A stretch of DNA of 64,000 bases, taken from positions 1 through 64,000 of IMG/VR virus record IMGVR_UViG_3300047319_000410, one strand, 5' to 3'. Positions 1 to 64,000 of the stretch are shown here, one piece after another. Below the pieces are notes generated by a model. It was not told the origin of the DNA. It saw only the letters and a list, made by a program, of their open reading frames with translations, and ran no database searches. The position numbers and the translations under genes are program-made. The first letter of the stretch is position 1, and the number at the start of each line of letters is the position of its first letter. This DNA comes from a virus.

Positions 1-18
1 ATTAATGTGCCTCGCTCC

Positions 19-1155
19 TTATTCCGGAGTATAAGCATTATTAATAATAAAGTCTGTTAATTTCTTAGAAGATATAATTGGATAATTATTTAATTCTAAT
101 TTTATTATCTTCTCTATATTATCTTTTGTAAGAGGATTAAAGAATACCATATTATCAATTCGATCTAAAAACTCAGGAGATAAGTGTTTCTTTATATCCT
201 CTAATATTGACTCTTTACTAGAAACATAAGTACTTATCTTTTCTCCAAGACCAATCTTTTTAACTCCTACAGTATCTTTTAATCCTTGGTTAGAGGTAAA
301 GATAAACACTGATTTACTAAAGTCTAATGTTTGTCCTAGGTTATCTGTAACCTTGCCTTCATCTAATAAGTTTAATAAGAACTCTTGAAACTTTTCATTT
401 GCCTTTTCAAACTCATCAAATAAAAGTACCCATCTATTAGAAATTGCAGCTTTTTGACCTAATACAGTATTCTCTGTATGTCCAATATATCCAGGAGGAG
501 ATCCAATTAATTTAGTATACTCTCCACCATTAGAATATTCTCCACAGTTAATTTGATAAAAGTTCTTTAACTGTTTGCCAAGAATCTTAGCGCAGTGACT
601 CTTCCCACATCCAGGTTGTCCTGCGAAGTAAAAAGAAGTATGAGTACTTAAACCAGTAGCCATTAATTTTAATGTGCTTACTATATTTTTAATTACTTCT
701 TCTTGTCCAATAAGATTCTCTTTTAAAGATGATTCAATCCTATTAACATCAGTAAGAGAAGATAACTCAATTTCAGGGCTAGCTTCAACATTTACTATGT
801 TCTCAGCTTGTTGTTCCTTCATCAATTGATTTACAATTGAGAGGTTAATTATCTTACAAACTAATGCTACGCTGAATCTAGGATAGATTGATACTATGTA
901 TTCATACAATATACTAGTAAACTCAATCTTATTCTCTTCCTCTATAGTCTTATAGAGCTTACGCCAATTAGTAACTAACTTTTTAACTAAGAATAAATGA
1001 TATGCACTTAAAGTTAGCGATGTATTATCGGTTATTAATAAATTTAATTCACTGAGTATTTCATTAAACTCAGCGACATTAATTTTCCTAATCGTTACTA
1101 TCTTCTTTGAGGCTGGGTCCGCTACCCGGAAGTCTTGGTTTGAGTTTTTTGTCAT
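19..1155 (-). CDS. ClpA/ClpB-like AAA+ ATPase, single module
   Basis: This 378-residue protein carries one AAA+ module of the ClpA/ClpB D2 type. Visible are Walker A (GQPGCGKS, about residue 178), the Clp pore-loop signature GSPPGYIG, Walker B (LLFDEFEKA), sensor 1 (FIFTSN) and an arginine-finger region (PEFLDRID). ClpB-type proteins unfold or disaggregate proteins with ATP. The N-terminal 150 residues are not recognised and could bind a substrate or adaptor. Only about 50 residues follow the arginine finger, so the C-terminal small domain is short compared with ClpB. The start overlaps the upstream gene by 68 bases, so a shorter start is possible. AAA+ assignment is firm; the phage role is unknown. 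Confidence 0.85.
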   Translation of the reverse strand: MTKNSNQDFRVADPASKKIVTIRKINVAEFNEILSELNLLITDNTSLTLSAYHLFLVKKLVTNWRKLYKTIEEENKIEFTSILYEYIVSIYPRFSVALVCKIINLSIVNQLMKEQQAENIVNVEASPEIELSSLTDVNRIESSLKENLIGQEEVIKNIVSTLKLMATGLSTHTSFYFAGQPGCGKSHCAKILGKQLKNFYQINCGEYSNGGEYTKLIGSPPGYIGHTENTVLGQKAAISNRWVLLFDEFEKANEKFQEFLLNLLDEGKVTDNLGQTLDFSKSVFIFTSNQGLKDTVGVKKIGLGEKISTYVSSKESILEDIKKHLSPEFLDRIDNMVFFNPLTKDNIEKIIKLELNNYPIISSKKLTDFIINNAYTPE

Positions 1156-1459
1156 TTTTTAATAAATCTTGAAAACTTGGAGTTAATTTCTCGAACGGAC
1201 TATCTTCGGCAGTAATCTTGGAAACCACACTTATAAGTTTAGTAAGGTTTTCGGTAGACGCTTGAAGCAATTTCAAGCAAGTTAACATTTGCTCTTTATC
1301 AGAGTCTCTATTATTTTCCTCTACCAGTCTTTTATATAATTGGTAGACTTCCCAGGACTGTTTTCTATCTTCGGTTGCCTTTTCGTGAACAAACTTAATA
1401 AATCTATTAAGCTGATTCCTGGTTGTTAAGGGCTTTTTTAACTTATAGGGGGCTGGCAT
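1088..1459 (-). CDS. Hypothetical protein, 123 residues, helical
   Basis: Not recognised. It is a charged, mostly helical 123-residue protein with a proline/glycine-rich, acidic end. Size and helicity would fit a small terminase subunit or a DNA-binding adaptor, but no motif supports either. Its start codon lies in the right arm of a perfect 10-bp hairpin (1458-1483) whose loop holds the likely ribosome-binding sequence GAAAG, so its translation may depend on ribosomes finishing the preceding 46-residue gene. It overlaps the ClpB-like gene by 68 bases. Confidence 0.6.
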   Translation of the reverse strand: MPAPYKLKKPLTTRNQLNRFIKFVHEKATEDRKQSWEVYQLYKRLVEENNRDSDKEQMLTCLKLLQASTENLTKLISVVSKITAEDSPFEKLTPSFQDLLKNDKKLKPRLPGSGPSLKEDSND

Positions 1460-1483
1460 ATAACATAACTTTCTATGTTATAT
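1458..1483 (-). promoter_or_regulatory. Hairpin over a start codon
   Basis: On the minus strand ATATAACATA, loop GAAAGT, TATGTTATAT form a perfect 10-bp stem. The left arm contains the TAA stop of the 46-residue gene (1478-1480). The right arm reaches into the ATG of the 123-residue gene (1457-1459), and the loop holds the SD-like GAAAG. The arrangement fits translational coupling: a ribosome terminating on the upstream gene would open the stem. This is inferred from sequence only. Confidence 0.5.
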
Positions 1484-1618
1484 AGGTTTAATGGCCCTCG
1501 ATACTTCTCTTTTTATTACATAGGTAATAATATCATTAATCTCCTCAGTATCCATAGTTTTAAAGTCATAAATTGAATGACCACAGGATACATCAAAGAA
1601 TAAAAGATTAGCTTCCAT
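1478..1618 (-). CDS. Small hypothetical protein, 46 residues
   Basis: A 46-residue frame beginning MEANLLFFDVSCGHSIYDFK and ending REVSRAIKPI. It overlaps the end of the preceding 53-residue gene by 11 bases, and its stop codon sits in the hairpin before the next gene, so both ends fit the operon. A purine-rich AGAGG lies about 13 bases before the ATG, which is far for a ribosome-binding site. No family was recognised. Confidence 0.5.
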   Translation of the reverse strand: MEANLLFFDVSCGHSIYDFKTMDTEEINDIITYVIKREVSRAIKPI

Positions 1619-1769
1619 ACTTATCAATTTGCCTCTGCTTCTCTTTTCTTGCTTCTTCTAAATTACCTTCGTCGTAAGCATCATAACCTTGTTTTGGGCC
1701 TTTTAACTTAGGTTTATTCTTTTTACTTTTTGGAGTATAATCCTTACGATCTTTATAAGTCTTTCCCAT
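1608..1769 (-). CDS. Small basic protein, 53 residues
   Basis: A 53-residue, lysine-rich frame starting MGKTYKDRKDYTPKSKK and ending RQIDKYGS. A good ribosome-binding site (AGAGGA, about 5 bases before the ATG) supports it. It overlaps its upstream neighbour by 17 bases and its downstream neighbour by 11, typical of this operon. The function is unknown. The high charge and lack of hydrophobic core suggest a disordered or nucleic-acid-associated peptide, which is inference. Confidence 0.6.
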   Translation of the reverse strand: MGKTYKDRKDYTPKSKKNKPKLKGPKQGYDAYDEGNLEEARKEKQRQIDKYGS

Positions 1770-1959
1770 CTTCTTCCTCTAATCTAATTAAATGAGCAGT
1801 TAGATAAACCACTAAATCTAGAGCCTCTTCGACAGCCTCTTTAAGATAATTTCGTGTGTCATTTAAAGTTAATTCTTTATTATATGTACGTTGGCCTTTT
1901 TCCAATCGTTCTTTAATTCTTTTTATGACTTCTTTATTGAGTCCTCTGTCTTTTGCCAT
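1753..1959 (-). CDS. MazG-like small all-alpha protein
   Basis: A 68-residue protein with the pattern RIKERLEKGQ, then N-x-L-K-E-A-V-E-E-A-L-D-L-V-V-Y-L. The spaced acidic residues EAVEEALD resemble the metal-binding helix of MazG/dUTPase-like all-alpha NTP pyrophosphohydrolases. Similar short proteins are common in phages and are usually left unnamed. If active it would hydrolyse a nucleoside triphosphate. It is half the length of a typical MazG unit, so it may need to form oligomers. It overlaps both neighbours. Confidence 0.55.
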   Translation of the reverse strand: MAKDRGLNKEVIKRIKERLEKGQRTYNKELTLNDTRNYLKEAVEEALDLVVYLTAHLIRLEEEDGKDL

Positions 1960-2156
1960 AAATAATGCTCATGTGCTTTCTGTCTAACTAACTCAGCTTC
2001 CATTATCTTTTTATCTTTTTCAAGAAGATGTTGGTACCATTCTCTATTAATTCGTCTAGTATCCAACCACAATCTATAGTTAATAGCCCAACTGGTTTTA
2101 AATATCTTATCCAGTTGGGCTAATATAATTGTAACTATAATCTTAAGCCATCTCAT
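1923..2156 (-). CDS. Hypothetical protein with N-terminal hydrophobic helix
   Basis: A 77-residue protein whose first 16 residues (MRWLKIIVTIILAQLD) form a short hydrophobic helix, followed by a basic, tryptophan- and tyrosine-rich segment and a charged helix. It may be an inner-membrane-anchored peptide; the hydrophobic part is short, so this is weak. Its stop region overlaps the next gene by 37 bases, and it meets the upstream gene at a shared base. No family recognised. Confidence 0.55.
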   Translation of the reverse strand: MRWLKIIVTIILAQLDKIFKTSWAINYRLWLDTRRINREWYQHLLEKDKKIMEAELVRQKAHEHYLWQKTEDSIKKS

Positions 2157-2485
2157 TACATATTCTTATCAATATAACTAATTACTTCATCCCAAGTATC
2201 ACAGCTATCATTAAGCCTAATTAATTCGTTTTCGTCACTTTCTTTAAAATGAATAGCTTTTTGATATCTATCTGGAAGTCTAGTATCGCATTGAGCTACA
2301 GTATCCCCAGCAGGATATAAGAATATATTAGGATCTTCTATGTCCCAATTACCACTATTATTAGAAATATCACAAAGAACTCCTAAGCAACAAAAACTAT
2401 TTCCAATTCGTAATTGTCCTTTAGCCTTCCTATACTTCTTAGACCTAAGAGCCCGTAGCCATTTACTCTTAACTGCTTTATTCAT
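2156..2485 (-). CDS. Conserved phage protein with FCCLGVLCD motif
   Basis: A 109-residue protein with the pattern W-L-x-A-L-R-S-x-x-Y near the N-terminus, then FCCLGVLCDI and a C-terminal LNDSCDTWDEVISYI. This combination recurs in many unrelated phages as a small protein of unknown function. The clustered cysteines could bind a metal, but the spacing is not a standard zinc finger. It is followed after 2 bases (in transcription order, preceded) by the 64-residue gene. Confidence 0.65.
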   Translation of the reverse strand: MNKAVKSKWLRALRSKKYRKAKGQLRIGNSFCCLGVLCDISNNSGNWDIEDPNIFLYPAGDTVAQCDTRLPDRYQKAIHFKESDENELIRLNDSCDTWDEVISYIDKNM

Positions 2486-2487
2486 AA

Positions 2488-2682
2488 TTACTTGCCTTGC
2501 ATAAACTCAATAAATGCAGCTTGCCGATCAATTCCTCTTTCCTTTTGAGCCTTAGTCATTCGAAATCTCTTATTAGTTGCAACCCGATAAGCCTCAGGAT
2601 CAGGATACTTTAGGTTTCCTGCTACTACTGTATTTTCTTGTTCGGTTTCTACTTCTGGTTCATCTAAAATATTGTCGTTCAT
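2488..2682 (-). CDS. Hypothetical protein, 64 residues
   Basis: A 64-residue protein with an acidic N-terminal third and a basic C-terminal half (RFRMTKAQKERGIDRQAAFIEFMQGK). No family was recognised. It is the first gene after a 113-base gap that carries a TATAAT box and a 15-base palindrome, so it probably heads the small-gene operon reading to the left. Confidence 0.55.
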   Translation of the reverse strand: MNDNILDEPEVETEQENTVVAGNLKYPDPEAYRVATNKRFRMTKAQKERGIDRQAAFIEFMQGK

Positions 2683-2724
2683 AGTTTTCTCGTTATAATC
2701 TTTTTGTTTAAAGTCTAATTAGAT

Positions 2725-2739
2725 CGAGCACCGTGCTCG
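2725..2739. repeat. 15-base GC-rich palindrome, operator-like
   Basis: CGAGCAC-C-GTGCTCG is a perfect 7-bp inverted repeat around one base, unusually GC-rich for this sequence. It lies 12 bases downstream of a TATAAT box (2751-2756, minus strand) and about 40 bases before the next start codon. No T-tract follows, so an operator or 5'-leader structure is more likely than a terminator. Confidence 0.4.
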
Positions 2740-2750
2740 TCTTACCCCTT

Positions 2751-2756
2751 ATTATA
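2751..2756 (-). promoter_or_regulatory. Putative -10 box of the small-gene operon
   Basis: TATAAT in the context CCCGTATAATAAGGGG on the minus strand, in the gap between uvsX and the small-gene operon. No good -35 hexamer is visible at 16-18 bases. The chance of TATAAT in AT-rich DNA is high, so support comes mainly from its position in a rare gene gap. Confidence 0.4.
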
Positions 2757-2795
2757 CGGGATAGGGCCGATATATTAAAAGTAACTCGATTTTAT

Positions 2796-3791
2796 TTAAC
2801 TTAACTTTTCCCGTAAAGTTTTGAATGACGGGTCGTTAAGTAACTTGTCTTCAAATGCTGATTCTCTGAATTTATCACTAGAATTAGGAAGACTAAACCA
2901 GCCCTTATCATAAGCTATTAGTTCTCCAGTACCAACAAAAAACTTAGTTAGACCATAATTAGGATCTAAGCCCTTGTTCCAAACTATCTTAAATGGACAG
3001 GTTCTAAAAGGAGAAGCATTCTTATTCTTTTTATTTCTAACTTCCCCCACTATCCCATAAGGTACATCGTTATCCTTAAGGATATCAGAAGATTTATTAG
3101 AAGCTATTTGAAGACTAATATTAACATAGTATTCAAGACTTCTACCCCCACCTGCTCTAGTTTCTGGGGATCCGAATACTACTCCTGCTTTATGTCTTAC
3201 TTGATTAACCAATATGAATAAGACATTTTGCTTTCGTACAATAGGATTAATTTTACGAAGTAATCTTCCTATTGTCTTAGCTCTAATTGCCCCTCCCATA
3301 TTATTCTCATCAGTCATTTCTTCTGCTAACTCTTTTTCCGTGGTCGCAGTACCCAGACTATCGAGAACAATTACAATAGGAGTTTTAACATTAATTTCTC
3401 GTACCTTAGTTATAACTTCCTCAGCCTTGGAAAAACATTTCTCTATAGTATCAACATTAGATAAGTCAGGATAAATTAGAGTATCAACATTAATACCTAA
3501 TTTATTTGCTAAAGATTTATTTAAAGTTCCTTCATTATCGAGATAAGCACAAATCCAGCCCTTAGACTGAGCTTCTTTAACTATGATTTGGGCAATATAA
3601 CTCTTGCCCACAGAAGTTTCTCCTATAAGTTCTACTATTGATCCTATAGGTAATCCCTTCTTAAAGTCATCAGAGCATACCCAGTTAATCATATGGGAGC
3701 CCGTACTTACATATTCAATTTCATCTTCATTAGGTTGATCACTAAGAGCACCTACGGACTTTAAAATGTCAATTATTTCGTTTGATTTCAT
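2796..3791 (-). CDS. uvsX: UvsX/RecA-like recombinase
   Basis: This 331-residue protein is a RecA-family strand-exchange ATPase. It shows Walker A GETSVGKS (about residues 57-64), the DNEG segment with the catalytic-glutamate region, Walker B IVIVLDSLG and the L2/NQVR region (NQVRHKAGVVFGSPETRAGGG in two parts). In T4, UvsX pairs single-stranded DNA with homologous duplex for recombination-dependent replication, working with gp32, UvsY and gp46/47; relatives of the first and last are present here. Length is slightly below T4 UvsX. There is no ribosome-binding sequence, and TATAAT lies exactly five bases before the ATG. Confidence 0.93.
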   Translation of the reverse strand: MKSNEIIDILKSVGALSDQPNEDEIEYVSTGSHMINWVCSDDFKKGLPIGSIVELIGETSVGKSYIAQIIVKEAQSKGWICAYLDNEGTLNKSLANKLGINVDTLIYPDLSNVDTIEKCFSKAEEVITKVREINVKTPIVIVLDSLGTATTEKELAEEMTDENNMGGAIRAKTIGRLLRKINPIVRKQNVLFILVNQVRHKAGVVFGSPETRAGGGRSLEYYVNISLQIASNKSSDILKDNDVPYGIVGEVRNKKNKNASPFRTCPFKIVWNKGLDPNYGLTKFFVGTGELIAYDKGWFSLPNSSDKFRESAFEDKLLNDPSFKTLREKLS

Positions 3792-3796
3792 ACTCT

Positions 3797-3802
3797 ATTA
3801 TA
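3797..3802 (-). promoter_or_regulatory. TATAAT five bases before uvsX start
   Basis: On the minus strand GTATAATAGAGTATG joins a -10-like box to the uvsX start with a five-base gap and no ribosome-binding sequence. It also includes the TAA stop of the upstream gene, so part of the motif is explained by coding. If used, the transcript would begin at or next to the AUG. Confidence 0.35.
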
Positions 3803-4037
3803 CTGAATTTGACTCTTTTGACTTGACACTTTCCATAGAAATTGTCTTTCTTGTCTTTGACTCTTTTATAGTATCTAATAGTTTCTTAGCTAACACTACT
3901 GCTCCATCACCATAATTATGTTCAATAACTGTTCCATCATCACAGTCATAAGTAAATGGTTGAGTAAGTCCTTCTCTACGAACTGCTGATCTAGCCAGAA
4001 TAGGAGTCCCATTAATAGCAATGTGTACACTAATCAT
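3798..4037 (-). CDS. Hypothetical protein, 79 residues
   Basis: A 79-residue protein starting MISVHIAINGTPILARSAVRR, predicted as a small beta-rich domain with a basic, serine-rich tail. It has a good ribosome-binding site (AAGGA, 7 bases before the ATG) and follows the tRNA genes closely, so it is probably cotranscribed with them. Similar short proteins occur in other phages without known function. Confidence 0.6.
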   Translation of the reverse strand: MISVHIAINGTPILARSAVRREGLTQPFTYDCDDGTVIEHNYGDGAVVLAKKLLDTIKESKTRKTISMESVKSKESNSV

Positions 4038-4052
4038 AATAATTCCTTTAAG

Positions 4053-4127
4053 TGGCTGTGGGAAAAGGACTTGAACCTTTACTAGTCGCTTTAACAGAGC
4101 GGTGCATCACCATTATGCTACCCCACA
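4053..4127 (-). tRNA. tRNA-Asn (GTT)
   Basis: The minus strand folds as a full cloverleaf: acceptor TGTGGGG with TCCCACA, D-stem GCAT/ATGC with a GG-containing loop, anticodon stem CGCT/AGCG around the loop CTGTTAA (anticodon GTT), and T-arm AAAGG-TTCAAGT-CCTTT. The 3' CCA is encoded. A phage tRNA-Asn would serve AAC/AAU codons, which are common in this AT-rich genome. Confidence 0.93.
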
Positions 4128-4133
4128 AAAAAT

Positions 4134-4209
4134 TGGAGCAGGGGGCTGGACTTGATACCAGCAATCTCTGGGCTTCGGACCACAGTGAGTTCAATTTCTC
4201 TACCCCCGC
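4134..4209 (-). tRNA. tRNA-like gene, aberrant anticodon and T arms
   Basis: Six bases upstream of tRNA-Asn lies a second cloverleaf candidate with acceptor GCGGGGG paired to CCCCTGC, TA at positions 8-9, encoded CCA and discriminator T. The D loop lacks the usual GG. The anticodon region CTGTGGTCCGAAGCCCAG and the T arm GCTGG-TATCAAGT-CCAGC each have one base too many. Depending on the bulge the anticodon reads CCG (Arg) or is undetermined. It may be a degenerate tRNA or a tRNA-shaped RNA. Confidence 0.55.
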
Positions 4210-4220
4210 ATTGTTATCTT

Positions 4221-4226
4221 ATTATA
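4221..4226 (-). promoter_or_regulatory. Putative -10 box for the tRNA genes
   Basis: AGAGTATAATAAG on the minus strand places TATAAT 11 bases before the 5' end of the tRNA-like gene, at the stop codon of the last glycan-cassette gene. The position fits a promoter giving a short-leader tRNA transcript. Confidence 0.4.
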
Positions 4227-4228
4227 CT

Positions 4229-4933
4229 CTAAACTTTATTAGAAAAAGAAGAAATAAAGGATTTTAACTTTTCTGCATCTTTAATCCGCTCATCCTTTAG
4301 AGAAGCGTATAAGTTCTCTACCTGATTGGCTTTATGTCTTTGTAACCTATCAATCGTGGTCTGATCTATAGGAGCTTTACCTACTGAGAAATGTAAATGT
4401 TCTGTAAAGATATCAATATAATGTTTACGACCAATAAGATCAGCTACTTCATTAATCCAAGTATCACAGTAATCAGACACAAAATAAGGAGGAACAACGT
4501 ATCCCAATGTGTTAATCCAATTACGATGTAGGAATCCATGCGTGCCAAAAGACGGTGGCTGAATTCCATCCATTCCATATACGAATAAAATCTTATCTTC
4601 ATACTTATTAAATTCTTCTCTTACCTTATCATCCCATCCTTTAGTTTGAAATATAATATCGTCTCCTGCAAACATTACTATTTCACCATCAGCTAATTCA
4701 TATGCTTTATTAGTCATTTCAGCCATTAAGATTCTAGGACCAATAACTGCGTCTACATGAATGTATGGACCTTTCATGTAAGTTAATCTATCTATAGACT
4801 CTTTATCGTCTTCATCAATATAAAAAATGATCTCTAAATTATATGGTTCGTTAGCTCTCATATAAGCAGATGACCATACTCTAGACATATTTAGAGGACG
4901 GCCGCGAGTCGGACATAGAATAGAGATTTTCAT
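4229..4933 (-). CDS. GT-A-type glycosyltransferase-like protein
   Basis: A 234-residue protein with the GT-A (family 2-like) N-terminus MKISILCPTRGRP and an acidic metal/nucleotide-binding motif AGDDIIF (about residues 88-94), equivalent to DXD. These enzymes transfer sugar from a nucleotide donor. The C-terminal part keeps aromatic and histidine-rich segments (HGFLHRNW, SDYCDTWINE). It closes the cassette and overlaps the PLP-enzyme gene by 4 bases (ATGA type). The donor could be the GDP-sugar made by the three upstream genes, which is inference from order. Confidence 0.75.
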   Translation of the reverse strand: MKISILCPTRGRPLNMSRVWSSAYMRANEPYNLEIIFYIDEDDKESIDRLTYMKGPYIHVDAVIGPRILMAEMTNKAYELADGEIVMFAGDDIIFQTKGWDDKVREEFNKYEDKILFVYGMDGIQPPSFGTHGFLHRNWINTLGYVVPPYFVSDYCDTWINEVADLIGRKHYIDIFTEHLHFSVGKAPIDQTTIDRLQRHKANQVENLYASLKDERIKDAEKLKSFISSFSNKV

Positions 4934-6090
4934 TTGAAGTAGTTAGATACCGTAGTTATAATACGATTAATATTCTCTTCTGTTAAGTATTGATGGCAAC
5001 CAATGTGAATACCATAATCTCCTACATACTCCGCTTCTGGGTAGCATCCTAAGTTATAGTAATCCTTTTCTCTCTCTGCCCTAAATGCATCATGTTGGGT
5101 AAAAGAACATCCAAAATTACGTTTCCAATGAATATCTGCCTTATCTAGTGCTTCTTTTAATCCATGAATCTTACCAGGAACTTTAACCGTCATTGAAATA
5201 CCATGAGGACAATTTTTATTATTTTTATCTTCTTCACTAAACCATAATTCATTCTTAAGGTGAGATAGTCCTACCATTATTCTCTTCATATTAATATATC
5301 GAGTATCAAAAGTCTTCCAAAAATTAGCTATTCCCTCTAAGCCTATTGATGCCTCAAGATCATTCATTTTAGAGTTAAATCCACGTCTTGGGAAGTCAAA
5401 ATAAAGATCTCCATTCCTTCTACCATGAGATCTAGTAGAGTTAATAATATCTGCTATATCCTTACGATTAGTAGATACCATTCCCCCTTCCCCACAACAA
5501 ACTAAATGGGCTACATAAAAACTAAAGGCTGCTGCATCACTATGATGACCAACATATTCATGATCATAAACCGCACCATGAGCTTCACAAGCATCTTCAA
5601 ATAACATTACATTCTGAGAATCCGCTATTGCTTTTAATATTTTCATATTACAAGGCTTGCCCATAGTATGTACAGCAATAATAGCTTGTATTTGAAATCC
5701 TAGTTCTTTATTGGCAGTATCAAAAATACACATAGTTTCTAATACTTTTTGTTCATCTATGTTTAAAGTTTCTCTTTTAATATCCACAGGAACAGGAGTA
5801 AATCCTGCTGCTCTAACGGCATTAGCAGTAGCAATAAAAGATAAAGCAGGAACTATAATTCCGTCTCCTTCTTTAGCTCCAAAATCATAAAGGGTTAGAC
5901 ACATATTAATAACTGCGTCTGTACCTGAACTTACTGCTTTATTGTACTTATATCCAAATAAGTCTCCCCATTGCTTTTCAAATCTCTTAACCTTCTCACC
6001 AGAGCTTGCCCAATTCTTATCACAACAATCCATAAGATTCTTGCGAGCAATTTCTCCAATTCTTAGTTCACCAAATTCTATTCTATCCAT
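4930..6090 (-). CDS. PLP-dependent sugar 3-dehydratase, ColD/RfbH type
   Basis: A 386-residue DegT/DnrJ-fold PLP enzyme. VSSGTDAV, ASF-like PALSFIATANAV and EDACEAHG (with the pyridine-binding Asp166) are typical. In the motif SFYVAHLVCCGEGG the residue at the Schiff-base lysine position is His195 (codon CAT at 5506-5508). Aminotransferases need lysine there. Histidine is the mark of ColD and RfbH/E1 dehydratases, which remove the 3-hydroxyl of a 4-keto-6-deoxy sugar. The C-terminal GIHIGCHQ also resembles ColD. Between a GDP-mannose dehydratase and a Fcl/ColC-like reductase, the likely substrate is GDP-4-keto-6-deoxymannose. A four-cysteine iron-sulfur set as in RfbH was not recognised, which favours ColD. 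Confidence 0.82.
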   Translation of the reverse strand: MDRIEFGELRIGEIARKNLMDCCDKNWASSGEKVKRFEKQWGDLFGYKYNKAVSSGTDAVINMCLTLYDFGAKEGDGIIVPALSFIATANAVRAAGFTPVPVDIKRETLNIDEQKVLETMCIFDTANKELGFQIQAIIAVHTMGKPCNMKILKAIADSQNVMLFEDACEAHGAVYDHEYVGHHSDAAAFSFYVAHLVCCGEGGMVSTNRKDIADIINSTRSHGRRNGDLYFDFPRRGFNSKMNDLEASIGLEGIANFWKTFDTRYINMKRIMVGLSHLKNELWFSEEDKNNKNCPHGISMTVKVPGKIHGLKEALDKADIHWKRNFGCSFTQHDAFRAEREKDYYNLGCYPEAEYVGDYGIHIGCHQYLTEENINRIITTVSNYFK

Positions 6091-7063
6091 TTATTTGATC
6101 CTTAAAATAAAAATGCATATCATATACTAAATCTTCAAAAGAGTATCTTGGCAACCAACCTAATTCTTGTTCTATATAAGTAGAATTTCCTCTTAAAAAT
6201 GTTAATTCAGTTGGTCTAAGATAAATTTTATCTACTTCAACAAATTCCTTATAATCTAATTTACATAATTTAAATGCTATTTCACACAATTCTTTAACAC
6301 TATGAGAACTTCCTGTGGCAACAACAAAATCATCTGGCTTACTATGTTGAAGCATCATCCACATAGCTCTAACATAATCCTTAGCATGTCCCCAATCTCT
6401 AACAGAATCCATATTACCTAATTTTAATTTATTTAACTTCCCACATTTAATATCTAATGCACCTTTAATTATTTTTGCACTAACAAAATTAGTTCCTCTT
6501 CTGGGGGATTCGTGATTAAATAATATTCCATTAGATATAAACATTCTATATGAATCTCTATAATTTTTACATATATTATATGCGAATAATTTAGAAGACC
6601 CGTATGGAGAAACAGGCTTCATTTCAGAAAACTCATCAAGATATCCATATTTATTTAAAGGAGTGTTACCATACATCTCAGAGGTAGCTGCGTTATAAAT
6701 CTTAGCCATTGGGCATATTAATCTAGCAGCCTCTAATAAGTTTAAAGTACCTACCGCATTAACTTGAGTAGTATAAACTGGGTTATCAAAACTAATCCTA
6801 ACGTGAGACTGGGCAGCTAAATGATAAATCTCATTAGGCATACACTCTTGTAATACCTTAATTAAAGACATGCTATCAGTCATATCAGCATATCTTCTTT
6901 GGATCTTATCTATTACTCCTGCTTCATTAAGTCTAGAAGTTTGAGTCTCTGCTACTGAGTGTCTACGAATAGTTCCCCAGACTTCATATCCTTTACTAAG
7001 TAATAACTCAGTAAGATAAGATCCGTCCTGGGAACTGATTCCAGTTATTAATGCTTTTTTCAT
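6083..7063 (-). CDS. gmd: GDP-mannose 4,6-dehydratase
   Basis: A 326-residue extended short-chain dehydrogenase. It has the Gmd nucleotide-binding start ALITGISSQDGSYL, the catalytic AATSEMYG segment (Thr127, Glu129), the Tyr154-x3-Lys158 pair in YGSSK, and the Gmd-specific ESPRRG. The enzyme converts GDP-D-mannose to GDP-4-keto-6-deoxy-D-mannose with bound NADP. Length is a little below the bacterial average of about 345. It overlaps its neighbours by 8 and 4 bases and supplies the substrate for the two adjacent sugar enzymes. Confidence 0.93.
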   Translation of the reverse strand: MKKALITGISSQDGSYLTELLLSKGYEVWGTIRRHSVAETQTSRLNEAGVIDKIQRRYADMTDSMSLIKVLQECMPNEIYHLAAQSHVRISFDNPVYTTQVNAVGTLNLLEAARLICPMAKIYNAATSEMYGNTPLNKYGYLDEFSEMKPVSPYGSSKLFAYNICKNYRDSYRMFISNGILFNHESPRRGTNFVSAKIIKGALDIKCGKLNKLKLGNMDSVRDWGHAKDYVRAMWMMLQHSKPDDFVVATGSSHSVKELCEIAFKLCKLDYKEFVEVDKIYLRPTELTFLRGNSTYIEQELGWLPRYSFEDLVYDMHFYFKDQING

Positions 7064-7989
7064 AGTCTTAATGAAGGTGATCTATAATTATCTCTGAACC
7101 ATTCAATAGATTGCCACAAAGCTACATCTAAATCAGTAAATTCAAAGTTAGGAAATACTGAATTAAATACTGTCTTATTAGTAGGTCTTCTTAACTGACC
7201 ATTAGGCTTAGTAATATCCCACTCAATATTATTATACTTATAGATCTTAGCAATCTTATTAACTATAGATCTAATAGTATATTCTTGTTTACCAGATACT
7301 ATCATTAGTTCTGGGAGCACCTTGGAATCTAATAAATCAATAGCTATTTTAGCTACGTCCTTAGCATATAAGAATTCTCTGTATGATGATCCGTCTCCCC
7401 ATATAACAACAGGCTCATCATAAGTCTTAGCATTATAAAACTTATGAATTAGTGAGGGTATTACGTGTCCATCCTTTAGATTATAATTATCTGATTCACC
7501 AAACATATTACCTGGAATAAGGCAGCATCCTTTAAGTCCATGTTGTTTATTATAGGCTCTTAATTGTACGTCTACCATTCTCTTAGCATATGCATAAGAT
7601 TCGTGTGCTTTATGAGGAGGACCGTTGTGGAGGTTATCCTCAGATAATTCTTCTAGTCCATCTGGGAATGCACAAACAGAAGTAAACGCTACAATTCTTT
7701 TTATATTATTTAAACTTGCATAATGAATAACATTAGAATTAATTAAAATATTATCATAAAACTGTTGGGCGGGTGTATCAATATTACGTTGAATTCCTCC
7801 CACCCTTCCAGCCGTATGAATAACATAATGAGGCATATATTCTTGAAATAGTTCAGATACATTTCTAGGATTTCTTAAATCACGACTAATTCTATCTGAA
7901 AATATAAATTGGTATTGAGGATAATTTCCACTAATATTCTCAATAGCAGTTCCCACTAATCCTCTTGAAGTTACTAATACTCTATCCAT
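7060..7989 (-). CDS. GDP-L-fucose/GDP-L-colitose synthase-like epimerase-reductase
   Basis: A 309-residue short-chain dehydrogenase of the Fcl/ColC type. It has a Rossmann start with SRGLVGTAI, the Ser104-x-Cys106 pair (catalytic Ser and epimerase Cys of Fcl), Tyr132-x3-Lys136, GHVIPSLIHKF with the conserved His, and REFLYAKDVA. Fcl epimerises C3 and C5 and reduces C4 to make GDP-L-fucose; the related ColC epimerises C5 and reduces C4 to make GDP-L-colitose. The neighbouring dehydratase favours colitose. A longer frame starts with TTG six bases earlier, but ATG at 7989 is preferred. Confidence 0.88.
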   Translation of the reverse strand: MDRVLVTSRGLVGTAIENISGNYPQYQFIFSDRISRDLRNPRNVSELFQEYMPHYVIHTAGRVGGIQRNIDTPAQQFYDNILINSNVIHYASLNNIKRIVAFTSVCAFPDGLEELSEDNLHNGPPHKAHESYAYAKRMVDVQLRAYNKQHGLKGCCLIPGNMFGESDNYNLKDGHVIPSLIHKFYNAKTYDEPVVIWGDGSSYREFLYAKDVAKIAIDLLDSKVLPELMIVSGKQEYTIRSIVNKIAKIYKYNNIEWDITKPNGQLRRPTNKTVFNSVFPNFEFTDLDVALWQSIEWFRDNYRSPSLRL

Positions 7990-8755
7990 TACCAAATCTC
8001 CTAGCCCATCTTTCAGGGGATCCTAACCAATTATAATAAGAAATTTGAATCTGTCGTCCTGGTTGATTCCAAATTGATTGAAATAATCCTAAATCATTTC
8101 CATGATATGCTTGTTGTACAGGAATATTATCTCCTACACCAGGATTCCAATCACACTTCAATACCTCAGCAGGAGATAATTGAAATGTACCACCAGCTTC
8201 TTGAAATCTAAATGCTAAATCATGGGTACACATATTAATATGTTCAAACCTACAATCTAATCCGCCTAACCATCTAAACATATCAGTATAATACATCCCA
8301 GCAGGAGCACACATATAACTGTCTTTAATTCCTGGTAACTGTTGATCTCTATGAGTTCTAGCTTTCCAATAATTATCATCAGGCATTTGACCAGACAATC
8401 CTGGACCTTCCGAGTATCTTAAAATTATCCCTTTTAATGGATTGTTCTCTGGAGTTAATAAATCTAATGAATCCTTTAGAGAGTTTTCTAATAAGTATCC
8501 ATCATCAGCAGCCCACATCATGTAAGTTCCTTGTGCTAATAAGGATGCTATTTGAGTAGCTCTAGCAGGAGCACCAAAGTCTCTAATAAACTTAAAGTTA
8601 GATTCCTTAGTGAATGATTCTCCTGATGGTGGGTAAGGACCACAAATAATCATTTCCCAACTATAACCAATACCTATAGAGGATTTTACGGAATTATATA
8701 ATCTATCCCAATTTTGATATCTAATACCAGGGACTAAAATTGATAAATCATACAT
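7982..8755 (-). CDS. GT-A-like glycosyltransferase, paralogue A
   Basis: A 257-residue GT-A-type protein starting MYDLSILVPGIR, with DFGAPARATQ and the acidic motif AADDGY (about residues 83-88). Two more copies of this family follow within 3 kb upstream, at 9305-10117 and 10114-10872. All share W-x-x-Y near residue 20, a GPY/SPF segment, D-[FY]-G-x-P-x-R, DDG, a late HD-L-x-x-R and a final ERR-F. Each copy probably adds a different sugar or recognises a different acceptor. Overlaps neighbours by 8 and 1 bases. Confidence 0.75.
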   Translation of the reverse strand: MYDLSILVPGIRYQNWDRLYNSVKSSIGIGYSWEMIICGPYPPSGESFTKESNFKFIRDFGAPARATQIASLLAQGTYMMWAADDGYLLENSLKDSLDLLTPENNPLKGIILRYSEGPGLSGQMPDDNYWKARTHRDQQLPGIKDSYMCAPAGMYYTDMFRWLGGLDCRFEHINMCTHDLAFRFQEAGGTFQLSPAEVLKCDWNPGVGDNIPVQQAYHGNDLGLFQSIWNQPGRQIQISYYNWLGSPERWARRFGNG

Positions 8756-9312
8756 TATTTTATTGCCTCCAAATTTAAACTCATTAATTGTCCATTTACT
8801 TTATCCATGTGTGGGAGATAAGCTTGTGAATAATCATCTATACTACCGTGTTCAATATTTCTCCAATTCCATAAAGTAAGTTGATTAAATCCTGCATCAT
8901 TAAGCATATTACCTAATTTTTGATAATCAAATGCTTGAAAATGATAATCATAATCATTCTTATGACCGCCAAAAGTTAAACCAGATAATATATCAATATT
9001 ACTATTATTTTCCATAGGAAAAACATTAATGATATAATATTCGGCAATTGCTTTAAAATCTGGCACCGATAATCTTAATACTCCACCCTTTTTTAATACT
9101 CTCCAACATTTATTAAGAATAATTTGTGATTCAATTTTCTTATAATGCTCTAATACGTGACACATATAGATAACATCTACACTACCACTTTCACAAGCAG
9201 CAAGATAGTTTTCTATACTACTAATAACATCAGCCTTACTTTCAGGTCTAATATCAACATTAATATAACCAGGAATATATCTTGATCCAGATCCAAGATG
9301 TAATTTAACCAC
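8755..9312 (-). CDS. SAM-dependent methyltransferase-like protein
   Basis: A 185-residue Rossmann methyltransferase-like protein. HLGSGSRYIPGYINVDI gives motif I and the acidic loop, DVIYMCHVLEHY follows as motif IV, and WRVLKKGGVLRLSVPDF is the post-motif segment. This is the class found in polysaccharide clusters, where it methylates sugars or acts beside glycosyltransferases. It lies between two of the three GT paralogues, which suggests it acts on the same glycan. Confidence 0.85.
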   Translation of the reverse strand: MVKLHLGSGSRYIPGYINVDIRPESKADVISSIENYLAACESGSVDVIYMCHVLEHYKKIESQIILNKCWRVLKKGGVLRLSVPDFKAIAEYYIINVFPMENNSNIDILSGLTFGGHKNDYDYHFQAFDYQKLGNMLNDAGFNQLTLWNWRNIEHGSIDDYSQAYLPHMDKVNGQLMSLNLEAIK

Positions 9313-10117
9313 TTATCAACTCCTTGTATTCTTTAGGTATTTTCTTACCAAATCTACGTTCCCACAATGGGGAAGCATATCTCCAATTACTAAAGTCTAA
9401 ATGAATTCTCTTATATGCAGCATCTTTATTATTATACATTAACTTGAATATGGGATCGTCATGAATTAATTGAGCATCATGTACAGGTCCATGATCTCCG
9501 GTACGATTAGGCATATGATCACAATTCATAACCTCAGTAGGAGAATCAAGTAAAGTTCCTCCATCTGCCTGTACCCTAAACATAAGATCATGAAGAGGGT
9601 GATTAAGATATTCAAACTGACAATCAAATCCTCCAAGTTCAAAGAAATAATTTCTTTTCATTATAAAATGTAATGAAGTTTTCCACTCTTCTTTAATGCC
9701 CGGAAGCTGTAAATCAGCATGAGTCCACGCCCACCAAAAATTCATTGCTAATTCACCACCACTATATCCAGCGGACTCTCTATATCTTAAATTCATCACA
9801 TCTTTATCGTCACAATACTCTTTAAGAAGTCTTAAAGCATTTTCAATAGAATTATAATAAAATACTCCATCATCCACACAATGTAAAAGATATTCTCCTT
9901 CACAAGCCAATGCTGCTAATTGTGCGGCCCTAGTTGGACAACCATAATCTTTTACTAATTTAATATTAGATGTTCCACTTAGTTCAGGAGGTAGATCAAA
10001 TGGACTACAAAATACTACTTCATAAGTATACTCACCTATTGCAGGCTTAATAGAATCATAAAATTGCTTCCAATTATGAGTTCTTATTGCGGGCAAGAAT
10101 ATTGATACATTAATCAT
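9305..10117 (-). CDS. GT-A-like glycosyltransferase, paralogue B
   Basis: The middle copy of the three paralogues, 270 residues. It begins MINVSIFLPAIRTHNW and contains KDYGCPTRAAQ, HCVDDGVF, HDLMFRVQADGG, CDHMPNRTGDHGP and a C-terminal WERRFGKK. The ATG at 10117 is chosen because it overlaps the upstream stop as ATGA and matches the paralogues' starts; the open frame also has an ATG seven codons earlier. The NRTGDHGPVHDAQ block is shared with paralogue C but changed in A. Confidence 0.75.
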   Translation of the reverse strand: MINVSIFLPAIRTHNWKQFYDSIKPAIGEYTYEVVFCSPFDLPPELSGTSNIKLVKDYGCPTRAAQLAALACEGEYLLHCVDDGVFYYNSIENALRLLKEYCDDKDVMNLRYRESAGYSGGELAMNFWWAWTHADLQLPGIKEEWKTSLHFIMKRNYFFELGGFDCQFEYLNHPLHDLMFRVQADGGTLLDSPTEVMNCDHMPNRTGDHGPVHDAQLIHDDPIFKLMYNNKDAAYKRIHLDFSNWRYASPLWERRFGKKIPKEYKELISG

Positions 10118-10872
10118 ACTGAAAACCTTCTCTCCCAAATACTAGGACTTCTTCTCCAGGTATTAATATCAATAACTGCGGGTCTTCCCGTAATGGAATA
10201 CAGTTTTCTAAAATTGGGTTCATCATTCTCTGCTTGTGCATCATGCATAGGGCCGTGATCTCCAGTTCTATCAGGCATATGAGTACATCTATACATAACT
10301 TTATCAAACATTTCAATCTTAAATCCAGCAATTACAAATCTAACTGCTAAATCACTATGAGCCATTGCCATGCCTTCAAAATTAATACAGTCCCAACCCC
10401 CAAGATCAACTATATTTTGTCTACGAATTAATCCTGTATTAACTACGTAAGAATTTAGAGGTACATTTAATCCCCTCATCATACCATTATTACCTAATAA
10501 GTAATACCCAGGATTACTCATTATATGATCAGTACCTTCTCCTTCATAATATTTGCCAGACAATATTGTTCCTTCATTTAAATCATAAAAAGCTTCTTCT
10601 AAAGCCCCCTCTAATGGAACTCCATCATCAGAAGTCCAAGTAATAAACTCTCCTTCTGATAATATTAATCCTATTTGTTGGCATCTAATAGGAGAACCAA
10701 AATCCTTTACATATTTAATATTACGCTTAGATTCTAATTCCTTAGGTAAACTATAAGGACCAACAATAACTAATTCCCAACTATTTTTGGTTAAATACTT
10801 CTCAAACTTATTATAAATATCTTCCCAGAATTGAGTTCTTATTCCAGGCATTAAAATTGATAAGTCATACAT
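10114..10872 (-). CDS. GT-A-like glycosyltransferase, paralogue C
   Basis: A 252-residue third copy, starting MYDLSILMPGIRTQFW as in paralogue A, with VKDFGSPIRCQQ, TSDDGVP, HSDLAVRFVIAGF, DRTGDHGPMHDAQAEND and a final IWERRF. Similarity to A at the N-terminus and to B in the GDHGP block points to tandem duplication followed by divergence. It overlaps both neighbours by 4 and 1 bases. Sugar and acceptor are unknown. Confidence 0.75.
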   Translation of the reverse strand: MYDLSILMPGIRTQFWEDIYNKFEKYLTKNSWELVIVGPYSLPKELESKRNIKYVKDFGSPIRCQQIGLILSEGEFITWTSDDGVPLEGALEEAFYDLNEGTILSGKYYEGEGTDHIMSNPGYYLLGNNGMMRGLNVPLNSYVVNTGLIRRQNIVDLGGWDCINFEGMAMAHSDLAVRFVIAGFKIEMFDKVMYRCTHMPDRTGDHGPMHDAQAENDEPNFRKLYSITGRPAVIDINTWRRSPSIWERRFSV

Positions 10873-11786
10873 TATAATTGATCCCTTATTATTTGAGTTA
10901 CTTTATTCACTATCTTATCTGTATCTGGGCAAAGATTATCCTTAGAGGCTACAAATCCCGCCGCTCTTTCGTCCAACCCTAATACTCCAATAGGCACTTT
11001 AGTTTTGGTCATTAAATCATATGCAATAGTCTTCATGCATCCATTAATAAAATCATCATCTATTATTAAACCTCCATACTTAGAGGCATTTAACATTTCA
11101 ATGTATTCATCTTTTACTGCAAATGGCTTTAACCAAACAAGATTAACTAAATTAACCCAAAGACCATATTCTTCTCTAAGTACTTTTACTGCTTCTAAGG
11201 CATAAAGTCTAGTAGCGGAAATACAAAATAAAGTTATATCTGCATATTCGTAACGAATATCTTTAATTTCATAATCTATATTAAATGATTTTCTATGCTC
11301 ACTTACATATAAAGGTTCATCATGTCTCATAAACCAATCCCATACTTCTCTATATTCATTAGGTGTAAATGGAGCGCATACAAACATACCAGGCATTCTA
11401 GTAAATATACTATGATGACAGGATCCCGCTACTGGGCCTATTCCGCCTTCCATAGCTATTGATCTAACAAATATAGGACACGGAATCCCCCACATATCTT
11501 TAGACTTAGCTGCGTAATTAATTATAGATGCACAGTTATACCATTGAAATCCTTGATATCTAACAATGTAAATTGGTCTTCTTCCTGCTAATGCTGCTCC
11601 TACTGCTATTCCACCTCCAGCTACGTCAGCCATAGATAATTCAACTAGATTTGGATGATCTTTAACCTCAGGAACCGTTCCTCCCACCCAACCTACCGCA
11701 GTAAGACACTGACCTAAAACTAAACCCCTATCATTAATATGGGTTAAAGTTATATCTTTAATTACTTCTGCAACTGTTTGTCCCAT
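10872..11786 (-). CDS. TPP-dependent E1 beta-like subunit (pair 1)
   Basis: A 304-residue protein resembling the beta subunit of 2-oxoacid dehydrogenase E1 or the C-terminal half of transketolase. GGGIAVGAALAGRRPIYIVRYQGF is the pyrimidine-binding region in two parts, and the end carries a transketolase C-terminal domain. With the alpha partner directly upstream it would form a thiamine-diphosphate site for decarboxylation or carboligation. The residue aligning with the catalytic glutamate appears to be aspartate (MADVAGG). No E2 or E3 gene is present, so a standard dehydrogenase complex is unlikely. Confidence 0.8.
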   Translation of the reverse strand: MGQTVAEVIKDITLTHINDRGLVLGQCLTAVGWVGGTVPEVKDHPNLVELSMADVAGGGIAVGAALAGRRPIYIVRYQGFQWYNCASIINYAAKSKDMWGIPCPIFVRSIAMEGGIGPVAGSCHHSIFTRMPGMFVCAPFTPNEYREVWDWFMRHDEPLYVSEHRKSFNIDYEIKDIRYEYADITLFCISATRLYALEAVKVLREEYGLWVNLVNLVWLKPFAVKDEYIEMLNASKYGGLIIDDDFINGCMKTIAYDLMTKTKVPIGVLGLDERAAGFVASKDNLCPDTDKIVNKVTQIIRDQL

Positions 11787-12592
11787 ATAGGAATTATACT
11801 TTCTCTGGCATCTTCCATTATAAACTCACGTCCTGTTAATTGTATTTGTAATCTATCTACTTGTGGACCATCATTACCAAACCCTGCGTGCCAAAGCATT
11901 CTAGTAGTTAGAACATTGATTAACCCAGGAAGTTTAATCTTTTCCATAGTTTCTCCAAGAACTGCTGGAAGATCGGATACCTCATATGCATTTAGTCCAA
12001 AAGATCTGCCTACAGAAGCAATATCCCAGTCTCTTCTAACTTTCTTTTCAGTTAAAATTGATAGATTATTATCTTCTATTACAAATAGAATAGGTAGCTT
12101 CTTGTGGGCTGCATATCCCATAGCTCCCAATACATAATCTTCCTCGCAAGAAGCATCCCCCATAAAAGTTATTGTTATGTTTTTTGTACCTAAACAATGT
12201 CCTACTGCTAATGGAACTTGATCCCCCATTAGTCCACTATGCCCAAACATATTAATATCTGGAGAATGAATAGAAGCTGATCCTCCCATTCCTTTAGCAC
12301 ATCCAGTTTCTTTCCCTAATAGTTCGTCTATTAAAGATTCAATATCCCCCCCAAAACAAAGATAAGTAGAATGTGCCCTATGTTGAGCAAAAATAGCAGG
12401 TTTAAATATATAATCAGATATAGTAGCAGCTATAAACTCTTGCCCTACAGATAGATAGGTTGGAATTTTAATAAGTTTATTCCTTAGGCATTCAGCTACT
12501 TTTTCTTCAAATACTCTACAGCAAGCAGCCTTAAATAAGATTCTTTCTTCTCTATTTAATATGGTGCTAGCTAATGTAATTAAATTAGTCAT
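11762..12592 (-). CDS. TPP-dependent E1 alpha-like subunit (pair 1)
   Basis: A 276-residue E1 alpha-type protein. It has the thiamine-diphosphate motif Gly145-Asp146 through Asn175-Asn176 (GDASCEE ... EDNN, 28 residues between GD and NN), and CAKGMGGSAS corresponding to the substrate-site loop of E1 alpha. It is shorter than usual pyruvate-dehydrogenase alpha subunits (about 330-360). It overlaps the beta gene by 25 bases. In surface-sugar clusters such pairs make branched or acyl-linked building blocks; the actual substrate cannot be read. Confidence 0.85.
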   Translation of the reverse strand: MTNLITLASTILNREERILFKAACCRVFEEKVAECLRNKLIKIPTYLSVGQEFIAATISDYIFKPAIFAQHRAHSTYLCFGGDIESLIDELLGKETGCAKGMGGSASIHSPDINMFGHSGLMGDQVPLAVGHCLGTKNITITFMGDASCEEDYVLGAMGYAAHKKLPILFVIEDNNLSILTEKKVRRDWDIASVGRSFGLNAYEVSDLPAVLGETMEKIKLPGLINVLTTRMLWHAGFGNDGPQVDRLQIQLTGREFIMEDARESIIPIWDKQLQK

Positions 12593-13227
12593 ACTGTAGG
12601 TTCTACTACCATTAATTCTAATGGCTCATCATAATTAAATTCTTTAGCTAACAAGTTCCATGTCTTACCAGAAAGAACATCTCCACAAGATGCTACGAAC
12701 ACATTATCAATATTTTTTAAACCACCTTTAATAACCACTATAGATGCATAATCTTTAATTTTAATAGTAGAATCTCTAATTATACTTATCTTATGATTTT
12801 CAAAAAATCTAGTATTATCATTACTTATTAATAAGTGGCTATCATCTCGTGTTATATAATCAGTTTCATAAGTTGATTTACGACGACCATACTTATCTCT
12901 TAATCTTACTAAGTCAACTTTATTGTTAGGGCATTCAACCTCAAACAATCCTATACCATTATCAGATAATGCCTTAGTAGAGTGAAAGACCCCTTCCCTA
13001 ATAGTAATCTTAGCAGGAACAGTAAGAAATCTAGATTCATTGAGGAATGATAGTTCAGCAACTCCTCGTAATAAAATTAATCCTGTTTTTTTATTAGGGT
13101 GACAATGCATGGATGTAGATTCTTCATGATTAATATGAAGATACCAAATACCCATATTATCATCTGAGTATACTAAATACTCAAATCCCCAAGGCTTTTT
13201 AACTACGACTTTTGAGAAATCTTCCAT
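12589..13227 (-). CDS. Cupin-type sugar isomerase-like protein
   Basis: A 212-residue protein whose first half starts KPWGFEYLVY and continues with HINHEESTSMHCHP and LLRGVAELSF, the fold and histidine pattern of type II phosphomannose-isomerase-like cupins. The second half looks like another, more divergent cupin. It may interconvert mannose or fructose phosphate to feed GDP-mannose supply, or be an epimerase for another sugar. It overlaps the PfpI-like gene by 29 bases. Confidence 0.7.
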   Translation of the reverse strand: MEDFSKVVVKKPWGFEYLVYSDDNMGIWYLHINHEESTSMHCHPNKKTGLILLRGVAELSFLNESRFLTVPAKITIREGVFHSTKALSDNGIGLFEVECPNNKVDLVRLRDKYGRRKSTYETDYITRDDSHLLISNDNTRFFENHKISIIRDSTIKIKDYASIVVIKGGLKNIDNVFVASCGDVLSGKTWNLLAKEFNYDEPLELMVVEPTV

Positions 13228-13735
13228 ATTGATCTATTACTGCTTTCATCCAAGGTCCCATATGCTTGTAATGAGGAGAAGAAACTATATTACCAGAAAT
13301 AACATAGGGCTCATCTACATATAATGCTCCTGCATTATTTATATCATCCTTAATACTATAATATCCAGAAATTCTATGCCCCCGCACTAGTTTAGCAGAA
13401 ATCATTAATTGAGCACCATGACAAGTACTACCTATAACTTTTCCAGTATCATAGTAATTTCTAATAAAAGTAAGTGCTGTTTTCTCTTGCCTAAGTTTTT
13501 CTAGTGCTTTAACCCCTCCAGGAAGAATTAATAAATCAAAGACATTAGTATCAGAACTTGATAAAGTTCCAACAGATAAATTTGCTTCAAACTTACTTCC
13601 TAAAATTCCAGTTATAGTACCTTCTCTTTCAGCAGCTATAGTAACTTTAAATTCTTCTTCTAATAGTCTATAATAAGGATAAATAACCTCTTGATCCTGA
13701 AACCCATTCCACGTTAATATTAATACATTTTTCAT
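13199..13735 (-). CDS. DJ-1/PfpI-family protein
   Basis: A 178-residue protein with the DJ-1/PfpI flavodoxin-like fold. VLILTWNGFQDQEV carries the conserved Glu16, and GSTCHGAQLM holds the nucleophilic-elbow Cys105 followed by His106. Members act as glyoxalases or deglycases, amidases, chaperones or peptidases. In a sugar cassette a role in removing reactive dicarbonyls or processing a sugar side chain is conceivable, but nothing decides it. Confidence 0.85.
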   Translation of the reverse strand: MKNVLILTWNGFQDQEVIYPYYRLLEEEFKVTIAAEREGTITGILGSKFEANLSVGTLSSSDTNVFDLLILPGGVKALEKLRQEKTALTFIRNYYDTGKVIGSTCHGAQLMISAKLVRGHRISGYYSIKDDINNAGALYVDEPYVISGNIVSSPHYKHMGPWMKAVIDQYGRFLKSRS

Positions 13736-14667
13736 AATTGTACTCTACTTAAAATTGTTTGCCAAAATATCTTATTATTATACTTTTCTTTGAAAGTCTT
13801 ATATCCCCTTTGAGCTACTTGAGCACCAAAATGAGGAGATTCTATATGTGCTTCTATTAATTCTAGTAAATCTTTAGGGCTATTAAATTCAATATAGTCC
13901 CAAGCAGGCATAAATAGTTTTTCAGTAGCTTCGTTTTTCTTTTCTAACAGTAAATTACCGCTAGCTAATATTTCAAATACTCTACCCTTACATTGATCTT
14001 TACCTGTGGGAGACTCACAGAAATTAATTCCTATTCTTGATCTTCTGATATAGTTAGCATATTCTTTAGGACTTAATTTCTGCTCTCTTTGTCCACCGGT
14101 AACTAATAGATCTTTAAAATGTTCCTGCACATAATTAAGATATTTACTTCTATCGCTGTATCCATTAAGACTGCCAATAAAACTAGCTACATTAACCTTT
14201 TCTTCTGGTTTATTATAGAACATTGTTTCATCTTGGGGAGTCCATAATTTTAATTGTTTTTCAGGATACTCATGATTTATTACATCATAGTCCCAAGATA
14301 TATGAAGACTAGCAATATCTCCTAAAGAATTAATTTTATTTATTGACCATCCATAGTTTATATCAGGCCATACTATTGCAATTGGAACAGAGGCACTAAT
14401 CTTCTTTAAAAGCTCATCACTTGGATTACTTGGATGAGTACCAAGATAGGATAATACTACTAACTCAGGCTTCCATCCATTTAAACATGCAATAACAGCA
14501 CTATTAAATATATTCTTCTCCATTACATCATAATGGATAACTTTATACTCTCCTAACCCTGACTGTTTAAAAGTGGCAAATAAATTATTATAGTGATTAG
14601 ATAAACCTAAAGAAGGATTAGCGTCTGGGTGGCATTCAGTTAAAAACAATACACGTCTAGAATTCAT
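13732..14667 (-). CDS. CgeB-like GT-B glycosyltransferase
   Basis: A 311-residue protein with a C-terminal half typical of CgeB/family-1-like GT-B enzymes: YIRRSRIGINFCES, CKGRVFEILASGNLLL and a final EKYNNKIFWQTIL. The stretch GRVFEILASG is the donor-nucleotide-binding site with its glutamate. The N-terminal half begins RRVLFLTECHPDANPS. It overlaps the PfpI-like and radical SAM genes by 4 and 11 bases. Donor and acceptor are unknown. Confidence 0.75.
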   Translation of the reverse strand: MNSRRVLFLTECHPDANPSLGLSNHYNNLFATFKQSGLGEYKVIHYDVMEKNIFNSAVIACLNGWKPELVVLSYLGTHPSNPSDELLKKISASVPIAIVWPDINYGWSINKINSLGDIASLHISWDYDVINHEYPEKQLKLWTPQDETMFYNKPEEKVNVASFIGSLNGYSDRSKYLNYVQEHFKDLLVTGGQREQKLSPKEYANYIRRSRIGINFCESPTGKDQCKGRVFEILASGNLLLEKKNEATEKLFMPAWDYIEFNSPKDLLELIEAHIESPHFGAQVAQRGYKTFKEKYNNKIFWQTILSRVQL

Positions 14668-16441
14668 TTATAGCTTTTTTCTTAAATTTTTGTGCTCTGC
14701 GTCCAAACCAAATAGTCTCATATCCCCATTGAATCTTATCACCACTTTCAGGAGGAAAGGAGATATGATCTAATTGATAATCCACTATTCCTTTATTAAA
14801 GCAATTAAGATAATTCAGGAATTTAATTATCTCTTGTTTGAGTATGGTTCTATCTTGTACTAGCCTTAACCAACTGGCTTCTTCCATCGGCCAGCTAATA
14901 TCCCCTATTTTAGGGTCATAATGATCCCAGCCACCACCAGCATAACCCTTAGTGGCATGTAGAACTGCTTTATCATACTCATCTTTAAATAAAGAGGGCT
15001 GAGTTTTACAATACTCTAACAAACGATCATAAAAGTCATCTATATTTAAAGCGTTTTTAAAATAGTGTGCTAATAGTTCCATTATACCAAAAGCATGAAA
15101 TACTAACATCATCCAATTATAAGTATAAACCTCTATCATGTCATCTTCTGATAAAGAAGAGGTAGATCTTACCATTCTTTCATATTCAGGTATAATGTCT
15201 TTTCTATTACTAGAATGTTGTAAGAACACTGGAGACTTAAAGGTCTTAATTCCATAAGTTCTTTTATATTCCTCATCATTCATGGGTGCATTATTAAATA
15301 CACTACAGTTCCAAGTAAGGACTGATGGTAATGGATAAATTGCAGCTAGAATCTCCCAATTCCTTTTATAGGTTGCTACTGTTTCTCCAGGTAAACCCAT
15401 AATTAACTCAGTATAAGACTGTAATCCTTCGCTATCAAACTTAGTAACTAAGTCCTTAAAACTACTGAACTTAATATTGGCCCTCTTGATAACTTTAAGT
15501 GTATTAGGATCAAAGGTTTGTACCGATAATGATATTGCTCTTAATAATTCAGCGTCAGCTAATTTCTTAGCCATTGGAATTATCTTTTCAGATGAAGTCT
15601 TAACCCAGGTCAGCCCTAATTTACTAGGAAATCCAGTAGCCTTTTTTACTTCATTTAACTTGCAAGCTAGTTTATAATCTCTTTCAGGAAAGATACCAAA
15701 GTTACCATCACATACGTCTACATAGATAATTTCATTCTTACCAAACCATTCAATCTCTTTATATAATCGTTCTTCACTAAAGTTTCTTATTTTAGTTTTA
15801 GTAGCAGAGCCCCAATCACAAAAAGTACATTGAAATGGACAGCCTCTATTAGTTTCCCAAGAGGCTATAAACTTATAATTAGTATTTTTATCTACATAGT
15901 TCCACATTTCATCACTATAAGTAGAAGGAATTTCATCAAGATTAGTCATTCTATCTTGTGGAATAAATTTTTTACTTTTAACCTCACATCCGGGCACATC
16001 TACAGGATGCCCACATATTATATAATCAATATATCCCATTAATAAATTATGAAGAACTACTTCCCCCTCTCCATGTACTATAATATCAACATAGAAATGT
16101 TCTTCAAAAAAGTTAATATGAACATCTGGGACTTCCGGTCCTCCAAATATTATTATACATTGAGGATTTATCTTTTTAACTTCCTTAGCTAATAAACAGG
16201 TAATCTCCCAATTCCAACAATAACAGGAACATAATAGTATATCTGCATCTCTGCACTTCTCTATATCAGAATAAACATTATCCCTAATAAAGAATATCTT
16301 CTGAAAGTCAAAGTTATCCTGTATCTCCTTATGTTTATTGGAATACATTATATTTGTAAGTATACTATAAGGAAGGTGAATCTGATTATCACCAAAAAAA
16401 CAACTATACTGACTACTAAAGACTTTAAATTTACTTTTCAT
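14657..16441 (-). CDS. Cobalamin-binding-type radical SAM enzyme
   Basis: A 594-residue protein. An N-terminal Rossmann domain (GGPEVPDVHINF, VHGEGEVV) resembles the cobalamin-binding domain of B12-radical SAM enzymes. The radical SAM barrel follows with Cys201-x3-Cys205-x2-Cys208 (NRGCPFQCTFCDW) binding a 4Fe-4S cluster, and ELIMGLPGET later in the barrel. The last 200 residues are family-specific. Such enzymes often methylate unactivated carbon, or rearrange sugars. A GTG start 12 bases earlier (16453) is possible; ATG is preferred. Confidence 0.85.
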   Translation of the reverse strand: MKSKFKVFSSQYSCFFGDNQIHLPYSILTNIMYSNKHKEIQDNFDFQKIFFIRDNVYSDIEKCRDADILLCSCYCWNWEITCLLAKEVKKINPQCIIIFGGPEVPDVHINFFEEHFYVDIIVHGEGEVVLHNLLMGYIDYIICGHPVDVPGCEVKSKKFIPQDRMTNLDEIPSTYSDEMWNYVDKNTNYKFIASWETNRGCPFQCTFCDWGSATKTKIRNFSEERLYKEIEWFGKNEIIYVDVCDGNFGIFPERDYKLACKLNEVKKATGFPSKLGLTWVKTSSEKIIPMAKKLADAELLRAISLSVQTFDPNTLKVIKRANIKFSSFKDLVTKFDSEGLQSYTELIMGLPGETVATYKRNWEILAAIYPLPSVLTWNCSVFNNAPMNDEEYKRTYGIKTFKSPVFLQHSSNRKDIIPEYERMVRSTSSLSEDDMIEVYTYNWMMLVFHAFGIMELLAHYFKNALNIDDFYDRLLEYCKTQPSLFKDEYDKAVLHATKGYAGGGWDHYDPKIGDISWPMEEASWLRLVQDRTILKQEIIKFLNYLNCFNKGIVDYQLDHISFPPESGDKIQWGYETIWFGRRAQKFKKKAINEF

Positions 16442-16973
16442 GAAGATAATCACTGACTTCTACTAAGATAGTTGATTTACCTTTTTTGGCTTGCTCTAAT
16501 GCATTTTTATAAGAATATTGTATATCTACTAAACTGCCCAATCTTTGAACCCAAATATGATCTAACATTTGTTTCATAGGAGAAGTAAAATCTCCTGTGT
16601 GCTGTGGGCCTGGGTGCAAAGGTCTTTCGGATCCTATCCCAGTTCTTATTATAACTCCAGGTTTATATCCTCCATCAGACATAACTCCTATTTTATCTAA
16701 GTGATTAACCAACTGATTAATCCCTAACAATAAAAAGTTCCACCTAGGGAATATACTTATAGGAATAAAGCCTTCTAGGGCTAATCCAATGCTCATTCCC
16801 ATCTGCATCTCTTCGGCTACAGGTAATTCGAGCCTCTTTTCCATCGGAACATCAGCTAGTGTACCATACATGCCAGTACCAGGATAACTTACCGCCTGTC
16901 CTATAAAAATAGTATCAGGATGCTTTCCTAACATTGTCATAGAAGCCTTTAGATCATCAAAATACTTACCCAC
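16431..16973 (-). CDS. TPP-dependent E1 beta-like subunit, minimal (pair 2)
   Basis: A 180-residue protein matching only the pyrimidine-binding domain of E1 beta/transketolase, with LPVAEEMQMGMSIGLALEG keeping the conserved glutamate. The transketolase C-terminal domain of pair 1 is absent. The GTG at 16973 is chosen: it forms TAGTG with the upstream stop and has GGAGAAAGG 11 bases before it, whereas the longer ATG frame (17018) adds a Cys/Trp-rich segment that reads as an out-of-frame copy of the alpha gene's end. Confidence 0.7.
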   Translation of the reverse strand: MGKYFDDLKASMTMLGKHPDTIFIGQAVSYPGTGMYGTLADVPMEKRLELPVAEEMQMGMSIGLALEGFIPISIFPRWNFLLLGINQLVNHLDKIGVMSDGGYKPGVIIRTGIGSERPLHPGPQHTGDFTSPMKQMLDHIWVQRLGSLVDIQYSYKNALEQAKKGKSTILVEVSDYLHEK

Positions 16974-17587
16974 TAAAATTGTATCCTTTCTCCACTTAAA
17001 GGACCAGCATGAGGACAAGGTAAATCATAGCTATATCCATCTACATATTTAATAGGTAAACTTACTACCAAATCTTCTGTGTTATTATTAACCCAAGTAT
17101 TTCTAGTAGGGGTACAAACTGATTTACCATTATCTTCTATTATAAACTTTATGGGTAGATCGTGACCTATAACATACTTTATGGACTCCCAAAATATCCC
17201 TGTCTCTGCTGTCATATCACCAATAAAAACATAAACTTTAGAATCTCTATTCTTTAGTTTAATAGCTTTTGCTATTCCAACCCCTATAGGAATATTACCA
17301 CCAACAATAGCAGAGGATAAAATCTTATACTCGGGAAAACAAAGATTAATTGATCTTCCATTTAATATTGCTTGTTTAAGTTCCTCTTTTGGAACTCCCT
17401 TTAATAAACATTTATAATGGGATCTCCAGGTAGTAAGTACCCAATCTTGTTTTCTAATATCTTTAAATATCTCTATTAGTTGATCTTCATTATTTCTCTC
17501 TAAATGGATAGGAGCTTTAATCTGTTTATTAATAAAACAGTTAGAGATATCTTCCTCAAACTCTTGTAATTCAATTTTAGATAGCAT
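16973..17587 (-). CDS. TPP-dependent E1 alpha-like subunit, minimal (pair 2)
   Basis: A 204-residue thiamine-diphosphate-binding subunit with Gly123-Asp124 (GDMTAETG) and Glu151-Asp-Asn153-Gly, the two ends of the TPP/Mg motif, and GGNIPIGVGIAKA upstream. Together with the adjacent 180-residue beta it makes a very small two-subunit enzyme, roughly the size of a core transketolase without its third domain. The ATG at 17587 overlaps the radical SAM stop by 11 bases; a TTG six codons earlier is the alternative. Confidence 0.75.
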   Translation of the reverse strand: MLSKIELQEFEEDISNCFINKQIKAPIHLERNNEDQLIEIFKDIRKQDWVLTTWRSHYKCLLKGVPKEELKQAILNGRSINLCFPEYKILSSAIVGGNIPIGVGIAKAIKLKNRDSKVYVFIGDMTAETGIFWESIKYVIGHDLPIKFIIEDNGKSVCTPTRNTWVNNNTEDLVVSLPIKYVDGYSYDLPCPHAGPLSGERIQF

Positions 17588-19004
17588 ACTTTCTCTTAAG
17601 ATCAATCTTCATCATATTATTAATATCGTCAATTACATACTGACCAAACTTATCTTTCATGTAAGACAGATAAGAAGGATTAGAAAAATACTGCTTAAAA
17701 GCGCGATCCCTAAAAGTAAGCACTTCACCACCTGTAATATACTTAGTGTCAAGTGGCCTAGTCTCATAGGCATGTTGAGAATATCCCAACCATGTTTCAG
17801 GTAACTTCCAACCTTCTTTAATAGCGATTTCATATAATTTACTTCCGGGGTAAGCCATTGCACAGTAAAAATTAGCATACTCTGTTTTTAACTCTAAAGC
17901 TAAGTCCAGAGTACGCTGCATGGTTTCTTGATTATCCTCAGGTAATCCAAAGATATAATTAGCTCCAACACAAATGTCAAATTCTCTAATCTTCTTTACT
18001 ATATTAAGAATATTAACATCTTCATATTTACCTTTAACTACATCCTTACGAACCTCTTTAACTCCAGATTCAATGCCTAAAGCAAGCCAATTAACTCCTG
18101 CTTTCTTTAATATCTCTAAGTGTCTCTCTTTGACCGTATCAATACGAGAATAGCACCAAATATTAAAGTCATGTTTTCTTTCAGCTATTAACTTACAAAG
18201 CTCTAGGAAATGGTCTTCTACTAAGACAAACATTTCATCTGCAATCTTTACATTCTTAATACCCATTTCTGCTATTCTATCAAACTCTTTAATTGTATGC
18301 TTAGGATCCCAATATCTAATCATTTTCTTAGAGAATGGAGAGTTAATCATACAAAAGGTACAAGAAAATGGGCATCCAAGACTAGTATAAACTGATGCAA
18401 ATGGAGTTCTAATTCCTTTGTTAGTCCATCCATGCCAATTAGATGTTCGATATTTATCCATTGGTAATAAATCCCAAGCCATGCCAGGAAGTTTAGTTCC
18501 TAGTTCTTCTTGGGGAATTATAGATTCTGTATAAATATGATCAATTGGTCCTTTATTATTAAGGAAATCTAATATAGAGTCTAGTCCTTCTCCTTTAACT
18601 ACATAATCTGAACATATAGTATCCAAAGAATTTTGGGGTAGTGCAGAAATATGCCCACCAATCAACATAACTTTATATCTTGTACTGTAATAAGCCTCTA
18701 ATACATCTAATAATTTCTTTGCCCCTACCATATTTTGAGTAGATGCAGATGGTTGTTGACCATAAATTACTAGCACTACCAATCTAGGATTAAGTGCTCG
18801 TATTTGAAATACTGTGTCTTCACTTTGATAATTATTAGCTTCACAATCTAATATACCAACACTATAACCTTTAGCTCTTACTCCATTAGCTAGAAGGGAA
18901 GCCCAGATTGGCGGTTCCTTAGCACTATATTCAGTACTTAATCCTTGATATATTTTACTTGCGGCATTTGGGTGTACAAATAAAACGTCTAAATTACTTT
19001 GCAT
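17577..19004 (-). CDS. Cobalamin-binding-type radical SAM enzyme
   Basis: A 475-residue B12-radical SAM protein. The N-terminal 150 residues form the Rossmann cobalamin-binding-like domain (EPPIWASLLANGVRAKGYSV, LIGGHISALP, DYVVKGEG). The radical SAM cluster motif is Cys211-x3-Cys215-x2-Cys218 (LGCPFSCTFCMI), followed by ALGIESG and NYIFGLPEDN. The classical DxHxxG cobalamin motif was not seen, as in many relatives. It resembles enzymes in polysaccharide and hopanoid-type clusters; the reaction is not predictable. Confidence 0.87.
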   Translation of the reverse strand: MQSNLDVLFVHPNAASKIYQGLSTEYSAKEPPIWASLLANGVRAKGYSVGILDCEANNYQSEDTVFQIRALNPRLVVLVIYGQQPSASTQNMVGAKKLLDVLEAYYSTRYKVMLIGGHISALPQNSLDTICSDYVVKGEGLDSILDFLNNKGPIDHIYTESIIPQEELGTKLPGMAWDLLPMDKYRTSNWHGWTNKGIRTPFASVYTSLGCPFSCTFCMINSPFSKKMIRYWDPKHTIKEFDRIAEMGIKNVKIADEMFVLVEDHFLELCKLIAERKHDFNIWCYSRIDTVKERHLEILKKAGVNWLALGIESGVKEVRKDVVKGKYEDVNILNIVKKIREFDICVGANYIFGLPEDNQETMQRTLDLALELKTEYANFYCAMAYPGSKLYEIAIKEGWKLPETWLGYSQHAYETRPLDTKYITGGEVLTFRDRAFKQYFSNPSYLSYMKDKFGQYVIDDINNMMKIDLKRKYAI

Positions 19005-19200
19005 CTTTAATTTCTTTATATAACTTCTTAAACTCTTTTAAATCTACTTCTAATTCTTTAATAACTTCTTTAAGTCCTTGCTTATCTAAAGTTTCACTAT
19101 CACTACAACACCCGCAGCCAGGGGTTGAGGCTCTAATTTCTCCACCATCATCTATATAAATAGAATCATATCTTGCATTAAATAATCTTACGTATGTCAT
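18994..19200 (-). CDS. Hypothetical protein with GCGCC motif
   Basis: A 68-residue protein. After a beta-rich start (MTYVRLFNARYDSIYIDDG) comes TPGCGCCSDSE, a tight cysteine cluster that could bind metal or iron-sulfur. A charged coiled-coil-like tail follows. It overlaps the radical SAM gene by 11 bases, so a role as a small partner of that enzyme is possible but speculative. Confidence 0.55.
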   Translation of the reverse strand: MTYVRLFNARYDSIYIDDGGEIRASTPGCGCCSDSETLDKQGLKEVIKELEVDLKEFKKLYKEIKDAK

Positions 19201-19517
19201 TTTTTAATTAAACTTTCAATACTATTAAGAAATACTTTTGTAGCATCTTCTCTACCAAAATACATATACTCTGTAGTAGAATCATGTTCTTTATCAATAT
19301 TTACACACAGTACAGATGGATAATCAAAATTACATTTCTCGCACCATATAAACAAATTATATTCTGACCATTGTAATGTTTCATCCCAATCAACCTTACA
19401 TTTTGGACATCTATATCCCAGTTCACAAGGAAAATCAAAAGGAACTACATTAGTTGGCCTTTTGCCTACTAATTTTTCAGCCCTTTCATTTTTACTTATT
19501 ATTGACTGCGTTTCCAT
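19197..19517 (-). CDS. Zinc-ribbon protein
   Basis: A 106-residue protein with CPKC at its centre and CEKC about 20 residues later, a clear two-knuckle zinc ribbon. The surrounding sequence (LGYRCPKCKVDW, LFIWCEKCNFDYP) is aromatic-rich. Similar small proteins accompany glycosyltransferases in some phages. It overlaps its downstream neighbour by 4 bases and its upstream neighbour by 1. Confidence 0.6.
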   Translation of the reverse strand: METQSIISKNERAEKLVGKRPTNVVPFDFPCELGYRCPKCKVDWDETLQWSEYNLFIWCEKCNFDYPSVLCVNIDKEHDSTTEYMYFGREDATKVFLNSIESLIKK

Positions 19518-20521
19518 TATAAATTAGTGTAAGGTTGATTAGTTGGAAGTAAAATACTATATGCCTTGATAAGCTCTTTAATTCCGTCTCTAAGGCTGTA
19601 CTTAGGCTTAAATCCTAGAGCCTCGATCTTAGCATTGGAGACGAGGTAGTCCCTCTTATCAGGATCAGACCTTATCTCAGAAGATGCTATGCAAAAATCA
19701 GGGATATATTCTTTAATTCTTTCTGCTAGTTCTAACTTGGTTATATTAGTATCTGAAAGACCTACATTATATGCTTGACCCCTCATTCTATCAAAGTTAT
19801 TAATTGCAAAGATAAAGGCTAAGGCTACGTCATGAATATGGATAAAATTACGTTTAAATTCCTTCTCAAATAATACAATATACCCATCTTTTACTGCTTT
19901 GTAAGTAAAATCATTAACTAATAAGTCTAATCGCATTCTAGGAGAAGCTCCAAAGACAGTTGCTAGTCTTAATACTACTGCTCTACCATCTTCTAATAAC
20001 ATTCTCTCTGCGTCACACTTAGTTTTACCATAAACACTAATTGGTTTTAATGGAGTTTCCTCTGTACAGAACTTACCTGATCCTTCTCCTAATCCATAGC
20101 CACTATTAGTATTAGGGAATATAATCTTTGCTTCTGGCCTAGCATACATTAAGATATTAGCAATTTGATTCCAATTAACGTCCCAAGCTAGTTTTTGATC
20201 TTTATCACAGGCTGGGAATCCTACTATCGCTGCTAAAGGTATAATTACGTCTGCTTCTTTTACATATTTTGCTAATTTAACTTCGTCTCTAACGTCTCCA
20301 TGTACAAACTCTATATCTCCCTTGTAGCAATAATCAGTAAGATTAACTTGTTTATACATTAGCGAGTCGTAGCACACGATTTTATCATAATAGAACCTAT
20401 ATTCTGGGTGATTCTCTTTAAAGTCAAAGTCTAAAAATCCTGATATAGTCTTAGCAGTTATTAGTTTTTGAACTAATACAGAACCAAGATAACCATTACT
20501 GCCCGTTATAAGAATATTCAT
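19517..20521 (-). CDS. NAD-dependent epimerase/dehydratase (extended SDR)
   Basis: A 334-residue extended short-chain dehydrogenase with the Rossmann motif TGSNGYLG, a VYGKTK catalytic Tyr-x3-Lys, and RNFIHIHDVA. It would act on a nucleotide sugar (epimerase, dehydratase or reductase type). The closest-looking relatives are polysaccharide-cluster SDRs of unassigned substrate. The start is the ATG overlapping the upstream TAA (TAATG); a TTG two codons earlier is an alternative. It belongs to a different subtype from the gmd and Fcl-like genes. Confidence 0.85.
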   Translation of the reverse strand: MNILITGSNGYLGSVLVQKLITAKTISGFLDFDFKENHPEYRFYYDKIVCYDSLMYKQVNLTDYCYKGDIEFVHGDVRDEVKLAKYVKEADVIIPLAAIVGFPACDKDQKLAWDVNWNQIANILMYARPEAKIIFPNTNSGYGLGEGSGKFCTEETPLKPISVYGKTKCDAERMLLEDGRAVVLRLATVFGASPRMRLDLLVNDFTYKAVKDGYIVLFEKEFKRNFIHIHDVALAFIFAINNFDRMRGQAYNVGLSDTNITKLELAERIKEYIPDFCIASSEIRSDPDKRDYLVSNAKIEALGFKPKYSLRDGIKELIKAYSILLPTNQPYTNL

Positions 20522-21030
20522 TACCAACTAATCTCCCAATCTTTAAAATCTGCTGCGAGACAATCAATTTTATAATCTTTTCTTCCGCCCTCTAAATATT
20601 CTTGAATCTTATTTTTAGCAGTATTTCTTATACCATTAAGGCCATGAGTTAATTCAAGATTATTACCATCTTTAATTCCTTTACGATAATTTGTTTCATT
20701 ATGCCATATATGAAGATTCATTTGTGATAATACCATTATTGCTCTTATGAAATTTGCATCAATATCTTCATAGGGAATACCTCCTATAGCAATATCAATA
20801 TCGTGTAAGATATCTTTAATCTCTTTAGCATACTCTTCTTTATGTTCTTTAATAAAAACTTCTTTAAGTTGAGCAATGCTAAGACGATCAATAAGTTCTG
20901 CTAAAGTAGGAAGATATTTTCTTTCCCTATTTTTAAATGATTCCTCTACGTCAATATAAGTGACTGGAGGTTCCAATGGGACTTCTTTGCCTAATATTCT
21001 AACACATCCATTTTTTGGATCATAAACCAT
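20521..21030 (-). CDS. Conserved phage protein with LTHGLNGIRNTAKN motif
   Basis: A 169-residue helical protein with WHNETNYRKG and LTHGLNGIRNTAKNKI in its C-terminal third. I recall similar short segments in unnamed proteins of T4-like cyanophages, but the function is not known. It sits between a glycosyltransferase and an epimerase, touching both by 1 base. The N-terminal part is short beta-rich, the rest alpha-helical. Confidence 0.55.
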   Translation of the reverse strand: MVYDPKNGCVRILGKEVPLEPPVTYIDVEESFKNRERKYLPTLAELIDRLSIAQLKEVFIKEHKEEYAKEIKDILHDIDIAIGGIPYEDIDANFIRAIMVLSQMNLHIWHNETNYRKGIKDGNNLELTHGLNGIRNTAKNKIQEYLEGGRKDYKIDCLAADFKDWEISW

Positions 21031-21629
21031 TATTTACCTCTTCCATTTGTTCCTTCCAATTTTGGACGAACTAAAATTAGTATCTTTTCTAGCCAATCTA
21101 CTTTATATCCTTCTTTAACGCACTCCATAACATGAATATAATCACTATAGTCAGGATATAATTGTATCATCTTAGTATTAAATGGTAACTTAGTAAATAT
21201 CTCAGTTCTATAAGTTGGACAAGCAACATTACCACCAACTAAGCCCTTAGATTTATCTTTACAAAGAATCATACCATTATTAAACTGTAGTCCTGGAATC
21301 CATATGTCAATATTTGGTTTTTCTTTTAATGCAGATCTTAATATATTACCCGCCCCTACTGCAAACTCATCATCATCATCTAAAACAGTTACAAACTCTG
21401 TCTCTGCTGTTAAAGCTCCAAGATTAAGAGACATATATCCATAATTATGATACCTTCTGCCTGTGGATAATACTTTTAAAGTACTGTGCATAGCGTCTGG
21501 CTCTGGAACTGAGGGCCAAACCCCATCACCAACTACTAATATCTTCTTTAATCCTTCTCTTTTAGCAGACTCAACTGCATTAATTACTGTTGGTCTATTG
21601 ATTGATCGTATTATGACTGTCGTTTCCAC
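21030..21629 (-). CDS. GT-A glycosyltransferase (family 2-like)
   Basis: A 199-residue GT-A protein starting TVIIRSINRPT, with LVVGDGV and the metal-binding cluster VLDDDDEF. Short for family 2 (usually 230-350), it contains the nucleotide-binding half and a reduced acceptor part. The start is GTG at 21629 and lies 35 bases inside the preceding gene; no better start codon was found. Confidence 0.75.
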   Translation of the reverse strand: METTVIIRSINRPTVINAVESAKREGLKKILVVGDGVWPSVPEPDAMHSTLKVLSTGRRYHNYGYMSLNLGALTAETEFVTVLDDDDEFAVGAGNILRSALKEKPNIDIWIPGLQFNNGMILCKDKSKGLVGGNVACPTYRTEIFTKLPFNTKMIQLYPDYSDYIHVMECVKEGYKVDWLEKILILVRPKLEGTNGRGK

Positions 21630-22848
21630 CTTTTATTATTCCTTTATATTTAAGTAGTTCTCTATAAAGAGTCAAACGATTATGTACAACTTTATTTAAG
21701 TCAAAGTACTCATCTGTTATCTTTTTAAGATTTTGACCTAATTCCTCTCTATGTTTCTTATCTTTAATTAACTTAGTTAGAACTCGTACCCACTCAGTCC
21801 TGGGGGATTTTGGATCTATAAGATAGCCTGTTTTCCCGTTCTTTATAGTCTCCTCATAGCATCCGACGTTAGAAGCTACCAAAGGAACTCCATATCGTCC
21901 ACACTCAGCTACCTTTATTTCTGACTTGCTATCATTAAATTCATTCATATTAAGAGGAGCAATAGCAACATCCATATTAGCATACATAATTCCATACTTA
22001 TCAGCAGGCAGAGCACCATAAATATCCCAATTACGAGAACCTCTAAATCCAGCTAATAATGCTTTTCGATAATCTTCCCATACATCTTGTTGCCAATCTT
22101 CTTTTCCTGGCTCTACAGGAGGTTTACCATAAAATCCCCAATGTACGTTTTCTTTTCCTACTCTTTGGTTAACCATTTGAGGAACCCCTAAGAATTCTTT
22201 TACGTCATGGCTATGGTGAATTCCTCCGGCCCATCCAACTCTAGTTAATCCTTTTTTAGGTGTTTTAAACTTAGGAGCGTTCCAGCATTCTAAATTATAA
22301 TCAATAGCATTCTTAATTACTGCTAGTATTCCGTGGCAATAATCTTTAACCCTATGAGCAAACTTAACTTGAGTTACAGAAACTAAATCAGAGTGTGTAT
22401 AAATAAACTTAGTTATTTCCTCTAATCCCTTTTCCTTATAAACACTATAAAGTCTATGCTCTGGAAATAGATTGATTAACAGGTCATCGGTATCAAAATG
22501 AAATAACTTATTCTTCTCTTTAACTTTACCTAATACTCTTGCTGTATAGTTACCACCAAAGTTACATATATTATTAGTTATTACTATATCTGCCCATTCA
22601 ATATCTGCTAGATTATCCTCATCAAATTTACCTGATGATAAATCTAAATTAAGAGGATTGTCGTTTCTTTTAACCTCTATAACATTAGAGTATAATTCAA
22701 TTAATTTAGCTACAGGATTAAGAACCCTATAAAAACTACATCCGCCTTCATTTGGTGGAAACATCAATAATCTTAATTTTCTTCCTAGTCCTGGAAATTC
22801 GATCTGCTCTTTCCAGAACTCTGCTGTTGTTTCTATAGAATTGGTCAT
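21595..22848 (-). CDS. GT-B glycosyltransferase (family 4-like)
   Basis: A 417-residue GT-B enzyme. The C-terminal donor domain shows KVAECGRYGVPLVAS, the E-x7-E-like donor motif of retaining family 4 enzymes, followed by ETIKNGKTGYLI. The N-terminal part contains MFPPNEGGCSFYRV. It is the first gene of the glycan cassette. TATAAT lies five bases before its ATG with no ribosome-binding sequence, and a terminator for the upstream unit is just before that. Confidence 0.85.
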   Translation of the reverse strand: MTNSIETTAEFWKEQIEFPGLGRKLRLLMFPPNEGGCSFYRVLNPVAKLIELYSNVIEVKRNDNPLNLDLSSGKFDEDNLADIEWADIVITNNICNFGGNYTARVLGKVKEKNKLFHFDTDDLLINLFPEHRLYSVYKEKGLEEITKFIYTHSDLVSVTQVKFAHRVKDYCHGILAVIKNAIDYNLECWNAPKFKTPKKGLTRVGWAGGIHHSHDVKEFLGVPQMVNQRVGKENVHWGFYGKPPVEPGKEDWQQDVWEDYRKALLAGFRGSRNWDIYGALPADKYGIMYANMDVAIAPLNMNEFNDSKSEIKVAECGRYGVPLVASNVGCYEETIKNGKTGYLIDPKSPRTEWVRVLTKLIKDKKHREELGQNLKKITDEYFDLNKVVHNRLTLYRELLKYKGIIKGGNDSHNTINQ

Positions 22849-22853
22849 GTAAT

Positions 22854-22859
22854 ATTATA
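22854..22859 (-). promoter_or_regulatory. TATAAT five bases before the glycan cassette
   Basis: On the minus strand ATGTATAATATTACATG places a -10-like box five bases before the first cassette gene's ATG. It follows directly after a terminator, where a new promoter is expected. No -35 hexamer is evident. It is probably the promoter of the 18.6-kb cassette, with little or no leader. Confidence 0.5.
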
Positions 22860-22867
22860 CATGACTA

Positions 22868-22904
22868 TAAAATAGAAAAATCCTAGTTTTTATGGAAAAC
22901 TAGG
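22868..22904 (-). terminator. Rho-independent terminator after the lipoprotein gene
   Basis: On the minus strand CCTAGTTTT, loop CCATA, AAAACTAGG form a perfect 9-bp stem followed by ATTTTTCTATTTT. It ends the ssb-lipoprotein unit and separates it from the glycan cassette. Confidence 0.7.
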
Positions 22905-22940
22905 AAACCTTTTTAAAGAACGACGATCTACCGAATCGTA

Positions 22941-23516
22941 TTAGTGAGTTACAACTGGCTTAGCCATTACTGCGCCTCGTGCAAGGTCCATAATTGCACC
23001 TTGAACATCAGAGACTCCAGGAAGACCAGTATTACCAGCCGGATCAGCTACGCCTGGAACTAGTCTACTTACTGCACTAGTTACTCCACCACGAACATTA
23101 GGATGAAGTAAATATAGTGCTCCAATAGCTAGATTAATCCACGGAGAGAAAGGAAGAGGAAGACTAGCCGCAATACTTTCTAAGAACCCTAAAATATCAG
23201 GAGAAGAACTAAATGAAGTCTTAGCTGCATTTAAATCTAATGGAATTACTACTGCACCAGTATTACCCTTAAGATTGGGCTGTGTGGTAATAACAGGAGT
23301 CGTGTTCCTATTAGCAAAAGCTGCCTTAACTGCATTACCAACCGTACCAGTAAATTGTGAAATTGGAACTGCTACGGTTGCATTAGGACTAGAATCAACA
23401 ACATTAGTATTTTCGGTAACTACCAAACCTTGTACTGAAGGATTACAACCAGTTAAAGTTGAACCTCCAGTTACACATAAAACTAACACTAACAATACTG
23501 ACATTAACTTATTCAT
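22941..23516 (-). CDS. Putative lipoprotein
   Basis: A 191-residue protein with a signal peptide (MNKLMSVLLVLVLCVTG) and a lipobox ending in Cys (TLTGC, about residue 24), so it is probably exported and lipidated. The rest is low in charge, rich in Thr, Ala, Val and Pro, with one hydrophobic stretch (PWINLAIGALYLLHP) that may be a membrane segment. Phage lipoproteins can block superinfection or act in lysis; neither can be shown. It follows the ssDNA-binding protein gene by 12 bases and precedes a terminator. Confidence 0.7.
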   Translation of the reverse strand: MNKLMSVLLVLVLCVTGGSTLTGCNPSVQGLVVTENTNVVDSSPNATVAVPISQFTGTVGNAVKAAFANRNTTPVITTQPNLKGNTGAVVIPLDLNAAKTSFSSSPDILGFLESIAASLPLPFSPWINLAIGALYLLHPNVRGGVTSAVSRLVPGVADPAGNTGLPGVSDVQGAIMDLARGAVMAKPVVTH

Positions 23517-23528
23517 ATATGAATCTCC

Positions 23529-24323
23529 TTAATCTTTCAAATTTGCAACATAATTATCATTACTATCCTTGGTACCAAAGATATTGATAGTCGGAGCCTT
23601 TGTTGCAATAATAGTCTCCGCTATTAGTTTAACTTCTTCATATTCTGGCTTCTTAGCAATAAGAGCATAAATATCATGACACTTTTCCATTATACTATTA
23701 ATCTCTCCATCAGTCTTAGCTACTGGAGATTGCTTGGGACGAGGACCAGATTGTGAATAATCAGGCCACTCCTCTACCATCTTTTTAACAATCTTGTAAT
23801 CATAGCCAACCTTAGGATTTAACATTGAGTCTGGTTGATTAGTGTCCGGGTCTACTACTTCATAATCTACATTAGCAATATCAGATAAGATCTTTTCCCA
23901 TAACTTAATTCCTATGGACAAAATCTTAACTTCATTAGTGGTTCGATCTAGAACATTCATGTAGTATCTAGCGCCTCGTTTGATTGATCGTGCAACTAGC
24001 TTAAGATGATCTCCACCACCCTTTTCAGGCTTGAACAATGCAAAGTAAAGTTCACATAATGGACAATTTTCCCCATGAACTCTTAAACATTGAACATTCT
24101 TAATTTGATCATTATCTCCAGCAATCCTATGAATAAAATTCTCTACATAGAATCTTAATCCTTCTTCCTTTGGGGGTAAAATTCTAACAGGATTATCTCC
24201 TACTTTTACCTCTAAAAAGTTCTTAAGAAACTCATTATTAGAGCCTCCCTTACCTTTATTTTCATTTTTAGCTTTTTGGTCTTCGTATTTTGCTCGTAAT
24301 TCGTTTAAGTCTACTTTTGCCAT
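23529..24323 (-). CDS. gp32-like single-stranded DNA-binding protein
   Basis: A 264-residue gp32-type protein. The conserved core shows FLEVKVGDNPVRILPP and a zinc-binding set in CLRVHGENCPLC (Cys-x3-His-x3-Cys-x2-Cys), matching the zinc subdomain of T4 gp32. The N-terminal basic segment (DLNELRAKYEDQKAKNENK) fits the cooperativity domain and the acidic end SNDNYVANLKD the interaction tail. gp32 coats single-stranded DNA and organises replication and recombination proteins. A good ribosome-binding site precedes the ATG. Confidence 0.88.
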   Translation of the reverse strand: MAKVDLNELRAKYEDQKAKNENKGKGGSNNEFLKNFLEVKVGDNPVRILPPKEEGLRFYVENFIHRIAGDNDQIKNVQCLRVHGENCPLCELYFALFKPEKGGGDHLKLVARSIKRGARYYMNVLDRTTNEVKILSIGIKLWEKILSDIANVDYEVVDPDTNQPDSMLNPKVGYDYKIVKKMVEEWPDYSQSGPRPKQSPVAKTDGEINSIMEKCHDIYALIAKKPEYEEVKLIAETIIATKAPTINIFGTKDSNDNYVANLKD

Positions 24324-24365
24324 AATTGTTTTCCTTTGTTATTAATCGTTAAAAATACACACTCT

Positions 24366-24405
24366 ATAATACCGCTACAGACTACCAAAAGTAGGTAATC
24401 TGTAG
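24366..24405 (-). promoter_or_regulatory. -10 box and 12-bp hairpin before the ssDNA-binding gene
   Basis: TATTATAGAGTG (box at 24366-24371) lies 42 bases before the ssDNA-binding protein gene, a normal leader distance. Directly upstream, 24375-24386 and 24394-24405 pair as a 12-bp stem with one G-U pair and a 7-base loop. On the minus strand no T-tract follows the stem; on the plus strand TGTTTTCTTTT does. It may be an RNA stability or processing element, or an antisense terminator. Confidence 0.4.
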
Positions 24406-24429
24406 TGTTTTCTTTTAATTAATTTTTAA

Positions 24430-24648
24430 TTAAACAGCAGGGACCGGAGGTACTGGGTTATTAGGATCAGTTCCTAATGCCTGTAGTCTAGTTACTTCTG
24501 CTTGTAGCCCTGCCTCAACAGTTGCTACATCTGCTGGGCTCATTCCTGCACTAAGTTGATCAATTAGTGCTTGAATTCTAGCTGCAATTGCCGTAGTTGC
24601 TACATCAATTGCCGTAATTAAATTTAATACATCTTGCGTGGCTGCCAT
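24430..24648 (-). CDS. Small helical protein with proline-rich tail
   Basis: A 72-residue protein, alanine-rich and helical, ending ALGTDPNNPVPPVPAV. Proteins of this shape, including the TDPNNPVP tail, occur in many phages without known function. A strong ribosome-binding site (AAGGAGA, about 6 bases) marks the ATG. The same frame continues upstream for about 41 codons without any start codon. Confidence 0.6.
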   Translation of the reverse strand: MAATQDVLNLITAIDVATTAIAARIQALIDQLSAGMSPADVATVEAGLQAEVTRLQALGTDPNNPVPPVPAV

Positions 24649-24786
24649 AATTCTTTCTCCTTGTTTTTCTATTCTTTTTAATGCTACTTTAATGTCAATT
24701 AAAGCCTCTAATATATGCTCCTCAATTTTATCGTGGTTATGATTAATTTTATTAACCTCTGATATTATATAGTCTTTTAATTAAAA

Positions 24787-25236
24787 TTAAGAATTAATTT
24801 TCATCTCTGCTCTACTATTAGAACTAAGCTGAATTAGGTTCTCATGACGTTGTTTTAATGCTTCAAATAAGCCTTTAAGGAGATTTTCTTTAGATTGAGC
24901 GACTTGCAAATCTATTTTGGTAGAACAATAATCGGTCCTACTCATTATTTTGGCTTCAATATCTTTTTCTGTTACTTTATCTTCCGATGCTCTAAGTTCT
25001 TTAGCTGTAGACGCTCTATTAGTATTATAAATTCTTTGTAAATCATCCTCTACTATTACTACCCTAGTTCTAGCCAGATTTAGAAGACCAATATAATATG
25101 CATAAATTAAATGTGATTTAGATAGCTCCTCTTCTAATAGAGACTTATTAATAACTAAGATCTTATCACAAAGTTCAATATAATGATCCCAGTCTAAATT
25201 ATCATACACTTCTATTAATGATTGTGCTTTGCTCAT
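24787..25236 (-). CDS. Helical phage protein near recombination genes
   Basis: A 149-residue, all-helical, charged protein. The segment EDKVTEKDIEAKI, followed by a coiled-coil and RHENLIQLSSNSRAEM, recurs in proteins next to ssDNA-binding and recombination genes in many phages. By position and size it could be a UvsY-like mediator that helps UvsX displace gp32, but no specific UvsY motif was recognised. It overlaps a 26-residue gene upstream through ATGA. Confidence 0.6.
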   Translation of the reverse strand: MSKAQSLIEVYDNLDWDHYIELCDKILVINKSLLEEELSKSHLIYAYYIGLLNLARTRVVIVEDDLQRIYNTNRASTAKELRASEDKVTEKDIEAKIMSRTDYCSTKIDLQVAQSKENLLKGLFEALKQRHENLIQLSSNSRAEMKINS

Positions 25237-25313
25237 GCTGCGTTCATTCCATTATTTGGAGGATTCTTAAGTAAAATATAAATACCAACTATAATTAATA
25301 ACAAAACTATCAT
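25233..25313 (-). CDS. 26-residue membrane peptide
   Basis: A tiny frame, MIVLLLIIVGIYILLKNPPN followed by NGMNAA. Its first 15 residues are one hydrophobic segment, long enough to enter or span a membrane. Its ATG overlaps the upstream stop as ATGA, and its own stop overlaps the downstream ATG as ATGA, so it fits exactly in the gap between two genes. That double junction is strong evidence for a real gene. Function unknown; small phage membrane peptides often affect lysis or host membrane proteins. Confidence 0.6.
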   Translation of the reverse strand: MIVLLLIIVGIYILLKNPPNNGMNAA

Positions 25314-25657
25314 ATTAATTCTTTCAACCAAGGATTAAGATTAAATAATAATAATACTGTTCTAGACATTAATACCACTATTTGTTCTTCTGTTAAAGTT
25401 ATACTCTCTCCGGCTAATCCACAATTCTCTGTAAGACAGTGAGAAATTTCATGCCAGAAAGTTTCTTTCATTGATTGTTCAGATAATGAACTATCAATTG
25501 TAATTATATAATCTGTAAAATCTGTAGAACCAATACAGGGAGATTTATCTTCTAATTTAATATTAGTGTCAAATATAATATCCATGTGACACCAACCAAG
25601 ATTTAATCCATCTTTAGATAACTTACGTAATTTCTTCGTAAATGATTGTTGGGTCAT
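25310..25657 (-). CDS. Phage zincin-like metallopeptidase (HExxH)
   Basis: A 115-residue protein with the zinc-protease motif His69-Glu70-Ile-Ser-His73 (FWHEISHCLTE) and a following Glu77 that could be the third ligand. The preceding beta strand (DYIITIDSS) fits the edge strand of a zincin. Small HExxH proteins of this length are common in phages and related to the ImmA/IrrE type. The target is unknown. Confidence 0.7.
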   Translation of the reverse strand: MTQQSFTKKLRKLSKDGLNLGWCHMDIIFDTNIKLEDKSPCIGSTDFTDYIITIDSSLSEQSMKETFWHEISHCLTENCGLAGESITLTEEQIVVLMSRTVLLLFNLNPWLKELI

Positions 25658-27042
25658 ATAATCTTATTAAGGGCAGTTACAGTACGATCCAGACTCTTTA
25701 TAATACTCTTTGTATTAGTTTTTAATGATTCTTTCTCAAGTTTCTTTACTTGTACTGATAGATCATTTGGGTTAAATTGCTTCATAGTTAAAGTACTGTA
25801 ATCTACCGTACATTTAACTATAAACCTATTCCTACCATTTCTAGATTTAACTACGAATGCATTCATTATTCCATCATCTTTTTCTTTAGTACTCTGGTTT
25901 AATGATATTACATAATCTGCTGGTCTAATCTTACCAAAAGAATCAGCTAGTTCATTCTCTGTAATTAAAGTTACTTGAGTTCCTTGTCTATTAGGTTGAG
26001 TAGCGGTCCATAATAATACGTTATATTCAGAAGCTAATCCTCTTAAATCCTCTGCTATCTTTTGTTGGCTTAAATATTCAGCAGTATTTTGATGGGTTGG
26101 ACTAAGTAATTCTAAGTAATCTATGATAAGCATATCTGGCTTAAACCCTTTGAAATTAAAGAGTTGTGTCAAATAGCTCTTAATGCCAAAGAGGTTTATT
26201 TGTCTTGAAGGAAACTCTTTAATTACCAAACTTCCTTTAAATTTATCTTTAAATAATCCTAATCTAGTCTCTAAATCAGCCTTCGACCCCCTTAGCTTAC
26301 ATTGAGGAATCTGAGTTATAATAGAGTCAAATCTCTGTGCTATCTTATCTTCTGACATTTCTAATGAGATATAAAGCACATTCTTATCTTGCTTTAATGC
26401 CTTTACTGCTTGGTTAACTAGATAAAGGCTCTTGCCTGTACCAGAATTGGCAACTACGATGGCTAGCTCTTTCCTCGACAAGCCACCATCTAAATCCTCG
26501 TCTAATCGAGGGAATACAAGCCTGAATCTCTCCGATGTGGACTCAATTAACTGCCTTCCAAACCTATCAGTAATCGTATCATAATAAGTTTGACCTAAGT
26601 TAATATTACGACAGACTTTATTAGCATTTATGATTAAATCACTTACTTCATCATATTTCTTCTTGCCAATAAGATCAATAGCTTTAACTATAGCATTTTT
26701 AAGTGATTGTTCCTTAGCAAATTTCTCAATGAGGTCTAAGTAATATTCCTCATTTTCAAATGCTGTTGTCCCTATAGATGTAATTAAATCAACTTCATCT
26801 AAGTAATCATTTCTATCATTTTCTTTAATATCTTCCTTAATTTTCTGATTCAGAAAATCATCCATAGGAAGTTTCTTGTACTTTGTAAAAAATTCATTAA
26901 TTGTTCTATAAATGAACTTATGAGGAGTAAATTCAAAGTACTCTTCTTTAATTAATGGTGTTATCTGGACGTAGAATGATTCTTTTGATTTGATTAAGTA
27001 AAGTATTCCGCGTTGTATATTAGTTTCAAATGTAAAATTCAT
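25654..27042 (-). CDS. Replicative DNA helicase, gp41/DnaB-like
   Basis: A 462-residue DnaB-family helicase. The RecA-like core shows Walker A at residues 198-205 (ANSGTGKS), Walker B ending in Asp308 (MLIIDYLELL), LYISLEMSEDKIAQR as in DnaB, and a WTATQPNR segment near the sensor position. The N-terminal 150 residues are the helical collar domain. It unwinds the replication fork as a hexamer. No primase domain is fused, and no separate primase gene is seen in this window. Confidence 0.93.
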   Translation of the reverse strand: MNFTFETNIQRGILYLIKSKESFYVQITPLIKEEYFEFTPHKFIYRTINEFFTKYKKLPMDDFLNQKIKEDIKENDRNDYLDEVDLITSIGTTAFENEEYYLDLIEKFAKEQSLKNAIVKAIDLIGKKKYDEVSDLIINANKVCRNINLGQTYYDTITDRFGRQLIESTSERFRLVFPRLDEDLDGGLSRKELAIVVANSGTGKSLYLVNQAVKALKQDKNVLYISLEMSEDKIAQRFDSIITQIPQCKLRGSKADLETRLGLFKDKFKGSLVIKEFPSRQINLFGIKSYLTQLFNFKGFKPDMLIIDYLELLSPTHQNTAEYLSQQKIAEDLRGLASEYNVLLWTATQPNRQGTQVTLITENELADSFGKIRPADYVISLNQSTKEKDDGIMNAFVVKSRNGRNRFIVKCTVDYSTLTMKQFNPNDLSVQVKKLEKESLKTNTKSIIKSLDRTVTALNKII

Positions 27043-27044
27043 AA

Positions 27045-27503
27045 TTATCTAATCTTTTGTAACATAAATTGTACGGTTATATGACAGTTTGCTAAGAAGT
27101 TAATAGTATCTAGATAATCATCATGATCGTTCTTCTCGATAAAGACTACTTTTTTAATTCCGGCCTGCACTATTAATTTAGCACAATCAAAACAAGGAGA
27201 ATAAGTACAATAAATAGTAGCTCCTTCTGAGGAATTATGAGATTTAGCTAACTTAGCTATTGCATTACTCTCAGCATGTAAAACTTCTTTTCTTGTCTTC
27301 CAGTAAGGCCCTAGAGGATCATAACCTGTATCATCCTCACAAACATTATCATATCCAACAGGAGTTCCATTATAACCTTCTGATATAATATGGTTATCTT
27401 TAACTATAATAGCTCCAACCTTCTTTTTCCTAGCATAGGATAACTCACTTATAGTGTCTGCACATTTAAGATATGCAGTATCTAAATTCATTTGAGAGGC
27501 CAT
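27045..27503 (-). CDS. Deoxycytidylate deaminase
   Basis: A 152-residue zinc deaminase with His76-Ala-Glu78 and Pro103-Cys104-x2-Cys107 (SPCFDCAKL), the catalytic zinc site. The N-terminal RKKKVGAIIVKDNHIISEGYNG is typical of dCMP deaminase. It converts dCMP to dUMP for thymidylate synthesis. It lies between the helicase and ribonucleotide-reductase genes, a usual nucleotide-supply grouping. Confidence 0.92.
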   Translation of the reverse strand: MASQMNLDTAYLKCADTISELSYARKKKVGAIIVKDNHIISEGYNGTPVGYDNVCEDDTGYDPLGPYWKTRKEVLHAESNAIAKLAKSHNSSEGATIYCTYSPCFDCAKLIVQAGIKKVVFIEKNDHDDYLDTINFLANCHITVQFMLQKIR

Positions 27504-27946
27504 TATAGTTTCTTTTTCTTATTTTTATAGTAACTATGGTTCATATTAGTTTCTCTTGTTAGTTTTTTAGCTAGTTCAACCTTTCTCTTAGTTTCTACGT
27601 CGGATACTCGTTTAGCTCCAAATTTCTTAGCAGTTTCATGAGTAAAGTCCATTCTAGAATAAGGAGAAGTAGTATCTTCTAGCCTCTTTCTGGTGGCCCT
27701 AATACTATCATTATAGTACTTTAAAGCATCGTCTTTAGATGCTCCCTTCTTATGAAATACTTGAGCTTTTCGTCTATTAGTATGAAAGTCCATTCCTTTA
27801 AAATGTAAGTTAGGAGAACTGCTATAATATCGTTCTCTTTGTTTTTTACATTTAGGACATTTAGCTCTCTTAGGAGCCTTTAACATTGGAGCTTCTTTCT
27901 CCCATAATGTTTTACATTTCTCACACTTAAATTCATATAAAGTCAT
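27503..27946 (-). CDS. FmdB-like zinc-ribbon protein
   Basis: A 147-residue protein whose N-terminus is an FmdB-type zinc ribbon: MTLYEFKCEKC, then CPKCKK about 25 residues on. The remaining two thirds are basic and helical (KRLEDTTSPYSRMDF, KRKVELAKKL) and end in a lysine run. The ATG at 27946 forms TAATG with the reductase stop and is preferred over one four codons earlier. A nucleic-acid-binding or regulatory role is likely but not shown. Confidence 0.7.
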   Translation of the reverse strand: MTLYEFKCEKCKTLWEKEAPMLKAPKRAKCPKCKKQRERYYSSSPNLHFKGMDFHTNRRKAQVFHKKGASKDDALKYYNDSIRATRKRLEDTTSPYSRMDFTHETAKKFGAKRVSDVETKRKVELAKKLTRETNMNHSYYKNKKKKL

Positions 27947-29895
27947 TAGGCCCCACAATCACGATCCCCAATAGCACAAGCAGTACCATTAGCTACTTCT
28001 GCAAAAGTTACTTCTTGATTCTTAATATCAGGAACATATTTATCTAAGTTCTCTTTAGTTAAAGGAATAGCTTCTAATGGTTCTACTTCTGTATCGGTAG
28101 CCTTTGATCCTGCACGATAGATAGTAAATCCTTTAACATATCTTGAATAAGCTAATACTAATTCAGACATTTCTTCCCATTTAGCGTCCTTGGGTAAATT
28201 AAGAGTCTTACTTAAACTATTATCTACGTATCTTTGGATCGTAGCCTGCATCCTGATATGGCCCTCAGGAGTTACATCATACGCCCCTACAAAGTTCGTA
28301 AGATCATTTCCGCTTTGAATGTATTTCTTAAATAGAGGATCTACAACCACTTGTGACTTCCATACGTTAGCGTCTCTATATCTTCGTTTATACATTGCTG
28401 CGAATATAGGTTCAATACCAGTAGAAACTCCTAATAGCATAGAAATAGTACCAGTAGGAGCGGCGGTTATCATTACTGCATTTCTAATTCCCATTTCTTT
28501 AACTTGTAATCTAATGGATGGGGGCAAAGATTTAGCAAACGGTTGAGCCAAGAACTTCTTAGCATCAAAGGCTGTGAATGATCCTTTTTCTCTGGCAATA
28601 TAAGATGAAGCTCTATAACATTCATTTCTAAATGTCATAAACAGTCTATCTACAAACTCAATAGACTTTTCATCCCCATACTTATAACCCAGTTTAATTA
28701 AAAGATAATGTAATCCAGTTACTCCTAATCCTATACGTCTAGATCGTTCTCCTACTTCTCTACACTCAGGAATAGGATAATAATTATAAGTTAAAACATT
28801 ATCAAGGAATCTTATTCCAACTCTAATGGTTCTGGCTAGCTTTCTCCAATCTACATCTTTACCAGACTCGTCAACCATATTAGCAAGATTGACATGCCCT
28901 AAGCAACAATTACCATATTGAGGTAATGGAATCTCTCCACATGGATTAGTAGCAGGCATGGATTCAAAATAACTAACATTAGTCCATTCAGCAGCCTTAT
29001 CAATCATGAAGACTCCAGGATCTCCACACTCTACTGAATTTTGGAATATCTTATCCCATAGCCACTTAGCTTTAACTTGAATTTTTCTTACATTAGTAAA
29101 GTCATCATCATATTTTAATAAATAGTGATTTCTTACTCTTCCCAATACGTCTTCTTCACTTAAACCAATAACATTAATAGTATCTGTAGTTCTTGTATGA
29201 CCATCTTCATTAGTGGAGATACGATCTACTGCAAAAATAAAGTAGTCTCTATTATTAAACTTAAAGTTCCAATCATAATCATTATCTACTGCGTCTAAGA
29301 ACTTATCTGTTATTCCTACTGATATATTAAAGTTATTTAATTCTTTCTTATCTAACTTAACGTGAAGAAATTCTAATAGGTCTGGGTGATCTACATTAAG
29401 AATTGCTATTAAAGCTGTTCTACGATATCTTCCTGCTTTAACATGATTAGCAATTTCATTAATCATCTTCATTACAGATACGGCACCAGGAGCAGAATGA
29501 GCTATATTAGCCACTGTGTCTCCTCTTGGGCGAACCCAGGAATAATTACCTCCAACTCCACCACCACCACAGGAAATTTGATAATAATCAGAAATAGTCT
29601 TACCAATGGATTGAATAGAATCCTCAGGACTTAATTGATAACAATTAAGCATATTTTGCTTAGATCTACCACAACCAAAGATAATTCTTCCTCCTGGTAT
29701 AAAGTCTCCTTTTCTTAAAGAGTCATAAAATCTATCTTCATAAGTAGCCTTATCCTCATCCTTCTCTACTGATGCTATAGTTCTAGCAATAACCCTAGAT
29801 CTCTCTTGCCAAGTCTCTTCCCCGGGATAAGCGTATCGCTTTAAAAATATCTCTTTAGATAGTCCTTCTAATTGTAATGTGTGCGTATCAGTCAT
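27946..29895 (-). CDS. nrdJ: Class II ribonucleotide reductase (cobalamin-dependent)
   Basis: A 649-residue reductase. The finger-loop motif Asn317-Pro-Cys319-Gly-Glu321 (NPCGEIPLP) followed by NCCLGHVNL, and the C-terminal redox pair Cys640/Cys647 (ACAIGDRDC), fit class II enzymes that use adenosylcobalamin and need no separate radical subunit. GGGGVGGNYSWVRPRG and IGLGVTGLHYLL are conserved substrate-site segments. It reduces ribonucleotides to deoxyribonucleotides. A single gene replaces the nrdA/nrdB pair of T4. Confidence 0.92.
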   Translation of the reverse strand: MTDTHTLQLEGLSKEIFLKRYAYPGEETWQERSRVIARTIASVEKDEDKATYEDRFYDSLRKGDFIPGGRIIFGCGRSKQNMLNCYQLSPEDSIQSIGKTISDYYQISCGGGGVGGNYSWVRPRGDTVANIAHSAPGAVSVMKMINEIANHVKAGRYRRTALIAILNVDHPDLLEFLHVKLDKKELNNFNISVGITDKFLDAVDNDYDWNFKFNNRDYFIFAVDRISTNEDGHTRTTDTINVIGLSEEDVLGRVRNHYLLKYDDDFTNVRKIQVKAKWLWDKIFQNSVECGDPGVFMIDKAAEWTNVSYFESMPATNPCGEIPLPQYGNCCLGHVNLANMVDESGKDVDWRKLARTIRVGIRFLDNVLTYNYYPIPECREVGERSRRIGLGVTGLHYLLIKLGYKYGDEKSIEFVDRLFMTFRNECYRASSYIAREKGSFTAFDAKKFLAQPFAKSLPPSIRLQVKEMGIRNAVMITAAPTGTISMLLGVSTGIEPIFAAMYKRRYRDANVWKSQVVVDPLFKKYIQSGNDLTNFVGAYDVTPEGHIRMQATIQRYVDNSLSKTLNLPKDAKWEEMSELVLAYSRYVKGFTIYRAGSKATDTEVEPLEAIPLTKENLDKYVPDIKNQEVTFAEVANGTACAIGDRDCGA

Positions 29896-30079
29896 TTAAT
29901 ATTTCCTTTGATACCTCTGCTTGCTGCATTAACTTATTCCATAGCTCTAAAACTACTTGATGGTTATTAAATTGAGGAGTAGGATAAATACCATGAGCAA
30001 AGTCGTACATTACCGAATGGCAAAATCCATTCACATCATAATACTTAATATCTTTAAGATCTAACAATCGTCTCTCCAT
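29888..30079 (-). CDS. Hypothetical protein, 63 residues
   Basis: A 63-residue protein (MERRLLDLKDIKYYDVNG start) between gp46 and the reductase. It overlaps the gp46 gene by 26 bases and the reductase gene by 8. No family recognised. A short acidic helix ends it (QQAEVSKEILND). Confidence 0.5.
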   Translation of the reverse strand: MERRLLDLKDIKYYDVNGFCHSVMYDFAHGIYPTPQFNNHQVVLELWNKLMQQAEVSKEILND

Positions 30080-31589
30080 TTTTCTTTATCACCTTAATAC
30101 TATCATGTTCTTCTAATAATTCTTGTAAGTCTCTATTATGAGTTATGATAAATATCTTTTTATCTTTCTTAAGTTCTTTTAGTAATTTATATAGCCCTTT
30201 TACACCCCGAAAATCTAAATTTTCTCCAACTTCATCCAAGAAAAGTAAATCAGAATTTATAGTACCATTTAGAACCGCTAAGTTATTCAATGAGAAAGCA
30301 ACAGCTAAATCTATCATTCTTTGTTCTCCACCAGAAAGAGCTTTATAACTCTTTTGAATTCCATAACTTACAATTTTCTCATCTAAGGAATCATTAAATT
30401 CTATAATTAGAGAATTATTAGAAAGATATCCTAAATAAAAATTACATTTTGTGTTAAAGTAATCTAGTATATTACGAATTATATACTTTATAATTCCTTC
30501 TTCTGAAAAGGCTGTTTCCCAGAACTTCATTATATCATATTTCTTAATATAGTCTTTTTGTTCTTGTTCTATTAGTTTTATCTTCTCAGTAAACTCTTTT
30601 TCAAAAGTTTTAAGATTTTCCTCTTGTGCTTGTAAGCCTTTTAGCTCTATAACCTTCTGATAATCCTTAGACGCAATAGGAATATCAATCATGTCTATAG
30701 CAATCTCAGTTGCCATAATAGTGTCATTAACCACATTTATTTTTTCTTGAATCTCTTCTTTAGATTCAATTTTATCTAAGGGTAAAGATTGATTACAGGT
30801 TATGCATACCTTTTTACCAGACCTATTAAGATCTTGGTGAAGTTTACCAATCTTACCTCTAGAAGAAGCTAAATCTTTTATAAGATTAGATTTAATATTC
30901 TCTCTTTTAACTATCTCTTCTAATGAAATTTCTGGAATAGTTATTCCTATTTCTCCCTTTTGCTCTAATATCTTAATTATTTTATTATTAGTATCATCTA
31001 AGTTCTTTTTTACATCCTCTATACGAAGATCATTAGCTTTAAGTCTATTCTTAAGATCAAGTCTTATATTCTTAGCTTTATCTCTTAATGTAAAATACTC
31101 ATCTAAGCTAAGATAATTCTTAATTAAAGATCTCTTATCATCAGGAGTAGATCCTACGAATCTTACATTATTGTGTTGTCCAAATATAGAAGAGTATGTA
31201 AAAGTTTTGTAATTTATCTTTAACTCAGACTCTATAAACTTCTGAGTCTCTAAGACAGAATTTCTAGTTTCCTCTTTATTTTCTTGATAGACTCTAAGAA
31301 TTGAGGGTTTTCTTCCCCTAATAATTCTAAGACTTCCGATACAAAGTTCAACAAATAAAGGTCCCTCACTCTCTCCTCTAACCAATTCGTCCTCGTTAAG
31401 TCCGCGAATAGTGCGTCCAAATAATCCAAATATGACAGCCTCGAAGATACTTGATTTTCCTGCTCCATTTGATCTTCGTTCATCTACATTATCTCCTTTA
31501 ATCTGTATTAAACCATTATAATCATTAAAATCTATCTCTGCTTCTTTAATAGATAAGAAATTCTTTATCTTAAGTTTTCCGAGTTTCAT
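30054..31589 (-). CDS. gp46-like recombination nuclease ATPase (SbcC/Rad50 type)
   Basis: A 511-residue SMC-like ATPase: Walker A at residues 41-46 (NGAGKS), a coiled-coil with zinc-hook Cys262-x2-Cys265 (CITC), the signature LSGGEQ (418-423) and Walker B Asp452-Glu453 (LLFLDEVGENLD). Paired with gp47 it processes DNA ends to 3' single-stranded tails for UvsX. The coiled coil is short compared with SbcC, as in T4 gp46. It overlaps the 63-residue and 115-residue genes. Confidence 0.92.
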   Translation of the reverse strand: MKLGKLKIKNFLSIKEAEIDFNDYNGLIQIKGDNVDERRSNGAGKSSIFEAVIFGLFGRTIRGLNEDELVRGESEGPLFVELCIGSLRIIRGRKPSILRVYQENKEETRNSVLETQKFIESELKINYKTFTYSSIFGQHNNVRFVGSTPDDKRSLIKNYLSLDEYFTLRDKAKNIRLDLKNRLKANDLRIEDVKKNLDDTNNKIIKILEQKGEIGITIPEISLEEIVKRENIKSNLIKDLASSRGKIGKLHQDLNRSGKKVCITCNQSLPLDKIESKEEIQEKINVVNDTIMATEIAIDMIDIPIASKDYQKVIELKGLQAQEENLKTFEKEFTEKIKLIEQEQKDYIKKYDIMKFWETAFSEEGIIKYIIRNILDYFNTKCNFYLGYLSNNSLIIEFNDSLDEKIVSYGIQKSYKALSGGEQRMIDLAVAFSLNNLAVLNGTINSDLLFLDEVGENLDFRGVKGLYKLLKELKKDKKIFIITHNRDLQELLEEHDSIKVIKKNGETIVRS

Positions 31590-31933
31590 TTATAATTTTC
31601 TGCTTTTGGATATTCCTTAGTTTCTCTCTCAGATTCTTGTAATAACTTTTTAAACAGTTCAGATTTAGTTTTATTTTTAAAATCACCCATTCTAAAAACA
31701 CATCTGTCTGTCTTAGTTACTTTATCTTTAGGAGAATATCCATCAATTAAAAATGTATTAAATGATGAATTTAAACTATCATCTTTTAAACTAACAAGTA
31801 CATTAGCTGGGCCGTCAACCAATACTAAATTCCAATGAAAATAATAACCCCATGTCTTCTCACAGGTACATTGTCTTATAGTATGAGTTAATTGCAACAT
31901 ATCATTGCAGTAGAAACATTGTAATAACTTCAT
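31586..31933 (-). CDS. Hypothetical cysteine-containing protein
   Basis: A 115-residue protein with CFYC near the N-terminus and CTC about 12 residues later, a possible small zinc site, then an aromatic strand (WGYYFHWNLVLV). It sits between gp46 and gp47 with 4-base overlaps on both sides, which suggests it is translated with them. No family recognised. Confidence 0.55.
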   Translation of the reverse strand: MKLLQCFYCNDMLQLTHTIRQCTCEKTWGYYFHWNLVLVDGPANVLVSLKDDSLNSSFNTFLIDGYSPKDKVTKTDRCVFRMGDFKNKTKSELFKKLLQESERETKEYPKAENYK

Positions 31934-32922
31934 GATTTAATCTCTGTTAATCCTTTTAATAAACTATCTTTAGAAATCTTAGTATTAGACTCATCAATAT
32001 ACTTCTCTATTACACCCTCATTAATTTCATTTATATTAACAGTTGGATTATAAGTTGAATTATGTTTAATTTCATATAATTGACTAAACTTAATGTCAAG
32101 ATACTTTACATTATATTTACTTAAAATATCTTCTTTTAGCTTAGCAATACTATTATCACCAATCTTATTAACTATAACTCTTAATAAAGTAAAATAATCA
32201 GGATCATTAATATCATCCTTATGATTCTCTAAGTCTTCTAACTTACATACGTAGTGTCTGATACCTTGATTATTTCTTATAAACTTAATTCCGTCTTTTT
32301 CTATTCTAGCCACATAACATGGTTTTCTGCTCTCTCCAAAGTTAGTGGTATATGGAGTTCCTAATATAGTTATATTTTCGTTGAACTGTTTAAAGCTGTG
32401 AATGTGACCCAAAATGCAGCGATTATTAATACTGGAAGGATCAATAGTGAAATCAGAGATCCCCATAGTATTGAGACTACCGAAGAAGCCAAAATGTCCA
32501 AGCAGAATTTGAGAACTTTCAGCAGTTTTAATAGCATTTATAATTACACTTTCATTTTCGTAGAACGGGATTAACCTAAAATATTTATCTCCAATAATTG
32601 TATCTGTTATCTCAGTTATTATACTAACTTGTTCATCATTAGCAAATAAACTTAATGATGTTGGAGAATCATCTGACTTATTCTCCATGTCATGATTACC
32701 TTTAAGAATGTAAAATCTTCCATAAAGTAAATCCAATAAATTCTTAAAAGCTAATAACTCAGTAGGAGATGGTCTTCTCTTCTCAAACACATCTCCTAAT
32801 AAGATTATGTTCATGCACTTACTATCTTTAATTATCTTTAAAATAGAATTTACTTGAGCATCAAGATATCCTGGAAATCTATTATGAAGATGGATATCTC
32901 CTATTATTAGGGTTGAATTCAT
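31930..32922 (-). CDS. gp47-like recombination nuclease (SbcD/Mre11 type)
   Basis: A 330-residue calcineurin-like phosphoesterase with the metal motifs in order: GDIHLH (Asp9, His11), LLGDVFEKRR, KGNHDMEN, ILLGHFGF and CILGHIHSF. Partner of gp46; it cuts and resects DNA ends, Mn-dependent in relatives. The C-terminal third is divergent and would bind gp46. It overlaps the small cysteine gene by 4 bases. Confidence 0.93.
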   Translation of the reverse strand: MNSTLIIGDIHLHNRFPGYLDAQVNSILKIIKDSKCMNIILLGDVFEKRRPSPTELLAFKNLLDLLYGRFYILKGNHDMENKSDDSPTSLSLFANDEQVSIITEITDTIIGDKYFRLIPFYENESVIINAIKTAESSQILLGHFGFFGSLNTMGISDFTIDPSSINNRCILGHIHSFKQFNENITILGTPYTTNFGESRKPCYVARIEKDGIKFIRNNQGIRHYVCKLEDLENHKDDINDPDYFTLLRVIVNKIGDNSIAKLKEDILSKYNVKYLDIKFSQLYEIKHNSTYNPTVNINEINEGVIEKYIDESNTKISKDSLLKGLTEIKS

Positions 32923-33248
32923 TATCTGTTATCACCAGAACCTTGCAAAACTCCTCTTTCTTGTCTTGATTTAAGTTTTGCAATATTAATCTCTGCTACT
33001 TCTTGTAATGAAATTCCAATACAATGACAAGCAGCAGCAACGTACCATAATAAATCACCAAATTCTTTCTTTATTGTTTGTTCAAATATAAGAGGATCTC
33101 CACCATCTCTCATAAACTTCTTATACTTTTCACAAACTTCTCCTAATTCTCCCGCCATTCCAATAAATGGATACGCGGCTCCATATGGGCCTATATCAGG
33201 AAATATTGCTGTTTCCATTACTTTATTTTGATAATCATTAAGATCCAT
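32922..33248 (-). CDS. MazG-like nucleoside triphosphate pyrophosphohydrolase
   Basis: A 108-residue MazG-type protein: MAGELGEVCEKYKKF supplies the first metal-binding glutamates and EFGDLLWYVAA the second set, the usual E-x2-E and E-x2-D pattern. It hydrolyses nucleoside triphosphates to monophosphates, either non-canonical nucleotides or, as proposed for marine phages, alarmone-related ones. Length is normal for a single-domain MazG. It lies in the replication and nucleotide block. Confidence 0.88.
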   Translation of the reverse strand: MDLNDYQNKVMETAIFPDIGPYGAAYPFIGMAGELGEVCEKYKKFMRDGGDPLIFEQTIKKEFGDLLWYVAAACHCIGISLQEVAEINIAKLKSRQERGVLQGSGDNR

Positions 33249-33627
33249 TAAAATATCCTTTTATACTCCAACAATACTCAGGACTAGACTTACAATCATT
33301 AAGTAAATCTTCATATCCCATCATCAATCCTTTCACATAAAGACCTTCCATGAAAGTCTTTTTATTACATTTAGTAAGAGTTTTAATTATAAATCTTTGA
33401 TTCATATAAACTCCTACTCTTGCTCGCAACTGTCTTAACGATCTAATATTATCATTATCAAAGATTTGCTTTGCAGTTATGTATTTAAGTCCATTAGTTT
33501 GAAACTGTTCAAATACTTGTTCTGCTTTACCTACATTTAATACAGGTCTAGCATAAACAGCTTTACCCCTATTTTTAACTTTGGTATCTCCTTGACGACC
33601 TTGTGGTTTTGGATTTTGACTTGCCAT
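33238..33627 (-). CDS. Hypothetical basic protein, 129 residues
   Basis: Not recognised. A basic N-terminal tail (NPKPQGRQGDTKVKNRGK) is followed by a helical region with IRSLRQLRARVGVYMNQ. The positive charge and the position beside the polymerase suggest nucleic-acid contact, which is inference. It overlaps the MazG gene by 11 bases. Confidence 0.5.
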   Translation of the reverse strand: MASQNPKPQGRQGDTKVKNRGKAVYARPVLNVGKAEQVFEQFQTNGLKYITAKQIFDNDNIRSLRQLRARVGVYMNQRFIIKTLTKCNKKTFMEGLYVKGLMMGYEDLLNDCKSSPEYCWSIKGYFNGS

Positions 33628-33638
33628 TTATTTTATCC

Positions 33639-33926
33639 TTATTTTTTACTCCTAATAAATTTTGAAAATCCTCTATCTAGCTTACCAACATTAGAATAAG
33701 ATAAATCATGAAATTTTTCTCCAATTTTATTGGGCAAAGCACTAATATAATAATCATGATTTTCATCTTTTATCACAAATTCAAAACTGCCACACTCTTC
33801 TTTATTCATAGGATGATAACATAGTCCAACACCAGAATCCTCATCTAAGTTAAGTAAATGAGCGGAAACAATAGTATTCTCTGACTTAGTACCAAAGTCT
33901 CCAGTAATCTTATATTTAATTTTCAT
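33639..33926 (-). CDS. Hypothetical protein, 95 residues
   Basis: Not recognised. A small beta-rich protein (MKIKYKITGDFGTKSEN) with three cysteines and histidines in CYHPMNKEECG, and a basic end (GFSKFIRSKK). It overlaps the polymerase palm gene by 11 bases. Confidence 0.5.
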   Translation of the reverse strand: MKIKYKITGDFGTKSENTIVSAHLLNLDEDSGVGLCYHPMNKEECGSFEFVIKDENHDYYISALPNKIGEKFHDLSYSNVGKLDRGFSKFIRSKK

Positions 33927-35019
33927 TTAATATCTCCTGTAAATTACTTACCTTACCATTAACGTATTTAACTTCTGTTCCTACATCGAACGCACGTCCA
34001 ACAACTACTTCTATATTAAACGGCACTTCGCACTCAAATCCATAGATTTTTCTCAAAGATGGATAATTTATCATCTTATCATAAATTATATTTAAAGCCT
34101 CTTCTAACTCTGGTCTTGGAGACTCATTCTCAGCACTATCATGTACAGTTGCTAAAATTAATGAGTCGAGGCCACGTAACTCAAACTCATCATGAATATC
34201 CATAAGACAATAAAGAAGAATGTCTGAAGCAGGGCGCTGGATTTTAAAATTGATTCCTTGTCGTTCTGCGTGCTCACGTACCTTCTTAATAGGAGACTTA
34301 ATATCAGGGAGATTGCGCCTTCCGCCAAATAAACTTGTAACATATTGATGTTCATGTAAAAACTCTCTTGTTTCATCCATCCAAGTAAAAATACCCGGAT
34401 AAACTTCCATATACCTGTTTATAATACTCTGTGCTCTTTGAATCGAAATATTAACCTCAGAAGCTAATCTTCCTGCTCCTCCACCATAAACAATTAAGAA
34501 AGATACTGACTTTGCAATCTGTCTCTCTTCCTTAGTAATTTTCTCGATTGGTTTCTCAAAGATTAAACTAGCAGTATAAATATGCAAATCCACTCCTGAG
34601 CGGATTGCATTAATCATCTGCTTATCTTTACATACGTGTGCTAATACCCTTAGTTCCATTCCCGAATAGTCAGTAGTTATAAACAACCACTTAAGGGAAT
34701 TAAAAATCTCTCTTATATTAAGTTCTTTAGTTTTTCTTGGCAGAGTGTGGAAAGATACGCCCATTTTGTAATAACGAGAGCAAGACAGTCTACCAGTCGT
34801 AGTGCCATCAAATTTAAAATCAACATAAACTTTATTCTCACCATTATAATCTACTGCCTTCTTAATTCCTTTATAATAGGTTGAATATAACTTAGAGACT
34901 TTCTTATACTTTTGAACTTGATTTATAAAGTCTCTAGCTCTTATTAAATCTTCTATAGATTTGGATTCAATTACCTTTCGGCAAATATCCTCATCTATTT
35001 GTCTCTGATTTATTTTCAT
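33916..35019 (-). CDS. DNA polymerase, family A, palm/fingers fragment
   Basis: A 367-residue fragment holding the whole polymerase catalytic part: TTTGRLSC, motif A with Asp117 (TTDYSGMELR), motif B Arg166-x3-Lys170-x3-Phe174 (ending VYG) and motif C His293-Asp294 (TVHDS). All residues for two-metal DNA synthesis are present. Exonuclease, glycosylase and thumb parts are on separate genes upstream (35764-36765 and 35166-35645). The start overlaps the 62-residue gene by 29 bases. Confidence 0.9.
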   Translation of the reverse strand: MKINQRQIDEDICRKVIESKSIEDLIRARDFINQVQKYKKVSKLYSTYYKGIKKAVDYNGENKVYVDFKFDGTTTGRLSCSRYYKMGVSFHTLPRKTKELNIREIFNSLKWLFITTDYSGMELRVLAHVCKDKQMINAIRSGVDLHIYTASLIFEKPIEKITKEERQIAKSVSFLIVYGGGAGRLASEVNISIQRAQSIINRYMEVYPGIFTWMDETREFLHEHQYVTSLFGGRRNLPDIKSPIKKVREHAERQGINFKIQRPASDILLYCLMDIHDEFELRGLDSLILATVHDSAENESPRPELEEALNIIYDKMINYPSLRKIYGFECEVPFNIEVVVGRAFDVGTEVKYVNGKVSNLQEILNEN

Positions 35020-35179
35020 TAATTAAAGTCTTTAAAAGTTCTACGGCCACCTTGTTTGCTGCTGAGGCATGATCAGTTTTATTCTTTATAGTAAAGCCCA
35101 TAGCAATATCCAAAGCAATCTTAGCGTCAAGTTTAATCTGTTCATTCTTTAATTTAATATCGTTTTTACTTAATCTCAC
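34991..35179 (-). CDS. Small protein inserted between polymerase fragments
   Basis: A 62-residue, helical, lysine- and alanine-rich protein (MRLSKNDIKLKNEQIKLDAK start). It overlaps the thumb fragment by 14 bases and the palm fragment by 29, so it is translated as part of the split polymerase operon. No family recognised. It could bridge the two fragments. Confidence 0.5.
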   Translation of the reverse strand: MRLSKNDIKLKNEQIKLDAKIALDIAMGFTIKNKTDHASAANKVAVELLKTLINENKSETNR

Positions 35180-35645
35180 TTTGGATTCTTTCGTTTATCA
35201 TATCAAGCAAAGTAACAAGACACTCCTTATTTGTAGCAGGCTTTTTACCTTTAGTTAACAATGGAGGATATAAACCTATCCCTCTATCATCAGTAAATAA
35301 AAAGTCGGCTAAGTCATCTCCAGAAGACGGATTAGTGTCTTTATCATAGTGCATTTCTCTAATGCTATTATACAGTTCAGTGTTTTTTTCTTTCAATGTC
35401 TTTCCTACTTCTTCTAGTTTGATAGGATCAATAGTCATTCCTCTATATTCTATCTTAGCAAACTTAGGAAGCATCTTAGTTATTAAAGTCTCATAATAAG
35501 TCTCAACCCCTAGTTCTTTTAACTGGGGTTTTAATTTATTATAAACTCTTAACGTAAAATCACTATCTGTACAATTACCTAATGCCATCTCTGCTAATGG
35601 CATATTCTCCCAATCAGTCTTCTTAGGATTTTTATTAGTTAACAC
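35166..35645 (-). CDS. DNA polymerase, family A, end of exonuclease plus thumb
   Basis: A 159-residue fragment. Residues 20-40 (ALGNCTDSDFTLRV) match the exonuclease III motif region of family A polymerases, although the usual tyrosine is not kept. MLPKFAKIEYRGMTIDPIKLEEVG then matches the start of the thumb, and the NPSSGDDLADFLF ... LLTKGKKPATNKECL segment matches the NINSPKQL / KTG-x-PST block. It starts with GTG directly after the stop of the 38-residue gene. It supplies what the flanking fragments lack. Confidence 0.75.
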   Translation of the reverse strand: MLTNKNPKKTDWENMPLAEMALGNCTDSDFTLRVYNKLKPQLKELGVETYYETLITKMLPKFAKIEYRGMTIDPIKLEEVGKTLKEKNTELYNSIREMHYDKDTNPSSGDDLADFLFTDDRGIGLYPPLLTKGKKPATNKECLVTLLDMINERIQSEIK

Positions 35646-35762
35646 TTATGGACACCATCTTCTGTGAATAATACCACACAAACTACATTTAACTCTTTGA
35701 TACCATCCAACTTGAATCCACTCTCCCCATTGATGCCAACCAAATCTACATCTTAATCTCAT
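35646..35762 (-). CDS. 38-residue zinc-finger-like peptide
   Basis: A 38-residue frame starting MRLRCRFGWHQWGEWIQ and ending KCSLCGIIHRRWCP. Four cysteines and two histidines (including C-S-L-C) could form a mini zinc finger; short phage proteins with this G-x-H-x-W plus CxxC layout are common. It lies exactly between the UDG/exonuclease fragment (stop at 35764) and the GTG of the thumb fragment (35645), with only one base on the left junction. Confidence 0.6.
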   Translation of the reverse strand: MRLRCRFGWHQWGEWIQVGWYQRVKCSLCGIIHRRWCP

Positions 35763-35763
35763 A

Positions 35764-36765
35764 TTAAAACTCCTGTAAATATTCTGGGTAGTGTTCCTTA
35801 ACTAAGTCCTTTAAATGCTTTGGTTTATTCTCTTCTATTTGATGCTGCATTAAAAGCGTATCATCCACATTAATTACTGTAATTTCATTATGTAAAAGCA
35901 TCTTTAAATCAAATTTAGCATTGTGAAATACTTTTCTATTAAGTTTATTCTTACATATTAATGACATAAAACTTAGTGTAGTCAGAGGTTCAATCAAGGA
36001 CTCTTTATGATAAACTGGGAAGCAAATTGCTTTACCTTCATCCCAAGCTATTGATACAGTTAATAATTTATCTTTAAGGAAATTTAATCCCTCAGTCTCA
36101 GTATCAATGGCAATAGTTTTATCAGTAGTAAATAACCATCTATAGTCTTCTAATTCTTTCTCTGAGTTAATAAGTTTATAATCTTGATTAATTACTGTCT
36201 TTATTTTTAAAATGTACTTATGATATGCATTTCTTATATCCTGCTCAAATAATACAAGGTTACGAGGCTCGTAAATAATAGAAGCAGGGTGTACAATAGG
36301 GACAACAGGAATTTCTTCATAATAAAATGTCTGTCCTCTCTTATCAATAATTCCACTCTTTCTAATTAGCATCTTCATTGCTAAGTTACCCATTGGAATT
36401 ATAAGTTTGGGCTTAAGTTTATCTATGGTATCTTTTAAGTGCTGCCTACAAATCTTCATATTAGAAGGAGTCATATCAGATTCCTTAATACTTGGACACT
36501 TAACAGAAGCTAAACAAGTCCAACTAATTTCATCACTAAAAATCTTTCCAATAGTCTCTTTTAATAAGATATAGTTATCTGGAAGAAGTGCAACAGCATT
36601 ATTATCATAAGTTGGTCTTAGACAATCAGATAAAAATAATACATCTACTTCTTTAGAATTTTCATAATCCATGAATGAATGGAAAGGTTTATTCAACTTA
36701 AGAATTGAACATCCTTCACATTTTGAATTATTAGTAGATAAAGCTGGGAAGTCTATTTCGTCCAT
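35764..36765 (-). CDS. Family 4 uracil-DNA glycosylase fused to 3'-5' exonuclease N-part
   Basis: A 333-residue protein. Residues 1-180 resemble the family 4 uracil-DNA glycosylase domain of SPO1-type polymerases: Cys16-x2-Cys19 with Cys90 and Cys106 as probable iron-sulfur ligands, PMGNLAMKML and IVHPAS (His159). Residues 195-333 carry the DnaQ-like exonuclease motifs I (Asp221-x-Glu223 in DTETEGL) and II (HNAKFD, Asp286); motif III is on the next fragment. Together the three fragments make a UDG-exonuclease-polymerase of SPO1 order. Start codon is 14 bases from the divergent gp55-like gene. Confidence 0.82.
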   Translation of the reverse strand: MDEIDFPALSTNNSKCEGCSILKLNKPFHSFMDYENSKEVDVLFLSDCLRPTYDNNAVALLPDNYILLKETIGKIFSDEISWTCLASVKCPSIKESDMTPSNMKICRQHLKDTIDKLKPKLIIPMGNLAMKMLIRKSGIIDKRGQTFYYEEIPVVPIVHPASIIYEPRNLVLFEQDIRNAYHKYILKIKTVINQDYKLINSEKELEDYRWLFTTDKTIAIDTETEGLNFLKDKLLTVSIAWDEGKAICFPVYHKESLIEPLTTLSFMSLICKNKLNRKVFHNAKFDLKMLLHNEITVINVDDTLLMQHQIEENKPKHLKDLVKEHYPEYLQEF

Positions 36766-36779
36766 AACTATAATAAAGT
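36766..36779. promoter_or_regulatory. 14-base divergent promoter gap
   Basis: The whole space between the start codons of the UDG/exonuclease gene (minus) and the gp55-like gene (plus). It reads ACTATAATAAAGT around a near-symmetric box: TATAAT (36769-36774) five bases before the plus ATG, and TATTAT (36770-36775) four bases before the minus ATG. No ribosome-binding sequence fits in it. Confidence 0.45.
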
Positions 36780-37127
36780 ATGAGTAATTATATTGATAAT
36801 AAGAAGTTTGAAAAACTGATATGGAACTATAAAAAGAATCCCAGGAAATATGAGAAAGAATTTACTGAAACGCTTGATCTTCTTATATCAACTATAATAC
36901 ATTCATTCTCCTTTAAAATGGAATTTGATGATGCTAAACAGGATTGTTTCCTTTTAATCTTAAAAGTTCTTAAAAACTTTGATAAAACTAAGGGTCCTGC
37001 TTTTAATTACTTTACTACTGTTATACTAAACAACCTTAGAGCAATATACACTAAGGATAAGAAATATACCAAAAGTATTGATAACTATATTAGTTATATG
37101 ATGAAACTTCAAGATGAGAGAGATTAA
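36780..37127 (+). CDS. gp55-like late sigma factor
   Basis: A 115-residue plus-strand protein resembling sigma region 2: DDAKQDCFLLILKVLKNFD followed by FNYFTTVILNNLRAIY. T4 gp55 is a short sigma factor that recognises only a -10 late promoter sequence and needs the clamp for activation. The protein here is even shorter, with no region 4. It overlaps convergently with the thioredoxin-like gene by 38 bases. As one of only two plus-strand genes, its promoter is likely timed separately. Confidence 0.75.
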   Translation: MSNYIDNKKFEKLIWNYKKNPRKYEKEFTETLDLLISTIIHSFSFKMEFDDAKQDCFLLILKVLKNFDKTKGPAFNYFTTVILNNLRAIYTKDKKYTKSIDNYISYMMKLQDERD

Positions 37128-37434
37128 CTAACTCTCGTTCAATAGAAGATACGGTATTATAAATCTTAACTCTATATCTTCCTGAACATACAACCATTGC
37201 AGGAACAGAAGTTACTGCAAAAAATCCAAATGATTCTGGAGCTTCAAAAGAGTCCATAATATAAACAGGAACTTGAGTTTCCCATCTTAACTTAGTTAGT
37301 ATAAACTCTCTTACTTGTGCTGATAGTGGGTCCCAGGATGATAAAAAGATAAAAACTGCATGAGAGTTTCCTAAGTTCCTGGTTATTGAGTTAAACTCTA
37401 AATCATTAATAGAAGTAAAAATATTACTATTCAT
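37090..37434 (-). CDS. Thioredoxin-fold protein lacking the CxxC site
   Basis: A 114-residue protein with thioredoxin-like strands: AVFIFLSSWDP, then VPVYIMDSF, then VTSVPAMVVCSGRYRVKIY, where SVPAM gives the cis-proline loop. The position of the CxxC site reads WDPLS, so it cannot be a disulfide reductase. It may be a binding or structural version of the fold. It overlaps the plus-strand sigma gene tail to tail. Confidence 0.6.
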   Translation of the reverse strand: MNSNIFTSINDLEFNSITRNLGNSHAVFIFLSSWDPLSAQVREFILTKLRWETQVPVYIMDSFEAPESFGFFAVTSVPAMVVCSGRYRVKIYNTVSSIERELVNLSHLEVSSYN

Positions 37435-37799
37435 AGTGCTGACATTATAACTGGTTCATTTGTGGGTTCGGGGATTACATTCTCTTCGTTAGCTATATTA
37501 TCTAGTGCAGCATTAAACTTAGCTTTTTCCTCAGGATTATTGTCTAAATATTCTTTAAGTCTTTTCTCTGCCTCTTCGTGTATAGCCATTATACCTCGCT
37601 GAAATACTGACTTAGAAAAATCATCCTCAGACATAGCAGGGGGTTTAACATTAGTCATCCAATTCTTGTATGCCTCTGAGTCTGACTTACCAAATTTAAT
37701 AGAAATTCTCATTCTTCTTCCTTCTGTGTTAATCTTTAATTTATATGTTTTAGGGCTAAGTTTAAGTAAGGTTAACCCACCTTTTGAATTTATCTTCAT
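37431..37799 (-). CDS. Hypothetical protein, 122 residues
   Basis: Not recognised. Basic and beta-rich at the start (GGLTLLKLSPKTYKLKIN), then an acidic helical second half (EEAEKRLKEYLDNNPEEK). It overlaps the thioredoxin-like gene by 4 bases and diverges from the resolvase-like gene across a 34-base gap. Confidence 0.55.
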   Translation of the reverse strand: MKINSKGGLTLLKLSPKTYKLKINTEGRRMRISIKFGKSDSEAYKNWMTNVKPPAMSEDDFSKSVFQRGIMAIHEEAEKRLKEYLDNNPEEKAKFNAALDNIANEENVIPEPTNEPVIMSAL

Positions 37800-37809
37800 T
37801 TAGGTACTC

Positions 37810-37816
37810 TATAATA
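37810..37816. promoter_or_regulatory. Divergent -10 box, TATAATA
   Basis: Between divergent genes at 37799 (minus) and 37834 (plus). On plus, TATAAT (37810-37815) is followed 18 bases later by the start codon, with AAGAAGGA as ribosome-binding site. On minus the same box reads TATTATAGAGTA 11 bases before the start codon. Same core as the 36766-36779 gap. Confidence 0.45.
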
Positions 37817-37833
37817 CTAAGAAGGATAATATT

Positions 37834-38340
37834 ATGGAAGACAATTATGAATTTTCAGAAGATCTTAAATTCAAGAAACGACCAAATAGCAAAAAGAAGG
37901 GATCTTCATTTGAAAGAAAGGTATGTCAAGTATTAAATGATTACTTTAAAACCACAGAATTTTGTAGATCCCCTAATAGTGGTGCTTTTGCTACTACTCA
38001 TAACTTACCTGAATACCTTAAGATATATGGGGATATTATAACCCCTAAGGAATTTAAATTCTGCATAGAAGCTAAAAGAGGTTACTCTGATATAAACATA
38101 TCTGATTTATTTAATAAGAAGTCTAAGTTTTGGGAATTCATAGAACAAGCTGAGAGAGACAGTAGAAAATCACACAAGCCTTATCTCCTTATTTGGCAAC
38201 AAGATAGGGGCAGAATCCTATGTGTTTTACCTAAGACTTACTCACTAATTGTCGAAAACCACTTAAATTTTGGTATTATAAATATAATAGCTTTAGAAGA
38301 ATTATTAAAATTAAACAATGTAACTAACTTCTATAACTAA
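37834..38340 (+). CDS. Holliday-junction-resolvase-like PD-(D/E)xK nuclease
   Basis: A 168-residue plus-strand protein with a lysine-rich start then SSFERKVCQVL, FCRSPNSGAF, GDIITP and FCIEAKRGY. The spaced Glu, Asp and Glu-x-Lys (E-A-K) fit the PD-(D/E)xK nuclease core of archaeal-type Holliday junction resolvases and phage relatives. It would cut branched DNA before packaging or during recombination. It starts with a good ribosome-binding site. Confidence 0.75.
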   Translation: MEDNYEFSEDLKFKKRPNSKKKGSSFERKVCQVLNDYFKTTEFCRSPNSGAFATTHNLPEYLKIYGDIITPKEFKFCIEAKRGYSDINISDLFNKKSKFWEFIEQAERDSRKSHKPYLLIWQQDRGRILCVLPKTYSLIVENHLNFGIINIIALEELLKLNNVTNFYN

Positions 38341-38350
38341 AAAGTTATAA

Positions 38351-40843
38351 CTAAAGATTAGATTTAGTTAACATAGTTTCTAAGAGCTTACGTGTTAAAG
38401 CAAGATAATTATCTATTTCTACACTGTCATGAACACCTTTCATAACATTATGAGATACTTCATGCATTAACTCTTTCATATACTCAGTTACTTGAGTAGT
38501 TACAATAGAAGATAATTTTTTATTATAATCATCTTTAGCTCTAGTGAATAAAATTTTAAATATTACATGAGGTTTACCTAATACTCTTTTAATTATATTA
38601 ATTGATTGTCCACCAGAACCTTCAATTTCATAATCACCAGAAATTATTCCTTTAGCCATTTCTTGATTTAAAGTATTTTGATTAAATCTATAGATCTTGT
38701 TACTCTTAAGATTTCTTATTTCTAAACCTACGTTATTAATAGAGTTACCAGTTTCTAATATTAACATTCCTAAAGCTTGTCTAGCTAATCTAGTTTTATT
38801 AGGATCTTTAATATCTCTTAATAAAACCCCTCTTGCAACTCTATTCTGAATTGAAACTTTAATTTTCTCTAAAGTTGGATATTCTTCCATTTTGACTCTT
38901 TTAATAGAGTCATCAATATCCTTTTTATATAATTGAGACTGAAAATCCCCAGCAGCTAATAGATCACTGACTATTTTTAATGTTTGTTCAATAGGATCAA
39001 TATCTTTTCTTCCTATTACTTCTTCATTAAACAAATCATCAAGATGAGTTAATTGTTTATTAATTGCTCCATAATATGCTTTTAATGGTGAAGGTTGCTT
39101 TTCAGTAACGAAATTAAGATTATCATCTGAAAATGCAGTTGGTACAAAGCCAAATACTTCCTTTAGCATTAATTTACCAATCTGAGTTCCACTTTCCTTT
39201 GACCAACTTACTTTAAAATTAATAGGAAGTGCATGAACTATTTCTCCAGCTCCTATTCCTTGTTGCATTAAGTTACCAGAATTTGATTGTAAGTCTCCTG
39301 CTGTAAAGGACATAAGATCAGTTTCTTTTAATCCAAAGGTTTTAGCTGCTGCTAACGCTTTCCCTTTATTTGACTCTTTATAGACCTCCAAAATATCAGC
39401 TTTCTTACCTTTTTCAGATATATTACCAACGTGTAAGATAGCATCTGGTTGTCTGGAAGCAAAAGACTTAGTAGCTGATTGACCAAATAAACTATTAAGA
39501 CTAGAGATTAATACTTGTTTGCTGGCTTCTAAAGCCATAAAATTACTATCTTTCTCTATTTTTAATAAGTCATTATAAAGGAATGCAGATAATTTATCTG
39601 CTTCTACAGAATCTTCACTATAAAGTACTTCGTTTATTCCTATCTTAGCTACGTACTCATTAAATTTATCTATTCTATTGCCCACATCTAGGGATATTTT
39701 AGTGAGTGTAGCAAGAGCTAGGGCTTTGTCCCCTCTTGCTACAGCTGCGACGACCATAGGGTATAACTCGAAGGATTTTCCCAGGTAATTAATCCATACA
39801 ATGTCCGACTCCCCCATCTTCTCTCTAGAGGTAAATCTAACTGAGTCACGATAAGATATAGCATCCTTTTCAAAGTCAGGAATATCTTTCTCTTTTTTCC
39901 AATGGGATACTCTTTTATTAAAAGATAAAACTAAATTAACAAAAGGATCACTTAAAATTTCTTCCTTCTTTTTATGTATCCCACCAGTCCCAACACCATA
40001 GTCTGGGAGACCCTTACCTCTAACCCAAAGACCATTCCTGTCTATAATTAAAGTTTTAGCTAATTCTTGTAAATCGCCCTCTTTAAAAGTGTTGTGTCTA
40101 ACAGATTCTTCAATTAAAGTTACTGCTTTAAATAAGTTTTCTGTGAAAGCATTCCTGGTAGTAGGATCTAAAACTCGTCTTTCATATCCTAGTTCACTTA
40201 TAGCATAATTAACTTCTCCATTAAGTTTACCATAAAGACCCTGAGTTCCAGGGTTTAAAACTCTCATATTAAGTAAGTTTCCTGGAACTGATAACCAATC
40301 AAGGGGCATTCCTGTTTTAGGAGATAAGGTTTGTTCAAAGAAACCATCAACTCTTAATTTTTCTAACTTATTTCCTATTTGTTGAAGATTATAAAGAGTG
40401 TTCTGTTCTAACATTGCATCTTCTGGTAAACCTCCCATTGGAGTCATTATATCCATAGGAACTGCTTTTGGAGCAAGTGCTAAATTTGACTCTTTTTCAG
40501 GTTCCTCTGTACCTGCACTTCCAACTCTTAATTTAGCCAACCATCTCCATTTTTCCATATTAACTTGACCAGATTTGGCAGTTAATATAGTTGGACGTTC
40601 TCCTGATTGAGTTTGAACATAGATTGGGAAATCTTGTCCCTCAATAGAATATGGAGTTAATAAGGCTACTGTAGGTTTAGTTGTAGTAGCCCAGGAAGGA
40701 ATTTTAGCTACTGTACCTTGAAGACGCTCTACTTCTGTATCTATCTTAGCGTTTTGTTCATCATTCTCTACAATAGTTAATTTGAACTTACGCTTATTAA
40801 TAAGTTCATAACTAGCTAACAGGTCTGTAAAGTAAGATTCCAC
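38351..40843 (-). CDS. Large protein, probably virion, with a HEVSH motif
   Basis: An 830-residue protein of unknown family at the start of the tail gene block. The N-terminal part is beta-rich (DFPIYVQTQSGERP), the middle helical, and the last 80 residues contain MKELMHEVSHNVMKG, with HEVSH at residues 794-798 matching the HExxH zinc-protease pattern. Position beside the tail tube and size suggest a virion or injected protein. The motif may be chance. Confidence 0.65.
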   Translation of the reverse strand: MESYFTDLLASYELINKRKFKLTIVENDEQNAKIDTEVERLQGTVAKIPSWATTTKPTVALLTPYSIEGQDFPIYVQTQSGERPTILTAKSGQVNMEKWRWLAKLRVGSAGTEEPEKESNLALAPKAVPMDIMTPMGGLPEDAMLEQNTLYNLQQIGNKLEKLRVDGFFEQTLSPKTGMPLDWLSVPGNLLNMRVLNPGTQGLYGKLNGEVNYAISELGYERRVLDPTTRNAFTENLFKAVTLIEESVRHNTFKEGDLQELAKTLIIDRNGLWVRGKGLPDYGVGTGGIHKKKEEILSDPFVNLVLSFNKRVSHWKKEKDIPDFEKDAISYRDSVRFTSREKMGESDIVWINYLGKSFELYPMVVAAVARGDKALALATLTKISLDVGNRIDKFNEYVAKIGINEVLYSEDSVEADKLSAFLYNDLLKIEKDSNFMALEASKQVLISSLNSLFGQSATKSFASRQPDAILHVGNISEKGKKADILEVYKESNKGKALAAAKTFGLKETDLMSFTAGDLQSNSGNLMQQGIGAGEIVHALPINFKVSWSKESGTQIGKLMLKEVFGFVPTAFSDDNLNFVTEKQPSPLKAYYGAINKQLTHLDDLFNEEVIGRKDIDPIEQTLKIVSDLLAAGDFQSQLYKKDIDDSIKRVKMEEYPTLEKIKVSIQNRVARGVLLRDIKDPNKTRLARQALGMLILETGNSINNVGLEIRNLKSNKIYRFNQNTLNQEMAKGIISGDYEIEGSGGQSINIIKRVLGKPHVIFKILFTRAKDDYNKKLSSIVTTQVTEYMKELMHEVSHNVMKGVHDSVEIDNYLALTRKLLETMLTKSNL

Positions 40844-40846
40844 ACT

Positions 40847-41200
40847 TTAATATTTAGCACCAGTTAGAGCATTGTCTGGATTTGACTCTTTTGCCCTACT
40901 GACTTCTGCTTCATACTCTTTGCACGCTTTATTATACTTAGATTCAAATGACTTTAGAAAATCTACTATAACTTTTAATTTTTTAACTTTTTCTTCACAA
41001 CAATCTTCACCAAAAATATTTAAATCTATTCTTAAAGGATCTCCGTATTCGTTTGATATTTTTATACAAGCATCTAAGTCATGTGGTCTAACTCTAATAT
41101 GACCAGAGATATTAGATGCTCCATCATCACTAAGCCATTCTCGTTTCTTATATGAGAATATTGGTTTTTCCCCAACAAACTCAACTAAAGTCTTAGCCAT
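40847..41200 (-). CDS. Hypothetical protein, 117 residues
   Basis: Not recognised. Beta-rich beginning (MAKTLVEFVGEKPIF) with GEDCCEEKVKKLK and a long charged helix at the end (SKYNKACKEYEAEVSRAKES). It overlaps the tail tube gene by 8 bases. A role in tail assembly is plausible from position only. Confidence 0.55.
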   Translation of the reverse strand: MAKTLVEFVGEKPIFSYKKREWLSDDGASNISGHIRVRPHDLDACIKISNEYGDPLRIDLNIFGEDCCEEKVKKLKVIVDFLKSFESKYNKACKEYEAEVSRAKESNPDNALTGAKY

Positions 41201-41771
41201 TTGGATTACTTTCTTGAACTGCGAAGTCGTAACTAAAAGTCATTTCAATAGTATGAAATTCATTAGTTGCGTAGTTAAATTCTCCCTCTTTCCACGAATT
41301 GGGAAATACAGCATAAAGATGAGTATGTTTAATAGGCTTGCGTTCATTAGATAATTGGAATAATTGACAATTAACTTTAAAGTTTCCAATTCCTTGTTTA
41401 AAATTATCTGTTAGGATTCCAGTTCTTGGATCATAGATAGATGCAAACCATTCATAAAGAACCGAAGCAGTATCACCTAAAACCAAGTTATCAAAAGTTA
41501 CTGTTATTGGCTCAGTATTAACTTTACCAGCATAATAGAATTTATCATTAACTCTTTCAGAAGTTATTCTTTCCATTGCATGTCCAATAGGAGATACTTG
41601 TTTTGCAGCTAGAGTTAATCCGTTTGGGATTGGTCCTTCACCTGTTGGGCAATTAAAGACTAATTCCCATTGAAATCTACGAATAGACTCAAGATCATGA
41701 GACAAATCAGGAATATGTCCGTGTTGTAAATCTCTCTCTTTAGCTGTAGCGTAATAATCTATTTTTGCCAT
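41193..41771 (-). CDS. Tail tube protein, gp19-like
   Basis: A 192-residue protein matching the T4 gp19 tail-tube family: RFQWELVFNCP, VNDKFYYAGKVNTEPITVTF and VLYEWFASIYDPRTG. It polymerises into the inner tube of the contractile tail, inside the sheath gene product encoded 16 bases upstream. Slightly longer than T4 gp19 (163). Confidence 0.85.
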   Translation of the reverse strand: MAKIDYYATAKERDLQHGHIPDLSHDLESIRRFQWELVFNCPTGEGPIPNGLTLAAKQVSPIGHAMERITSERVNDKFYYAGKVNTEPITVTFDNLVLGDTASVLYEWFASIYDPRTGILTDNFKQGIGNFKVNCQLFQLSNERKPIKHTHLYAVFPNSWKEGEFNYATNEFHTIEMTFSYDFAVQESNPNG

Positions 41772-41786
41772 AAAATTTTATCCTAA

Positions 41787-43883
41787 TTAAAACTGAGCGG
41801 ATTGACTAGTTAAGTTTAACTCGAAAACTATTGCCTCAGCAGTTAATGTTGGTCTAATAAGAATCTTACACCATAACTGATTATTAGCAATTCTTTGTGG
41901 AGTATTTGTGGTTTCATCACAAATAGTTCTATATTGGGTTATACCTCTTCGTCTTCTAATATCATCTAACAACGGATCTATAACACCCTTAATAGCAGCC
42001 CAAGTAAAAGGATCATTAGGCTCAAAAACAAATGATCTACCAGCTACTAATACTGACTTTCTAAGGAAAATCATTAATCGTCTAATATTAATTCTATCTA
42101 AAGCAGTTGCTAATCTTTGACCTGTGCGTTGTCCAAAGATCATTAATCCATCTTGGGGGAAGTTAACTACAGGATTAATAATATTTCCTGCACCATATAG
42201 AGAGTTTCTATCCCCCTGATTAAGATTCATTTCTACATCAGTTGGCTTAGTTAATCTTCCTCTATTCTCTCCTGCGGGAGCAAACCAAGTTTCTGCTACT
42301 GCGTCTGTATAAGTCATAGTTCTAACAGCAAAGATTGAAGGATCATACCATCTATCAATGCCATCATACTTACTGAATACTTTAACCCAAGGCCAATAAA
42401 CTGCTACCCAAGAACTATTAATTGCAGTACTTCTAGCAGTACTTATACCATTACTCCAGTCTACTGCTTGTTGTACTCCACCTACTGCGTATGGAGGAGC
42501 CATAGCTGCAATAAAGTTTTGTGTGCTCTCTGCTAGAGTAATTAAAGCGTTTTGTACATTTTGATCAGTAACTCCAGGAATAGCGGCTATATCTATACCG
42601 AGAACATCGTCAGATAATGCTTGCATTCCAGTCTTAGGCGTAACAGAAACATCACCTATTAAAGCTGCTATATTTTCATTTGAATTACCAATTCCACTTC
42701 TACCATTAGCAAGTCCATAAGTTCCTTCTACAAGTTTTAAGAATCTACTTACTATCTTAGTTTCAATTGTAGTGGAAGAAGCAGAACCAACTCCTAATCC
42801 AATACCAAGAATATTATTACCACCACCAAAAGAATTAAATGTTTCTGCAAATGTTACTGGGGCAGTAGCGTTTAGATCGGTATTTCCTTGAGCTAAATAA
42901 CCATAAATTATTTCTGAAGTTAAAGTTCCATTAGGACTATTACTAATAGCTTTTTCGATAAACGTACCAGATCCAGCTAATCTTACTTTAAATTGTTCCC
43001 TTAATGAACCATTTTGGTTAACTTGAACAATATTATAATTTCCATTTTGGCCTCTTACATCAACGGAATTTCCACTTGTAGTTCCATCAGAATTAACTCC
43101 TAGATTATATCCATTACCAGGATATAAACTAAAAACTTTATAAGAGAAAGAAGACGTCGGATCAGAGAAATTGTAAGATACGCCAGAAGCAGCTACGCTA
43201 GAATAAATAGTATTATTAACAGTACTGTCTGGATTAAATAATTTAAATGCATTTAGTCCAATAGTAAATCCAGGATCAGAATAAGCTGAGGCTGTTAAAG
43301 TAGTTGAAGATCCTGCAAATGCACCAACCAAAATACCATTTGTAGTATCAACAACGGATTGAGGATAAACCCCAACAAATGCGGTTGCTAATGCTCCGGT
43401 TCCTATAATTTTCACTAACGCATTTACTTGTGTAGTGTCAGTCCCAGAAGGGATAGAGAATTGTTTAGGAGTTATAAACTTATTAACTCCAGCATTATCA
43501 GTAACTTGTATAGATAAATAAAGATTCTGAGTTACTCCAAAACCACTAGCATTAAATTGCATGTGAGGAGAAGCACCAACTTGAAGTACTGAGGAAGCAC
43601 TTATGGCACTAGCAGCAACAGCGGCTCTTACAAAATAAATAGAATTAGTAGTTTCAAAAATCTCTATTGCACCGAGTAAAGCTTGATCAGGTAAACTAGA
43701 GTCTGGTTCACCAAATAGGTCTACCATTCTTTGTGGACTGGTAATTAAAGTAGCTTTATTAGTTGGACCCTTATTAGCAAATCCAACAAGCCCTACTATT
43801 GAAGAATCAATAGAGGGTGCAAACTGAGAATTATCTACTTCGACTGAGTAGACTCCGGGGGAAACTATAATCGGTGTAGCCAT
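41787..43883 (-). CDS. Tail sheath protein, gp18-like
   Basis: A 698-residue contractile sheath protein. The N-terminus IIVSPGVYSVEVDNSQFAP with GFANKGPTNKATLITS is the sheath signature; the C-terminus RRRGITQYRTICDETTNTP and VFELNLTS completes the strand-exchange part. The middle (about residues 120-340) is a beta-rich insert specific to the family. It contracts during infection to drive the tube through the envelope. Confidence 0.92.
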   Translation of the reverse strand: MATPIIVSPGVYSVEVDNSQFAPSIDSSIVGLVGFANKGPTNKATLITSPQRMVDLFGEPDSSLPDQALLGAIEIFETTNSIYFVRAAVAASAISASSVLQVGASPHMQFNASGFGVTQNLYLSIQVTDNAGVNKFITPKQFSIPSGTDTTQVNALVKIIGTGALATAFVGVYPQSVVDTTNGILVGAFAGSSTTLTASAYSDPGFTIGLNAFKLFNPDSTVNNTIYSSVAASGVSYNFSDPTSSFSYKVFSLYPGNGYNLGVNSDGTTSGNSVDVRGQNGNYNIVQVNQNGSLREQFKVRLAGSGTFIEKAISNSPNGTLTSEIIYGYLAQGNTDLNATAPVTFAETFNSFGGGNNILGIGLGVGSASSTTIETKIVSRFLKLVEGTYGLANGRSGIGNSNENIAALIGDVSVTPKTGMQALSDDVLGIDIAAIPGVTDQNVQNALITLAESTQNFIAAMAPPYAVGGVQQAVDWSNGISTARSTAINSSWVAVYWPWVKVFSKYDGIDRWYDPSIFAVRTMTYTDAVAETWFAPAGENRGRLTKPTDVEMNLNQGDRNSLYGAGNIINPVVNFPQDGLMIFGQRTGQRLATALDRINIRRLMIFLRKSVLVAGRSFVFEPNDPFTWAAIKGVIDPLLDDIRRRRGITQYRTICDETTNTPQRIANNQLWCKILIRPTLTAEAIVFELNLTSQSAQF

Positions 43884-43894
43884 TAATTACCTCT

Positions 43895-44077
43895 TTATGC
43901 GTTCGCTATTTTAATCATTCTTCGTCTAAACAAATTAAAAATTATATCTGTTAGATAGTAGTCTGGGACTGTTATGGATTCTTTAGGGTTTAAATAAATT
44001 CTATTTATACCTTTTTCTGTTTTAAAATATAACTCTAATCCTTGCAAACAGTCGTTTTTAATTTCTTTTAAGACCAT
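43895..44077 (-). CDS. Small protein before the tail sheath
   Basis: A 60-residue basic protein (GLELYFKTEKGINRIYLNP, then IIFNLFRRRMIKIANA). It resembles the 71-residue protein at 48544-48759 in its I-x-x-IY-x-N-P pattern. T4-like phages carry small proteins at this position without known function. It is preceded by a doubled TATAAATA sequence. Confidence 0.5.
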   Translation of the reverse strand: MVLKEIKNDCLQGLELYFKTEKGINRIYLNPKESITVPDYYLTDIIFNLFRRRMIKIANA

Positions 44078-44086
44078 AAAATTATC

Positions 44087-44100
44087 TATTTATATTTATA
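44087..44100 (-). promoter_or_regulatory. Doubled T4-type late promoter, TATAAATA
   Basis: On the minus strand TATAAATATAAATA contains two overlapping copies of the T4 late -10 consensus TATAAATA, 9 bases before the 60-residue gene, in the gap before the sheath operon. A gp55-like factor is encoded in this window. Chance occurrence in AT-rich DNA is possible. Confidence 0.45.
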
Positions 44101-44135
44101 ACACCTATAAGCATAATTTAAGAAATATTTCGTAT

Positions 44136-46391
44136 TTATGGCACTATTACCCAAGTATTTGATTTTAATGAGGGAACTCCACCAGCCCCACCAAATCCAG
44201 GAACTATAGTCTCAGGAATACAAAAATTACCTCCATTAGTATCAGTAAATGGAAGACAATCAATAGTAGACCCACAACTAGGAGGACCCTGCTCAGGGAA
44301 TAAAGTTAATAATTTATTTAAATCATCAAAAGTAAAAGCCGCTGGCTGATAAACTTCCCTACCATCCCTAAATATTTGACTTGGACAGGCATTAAAATCA
44401 GTCAACATAGTTTTAACTTCAGAAGTTAAATTTAAAGTTGATCCAGTAGATAGCCCAGCAAAATTAGTATAAAGTAATAAAGTATCTATATTAAAAGCAC
44501 TAACAATAGAAATAGTATTAATAGCAGAAGCAATATTATAAGTATAATTACTCCACCCAGAGAAATCTTGAACTATGCCAAACTGTAAGAATCTCCCATC
44601 CCTATCTACCCACATATTACAAGAAGATGGATAAGTTAAAGTACAAGAAGCCAAGAAATTACAGGCAAATGTAGGATCCATTGCACTCCAAGCATGATTT
44701 CCTGGTCCTGCGGATACTACTAAAGTCTTACCACTATATCCTAAAGTAGAAGTTAAATAGTTATATAAAATTCTAGTAGAAGAAGCCAAATAAGCTACTG
44801 GTTCATTAGAAGTAACAAAACACATAGTAGTTATATGCTTTAAATTATTAGCCAATGTTCCACTTGCATAAGCAACCGCAGAAGTATTTTGATCAATAGT
44901 AATTAAAGATCCTTGCTCATATTCAAATGGTCTTTGCTCTGGTTGAAGTGCAGAAACTTCAGACCAAAACTGACCTTGGAAAGGGAAATAATCAGGATTA
45001 GCTCTGCCCGCTAATAAAAATCTAGACTCTGTGGTAGCATTATTATCTTCATACTGAGTAAATCTAGCGGAAGTTCCTCCAGTATGAATTATAATTCCAG
45101 CGAATAATCCATCAACAGGATCTAAATATCTAGCTGCGTATTGACCCGCATTACCAGAATGTGAAAAGCTAACTCCAAGTATTCTTCTTCTATCAATATT
45201 AGGATATGTATCTAACATATATCTAATTGATCTTCTGGTATTTTCAAAAGAAGCTACGTTTCCTCTGTTTCTTATCTGCGTAACATTAGGAATTATAGGT
45301 CCAACCTGCCCAGTTGGAATTAATAAATACCAACCTCTATCTACTGTTTGTTGATAGAATTGAGTATTATGTAGTGCATTATTAGTTCCGCTATAAGCAT
45401 CTTCATTCCAAGCATGAAATACTACTAATAATGGAGCAGTAGTTTCTCCAGTGTTATAGCAAGAAGGAACAGAGAAAAAAGCTGTTTCTCCATAAGCGGT
45501 TCCTGTTATAGAAGAAGTAAAAGTAAAAGTTCCTGAGAATCCAGCATTACAATCACCAGGAGGTCCACTACTTCCAGATCCAGCTCCCCCACCAGATCCA
45601 GTAAATGCTACTGAACTAAAGATGGTGTCACCACCATTAAACATATCAACTTCTAAATTTATCTCTTGAATGTCACCAGTAGAAGTATAAAGATATTTTT
45701 TAGTTGGGAGATAAGCTTGTACCTGAATCTCAAATTGTTTTCTTATTACCCTATCTTCTCTATCTCCAACAATATAAGATGAATTATCTCCAAACTCGTT
45801 AATAAAGGCTAGGGTCTTATTACTGAATTTAGTAACTACAGTTAGGGCCGGATTGAATAAAGAAAATACTTGCTCCTTAATTTGATCGAGGTCTTCAGTA
45901 TACTTAACCCAAACATTAAGAAGATAAATTATCTTTACTGGTCTGGATACTAAAGAAATTATACGTTCATTTTTTGCTATACCAGTATCCCTAATGGTCT
46001 GAGCATAGACCATAGGATTAAATCGTCTTCTAGTATCGTCGTTTTCGTCCCCAACTTGACTAATAGAAAGGAAAGGAAGAACTAAATTCTCTTCCTTCAT
46101 TAAACTTGCTACTGCACGCTCTGGATTAGCATATACACACTTAATAGGAATTCTTTGATCATCTTTTCCTAAAAATTGAAATTGATTAAAATTATTTTTT
46201 AAAGATTTAAGAGTTTCTTTATAAAGTTGGCTTATACCTGTTTTATCTTTTCCTGCTTCATTAATGAATTGTCTCATTAATTCAAAAGGATAATACGCTT
46301 GACTTCTTGCTACTGTAGAGTGAGCAATAATATCATCATTATTGTCAAACGATGAAGTAGATAATTCTGTTAAATTAATTAAATTAGGCAT
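44136..46391 (-). CDS. gp15-like tail completion protein fused to an esterase
   Basis: A 751-residue two-part protein. Residues 1-250 resemble T4 gp15, the tail sheath stabiliser/terminator: YYPFELMRQF, TRRRFNPMVYA, VKIIYLLNVWVKYTEDLDQI and RKQFEIQVQAYLPTKKYLY. A Gly/Ser linker (258-278) follows. Residues about 283-590 look like a polyhydroxybutyrate-depolymerase/feruloyl-esterase-type alpha/beta hydrolase: LLVVFHAWNE, GVSFSHSG (Ser408 or Ser410 as nucleophile) and GNHAW (His566). The last 150 residues are another domain. The fusion would place a polysaccharide-deacetylating or ester-cleaving activity at the tail neck. Confidence 0.78.
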   Translation of the reverse strand: MPNLINLTELSTSSFDNNDDIIAHSTVARSQAYYPFELMRQFINEAGKDKTGISQLYKETLKSLKNNFNQFQFLGKDDQRIPIKCVYANPERAVASLMKEENLVLPFLSISQVGDENDDTRRRFNPMVYAQTIRDTGIAKNERIISLVSRPVKIIYLLNVWVKYTEDLDQIKEQVFSLFNPALTVVTKFSNKTLAFINEFGDNSSYIVGDREDRVIRKQFEIQVQAYLPTKKYLYTSTGDIQEINLEVDMFNGGDTIFSSVAFTGSGGGAGSGSSGPPGDCNAGFSGTFTFTSSITGTAYGETAFFSVPSCYNTGETTAPLLVVFHAWNEDAYSGTNNALHNTQFYQQTVDRGWYLLIPTGQVGPIIPNVTQIRNRGNVASFENTRRSIRYMLDTYPNIDRRRILGVSFSHSGNAGQYAARYLDPVDGLFAGIIIHTGGTSARFTQYEDNNATTESRFLLAGRANPDYFPFQGQFWSEVSALQPEQRPFEYEQGSLITIDQNTSAVAYASGTLANNLKHITTMCFVTSNEPVAYLASSTRILYNYLTSTLGYSGKTLVVSAGPGNHAWSAMDPTFACNFLASCTLTYPSSCNMWVDRDGRFLQFGIVQDFSGWSNYTYNIASAINTISIVSAFNIDTLLLYTNFAGLSTGSTLNLTSEVKTMLTDFNACPSQIFRDGREVYQPAAFTFDDLNKLLTLFPEQGPPSCGSTIDCLPFTDTNGGNFCIPETIVPGFGGAGGVPSLKSNTWVIVP

Positions 46392-46951
46392 TATCTACCA
46401 TATCCTTCAAGATCATTAGTTTCTGTTCTAGTAATATCAAGCACCTCAGCATTGTCTCTTAGGATTCTAGCAGAACAAATTAAATGATAAACTCCATAAG
46501 CCTCAAAACTATCTTCCTGAACTTCAAATATCTCATATTTAATATTTTGAAATTTAGGTTGAATTACATCACCAACCTTAACTGATCGTTCTAATCTGTA
46601 CTCTAGATAAGATTTATTAAAAGTAAATACTTGATCATTAGTTAATTCAATACCAAACTCAGATAAATTTTCTTCTATAATCTTAGGGTCAAAGTGGCCT
46701 ACGACTAGAATACCTTCTTTAGCTATTATTTTATTTCTATCTTCTAAGTAAATCTTATCAAAAGAAGTTTCATTACCTAGGTACTTAAAATAAAGTATTG
46801 GGGATCCAGTTAATTTAATAGCCTCATCATCAATCATATTAAATAGATTAATATCTGGGTTAGATTGATCATATAGATTTAATAGACCACTTTCTCCCGA
46901 CTCTGGAGTATAGATTACTGGAGTAGATACTTTAAAGTTCTCTTTGGACAT
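46391..46951 (-). CDS. Neck protein, gp14-like
   Basis: A 186-residue protein. The segment SEFGIELTNDQVFTF, RSVKVGDVIQPKF and YEIFEVQEDSFEAYGVYHL matches the pattern of gp14 neck proteins of T4-like phages. gp14 joins the head portal ring with gp13 and closes the neck for tail joining. It touches the gp15-like gene by 1 base, and gp13 is 620 bases upstream. Confidence 0.7.
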   Translation of the reverse strand: MSKENFKVSTPVIYTPESGESGLLNLYDQSNPDINLFNMIDDEAIKLTGSPILYFKYLGNETSFDKIYLEDRNKIIAKEGILVVGHFDPKIIEENLSEFGIELTNDQVFTFNKSYLEYRLERSVKVGDVIQPKFQNIKYEIFEVQEDSFEAYGVYHLICSARILRDNAEVLDITRTETNDLEGYGR

Positions 46952-47242
46952 TTATTTCTTCTCTAATAACTTTCCCAATCTTAATATAACTTTCATTTTC
47001 TTTTGTTGAATTTTTTGCATAGCATCTAATTCAGTTTTAGCAATTTTAGTTACTTTATGTTTTGGTCCAAGACTTTTCTCATATACTCCGTGTTCTAATA
47101 ACTTTGCTTTTATTTCTTTACTTAACTTTTTATACTCTTGAATACATTTTTTATAACCACGAGCTTCTCCTGACCAAGTATGAGTAGGTTGGTTATTAAG
47201 ATAATCTATAAATTTATTCGCATCAAGAGCTACATTATCCAT
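46952..47242 (-). CDS. Basic helical protein with WSGEARGYKK motif
   Basis: A 96-residue, very basic, helical protein. TWSGEARGYKKCIQEYKKLSK resembles WSGATRAYHKLSK of the next gene (47242-47568), so the two are probably related. Unknown function; the charge suggests DNA or scaffold contact inside the head or neck. Confidence 0.55.
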   Translation of the reverse strand: MDNVALDANKFIDYLNNQPTHTWSGEARGYKKCIQEYKKLSKEIKAKLLEHGVYEKSLGPKHKVTKIAKTELDAMQKIQQKKMKVILRLGKLLEKK

Positions 47243-47568
47243 TAATGATTTTTAAATATTTCTTTGTACTTTTCTATTCGTTTATGATTTTTTAATATTC
47301 CACTAACCACATCTGTACTAGTAAATTTTCTCTTATTTCTTCGTTTTGTATTTTCTGGATTTTGTGGAATAGCATCATAAGCTCTATACATTTTTCTACT
47401 AATCTTATCTCTTTTTTTATCAATATTAGCAGCAGCCTTATGATTACCCAAATCTTTCATAGCCGCTGCTCTATAATGACCACTAGCATTTTGTTTTGAT
47501 AATTTATGATAAGCTCTAGTAGCCCCAGACCACTCAGACTCCTGTAATAATTCTAATAATAATTTCAT
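47242..47568 (-). CDS. Very basic protein with ESEWSGATRAYHK motif
   Basis: A 108-residue, lysine- and arginine-rich protein. The start MKLLLELLQESEWSG contains L-Q-E-S, a fit to the prohead-protease cleavage pattern, directly before the WSGATRAYHK motif, and the rest (KKRDKISRKMYRAYDA, NTKRRNKRKF) is strongly basic. ATG at 47568 is chosen, two bases after the gp13 stop. It groups with the basic proteins at 52284-54861 as a possible internal head protein. Confidence 0.6.
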   Translation of the reverse strand: MKLLLELLQESEWSGATRAYHKLSKQNASGHYRAAAMKDLGNHKAAANIDKKRDKISRKMYRAYDAIPQNPENTKRRNKRKFTSTDVVSGILKNHKRIEKYKEIFKNH

Positions 47569-47569
47569 A

Positions 47570-48433
47570 TTAAAAAGTTGAGAATGGAGCGAACTCTTCA
47601 ATCTCATCCATAAGTTGTTGTTCTAACATCTGCATTTCTTCTTTGCCCTCTTGACGTAGGATATCACCATCAAGAGTAGCCCCACCACCAGGACCAGGAA
47701 GTACTTTATATTTTCCTCTTACTGCTCCTAATATTGTTTTAGCTTTAGCTAATGCATATCTGTGTAACCAGTTTCTAATATAAGGATGTAAAGTATCAGA
47801 GTCTAATCCTCTATATTGAACTATTACTGGATCTGGAGTTATAACTGGAACTGGGTAAATCTGTAACCACTTATTATTAATTACATCCCAAGAACCATCA
47901 TTTCCTAGAACCTTACGAATCATCTCTAAATGCATCTGCATTAAAAGATATTCACCTACTTGAAAGTCCGAGAATATAAAATTCTCTGTAAAGTATCTTA
48001 AAAATACGTCAAACTCTAAGGTACCATAAGATGCCTGAGCAGATAATAAACTTCTCTTATAAACTACATAAGTTAAGTTATCTAGAATATATTGAGGAAG
48101 TTCATATACGTTTTCTCCTGCTGACGCCATAAAAACTGCCATTTGAGTAGTAGAATTAGGTAGATGGAAGTAAAGTTTACTTATTGATTCATCTATCGCA
48201 ATTTTAATTTGCAAATCTGTTAGTTCTACTCTTATAGTTGGAGCACCTAAGGAACCTAAAATATAGGCTTTAGTATTCTTTTCAAATTTGGAGAATGTTA
48301 CATTATCAATATAATCATTTCTGTTTAAACCAGAACTAATAATCTCTCCCAAAGTTTCTCTTTGGTAAAGTCTATCACCATGAGGTTTAGAAAAGGAATC
48401 CCCATAATTAGCAATTTGAGGTTTTAATGGCAT
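47570..48433 (-). CDS. Neck protein, gp13-like
   Basis: A 287-residue protein of the T4 gp13 neck family: LGAPTIRVELTDLQIKIAIDE in the N-terminal third, and a C-terminal AKTILGAVRGKYKVLPGPGGGATLDGD with EEMQMLEQQL. It binds the portal vertex after packaging. The N-terminal 50 residues are divergent. Confidence 0.83.
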   Translation of the reverse strand: MPLKPQIANYGDSFSKPHGDRLYQRETLGEIISSGLNRNDYIDNVTFSKFEKNTKAYILGSLGAPTIRVELTDLQIKIAIDESISKLYFHLPNSTTQMAVFMASAGENVYELPQYILDNLTYVVYKRSLLSAQASYGTLEFDVFLRYFTENFIFSDFQVGEYLLMQMHLEMIRKVLGNDGSWDVINNKWLQIYPVPVITPDPVIVQYRGLDSDTLHPYIRNWLHRYALAKAKTILGAVRGKYKVLPGPGGGATLDGDILRQEGKEEMQMLEQQLMDEIEEFAPFSTF

Positions 48434-48440
48434 ATTTTAA

Positions 48441-48614
48441 TTACTCGTCTTCATCCTCTGCATGTTTAGTATTTTTGGTTTCTATATCTGATCCTTCTTC
48501 TTTGTCATCATTATTAGTTTTATCTTTATAATATTTTCCAAACTTATTCTTCTTGGACTTCTTTTTTCTTTCGGCTAACATCGCTTCGTTTAGGATACTC
48601 AAAATTTCCTTCAT
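48441..48614 (-). CDS. 57-residue acidic-tail protein in an alternate frame
   Basis: A 57-residue frame overlapping the 3' end of the 71-residue gene by 71 bases in another frame. A good ribosome-binding site (AGAGGA, 5 bases before the ATG) supports it. It starts MKEILSILNEAMLAERKKK, containing L-N-E-A (a fit to the prohead protease rule) and ends acidic (KHAEDEDE). The basic middle and acidic tail recall T4 gp67, a small prohead core protein, but similarity is only in layout. Confidence 0.6.
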   Translation of the reverse strand: MKEILSILNEAMLAERKKKSKKNKFGKYYKDKTNNDDKEEGSDIETKNTKHAEDEDE

Positions 48615-48759
48615 TGTTTTCCTCTTTTTTAATTTCTATTAGATATGGATGATTAATAAATTGATGAAATTCCACTATTTGATTAGGATAAATCTCTTTA
48701 ATTTCATCATCCACATAAATTAATAACTTACTTCTACTATTGCATTTAAATTTAAACAT
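48544..48759 (-). CDS. Small protein, 71 residues
   Basis: A 71-residue protein beginning MFKFKCNSRSKLLIYVDDEIK with IYPNQIVEF, similar in pattern to the 60-residue protein at 43895-44077. The C-terminal 25 residues overlap the 57-residue gene. It follows the HNH endonuclease gene by an 8-base overlap. Unknown function. Confidence 0.5.
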   Translation of the reverse strand: MFKFKCNSRSKLLIYVDDEIKEIYPNQIVEFHQFINHPYLIEIKKEENNEGNFEYPKRSDVSRKKKEVQEE

Positions 48760-49330
48760 TCTGACTCTTATTTATATACTCATTTTCTAGGTTATTTAAC
48801 TCTATTATTTTCTCTTCTCTATGAGTTTCCCTGTGGCAATTAGCACATAATAGGTCACATTTATCTAATTCAAACTTAATTTTATCATCAAATACTCTTG
48901 TTCTAACTTCAAATATAGAAAAACTTTTTTCCTCTGGATTTCTGTGATGAAAGTCCATAGCTTCTGGGCACTTATTATAACCACACTTAATACATTTTCC
49001 TCCTTTATATTCTAAGCATTTTAATTTAAATTTACCTCTATTTTGTAAATTATTTTTAACTGCACATTTTCTACAGGCAGAAGAATATCCATGTTTAAAC
49101 TTATTATTTTTGTAAAAATAAGATAAATCAAAGGTTCTATGACAATAATTACATTCTTTAAAATTAAAAATTAAATTTGGTTTAATTCTGCCATAAGGAA
49201 GACACTCTAAACAATTTAATCTTGTATGAAGTTTTTTACGTACCCCATTTATTTTAATAACGGATTTAAATTCCTTACCACAATCTTTACAGACCAACAT
49301 TCTACATTTACGATTACGAGTCCAAACCAT
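48752..49330 (-). CDS. HNH homing-type endonuclease
   Basis: A 192-residue protein. Several zinc knuckles (CKDCG, CNYC, CRKC) precede an HNH core: CIKCGYNKCPEAMDFHHRNPEEKSF then CDLLCANCHRETH. Free-standing HNH endonucleases cut near their own insertion and move between phages. It lies alone between the capsid terminator and the neck operon, with its own TATAAT box and ribosome-binding site (AAGGAG), which fits a recent insertion. Confidence 0.9.
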   Translation of the reverse strand: MVWTRNRKCRMLVCKDCGKEFKSVIKINGVRKKLHTRLNCLECLPYGRIKPNLIFNFKECNYCHRTFDLSYFYKNNKFKHGYSSACRKCAVKNNLQNRGKFKLKCLEYKGGKCIKCGYNKCPEAMDFHHRNPEEKSFSIFEVRTRVFDDKIKFELDKCDLLCANCHRETHREEKIIELNNLENEYINKSQNV

Positions 49331-49348
49331 ATTATAACTCCTTATGAT

Positions 49349-49354
49349 ATTATA
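49349..49354 (-). promoter_or_regulatory. -10 box before the HNH gene
   Basis: AGTATAATATCATAAGGAG on the minus strand: TATAAT 18 bases before the HNH start, followed by a strong ribosome-binding site. It lies just after the capsid-gene terminator, so the following genes would otherwise lack transcription. Confidence 0.5.
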
Positions 49355-49360
49355 CTCATA

Positions 49361-49397
49361 TAGTAGAAAGAAAAAGCCAGGGTTGATCCTGGCTTTT
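49361..49397 (-). terminator. Rho-independent terminator after the capsid gene
   Basis: On the minus strand AAAAGCCAGG, loop ATCAAC, CCTGGCTTTT form a perfect 10-bp stem followed by TTTCTTTCTA. It ends the scaffold-capsid unit. Confidence 0.85.
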
Positions 49398-49448
49398 CCT
49401 CTATGACGGTCCTCTGACCTAAGTTGTTAGTAACTAATCAGTTAGATA

Positions 49449-50999
49449 CTAGGTACGCTGTGGCCCGGAATTCGTGTCACGCCCGTACGGTACGAATAGA
49501 TAGTTACTAATCGGGCCTATGATTCTTATAATTCTGAAGAATCTAGACTCTGGAGTTATTGAAACCTTGCCATATCGAGTAAGGATACCCTTTCTTGGTT
49601 GGAAGGTTAACGGATCAGTAACCGTTGGTAGTGCTTGCAATGGAATATATGGGCAATAAACATATCCTTGATCCATTGGACTAGAACCACGATATCCCAT
49701 CATAATTTCATCTTCTGGGTATAGTGGGTCAATATAAAGGTCATACTTGTTAGCAAATTTACCCTTATATTCAATTGCATTAGGACCCATATTGGTAGGA
49801 CGATCAGCCATATCAATTCCACCATGAAGCTTACTTGAAGTTTCAAGAATAGAACCAATTAGTGGTGAAGTTACCATCCAAGTTCCGGGCCCTCTTAGAG
49901 TTGACTTCCAAATATCTTGTGATGCAAGATTAATTACACCCATCAAGTTAGCATAAACATCGCCAACGTGACGAGGAGCAAACGGAAGTGAACTAGAGGT
50001 AAAGTCAATAACAAAGACGTTTGAAAGCGTCTGTGCTGGGTTGCCTTGACCTGTGGTAGCTGCGTTTGCAAAGTCATATAAGAACTGAGCAGGAGTGAAT
50101 CCTGTTCCATCATTAAGGAAGTTATTACTGTTTGACTGATCTAGGTAAGATCTATTAAATCCACCAAATGAACCAGAAACATCATAAGAAATCATTCTGA
50201 GGTCTTCAACTAACTCTCGGTCGATTTCAAGAGTAAGTTCCTTACTAAGTAAATCAGTAAGTTCTGACTCAAGGTCGATATTGTGATAAGCCTTCAAGTC
50301 TTGACCAGCTTCAATAGTCCATAGAGCACGCATCTTACGTGTTCTAGCTTCTACTGGTTGTTGTTCAATGTGAAGGTTTAACTCTGCAATTGCTGAACCT
50401 GAGAGACGCTCACCACCTGAAGTATTATAACCAAGAATGGTTGTTTGATCAGGCCAAGCTGCAATCTGACCACCATAGGTAGTAGAAGGAGAACCAGAAG
50501 CCCAAGATAACAATTGAGCAAGAGTAGGAGAAGGAGTTACATCCGAGTCCAAGTTTGCATTATTACCGAAGATACTTGAGGTTACGAAGTTACGATAAGT
50601 AAGATTATACTTACTGTAAACAGTTTGAGTTCTTTGTGTTCCACCATCAGGGCCACCGACTCTATCAAATCCCATATAGAAGACTTGTGAGACCGGACCT
50701 TGCATAGGTTGAACGCCAACAATGTAGTTTGCAATTAGTTGTGGGAATACCCTGCGAACTAAAGGAAATGCAAACTTTTGGAATGTACCAAGCTTACCAA
50801 CAGTAGTAGGTGAATCACCAGTACCGAATGCTTCATCGATACTGCCTTCTTTAATACCTTCAACTATTACAGACTTGGCTTGATTTTCTAGAAGTTGAGC
50901 AGTTACCTTCCTAATGTAACTATTCTTTATATCCCCTACAATAGGGTTCCACTTCTTAACCAGTGATTCACTGATTCGTGAGGCAACTACATCATTCAT
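49449..50999 (-). CDS. Major capsid protein, gp23-like
   Basis: A 516-residue HK97-fold capsid protein of the T4 gp23 family. Conserved points are FPLVRRVFPQLIANYIVGVQPMQGP after a short pro-region, and the typical gp23 C-terminal ISPESRF-like SITPESRFFRIIRIIGPI. The pro-region contains I45-V-E47|G, I49-K-E51|G and I54-D-E56|A, three sites fitting the gp21 cleavage rule, so the mature protein probably starts near residue 48-57 (T4 cuts after 65). Followed by a strong terminator. Confidence 0.92.
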   Translation of the reverse strand: MNDVVASRISESLVKKWNPIVGDIKNSYIRKVTAQLLENQAKSVIVEGIKEGSIDEAFGTGDSPTTVGKLGTFQKFAFPLVRRVFPQLIANYIVGVQPMQGPVSQVFYMGFDRVGGPDGGTQRTQTVYSKYNLTYRNFVTSSIFGNNANLDSDVTPSPTLAQLLSWASGSPSTTYGGQIAAWPDQTTILGYNTSGGERLSGSAIAELNLHIEQQPVEARTRKMRALWTIEAGQDLKAYHNIDLESELTDLLSKELTLEIDRELVEDLRMISYDVSGSFGGFNRSYLDQSNSNNFLNDGTGFTPAQFLYDFANAATTGQGNPAQTLSNVFVIDFTSSSLPFAPRHVGDVYANLMGVINLASQDIWKSTLRGPGTWMVTSPLIGSILETSSKLHGGIDMADRPTNMGPNAIEYKGKFANKYDLYIDPLYPEDEIMMGYRGSSPMDQGYVYCPYIPLQALPTVTDPLTFQPRKGILTRYGKVSITPESRFFRIIRIIGPISNYLFVPYGRDTNSGPQRT

Positions 51000-51007
51000 A
51001 TTATCTA

Positions 51008-51628
51008 TTACTCCTTAATTAAGTTTTTTGTTAATTTAATTACTTCTTCTGTCAACCACGGATTATCGTTTTCTTCCGCTGGCTTTTTATCTGCATTATT
51101 TATAACGATAGCTTTTTCAGATGATTTAAAAGGCTTCGCAACTTGTTCAGTTAGAGTCTTAACCTTCTCACCTAATTTATTACCAGTCTTAGATAATAAA
51201 ATGTTCTTTTGTTCTAATACTTTTGCAGTATTACTAAGTTTAGCATTTTCAGCTAATACTTTCTTCATTTCAACTACTAGAGTTGAAAGTTCTTCTTTTA
51301 ATTGAGAGTTTTCATCTTCAATATCAGATTTAGCATTTTCTCTATCTTGTTCATTTAACTCAATTGCCATTACTGATTTAAAACTCTTCATTAGTTCTGC
51401 GTCTCTAAAAACTTGATTCTCTTCTCCAAGTTCTTTTAATGCTTGTTCCTTAATTTCGTTCTTTTGTAATTCTAAGTAACCTAAGACTTTAGCACTAAGT
51501 TCTTTTTTAACTGCATCAACCTCTTCGGTAATATGGGATTGAACTAATTCAGCAATCTTGTTTACCGAAGCCTCACTTAAACCCTCAGGTAAAAGTTCTG
51601 CAATCTTAATAGTTTTATTCTTTTTCAT
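51008..51628 (-). CDS. Prohead core scaffold, gp22-like
   Basis: A 206-residue helical scaffold protein between protease and capsid genes, the T4 order 21-22-23. It is acidic and coiled-coil, with L-P-E|G and L-S-E|A near the N-terminus (LLPEGLSEAS), matching protease sites that in T4 degrade gp22 to peptides before packaging. The C-terminus NPWLTEEVIKLTKNL is typical for these scaffolds. Confidence 0.8.
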   Translation of the reverse strand: MKKNKTIKIAELLPEGLSEASVNKIAELVQSHITEEVDAVKKELSAKVLGYLELQKNEIKEQALKELGEENQVFRDAELMKSFKSVMAIELNEQDRENAKSDIEDENSQLKEELSTLVVEMKKVLAENAKLSNTAKVLEQKNILLSKTGNKLGEKVKTLTEQVAKPFKSSEKAIVINNADKKPAEENDNPWLTEEVIKLTKNLIKE

Positions 51629-51679
51629 TATTTTTAGCTACCTCTATATACTTTTTAATACTTAAAATTTTACTTATTT

Positions 51680-52300
51680 TTATTTTCTGTGTTCATTAAG
51701 TTTAGATTTTAATAATTGGATAAAAATCTTCTCATTTAATGACTTATTATAAACTTGCTTACATTTGTCTCCATAGCACTTAGATTCAAATAAATCTAAG
51801 GTAGCTCCTATAGTGGATTCATCAGGAACCAGATCAAAGGTAACTAAACTAAAGTCATCATTAACTTCCCATTTAGCTCCGTTAGTTTCTTCTTTTAATT
51901 CAGTTAAAGTTCCGCCACCACGACTAGAGATTCCTAAGGTTACTCCATCTTTAATTAAAGTCTGAGCTATTTGACCTTTGGGAGTGTTTAAAAGTTCAAT
52001 TTCTCCCCAAACATCATTACCTTCCATCTTTAATCCTGTAACTCTATGGGAAGCATCAGAGTATTTAACATTTAATCTATCGGGATGGTCTAATTCTCCT
52101 AATAGTCTATGTTCATTAATTAAAGGAATTAATTTACCTACTTCTCTTTCAAGCAAGGTCTTCTTATAAATTCTTTGGTTTCTATTGGGAGTTTCTGCTC
52201 TTTGAAATAAACCTTTAAGTTTCATAGTGCCATTAGAGGCTGACTCTGAAACTATACAAGATTTACTTAAAGGATAGAATTCATTAAGAATTTTTAACAT
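51680..52300 (-). CDS. Prohead protease, gp21-like
   Basis: A 206-residue protease of the T4 gp21/herpes assemblin fold. GELDHP gives the catalytic His72, SDASHR a second His85, and LGISSRG the nucleophile serine (125/126). In T4 it cleaves after glutamate in [I/L]-x-E|[G/A/S] sequences of head proteins. The N-terminal 16 codons overlap the upstream basic-protein gene by 17 bases. Confidence 0.88.
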   Translation of the reverse strand: MLKILNEFYPLSKSCIVSESASNGTMKLKGLFQRAETPNRNQRIYKKTLLEREVGKLIPLINEHRLLGELDHPDRLNVKYSDASHRVTGLKMEGNDVWGEIELLNTPKGQIAQTLIKDGVTLGISSRGGGTLTELKEETNGAKWEVNDDFSLVTFDLVPDESTIGATLDLFESKCYGDKCKQVYNKSLNEKIFIQLLKSKLNEHRK

Positions 52301-53075
52301 TGTTTTTTAAATCTATTTTCTTTTTAGTATTTTTTATTCCATGTATAGACTTTATATCTTTTTTAACTTCTTTGCCGGCGTGTTCAGCAGTTTTAGGGCG
52401 AATAAAAGTCTCTGGGTGATTTCTTGTTCTTATTTTACTTTCTAAACTAGAAAGTCTTTTATATCTAGCTTTGCCTAAACTACCCTCTGAAACCTTAAGT
52501 TTTAAACGATGCATTATATTATGATTGCCACTCTTTAATCTAGCACCATCTTTAACTGTTTTTTTATAACTCATCTTAGCAGAATTAGATAATGCAGTTT
52601 CCCATCTTCGATGCATAAAGGGATTATCCATATGATCTTGAGTTATTAATTGAACTCCTCTTTTAATTCTGTGTTGTTTAGCTCTTTCTACTCTTCTTGC
52701 ACCATAAGTAGATTCTTTAATCTTACGTCCACCTGCGAGATATTTCTGTTGAACTCTTTGAGCATAGCCCTTAATATCTGCTACTGGGGTATCTGCTGAA
52801 AATCCTTTATAAACTTTCTTTTTACCTGCTAAGTGAGATTTCTTTCCCCAAGTCGGGCGAGTAACAACATAAATTCTATTACTTCTATGAGTAGAGAATA
52901 TAGATCCATAATCTGCTCTATCTACTCCTTGGCCTAAAGTTTTAAATTGTCTAAATTTACCTTTTTTACCTCTAGCCTCACTAGATTTTGCACCACCTCC
53001 AGCCAAGTACTTACTTTTTGGCTTTCGTGTTAATCTCTTGATCCTACTCTCTTCAATTAAATCTAATAGATTCAT
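52284..53075 (-). CDS. Basic head-associated protein 1 with protease-site motifs
   Basis: A 263-residue, Lys/Arg/Gly-rich protein. It contains K-Y-L-A-G-G twice and three sites fitting the prohead-protease rule: I7-E-E|S, I119-K-E|S (KESTYGARRVERAKQHRI) and V195-S-E|G (SEGSLGKARYKRL). The motif after each site (G-x-x-R-x-x-R) recurs in the next two proteins. It is likely an internal head protein packaged with DNA, cut by gp21; this is inference from charge, sites and position. Confidence 0.65.
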   Translation of the reverse strand: MNLLDLIEESRIKRLTRKPKSKYLAGGGAKSSEARGKKGKFRQFKTLGQGVDRADYGSIFSTHRSNRIYVVTRPTWGKKSHLAGKKKVYKGFSADTPVADIKGYAQRVQQKYLAGGRKIKESTYGARRVERAKQHRIKRGVQLITQDHMDNPFMHRRWETALSNSAKMSYKKTVKDGARLKSGNHNIMHRLKLKVSEGSLGKARYKRLSSLESKIRTRNHPETFIRPKTAEHAGKEVKKDIKSIHGIKNTKKKIDLKNNVKNS

Positions 53076-53629
53076 TATCGTTGTTTATCATAAATATTAT
53101 TTATGATACCTAATAATTTCTTTTCTTTTTTAGTTTTAGTATTCTTTAAATATCTACGATATCTTGTAGGCCAGATTACTCCCTTGCCCGCACTCTTTCT
53201 ACCAGGACCACCCATATTAACTCCGATTGATCCAACTGTAGTTCCTATACTTGCTCCTGTAATTTCATCAATTAATTTTTGAGCTTCATTTAAAAGAGAT
53301 TGAATCTTTTTAACTTTAGATTCTTTTACTTCTTTTTGATCTTTTCTAAATTTTCTTTTTAATTTAACTTTATCATGTAAAGAATCTGCTCTTTTTCCTT
53401 TTTCAACTCTACCTTTTCCGTGTTTTGGACTAAAGGATTTTATACTACTCATGTGCATTCTCATTAATCGTTTATGTCCAATACTGCCCTCATCTATTTT
53501 ATCTAAATTAATCTTAGAGATATCTGGCATATCATAATCAGGATGAGGAGGAAGTATATTTGTTGCACCAGGAGTTTTTAGCATCTCCTCTAAGATATTC
53601 ATTGATTCTGATATTAATGATTTAGCCAT
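53075..53629 (-). CDS. Basic head-associated protein 2 with protease-site motifs
   Basis: A 184-residue basic protein. I6-S-E|S and I45-D-E|G (DEGSIGHKRLMRMH) match the protease rule, and L113-N-E|A lies before a glycine-rich stretch (GASIGTTVGSIGVNMGGPG). The EGSIG-x-KR-x-x-R motif is the same as in its neighbours. Very Lys-rich between 70 and 110. Overlaps both neighbours by 1 base. Confidence 0.65.
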   Translation of the reverse strand: MAKSLISESMNILEEMLKTPGATNILPPHPDYDMPDISKINLDKIDEGSIGHKRLMRMHMSSIKSFSPKHGKGRVEKGKRADSLHDKVKLKRKFRKDQKEVKESKVKKIQSLLNEAQKLIDEITGASIGTTVGSIGVNMGGPGRKSAGKGVIWPTRYRRYLKNTKTKKEKKLLGIINNIYDKQR

Positions 53630-54861
53630 TATTCATCATTTCCTATATGTAAACTTCCAAATCTATGTTTTCTCTTTAATTTTAATTTCTTTTGATATTG
53701 TATGGAAGTAGCAAGAGTACTTTTAAGTTTATCTCTATTTATGAAAGTTTCTCCTGGAGGACTAATAGCTTTAGTTACTCTATGAGCGATTCTCTTATTT
53801 CTTTTAACCCCAATACTACCTTCTTTAATTAAACTCTTTTCTGCTTCAATAAATCGTTCTACTTGTCTCTTAATATGAGCAAAGTCTTTTGATTTAGGGA
53901 ATCTACCTTTATTATTTTTAAGTTTAATCCCCCTAGCTGCTAATCTAGATGCTGAGGCTTGTCTATTAATTAATTGAAGTTTTCTACCTTCTCTTGATCT
54001 TAGTGCTTGTGGGCCTTGTTTAGTTAATTTCTTTAGTCCTGAATTAGCACCATGAGTTACTTTGTTAGCAGATTTAATACTCTTATGCTTTTCATGTTCT
54101 GCTGACTTTTTAGCAGAGTAATTAGTTAGTTTATTAGCTGCTTTGTGGCCGTGGAATGATAACTTTCTAACTCCTCTACCAATTAAACCTGCTAATCCAC
54201 CTAAGAATTCATTAATATTCTCTTGGTTAGCTTCAATGCCTTTAGATTCTAAGAACTGAGTTACTATTTTAGTTGCCTGTTCTTTAGTTACGGATTTATA
54301 ATTACGTTTTGCTCGAAGATTTTTTTTATGACTAATATAATCTGTAGAAACTTTATCTAATTTAGATTCCGTACCTTTACTAAATCCATGTTTATCTAAT
54401 AATTTTGCACCAACTTTTCTAATTCTTAGCATCCTTTTAGCACCAAGACTTCCTTCTTCTATGGACTCTTTAACTTTCTTTTTCTTAGTTACTGAAACTG
54501 ATTTATCAAAGTTTTTCATAGCAGGAGCAACAGTACCATAATAAGCACCGGCATTAAACTCAGAACCTTGAGTCTTTCGATTCCTCATTTTGTTCATTAT
54601 ATTGTATACTTGAGACTTCTTCTTACCCGCCTTTTCAGCAGATAAATTTTTATACATATTTAATTGAGTAGCAATACGTTTTCCTGTTCCTACTCCACTT
54701 CCGCCTGTAGTCTCGCCCTCTTGAACTGATTCTTTCATTTTCTTTTTCTTACCCTTATGAGGTTTTAGGCCTGTAGACGAAACACAAATAGGCCATGCAC
54801 TATCTTTAGCTTTGCCTTTTGCAATTAAATGCTTAACACAGCGTTCAAGTTTTTCTGGCAT
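53629..54861 (-). CDS. Basic head-associated protein 3 with protease-site motifs
   Basis: A 410-residue, strongly basic protein. The N-terminus ERCVKHLIAKGKAKDSAW with ICVSSTG resembles a motif seen in head proteins of other phages. Sites fitting the protease rule: V46-Q-E|G, I134-E-E|G (EGSLGAKRMLRIRK) and I345-K-E|G (EGSIGVKRNKRIAHR). Cleavage would release several basic peptides. The C-terminus is KKLKLKRKHRFGS. It may also hold separate functional domains, e.g. residues 200-300, helical. Confidence 0.65.
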   Translation of the reverse strand: MPEKLERCVKHLIAKGKAKDSAWPICVSSTGLKPHKGKKKKMKESVQEGETTGGSGVGTGKRIATQLNMYKNLSAEKAGKKKSQVYNIMNKMRNRKTQGSEFNAGAYYGTVAPAMKNFDKSVSVTKKKKVKESIEEGSLGAKRMLRIRKVGAKLLDKHGFSKGTESKLDKVSTDYISHKKNLRAKRNYKSVTKEQATKIVTQFLESKGIEANQENINEFLGGLAGLIGRGVRKLSFHGHKAANKLTNYSAKKSAEHEKHKSIKSANKVTHGANSGLKKLTKQGPQALRSREGRKLQLINRQASASRLAARGIKLKNNKGRFPKSKDFAHIKRQVERFIEAEKSLIKEGSIGVKRNKRIAHRVTKAISPPGETFINRDKLKSTLATSIQYQKKLKLKRKHRFGSLHIGNDE

Positions 54862-54864
54862 AAA

Positions 54865-55413
54865 TTAATTATTATCAATACAACAGCCCCAAGCACATCC
54901 AATAAATGCTGTCTCAGCGGCTTGTTGGGCATTAGAAAGAGTAGTTGCTATAGTATTAGCACTAGCAGTAAAGGTATTAGCACAAGTCTGCATAGCAGCA
55001 AAATATGTATTTTTACACACAGTTCTTTCAGCAGCATTATGTGCGGCTAATAAACATGCCGTATAAGCATTTCCAGCGGTTGTTGTACATCCATTATAAG
55101 TAACAGCAGCATCATCATAAGATGCACACGCAGCCGCATATGCACTATTAACGCTGTCATTATAAGAAGTTTCACACCAAGAAACACATAATACATCTAG
55201 ATATTTTCCTTCTGGACATGGTGTTGGATCTGGTGGACTTGGAATCAAACCATTGCAATATGGATTTGTCGAATCATGAAAAACTACAGGAATAAATGGA
55301 GTTGGAGCAGTTATAATAGTTGTGGTAACAGGTTTAAATCCAGCACCCATAAAGAATGCTGAAATCATAAAAAGTACACAAAGACTTGTAAGAATATACT
55401 TAGTCTTATTCAT
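54865..55413 (-). CDS. Cysteine-rich protein with signal/TM segment
   Basis: A 182-residue protein with an N-terminal hydrophobic segment (YILTSLCVLFMISAFFMGAG), then a proline-rich stretch and a low-charge, Ala/Thr/Asn-rich region with about a dozen cysteines (AYAAACASYDD, CAWGCCIDNN). The cysteines suggest disulfides in the periplasm. Odd among head genes; no family recognised. ATG at 55413 overlaps the acidic gene's stop; a longer frame starts seven codons earlier. Confidence 0.6.
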   Translation of the reverse strand: MNKTKYILTSLCVLFMISAFFMGAGFKPVTTTIITAPTPFIPVVFHDSTNPYCNGLIPSPPDPTPCPEGKYLDVLCVSWCETSYNDSVNSAYAAACASYDDAAVTYNGCTTTAGNAYTACLLAAHNAAERTVCKNTYFAAMQTCANTFTASANTIATTLSNAQQAAETAFIGCAWGCCIDNN

Positions 55414-55780
55414 CTTCGTCCTCATTTTCATCATCAGGACCGTCCTCCTCTTCAGTTTCTTCTTCTACTTCCTCTTCTATGGTTTCTTCGTTTTCCTCAG
55501 ATTCCATAGCTTCGGTAATAGCAGTTAGATTTTCATAAAGAGTTGAGAATCTCTCTAGAAGAGTTTCGTCGTCAAAGTCTTCAGGAAGTTCATTCTCACA
55601 AAGAGGGCAGAAATGAGTTTCTTGCTCATTAACCTCTTCTGCTTCGTCTTCCTTTTCCTTCTTACTTTCTACAACTACTTCCTTTTTATCTTCTACTGGA
55701 GCCTCTACTTCCTTAGTATTAAAGCCAGAGCGTTCCATTAAAAAGTTACGAACATTATCATTAATAGTAAATCCATCCAT
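55406..55780 (-). CDS. Very acidic protein, possible prohead core
   Basis: A 124-residue protein, about one third Glu/Asp, with a CPLCENELPE zinc-knuckle-like segment (HFCPLCENE) in the middle and an almost purely acidic end (DDENEDEDE). Acidic tails occur in T4 prohead core proteins gp67 and gp68. Its negative charge would balance the basic proteins. Position between the basic cluster and PAAR gene is unusual for gp67. Confidence 0.55.
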   Translation of the reverse strand: MDGFTINDNVRNFLMERSGFNTKEVEAPVEDKKEVVVESKKEKEDEAEEVNEQETHFCPLCENELPEDFDDETLLERFSTLYENLTAITEAMESEENEETIEEEVEEETEEEDGPDDENEDEDE

Positions 55781-55857
55781 ATTTTATACTCCAGTTTGTT
55801 TCCTGTCTATATTTTATATATAAACCAAGATAATAAATCTAAATATTTTTTATTTTT

Positions 55858-56118
55858 TTAATCTGCTGTAGTTATTAAACTTAATGCTATAACTTGACTA
55901 CCATCGGAACACACGCTTCCTGTGATAGTAACCGGAGAATCATAACAAAACACATTTAATGCTCCGGTTAATATTGTTCCTATACCATGCTGAGGTACAT
56001 TATCTCCTACTATTGATATTGGAAGACCCTCTACGAACACATTATTTAAATTTAATGGTCCTGGGGCTATTGCGCCTCCATTATTAGTAGGATCTCCAAG
56101 TCTAGCAATATTAGGCAT
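55858..56118 (-). CDS. PAAR-like tail spike tip protein
   Basis: An 86-residue PAAR-repeat protein: GDPTNNGGAIAPGPLNL, VFVEGLPISIVGDNVPQHG. Such proteins cap the central spike (gp5.4 in T4) and sharpen the baseplate tip. Right after it lies the 759-residue baseplate-type gene. Confidence 0.8.
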   Translation of the reverse strand: MPNIARLGDPTNNGGAIAPGPLNLNNVFVEGLPISIVGDNVPQHGIGTILTGALNVFCYDSPVTITGSVCSDGSQVIALSLITTAD

Positions 56119-56119
56119 T

Positions 56120-58399
56120 TTAATTTAAAGTTATAGTTTGAGTATCAAAACTACCATTCCCACCATGATTAAAGAACGTAGGAGGATATCCTACCATTTC
56201 CCAGGTAACAGTAGGATAAGTAGCAATACTAATTAATGGATCTAAAGCTGAGGAACCACTTAATCTCTTCCAGAAAGGATTATCTAATAAAGTAATAAAA
56301 GTGGAATAAGCTATACAATCCCTACCACCGTCTCCAGAAGTAGTATTAGTTGGATCTAATAATGCAGTATCATAATGAACTGGGAATGCTACGTAGATTA
56401 TAAAATGATCACTATACTTCTCAACCCATATACTTTGAGTCTCAGATTGGGTGCTATTTCCATCAATATAAGAAAATTGTCCTGTATATTGTAATTTAGC
56501 CACAATATCATAAGTAGTAAGTCCTGCTGGTAGGAAGCCAAAATTTATTTTTTTCTTTATAAAGGTTATTCTATTAAAATGACTTTGCCCACCACCTATA
56601 AGAGGAAGTGCGCTAAAATCTCCGGCCCCTAAAGCCTCTCCTCCTTGGGGAGAACTATAAATGCGATGTGAAATAGTATTCCAATAGTCTATTTTAACAT
56701 CATGAATATAATCATTTCTATGTACGTCAAATCCTGGTAGTGGTGGGGTTGTCCAATCAGCAATATCCCATTCGGGATCTAAAGGTATTGGATCTACAAC
56801 ATCTAATTGGAATGTACCATTATTAGCAATATCTGTCATAAATAAGTCAGGCAATGAACTAGCCCCACTTAAACTATTATCATGATTATAATCAATAACC
56901 CCTGCTTGATGTAAAAGTGCTCCTTCTACACCATATCTAACCCCTCCACGAATGATTCCCCCCGCTAGAACGCTTGGTCTTGCAGTAGGTTGTTCATTAA
57001 TAACAGTATTAACATAATTTATCACATTAGTAATCTGTTCATCTATCTGAATCTGTCCTACAGCCGGATTACCTAAAGAAAGAGGAGGTACTGCACCGGC
57101 AATTCCTGTTCTTTCGGCATAACTTAATTCCGCAGTTCTAAAGAATGGACGAATATCAATTATCTGGTCAGAAGATATAATAGGATTGCCATTAGTATCA
57201 ACTGGAGTAGTATTTTTAATTAAAACATAACATACTGGTAGAACTGATTGTCCTATAATTTGTAAATCATTAGTTTGTAAACTATCAGCAAGTAAAGGAG
57301 CTAAATTAAGAAGATCTTCTGGAGAGGGGAATGATCCGTGAATATTAAGTGCTGAGAATCCATTATCAACTAAAGTATCTGATTCATTAGGAATCATTAC
57401 TGGAGTAAATCCCTCATTGTCTCTATTAGGCAACGGTTGTGATATTGTATTCTGACCAGAAGGAGTAAATTGAAGAATCCCAAGTCCTGCGCCCTTAAGA
57501 ATACCTAAGGTAGGTCTATTAATAGTGGTAGGAGTATTTCCTCCTCCTCCATATTGTTGAATTTTAGTTGCAGTAGCATCTATAGGATGAGTATAGATAA
57601 ATACTAAGTCAATTCTTTGGGTAGCAGGAATTGGAATAATAGTAGCGCCAGAAACATAAAAGAAATCATCAGGATCAAAAGGAGGAACAATAATACTAAG
57701 TTCTGTTGGAACATCTACAACCGCTGTTCTAGCTACTCCTCTCCATCTTTGTACGAATTTATTAAAGAAGAAACTTATTCTAGGAGAAGTAGATTGAATA
57801 TCTAAGTTCCCTCCAAGAGCATTTCTAAAGTCCTGAATTAAAGGAAAAGGTTGGTGGGCTGCCCCTGGATCTATATTTCCAGGAATTGGATATTGTGGAG
57901 AGTTAGATCCTATAGTAGCAGATGTAATAGTATAAGGAGTATCTTTATTTATTACTATAAAAGTTAAAGCTCTCTCCATTAAACCATTATTATTAGTTGC
58001 ATTAGAAGCAATAATATTGCTCATTATTTGTAAGAAATTAATTTGATACTGAGCATTAGTGTAATATCCTAAAGTACCTAATGTTTGTCCTTGAGTCTTA
58101 TCAAAAGTTAATATTGGAGTTTGAGAAGCATCATTAACTCTAGCCATAAATCTTCCGGGCTTAACTCTAACAAGATCATCCGACCCATTACTATAAGGAA
58201 GTAATTCAGTAAATCCAGACCTGTCTATGCTTCCAGCAGTATTTCCTCCTCCGGCTGTTCCTCCTATCTGATCCTTTAACCAAAGATCATTCTCTATTAA
58301 TTGAGATAAAGGAATATTATCTACTTGCCAAAAATAAGGATCATTAGCCTTAAATAATCTTATGGGAGATGTAAATTGATGTGTACTTGGTAAAGCCAT
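56120..58399 (-). CDS. Large baseplate/fibre protein 1
   Basis: A 759-residue virion protein, beta-rich and low in charge. Its N-terminus FKANDPYFWQVDNIPLSQL shares the pattern W-x-x-DN-[IL]-P with the 1035-residue protein (FYNWEQDNLPIYDLETR), suggesting a common attachment site on the baseplate. The middle (GGIIRGGVRYGVEGALLHQ) is rich in repeats. The rest is unrecognised. Confidence 0.65.
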   Translation of the reverse strand: MALPSTHQFTSPIRLFKANDPYFWQVDNIPLSQLIENDLWLKDQIGGTAGGGNTAGSIDRSGFTELLPYSNGSDDLVRVKPGRFMARVNDASQTPILTFDKTQGQTLGTLGYYTNAQYQINFLQIMSNIIASNATNNNGLMERALTFIVINKDTPYTITSATIGSNSPQYPIPGNIDPGAAHQPFPLIQDFRNALGGNLDIQSTSPRISFFFNKFVQRWRGVARTAVVDVPTELSIIVPPFDPDDFFYVSGATIIPIPATQRIDLVFIYTHPIDATATKIQQYGGGGNTPTTINRPTLGILKGAGLGILQFTPSGQNTISQPLPNRDNEGFTPVMIPNESDTLVDNGFSALNIHGSFPSPEDLLNLAPLLADSLQTNDLQIIGQSVLPVCYVLIKNTTPVDTNGNPIISSDQIIDIRPFFRTAELSYAERTGIAGAVPPLSLGNPAVGQIQIDEQITNVINYVNTVINEQPTARPSVLAGGIIRGGVRYGVEGALLHQAGVIDYNHDNSLSGASSLPDLFMTDIANNGTFQLDVVDPIPLDPEWDIADWTTPPLPGFDVHRNDYIHDVKIDYWNTISHRIYSSPQGGEALGAGDFSALPLIGGGQSHFNRITFIKKKINFGFLPAGLTTYDIVAKLQYTGQFSYIDGNSTQSETQSIWVEKYSDHFIIYVAFPVHYDTALLDPTNTTSGDGGRDCIAYSTFITLLDNPFWKRLSGSSALDPLISIATYPTVTWEMVGYPPTFFNHGGNGSFDTQTITLN

Positions 58400-58400
58400 A

Positions 58401-61400
58401 TTAATTAATTCGTCCTAGTTCAAATATATTCGCAGAGTAAAATCCACCACCATCGGCTCCTTCACTATCCAATCCCTCTCCACCCCTATTATTTTTAGCT
58501 TTATATATCATAATCTGTCTTCCTGTGCCTGACTTATTTAAAGATAAATGCTTAGCGTTTGCAAATGTATTAGCCGCAGATTCATCCAAAAATATTCTTC
58601 CTATGGTTGAATCCAACATCGCACTAGCATAATAAAATCCAGATAAAGTGCTAGCTGCGCCATAAATAGTATCATCTGCAATAGCCACCAATGTAGCAGA
58701 AGGATTATATCCTTGTGCAAAAGATTGATATACAAGTCCTAGGGCTGAAGTAGTATAATTTAAACTCTTAGCAAGTGTAAAGGGTGAAAGATAAATTCTA
58801 AATGGCCCATAATTAGATTTACTAGCCCCAGGCCTAACTATTGATGATCCACCAAATAAATCTAATATGCTTTGGGATGAACTATCTGGAGTCCCTGCTG
58901 GAGCCCCATAAGCCACAACTCCAGCCCCAGAACTATAAACAGAACTAGGCCCATCATAACCAGCACCAGATGGATATAATCCACTAACACTTAGATAAGC
59001 TGCTCTTAATTTTGAGGTATCAGCAATATTCCAAATAAATAATTGTTCAAAATTATCTGTTGAATCATAATGTATTCCACTAACATTACCAAATCCCATA
59101 GGGAAATTTACATTGTGCAAATTTACTAAACTATCGGTAACTGCTCTTACACATACCCCACCTTCGCTTATAGCACTTTGAGCCCCTAAAGTACTTGTTC
59201 CTATTTGTAATGGATTAGTAACAGTTGCAAAAGCTAATATAGTATTTTGTGGATTAGGGTAAAATTGTAAAAATCCAGCAGAAACATAAGAAGCATTACT
59301 ATAAGAATTTTTACTCATATCACTAATAGCAACATCTGGGTTGGATCCCCAATGAGTAGTAAAATCTCCTAAATCTTTAGCATCTAATATAGAGTTATGA
59401 TTTAATACTATACAAGCTCTAGTAGAATGAAATTCTGCTTTAGTATGATTTGTAGTATCTACTAAATTCCAACCACTAACATCAACGGAACCTGAGTCTA
59501 GTCTTGGGGGATTAATAAAGATTGTAGAATTATTTTCTGCTAAACAATCAACACCAAATTGTGCTACTTTAGTTGGACCAGTAAATTCAATTTCTGATTC
59601 TCCACTAATAAATACCCCAGCATTATATTGTTGGGTGCTTATTGTTCCAGGGCCTATTATAAAAGTAGCATAAAGTCCAGATCCTCTACAAATTATATTA
59701 GAATTTCTCTTAGCAGATATAGCAGCACCATAAATTGGACCATCATAACCTCTCGGAGCAGCACCAGTATATTCAAGTGTAGCACCATTTAAATGTACAA
59801 ATTCTGCTTGTGTGCCATAAACATCTATCCCTGGTAATAAATGCTTAATACTTCCACTATTATCCCCAGGAGAAATAGCGTGAGAACTTACTGAATAAAA
59901 TCTACCATATACTGAAGGCATATTTGTAGTTTTAGTAGGTAAGATGGTAGAATTTCTAGCAACTATATTTTGACCATTTCTATCTAAATAAAATTGTTGA
60001 AAATCTGTAATTGAAGGTGCAAAAGACGATAAATTAGAATTATAAATTAAATGAGAATTATTTAAACTTAATCCAAAACTTTTTTGTCTATCAATTCCAA
60101 ATTCTTGTAAATTGAAATTAGAATTAACTCCAATTATGCCAACATTATTACAGAATACATCCGGTCTTCCATTAAATTTAAATATAGAACTATTACCTCT
60201 AATACCTATCTTATTATTATAATAAGATTGTAACCAGAGGGTGGACCCTAGGACGCTACTGCTACTCCTTGAGAATCCTCCCCCTATCACTGAATTATAA
60301 GCATCTAATCCAACTCCATTCCTGGAGAATGCTAATAATATATCATCATTTTGAGCATAATTAGTATTAGAACTTAAGTTAAGTTCTGTGTTTACTAATT
60401 TAACTCCTGCGCCTTCATCTAATGAAGGTCTAACTGATGCACTTAAAGCATAGTTTCTATATCCTATTACTCCTCTAGAGAATATTACTTTAGAGTTTGT
60501 TGCCTTGTACCCAGATTCAGTACTTCGCATTGAAGCACAATTTTCAATTATTACATTTGAGTTATTAATCTCAAACCCATTATTAGTAGTATGTACGTTA
60601 ACATCTCCTCCGTCTACACACAGTCCTCTAAGATAAATAGGACCATCACAATTTTCTATTTTAATACTGTTAAAGTAATTACCATATACTAGAATTTCAA
60701 CTGCGTCACTTATAGCAGCATTAGTTCGTTTAATTTCTGTAATACCATCAATTCCATATACAGGAAGAACATCCCCAGTAGTAACAGATGCATCTTGAGT
60801 ACTTCCAAATACACTTCCAGCATTAAAAGTAAATATATTATTAGCTACTGTAGTTAATCCAGCAGAGTTTACCACGACTGTCATTCTATCAGTCTTTTGG
60901 CCCCCAGGTTTAGAAACAAATATTCTATTAGTAGTATTATAACTACCATCTCCAGCACCAGATAATATAGTTGTTCCAAGACTTACTGTAGATGTATTAA
61001 GAAGAGTATTTTTTAAATCTAGAGAAGATACAGCAGAAACAAAGATTTGACCATCTACCGTAACTAATCCATTAACTATAGCAGATGCTTGAACTGTTCT
61101 TCCATAACATCTATTAATAATTTCTAATACACCATTTTTAGTAATTTTAATATTATTTAAATTTAATGAACTTAAAGCACCAAAAGTTGCAATCTCAATT
61201 TGCATTGGAAATGATATAACTTCTGGTATTGCATTTACTAAATCTGATATTACAGTAAATACATTTTGAACACTATTAGGATTTGAACCAGAAAGGACGT
61301 AACTTATTCCAGGTATTGAAGAGGTCGGGAATCCCATCCTCTCAAAATTAAATTGAGTTCTAGTCTCTAAGTCATAAATAGGTAAATTATCCTGTTCCCA

Positions 61401-61508
61401 ATTATAAAAAGATGATGAATCAAATTTATAAACACTAGGTACCCAAGTATTTCCTACTTTAGATGAACCACCATTTCCTGTAAAAGTATCATTAATATCA
61501 AAGGCCAT
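58401..61508 (-). CDS. Large fibre/tailspike protein with beta-helix repeats
   Basis: A 1035-residue protein. After the W-x-x-DNLP N-terminal motif (about residues 36-49), residues 100-650 have many short beta repeats with N/S/G turns (e.g. NNSNVIIENCASMRS, RNSTILPTKT), the pattern of right-handed parallel beta-helix tailspikes. The C-terminal third is Gly/Ser/Ala-rich. Such proteins recognise or cleave surface polysaccharides. No catalytic residues could be identified. It likely determines host range. Confidence 0.7.
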   Translation of the reverse strand: MAFDINDTFTGNGGSSKVGNTWVPSVYKFDSSSFYNWEQDNLPIYDLETRTQFNFERMGFPTSSIPGISYVLSGSNPNSVQNVFTVISDLVNAIPEVISFPMQIEIATFGALSSLNLNNIKITKNGVLEIINRCYGRTVQASAIVNGLVTVDGQIFVSAVSSLDLKNTLLNTSTVSLGTTILSGAGDGSYNTTNRIFVSKPGGQKTDRMTVVVNSAGLTTVANNIFTFNAGSVFGSTQDASVTTGDVLPVYGIDGITEIKRTNAAISDAVEILVYGNYFNSIKIENCDGPIYLRGLCVDGGDVNVHTTNNGFEINNSNVIIENCASMRSTESGYKATNSKVIFSRGVIGYRNYALSASVRPSLDEGAGVKLVNTELNLSSNTNYAQNDDILLAFSRNGVGLDAYNSVIGGGFSRSSSSVLGSTLWLQSYYNNKIGIRGNSSIFKFNGRPDVFCNNVGIIGVNSNFNLQEFGIDRQKSFGLSLNNSHLIYNSNLSSFAPSITDFQQFYLDRNGQNIVARNSTILPTKTTNMPSVYGRFYSVSSHAISPGDNSGSIKHLLPGIDVYGTQAEFVHLNGATLEYTGAAPRGYDGPIYGAAISAKRNSNIICRGSGLYATFIIGPGTISTQQYNAGVFISGESEIEFTGPTKVAQFGVDCLAENNSTIFINPPRLDSGSVDVSGWNLVDTTNHTKAEFHSTRACIVLNHNSILDAKDLGDFTTHWGSNPDVAISDMSKNSYSNASYVSAGFLQFYPNPQNTILAFATVTNPLQIGTSTLGAQSAISEGGVCVRAVTDSLVNLHNVNFPMGFGNVSGIHYDSTDNFEQLFIWNIADTSKLRAAYLSVSGLYPSGAGYDGPSSVYSSGAGVVAYGAPAGTPDSSSQSILDLFGGSSIVRPGASKSNYGPFRIYLSPFTLAKSLNYTTSALGLVYQSFAQGYNPSATLVAIADDTIYGAASTLSGFYYASAMLDSTIGRIFLDESAANTFANAKHLSLNKSGTGRQIMIYKAKNNRGGEGLDSEGADGGGFYSANIFELGRIN

Positions 61509-61520
61509 AGTTAAAATTTC

Positions 61521-62099
61521 CTAGAATTGCAATGTCCATCTAAACACAAGGTTGAAAGAATTACTCTTAGTTATTGTTGGGAAACTCTTGTAAGCTGCTA
61601 ATATAGCCGCAGGTACTACTCTACTTAATGGATTTTTAATAAAAATACCAATCTCATTTAAAGCTATTCCATTAGAACTATTCTCGTCTATAGAAAGAGT
61701 ATATCTAACAGAAGAATCAGTTACTCTAGTTACTTGATTAAATGGAATTACTAAAAATGGTAGATTCTGTACTATGACTCCATTTTTAATCTGATCTATG
61801 GTAGCAACTACTAAAGCTGCATTTGTCCCATATTGAGCAGCAGTTAAAGGAGAACTTAATTGATAAGTACTTGAAACTTCTAAAGCCGAAGTACCTGAAG
61901 TTCCTAACTGAAAGTAAGTAATCTGATAGTCAGTTATTAAATTAGATCCCGCTCCTTGGAATAAGAGAGATAGACCTACACCCATTCCCGATACGATTAT
62001 ATTATGATCGTCATGATATAATTCTTCTCTACCATCTCTATATTGTTTAAAGATTTGTAAATGACCAGACATTTCGAGTTTATCATTAAAATTAAACAT
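61521..62099 (-). CDS. Baseplate/fibre-associated protein A
   Basis: A 192-residue protein sharing with the next gene an N-terminus G-H-L-Q-I-F-K-Q-Y-R-D-G-R-E-E-L-Y, and a C-terminal aromatic strand (FNLVFRWTLQF). The pattern I-[FY]-K-x-x-x-DG-x-E-x-L with N-x-I-V occurs in T4-like structural proteins. Probably a baseplate or fibre connector. Confidence 0.65.
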   Translation of the reverse strand: MFNFNDKLEMSGHLQIFKQYRDGREELYHDDHNIIVSGMGVGLSLLFQGAGSNLITDYQITYFQLGTSGTSALEVSSTYQLSSPLTAAQYGTNAALVVATIDQIKNGVIVQNLPFLVIPFNQVTRVTDSSVRYTLSIDENSSNGIALNEIGIFIKNPLSRVVPAAILAAYKSFPTITKSNSFNLVFRWTLQF

Positions 62100-62136
62100 A
62101 ATTAACTTATATACCTTATCTAGGTTAAATCTTAAA

Positions 62137-63129
62137 TTAGAAGAATATCCTCCACACTATTTTAAGTAAAGCTACCGGAGGATTTCCTGTTGGTAATAAA
62201 TCGCTCTCCGCTGTAGTTAAATCTCTTAAGAATGACTTTTTAGAAAATAATTTAAATGGAATAGAAGAAGGATAAGTAGTAAAATTAAACGGTGCTGAGG
62301 AAGTTTGTAATAATAATTTTGTATTAATAGCCCACAAACCTAAACTATAAATTCCACCATATAATTGTAATAACTCCATATCTCCGTCATACATTTGAGT
62401 TATATAAGCTACTTCCCTTAAAGAAGAGAACGTAGAGTTAGAAGATACAATAAAATTACCATCTATATTAGTTTGGGCTGAGGCTGCGTAGTTTAATTTA
62501 ACATAACCTCTATAATCCATTGTGCCTCTTAAATTATAAGCCCCCATACACTTATTATATTGTCCTATAGTAGTGTTATTATAAGAGCTAACATGCACGG
62601 AAGTTCCGCTTCCCTGAGACACGGGCCAACACCCGGAAGCTATAGCCTGAGCGGCTGTGAGTCCTAATTGAGAGGAAAACTGAATGAAATTAGGTAGTTG
62701 ATAGAAGGTCGCAGAGGAGTCATAAGGATAGATTCCAGGCTCTAAAACCTTATCTATAGGACTAGGATAAGTTGGAAGCCCATGAACATTAGTATATCCC
62801 TTATGATAACCAGCAGCGGATACCCATGAATAAGGTACATTATTGCTATCTGTGCTTGGTCTTGTAGTACCATCTAATACAGTAAAAGTAGATCCATGTA
62901 AATTACCATAATAAGAGGATGCATCTTTACCAAAAGAAATAGCCTGAACAGTCCAGTTAGAAGTATTTAAAACCGCAGATGCAGTAGGTATATTAGCTAT
63001 AAAAGGAGGAATGGTCATCATTTCCGCAATTATTTTGCGTGCTTCATCTACAATAAGATTTCCCTCTTTATGGACTAGCCTTTCGGTTCCATCTTGGAAA
63101 ACTTTATAAATTTCTACTTGTCCATTCAT
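62137..63129 (-). CDS. Baseplate/fibre-associated protein B
   Basis: A 330-residue paralogue of the 192-residue protein: GQVEIYKVFQDGTERLVHKEGN at the start (in two parts) and LKIVWRIFF at the end, with a different, larger middle containing SFGKDASSYYG. The shared ends suggest interchangeable modules with a fixed attachment frame. It touches the partial right-edge gene by 1 base. Confidence 0.65.
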   Translation of the reverse strand: MNGQVEIYKVFQDGTERLVHKEGNLIVDEARKIIAEMMTIPPFIANIPTASAVLNTSNWTVQAISFGKDASSYYGNLHGSTFTVLDGTTRPSTDSNNVPYSWVSAAGYHKGYTNVHGLPTYPSPIDKVLEPGIYPYDSSATFYQLPNFIQFSSQLGLTAAQAIASGCWPVSQGSGTSVHVSSYNNTTIGQYNKCMGAYNLRGTMDYRGYVKLNYAASAQTNIDGNFIVSSNSTFSSLREVAYITQMYDGDMELLQLYGGIYSLGLWAINTKLLLQTSSAPFNFTTYPSSIPFKLFSKKSFLRDLTTAESDLLPTGNPPVALLKIVWRIFF

Positions 63130-64000
63130 TATTGACTAATATCTATTGAAGTATAAGCTCCATTAAAAGTCCCACCAGAAGTAGAGTGGGGGGTCCATTC
63201 TGGGTGAATCCTATAATTTATTCTACTCCCCCCACTAACATCAAACATTCCAGAAGTAGTTGGTGCATAACGAGATCCAGGCCCCTCTGAACAATAATTA
63301 AAAAATCTAACTACATTAGTAACTTCATCCTGTGTATATTCTGAAACTCTATTATTTTCTGTTACATCTATTATACTTATCTCATCAAATATCTGATAAT
63401 AATTTCCTGTGATATTTGGTACCGTAAAAATATCTAAAATATAGTTTTGATTTAATCTATGAACTGGTCCAAGAGTTTTAGAATATGAATCTAGAGCTAT
63501 AATTTTAGAATTCATAGTATTAAAAGATAAGCCTACATTAGTAAAGTTTGCCTGTATTATAGGTATATTTCCTACTCCATTTATTACTGTTCCTTGTATT
63601 GTTACATTTTCATAACACGCAGAAACTATAGTATTATTACCCCCTGGGAACGTGGGAGTAGCTAAAGGAAACGAAACTAATTTAGCTAAGTTATTATTAA
63701 TATATGCTAAAGAAGATAAAAGTGTATAAGGAGTAGAAATCCATAAATTTTTATCAAAGTTATAAGACCAAGAAACTCCATTTTCTATTCCGGTATGTAA
63801 CCATACTCCTAATATACTTCCTCCTATTTGATCTCCAGTATAAGTTCCAGGAAGTACATTTATATTTAAATTAAAATTATGTTCTGGAATAAGAGTATTT
63901 CTAGAGGGGCCATATGCACTTAAATTAAATCTTAGTCTTGGGGCACCATTTAAAGCAGTTACTTTTATAAGAGGATTTCTAACAAAGAAATCTTCTTCAA
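63129..64000 (-). CDS. Virion protein, 5' end outside the window
   Basis: The frame is open from the stop at 63129 to the right edge, at least 289 residues. An internal ATG at 63515 would give only 128 residues, but the frame continues upstream without a stop (e.g. WLHTGIENGVSWSYNF, PLIKVTALNGAPRLRFNL), so the real start lies beyond 64000. Beta-rich, Asn/Ser/Gly-rich, with no charged helices, typical of phage fibre or baseplate proteins. Confidence 0.75.
   Translation of the reverse strand, partial: EEDFFVRNPLIKVTALNGAPRLRFNLSAYGPSRNTLIPEHNFNLNINVLPGTYTGDQIGGSILGVWLHTGIENGVSWSYNFDKNLWISTPYTLLSSLAYINNNLAKLVSFPLATPTFPGGNNTIVSACYENVTIQGTVINGVGNIPIIQANFTNVGLSFNTMNSKIIALDSYSKTLGPVHRLNQNYILDIFTVPNITGNYYQIFDEISIIDVTENNRVSEYTQDEVTNVVRFFNYCSEGPGSRYAPTTSGMFDVSGGSRINYRIHPEWTPHSTSGGTFNGAYTSIDISQ

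Follow-up and report, generated by a model that had tools for sequence, protein, structure and literature searches.

Three basic proteins encoded beside the prohead protease gene of an uncultured T4-like phage are probably trimmed proteins of the head interior

Three consecutive genes for Lys/Arg-rich proteins lie upstream of a gp21-like protease gene in an uncultured T4-like virus of bacteria, which raises the question of whether their products are head proteins that this protease cuts. The window, by which we mean the whole stretch of DNA analysed, is 64,000 nucleotides of a 67.6-kb virus record (IMGVR_UViG_3300047319_000410). A preliminary description had read the three proteins, here called P1, P2 and P3, as polyproteins cut into DNA-binding peptides that are packaged in the head. 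Their positions and their richness in Lys and Arg (98 such residues against 33 Asp and Glu in P1, 41 against 20 in P2 and 67 against 21 in P3) were borne out; the open reading frames are on the minus strand and abut or overlap one another and the protease gene. In the order of minus-strand transcription an acidic 124-residue protein and a Cys-rich 189-residue protein are followed by P1, P2, P3, the gp21-family protease, a scaffold-like protein and a gp23-family capsid protein (Table 1). The T4 order compared with it is portal (20), 67, 68, 21, 22, 23. The Cys-rich protein (54865-55434, minus strand), encoded between the acidic gene and P1, has a signal-peptide-like start and gave no Pfam or PHROG match; relatives have nothing at this place.

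Table 1. Features of the head-gene region in window coordinates; all cuts are predicted, and site rows give the codon of the Glu preceding the cut.
Feature	Coordinates	Strand	Remarks
P1, basic, 410 aa, net +65	53629..54861	-	predicted cuts after E44, E48, E132, E136, E347
P1 N-terminal two-Cys motif ERCVKHLIAKGKAKDSAWPICVSSTG	54769..54861	-	
P1 site IEE136|GSLGAKRMLR	54454..54456	-	
P1 site IKE347|GSIGVKRNKR	53821..53823	-	
P2, basic, 184 aa, T4 gp68 position	53075..53629	-	predicted cuts after E8, E47, E103, E115
P2 site IDE47|GSIGHKRLMR	53489..53491	-	
P2 best-conserved stretch, E122 to G143, (L/I)-x-E-x-T...TTVGSIGVNMGGPG	53201..53266	-	
P3, basic, 263 aa, net +46	52284..53075	-	predicted cuts after E9, E121, E197
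P3 N-terminal leader MNLLDLIEE|S	53049..53075	-	resembles T4 capsid-targeting sequence
P3 conserved domain, residues 41-112, alpha/beta model	52740..52955	-	
P3 site IKE121|STYGARRVER	52713..52715	-	
P3 site VSE197|GSLGKARYKR	52485..52487	-	
Prohead protease, S77/gp21 family	51680..52300	-	Pfam PF03420 E=1e-22; PHROG 207 E=2.5e-48; T4 gp21 alignment
Scaffold protein, gp22 position	51008..51628	-	N-terminal-region site LPEGLSE|A, kept in relatives
Major capsid protein, gp23 family	49449..50999	-	Pfam PF07068 E=1.5e-75; IVE47|G, IKE51|G, IDE56|A in pro-region
Acidic 124-aa protein, T4 gp67 position	55406..55780	-	kept upstream of P2 in relatives

The features of an S77 processing system are present, namely a gp21-family protease encoded beside a gp23-family capsid protein and hydrophobic-x-E sites in the capsid pro-region. 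A His and a Ser of the protease align with H85 and S140 of T4 gp21, which we take to be the catalytic residues, and the protease has an N-terminal site of its own, VSE19|S. The capsid protein, whose best cultured counterparts are about 30% identical, carries four [ILVM]-x-E-[GSA] sites in its first 65 residues against 0.34 expected, among them the three pro-region sites named in the preliminary description. One of these, IDE|A, aligns with a hydrophobic-x-E site in relatives, mostly VDE|A, LSE|D, VDE|D or MDE|A. Since relatives use V and M at this aligned site, both residues appear to be normal in the group at the third position before the cut. The T4 gp21 rule is L/I-x-E (PMC9026906); the proposed equality with it needs the qualification that V is also used here.

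We found that P1-P3 together hold 12 predicted sites of the form [ILVM]-x-E|[GSA] against 2.1 expected, the underlying L/I-x-E motif being short and common. None of 2000 composition-keeping shuffles reached 12, and P1, P2 and P3 were each singly above chance. When P1-P3, the protease, the scaffold and the capsid protein were set aside, the 77 other open reading frames of the window contained 50 sites against 52.4 expected; the excess is confined to P1-P3 and the capsid pro-region. Applied to T4, the same count gave 28 sites in nine known gp21 substrates (12.1 expected) and 144 in the 221 other open reading frames (133.8 expected). An N-terminal site was present in 8 of the 9 substrates and in 20 of the 221 others. 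The excess over expectation in P1-P3 is greater than that of the T4 substrates taken together. High counts are also given by acidic helix-rich proteins, namely the scaffold and the acidic gene product, and may in part reflect helix periodicity. Since these two are Glu-rich and probably helical, we give their excess less weight than that of P3 or the capsid protein.

Some of the sites share a longer context. The pattern E-[GS]-[ST]-[ILY]-G was seen five times in P1-P3, while 20,000 composition-keeping shuffles gave a mean of 0.013 and a maximum of 1. In all five copies the third position before the cut is I or V, as had been described (IEE|G, IKE|G, IDE|G, IKE|S and VSE|G). The strict motif E-[GS]-S-[IL]-G-x-[KR]-R-x-x-R had been ascribed to all three proteins; this holds for P1 (residues 136 and 347) and P2 (residue 47) but not for P3, which has near matches only. 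At P3 residue 197, EGSLGKARYKR has no K/R at the required place, and at residue 121, ESTYGARRVER deviates by its T and Y. EGS[IL]G was found nowhere else among the 83 open reading frames selected and was absent from the basic proteins of related loci. Since even related loci do not conserve EGS[IL]G-KR, this context is not a general recognition rule. The suggested comparison of the repeats upheld only a short shared context. Downstream of it the five copies resemble one another weakly (ten pairs, best p values 0.03 and 0.05), and we therefore rejected the possibility that each opens a longer repeated domain some 55 residues long. Recurrence of site contexts within one genome was in slight excess overall (mean identity 0.105 against 0.078), with few clear cases, for example L062, L068 and L080. 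Another recurring context, roughly Y-x-x-[MLI]-G-x-[LI]-[LIM]-A-E|[AS]-[ML]-G-L, was observed in basic proteins near head genes (L056, L062, L063, L080, L086, L087, L092 and L095) and is sometimes repeated within a genome.

The related loci were 80 in number and came from a capsid-based scan; they are related to one another, and only near-identical sequences were removed. We found that they share the order acidic-P2-P3-protease-scaffold-gp23, which matches T4 67-68-21-22-23. N-terminal sites were present in 26 of 32 P3 relatives (1.1 expected), 42 of 43 proteases, 50 of 53 scaffold proteins and 57 of 60 capsid proteins. The neck protein, used as a negative control, had such a site in 0 of 59. 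The stretch between P3 and the scaffold gene is variable in the relatives. It holds added basic genes in some (L023, L026 and L077, for example) and a protease lengthened by a basic extension, at most about 630 residues long, in others (L055, L062, L063 and L069), and these basic genes or extensions carry such sites too. Proteases with long basic C-terminal extensions were observed in L055, L061-L063, L067, L069, L076, L080, L124, L171, L178 and L179, the longest such protease measuring 835 aa overall. Several of the extensions contain additional protease-type sites; they are apparently internal basic proteins fused to the protease. When the neighbourhood of the capsid gene was inspected in the cultured relative RM378, no such basic genes adjoined it; a protein with many such sites lies just upstream.

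P3 has a folded part. Residues 41-112 gave a confident alpha/beta model (block mean pLDDT mostly 86-95), and a 128-aa relative was modelled with the same core. The predicted cuts at 9 and 121 bracket this domain and none falls inside it. In most relatives the entire protein is the counterpart of the 112-residue product between these cuts. Thus the reading of P3 as a mere polyprotein of peptides did not survive. The site LIEE9|S ends a leader like those of internal proteins, which span about 10-20 residues up to a protease site. None of the aligned relatives shares the tail from residue 122 onward (L083 has another one); in this phage it carries two further basic pieces between predicted cuts. 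The predicted fragments 10-121, 122-197 and 198-263 each have a pI above 10. Single-sequence searches of viral contigs and cultured phages found no relatives of P3, which surfaced only after loci had been gathered via the capsid protein. A profile scan then matched 189 places in viral contigs, of which 80 were kept, and one place in a contig of a Prochlorococcus single-cell assembly that has the same head cassette. The domain had no match in Pfam, PHROGs, PDB sequences, PDB folds or BFVD, and fold searches with both the full-length and the short model returned nothing below E=0.001.

The P3 domain is not confined to head cassettes. In 18 loci (L119, L122, L123, L132, L139, L150, L158-L166, L169, L170 and L172) it has recA and a ClpA-like AAA gene as neighbours, with no head genes nearby. 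The 16 records that matched contain one copy each. In one relative of 118 kb, G001, it lies at 43 kb beside recA, about 38 kb from the head genes, which occupy 79-81.5 kb. With identical sequences set aside, 36 of 39 head-side versions have a protease-type site ahead of the domain, compared with 2 of 14 recA-side versions (Fisher p=1.3e-7, uncorrected for relatedness, which makes such p-values too small). This contrast links the site to the head context. The gene neighbourhood hints that the domain handles nucleic acid. A speculative and rather doubtful extension is that it is a phage nucleic-acid-binding domain that alternates between a form free in the cell, encoded beside recA, and a form packaged in the head, encoded beside the protease; gain or loss of a cleavable leader would be the switch, and a tail of extra cut-out basic peptides would have grown in this phage.

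P2 is a conserved family found in many related loci by iterated profile search, where it follows the acidic gene and precedes P3 and the protease. Its only invariant column is a Glu (E122), with a hydrophobic residue two before it and TTVG[SA]IGVN after it. The stretch from E122 to G143 resembles the mature capsid N-terminus of relatives, E|ATTVGNLG, and may, judging by this likeness, contain a further cut site. The leader site of P2, LISE8|S, is weak, and 9 of 31 relatives have a site in their first 28 residues against 4.2 expected. The head cassette of G001 reads acidic-P2-protease-scaffold-capsid. Since this cassette has P2 but no P3, P2 looks like the prohead core protein at the gp68 position, and no Pfam or PHROG match to its members names a gp68 family. 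Because most fragments of the T4 core proteins leave the head, packaging of P2 pieces is not implied.

P1 is particular to this phage except for its N-terminal Cys motif; single-sequence searches found no relatives in cultured-phage records or viral contigs. Its first 31 residues contain the two-Cys motif, and a similar one starts a basic multi-site protein in L060/L061 and stands at the C-terminal end of P2 in L055, L067 and L069. This sharing suggests that P1 was assembled from parts of the group's head proteins. P1 lacks an N-terminal leader site. The pattern KKKK-[MV]-K-E-S-[VI]-[QE]-E-G occurs in two copies, around residues 44-48 and 132-136, and the large predicted fragments 49-132, 137-347 and 348-410 each have a pI above 10. 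All predicted P1-P3 fragments of more than 40 residues are basic (pI 10.0-11.1), and the P2 stretch 9-47 is acidic.

We think it likely that P1-P3 are prohead core or internal head proteins of a T4-like phage that are trimmed by its own S77 protease. Predicted processing by the adjoining gp21-type protease and a prohead location, both proposed in the preliminary description, are well supported by the site enrichment, the T4 gene order, the T4 control, the negative neck protein and the contrast between head-side and recA-side loci. The proteins would be produced along with the protease, scaffold and capsid proteins, assemble inside the prohead and be cut by the protease after [I/V/L]-x-E. P2 would take the place of T4 gp68. 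P3 would act like a T4 internal protein, with leader removal freeing a basic folded domain, and its extra tail in this phage would be cut into two more basic pieces. P1 would be a variable basic protein that is cut several times. The basic products would most likely fill or condense the head interior, and they may stay there and be ejected with the DNA. That the proteins are actually cut, and that their products are retained in the virion and bind DNA, is what we infer.

It could instead be that all three are purely scaffolding, so that the cuts destroy P1-P3, the fragments exit before DNA packaging and there are no packaged DNA-binding peptides. We give this a real but lesser chance. P2 in the gp68 position and the several sites per protein would suit it, and in T4 the fragments of the core proteins gp67, gp68 and gp22 are mostly removed (PMC9026906). 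However, nearly all predicted fragments are strongly basic and so suited to staying with DNA, and P3 keeps a group-conserved folded domain intact between its cuts, which a throw-away scaffold would not need.

The remaining doubts concern the sites and the location of P3. That P3 is chiefly an intracellular nucleic-acid-binding protein, its protease neighbourhood being incidental, is suggested by the recA-side relatives with no head genes near, and by G001, whose head cassette lacks P3 while the domain lies far off. We consider this improbable, as the protease-site leader is common in head-cassette versions and rare beside recA. It is very improbable that the sites stay uncut and arise from the composition or local helix patterns of Lys/Glu-rich proteins. 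The motif is short and the high counts of the scaffold and acidic gene products may partly be helix periodicity, but composition-keeping shuffles reproduce neither the number of sites nor the five copies of the extended context, the other proteins of the window are at expectation, the neck protein has no N-terminal site and the presence of the P3 site follows gene location.

Proteins of the kind preferred here, cut inside the head by the phage's protease, are known from T4 and from giant phages (PMC9026906, PMC5694885); the protein families and their arrangement are new. T4 gp67, gp68 and gp22 are each cut several times by gp21, and T4 internal proteins are brought in by a leader, about 10 residues long, which is later removed (PMC9026906). 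Like gp67 and gp68, the genes described here lie directly upstream of the gene 21 counterpart, with an acidic protein and then one with a basic C-terminus in T4. In contrast to T4 there are three basic genes instead of one, and P2 has the TTVGSIGVNMGGPG block. The proposed likeness to T4 internal proteins of unrelated sequence fits P3 but not P2, which is gp68-positioned and core-like. IPI, IPII and IPIII have an N-terminal leader ending in L/I-x-E that the prohead protease removes, and the P3 leader is of the same type. P3 differs in having no profile, sequence or fold match to these or any other family in the libraries searched. Its gene adjoins the protease gene, a location that T4 internal protein genes do not share. 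Unlike in the T4 proteins, internal cuts are also predicted for P1 and the P3 tail. In the giant phages phiKZ, 201phi2-1 and SPN3US a protease related to gp21 cuts many head-interior proteins behind the Glu of a short motif, and the propeptides have redundant cut sites (PMC5694885, PMC9026906). Their motif is A/S-x-E, however, and no sequence relation to P1-P3 was found.

On this reading, head-interior proteins processed by a protease would also occur in a large T4-like group that is known from metagenomes and apparently uncultured. P3 represents a protein family that matches more than 180 viral-contig places and is absent from Pfam, PHROGs and structure libraries. Predicting head-interior proteins is difficult owing to the scant sequence similarity among internal proteins, and a cut site linked to gene location offers a test, from sequence only, for phage proteins entering the head.

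Elsewhere on the minus strand of the window, a basic protein at 47242-47568 has a leader-like start, MKLLLELLQE|SEWSG, and both it and its neighbour at 46952-47242 carry W-S-G-x-[AT]-R-[GA]-Y. They had no PHROG match and are possibly further internal head proteins. The protein at 44136-46391 joins an N-terminus like that of a tail-sheath stabiliser (PHROG 227) to a long part that by eye is serine-hydrolase-like (GVSFSHSGN). A long gene block at 4229-20527, a large share of the phage fragment, has products that by eye resemble sugar-nucleotide, glycosyltransferase, transketolase-like and radical-SAM enzymes.
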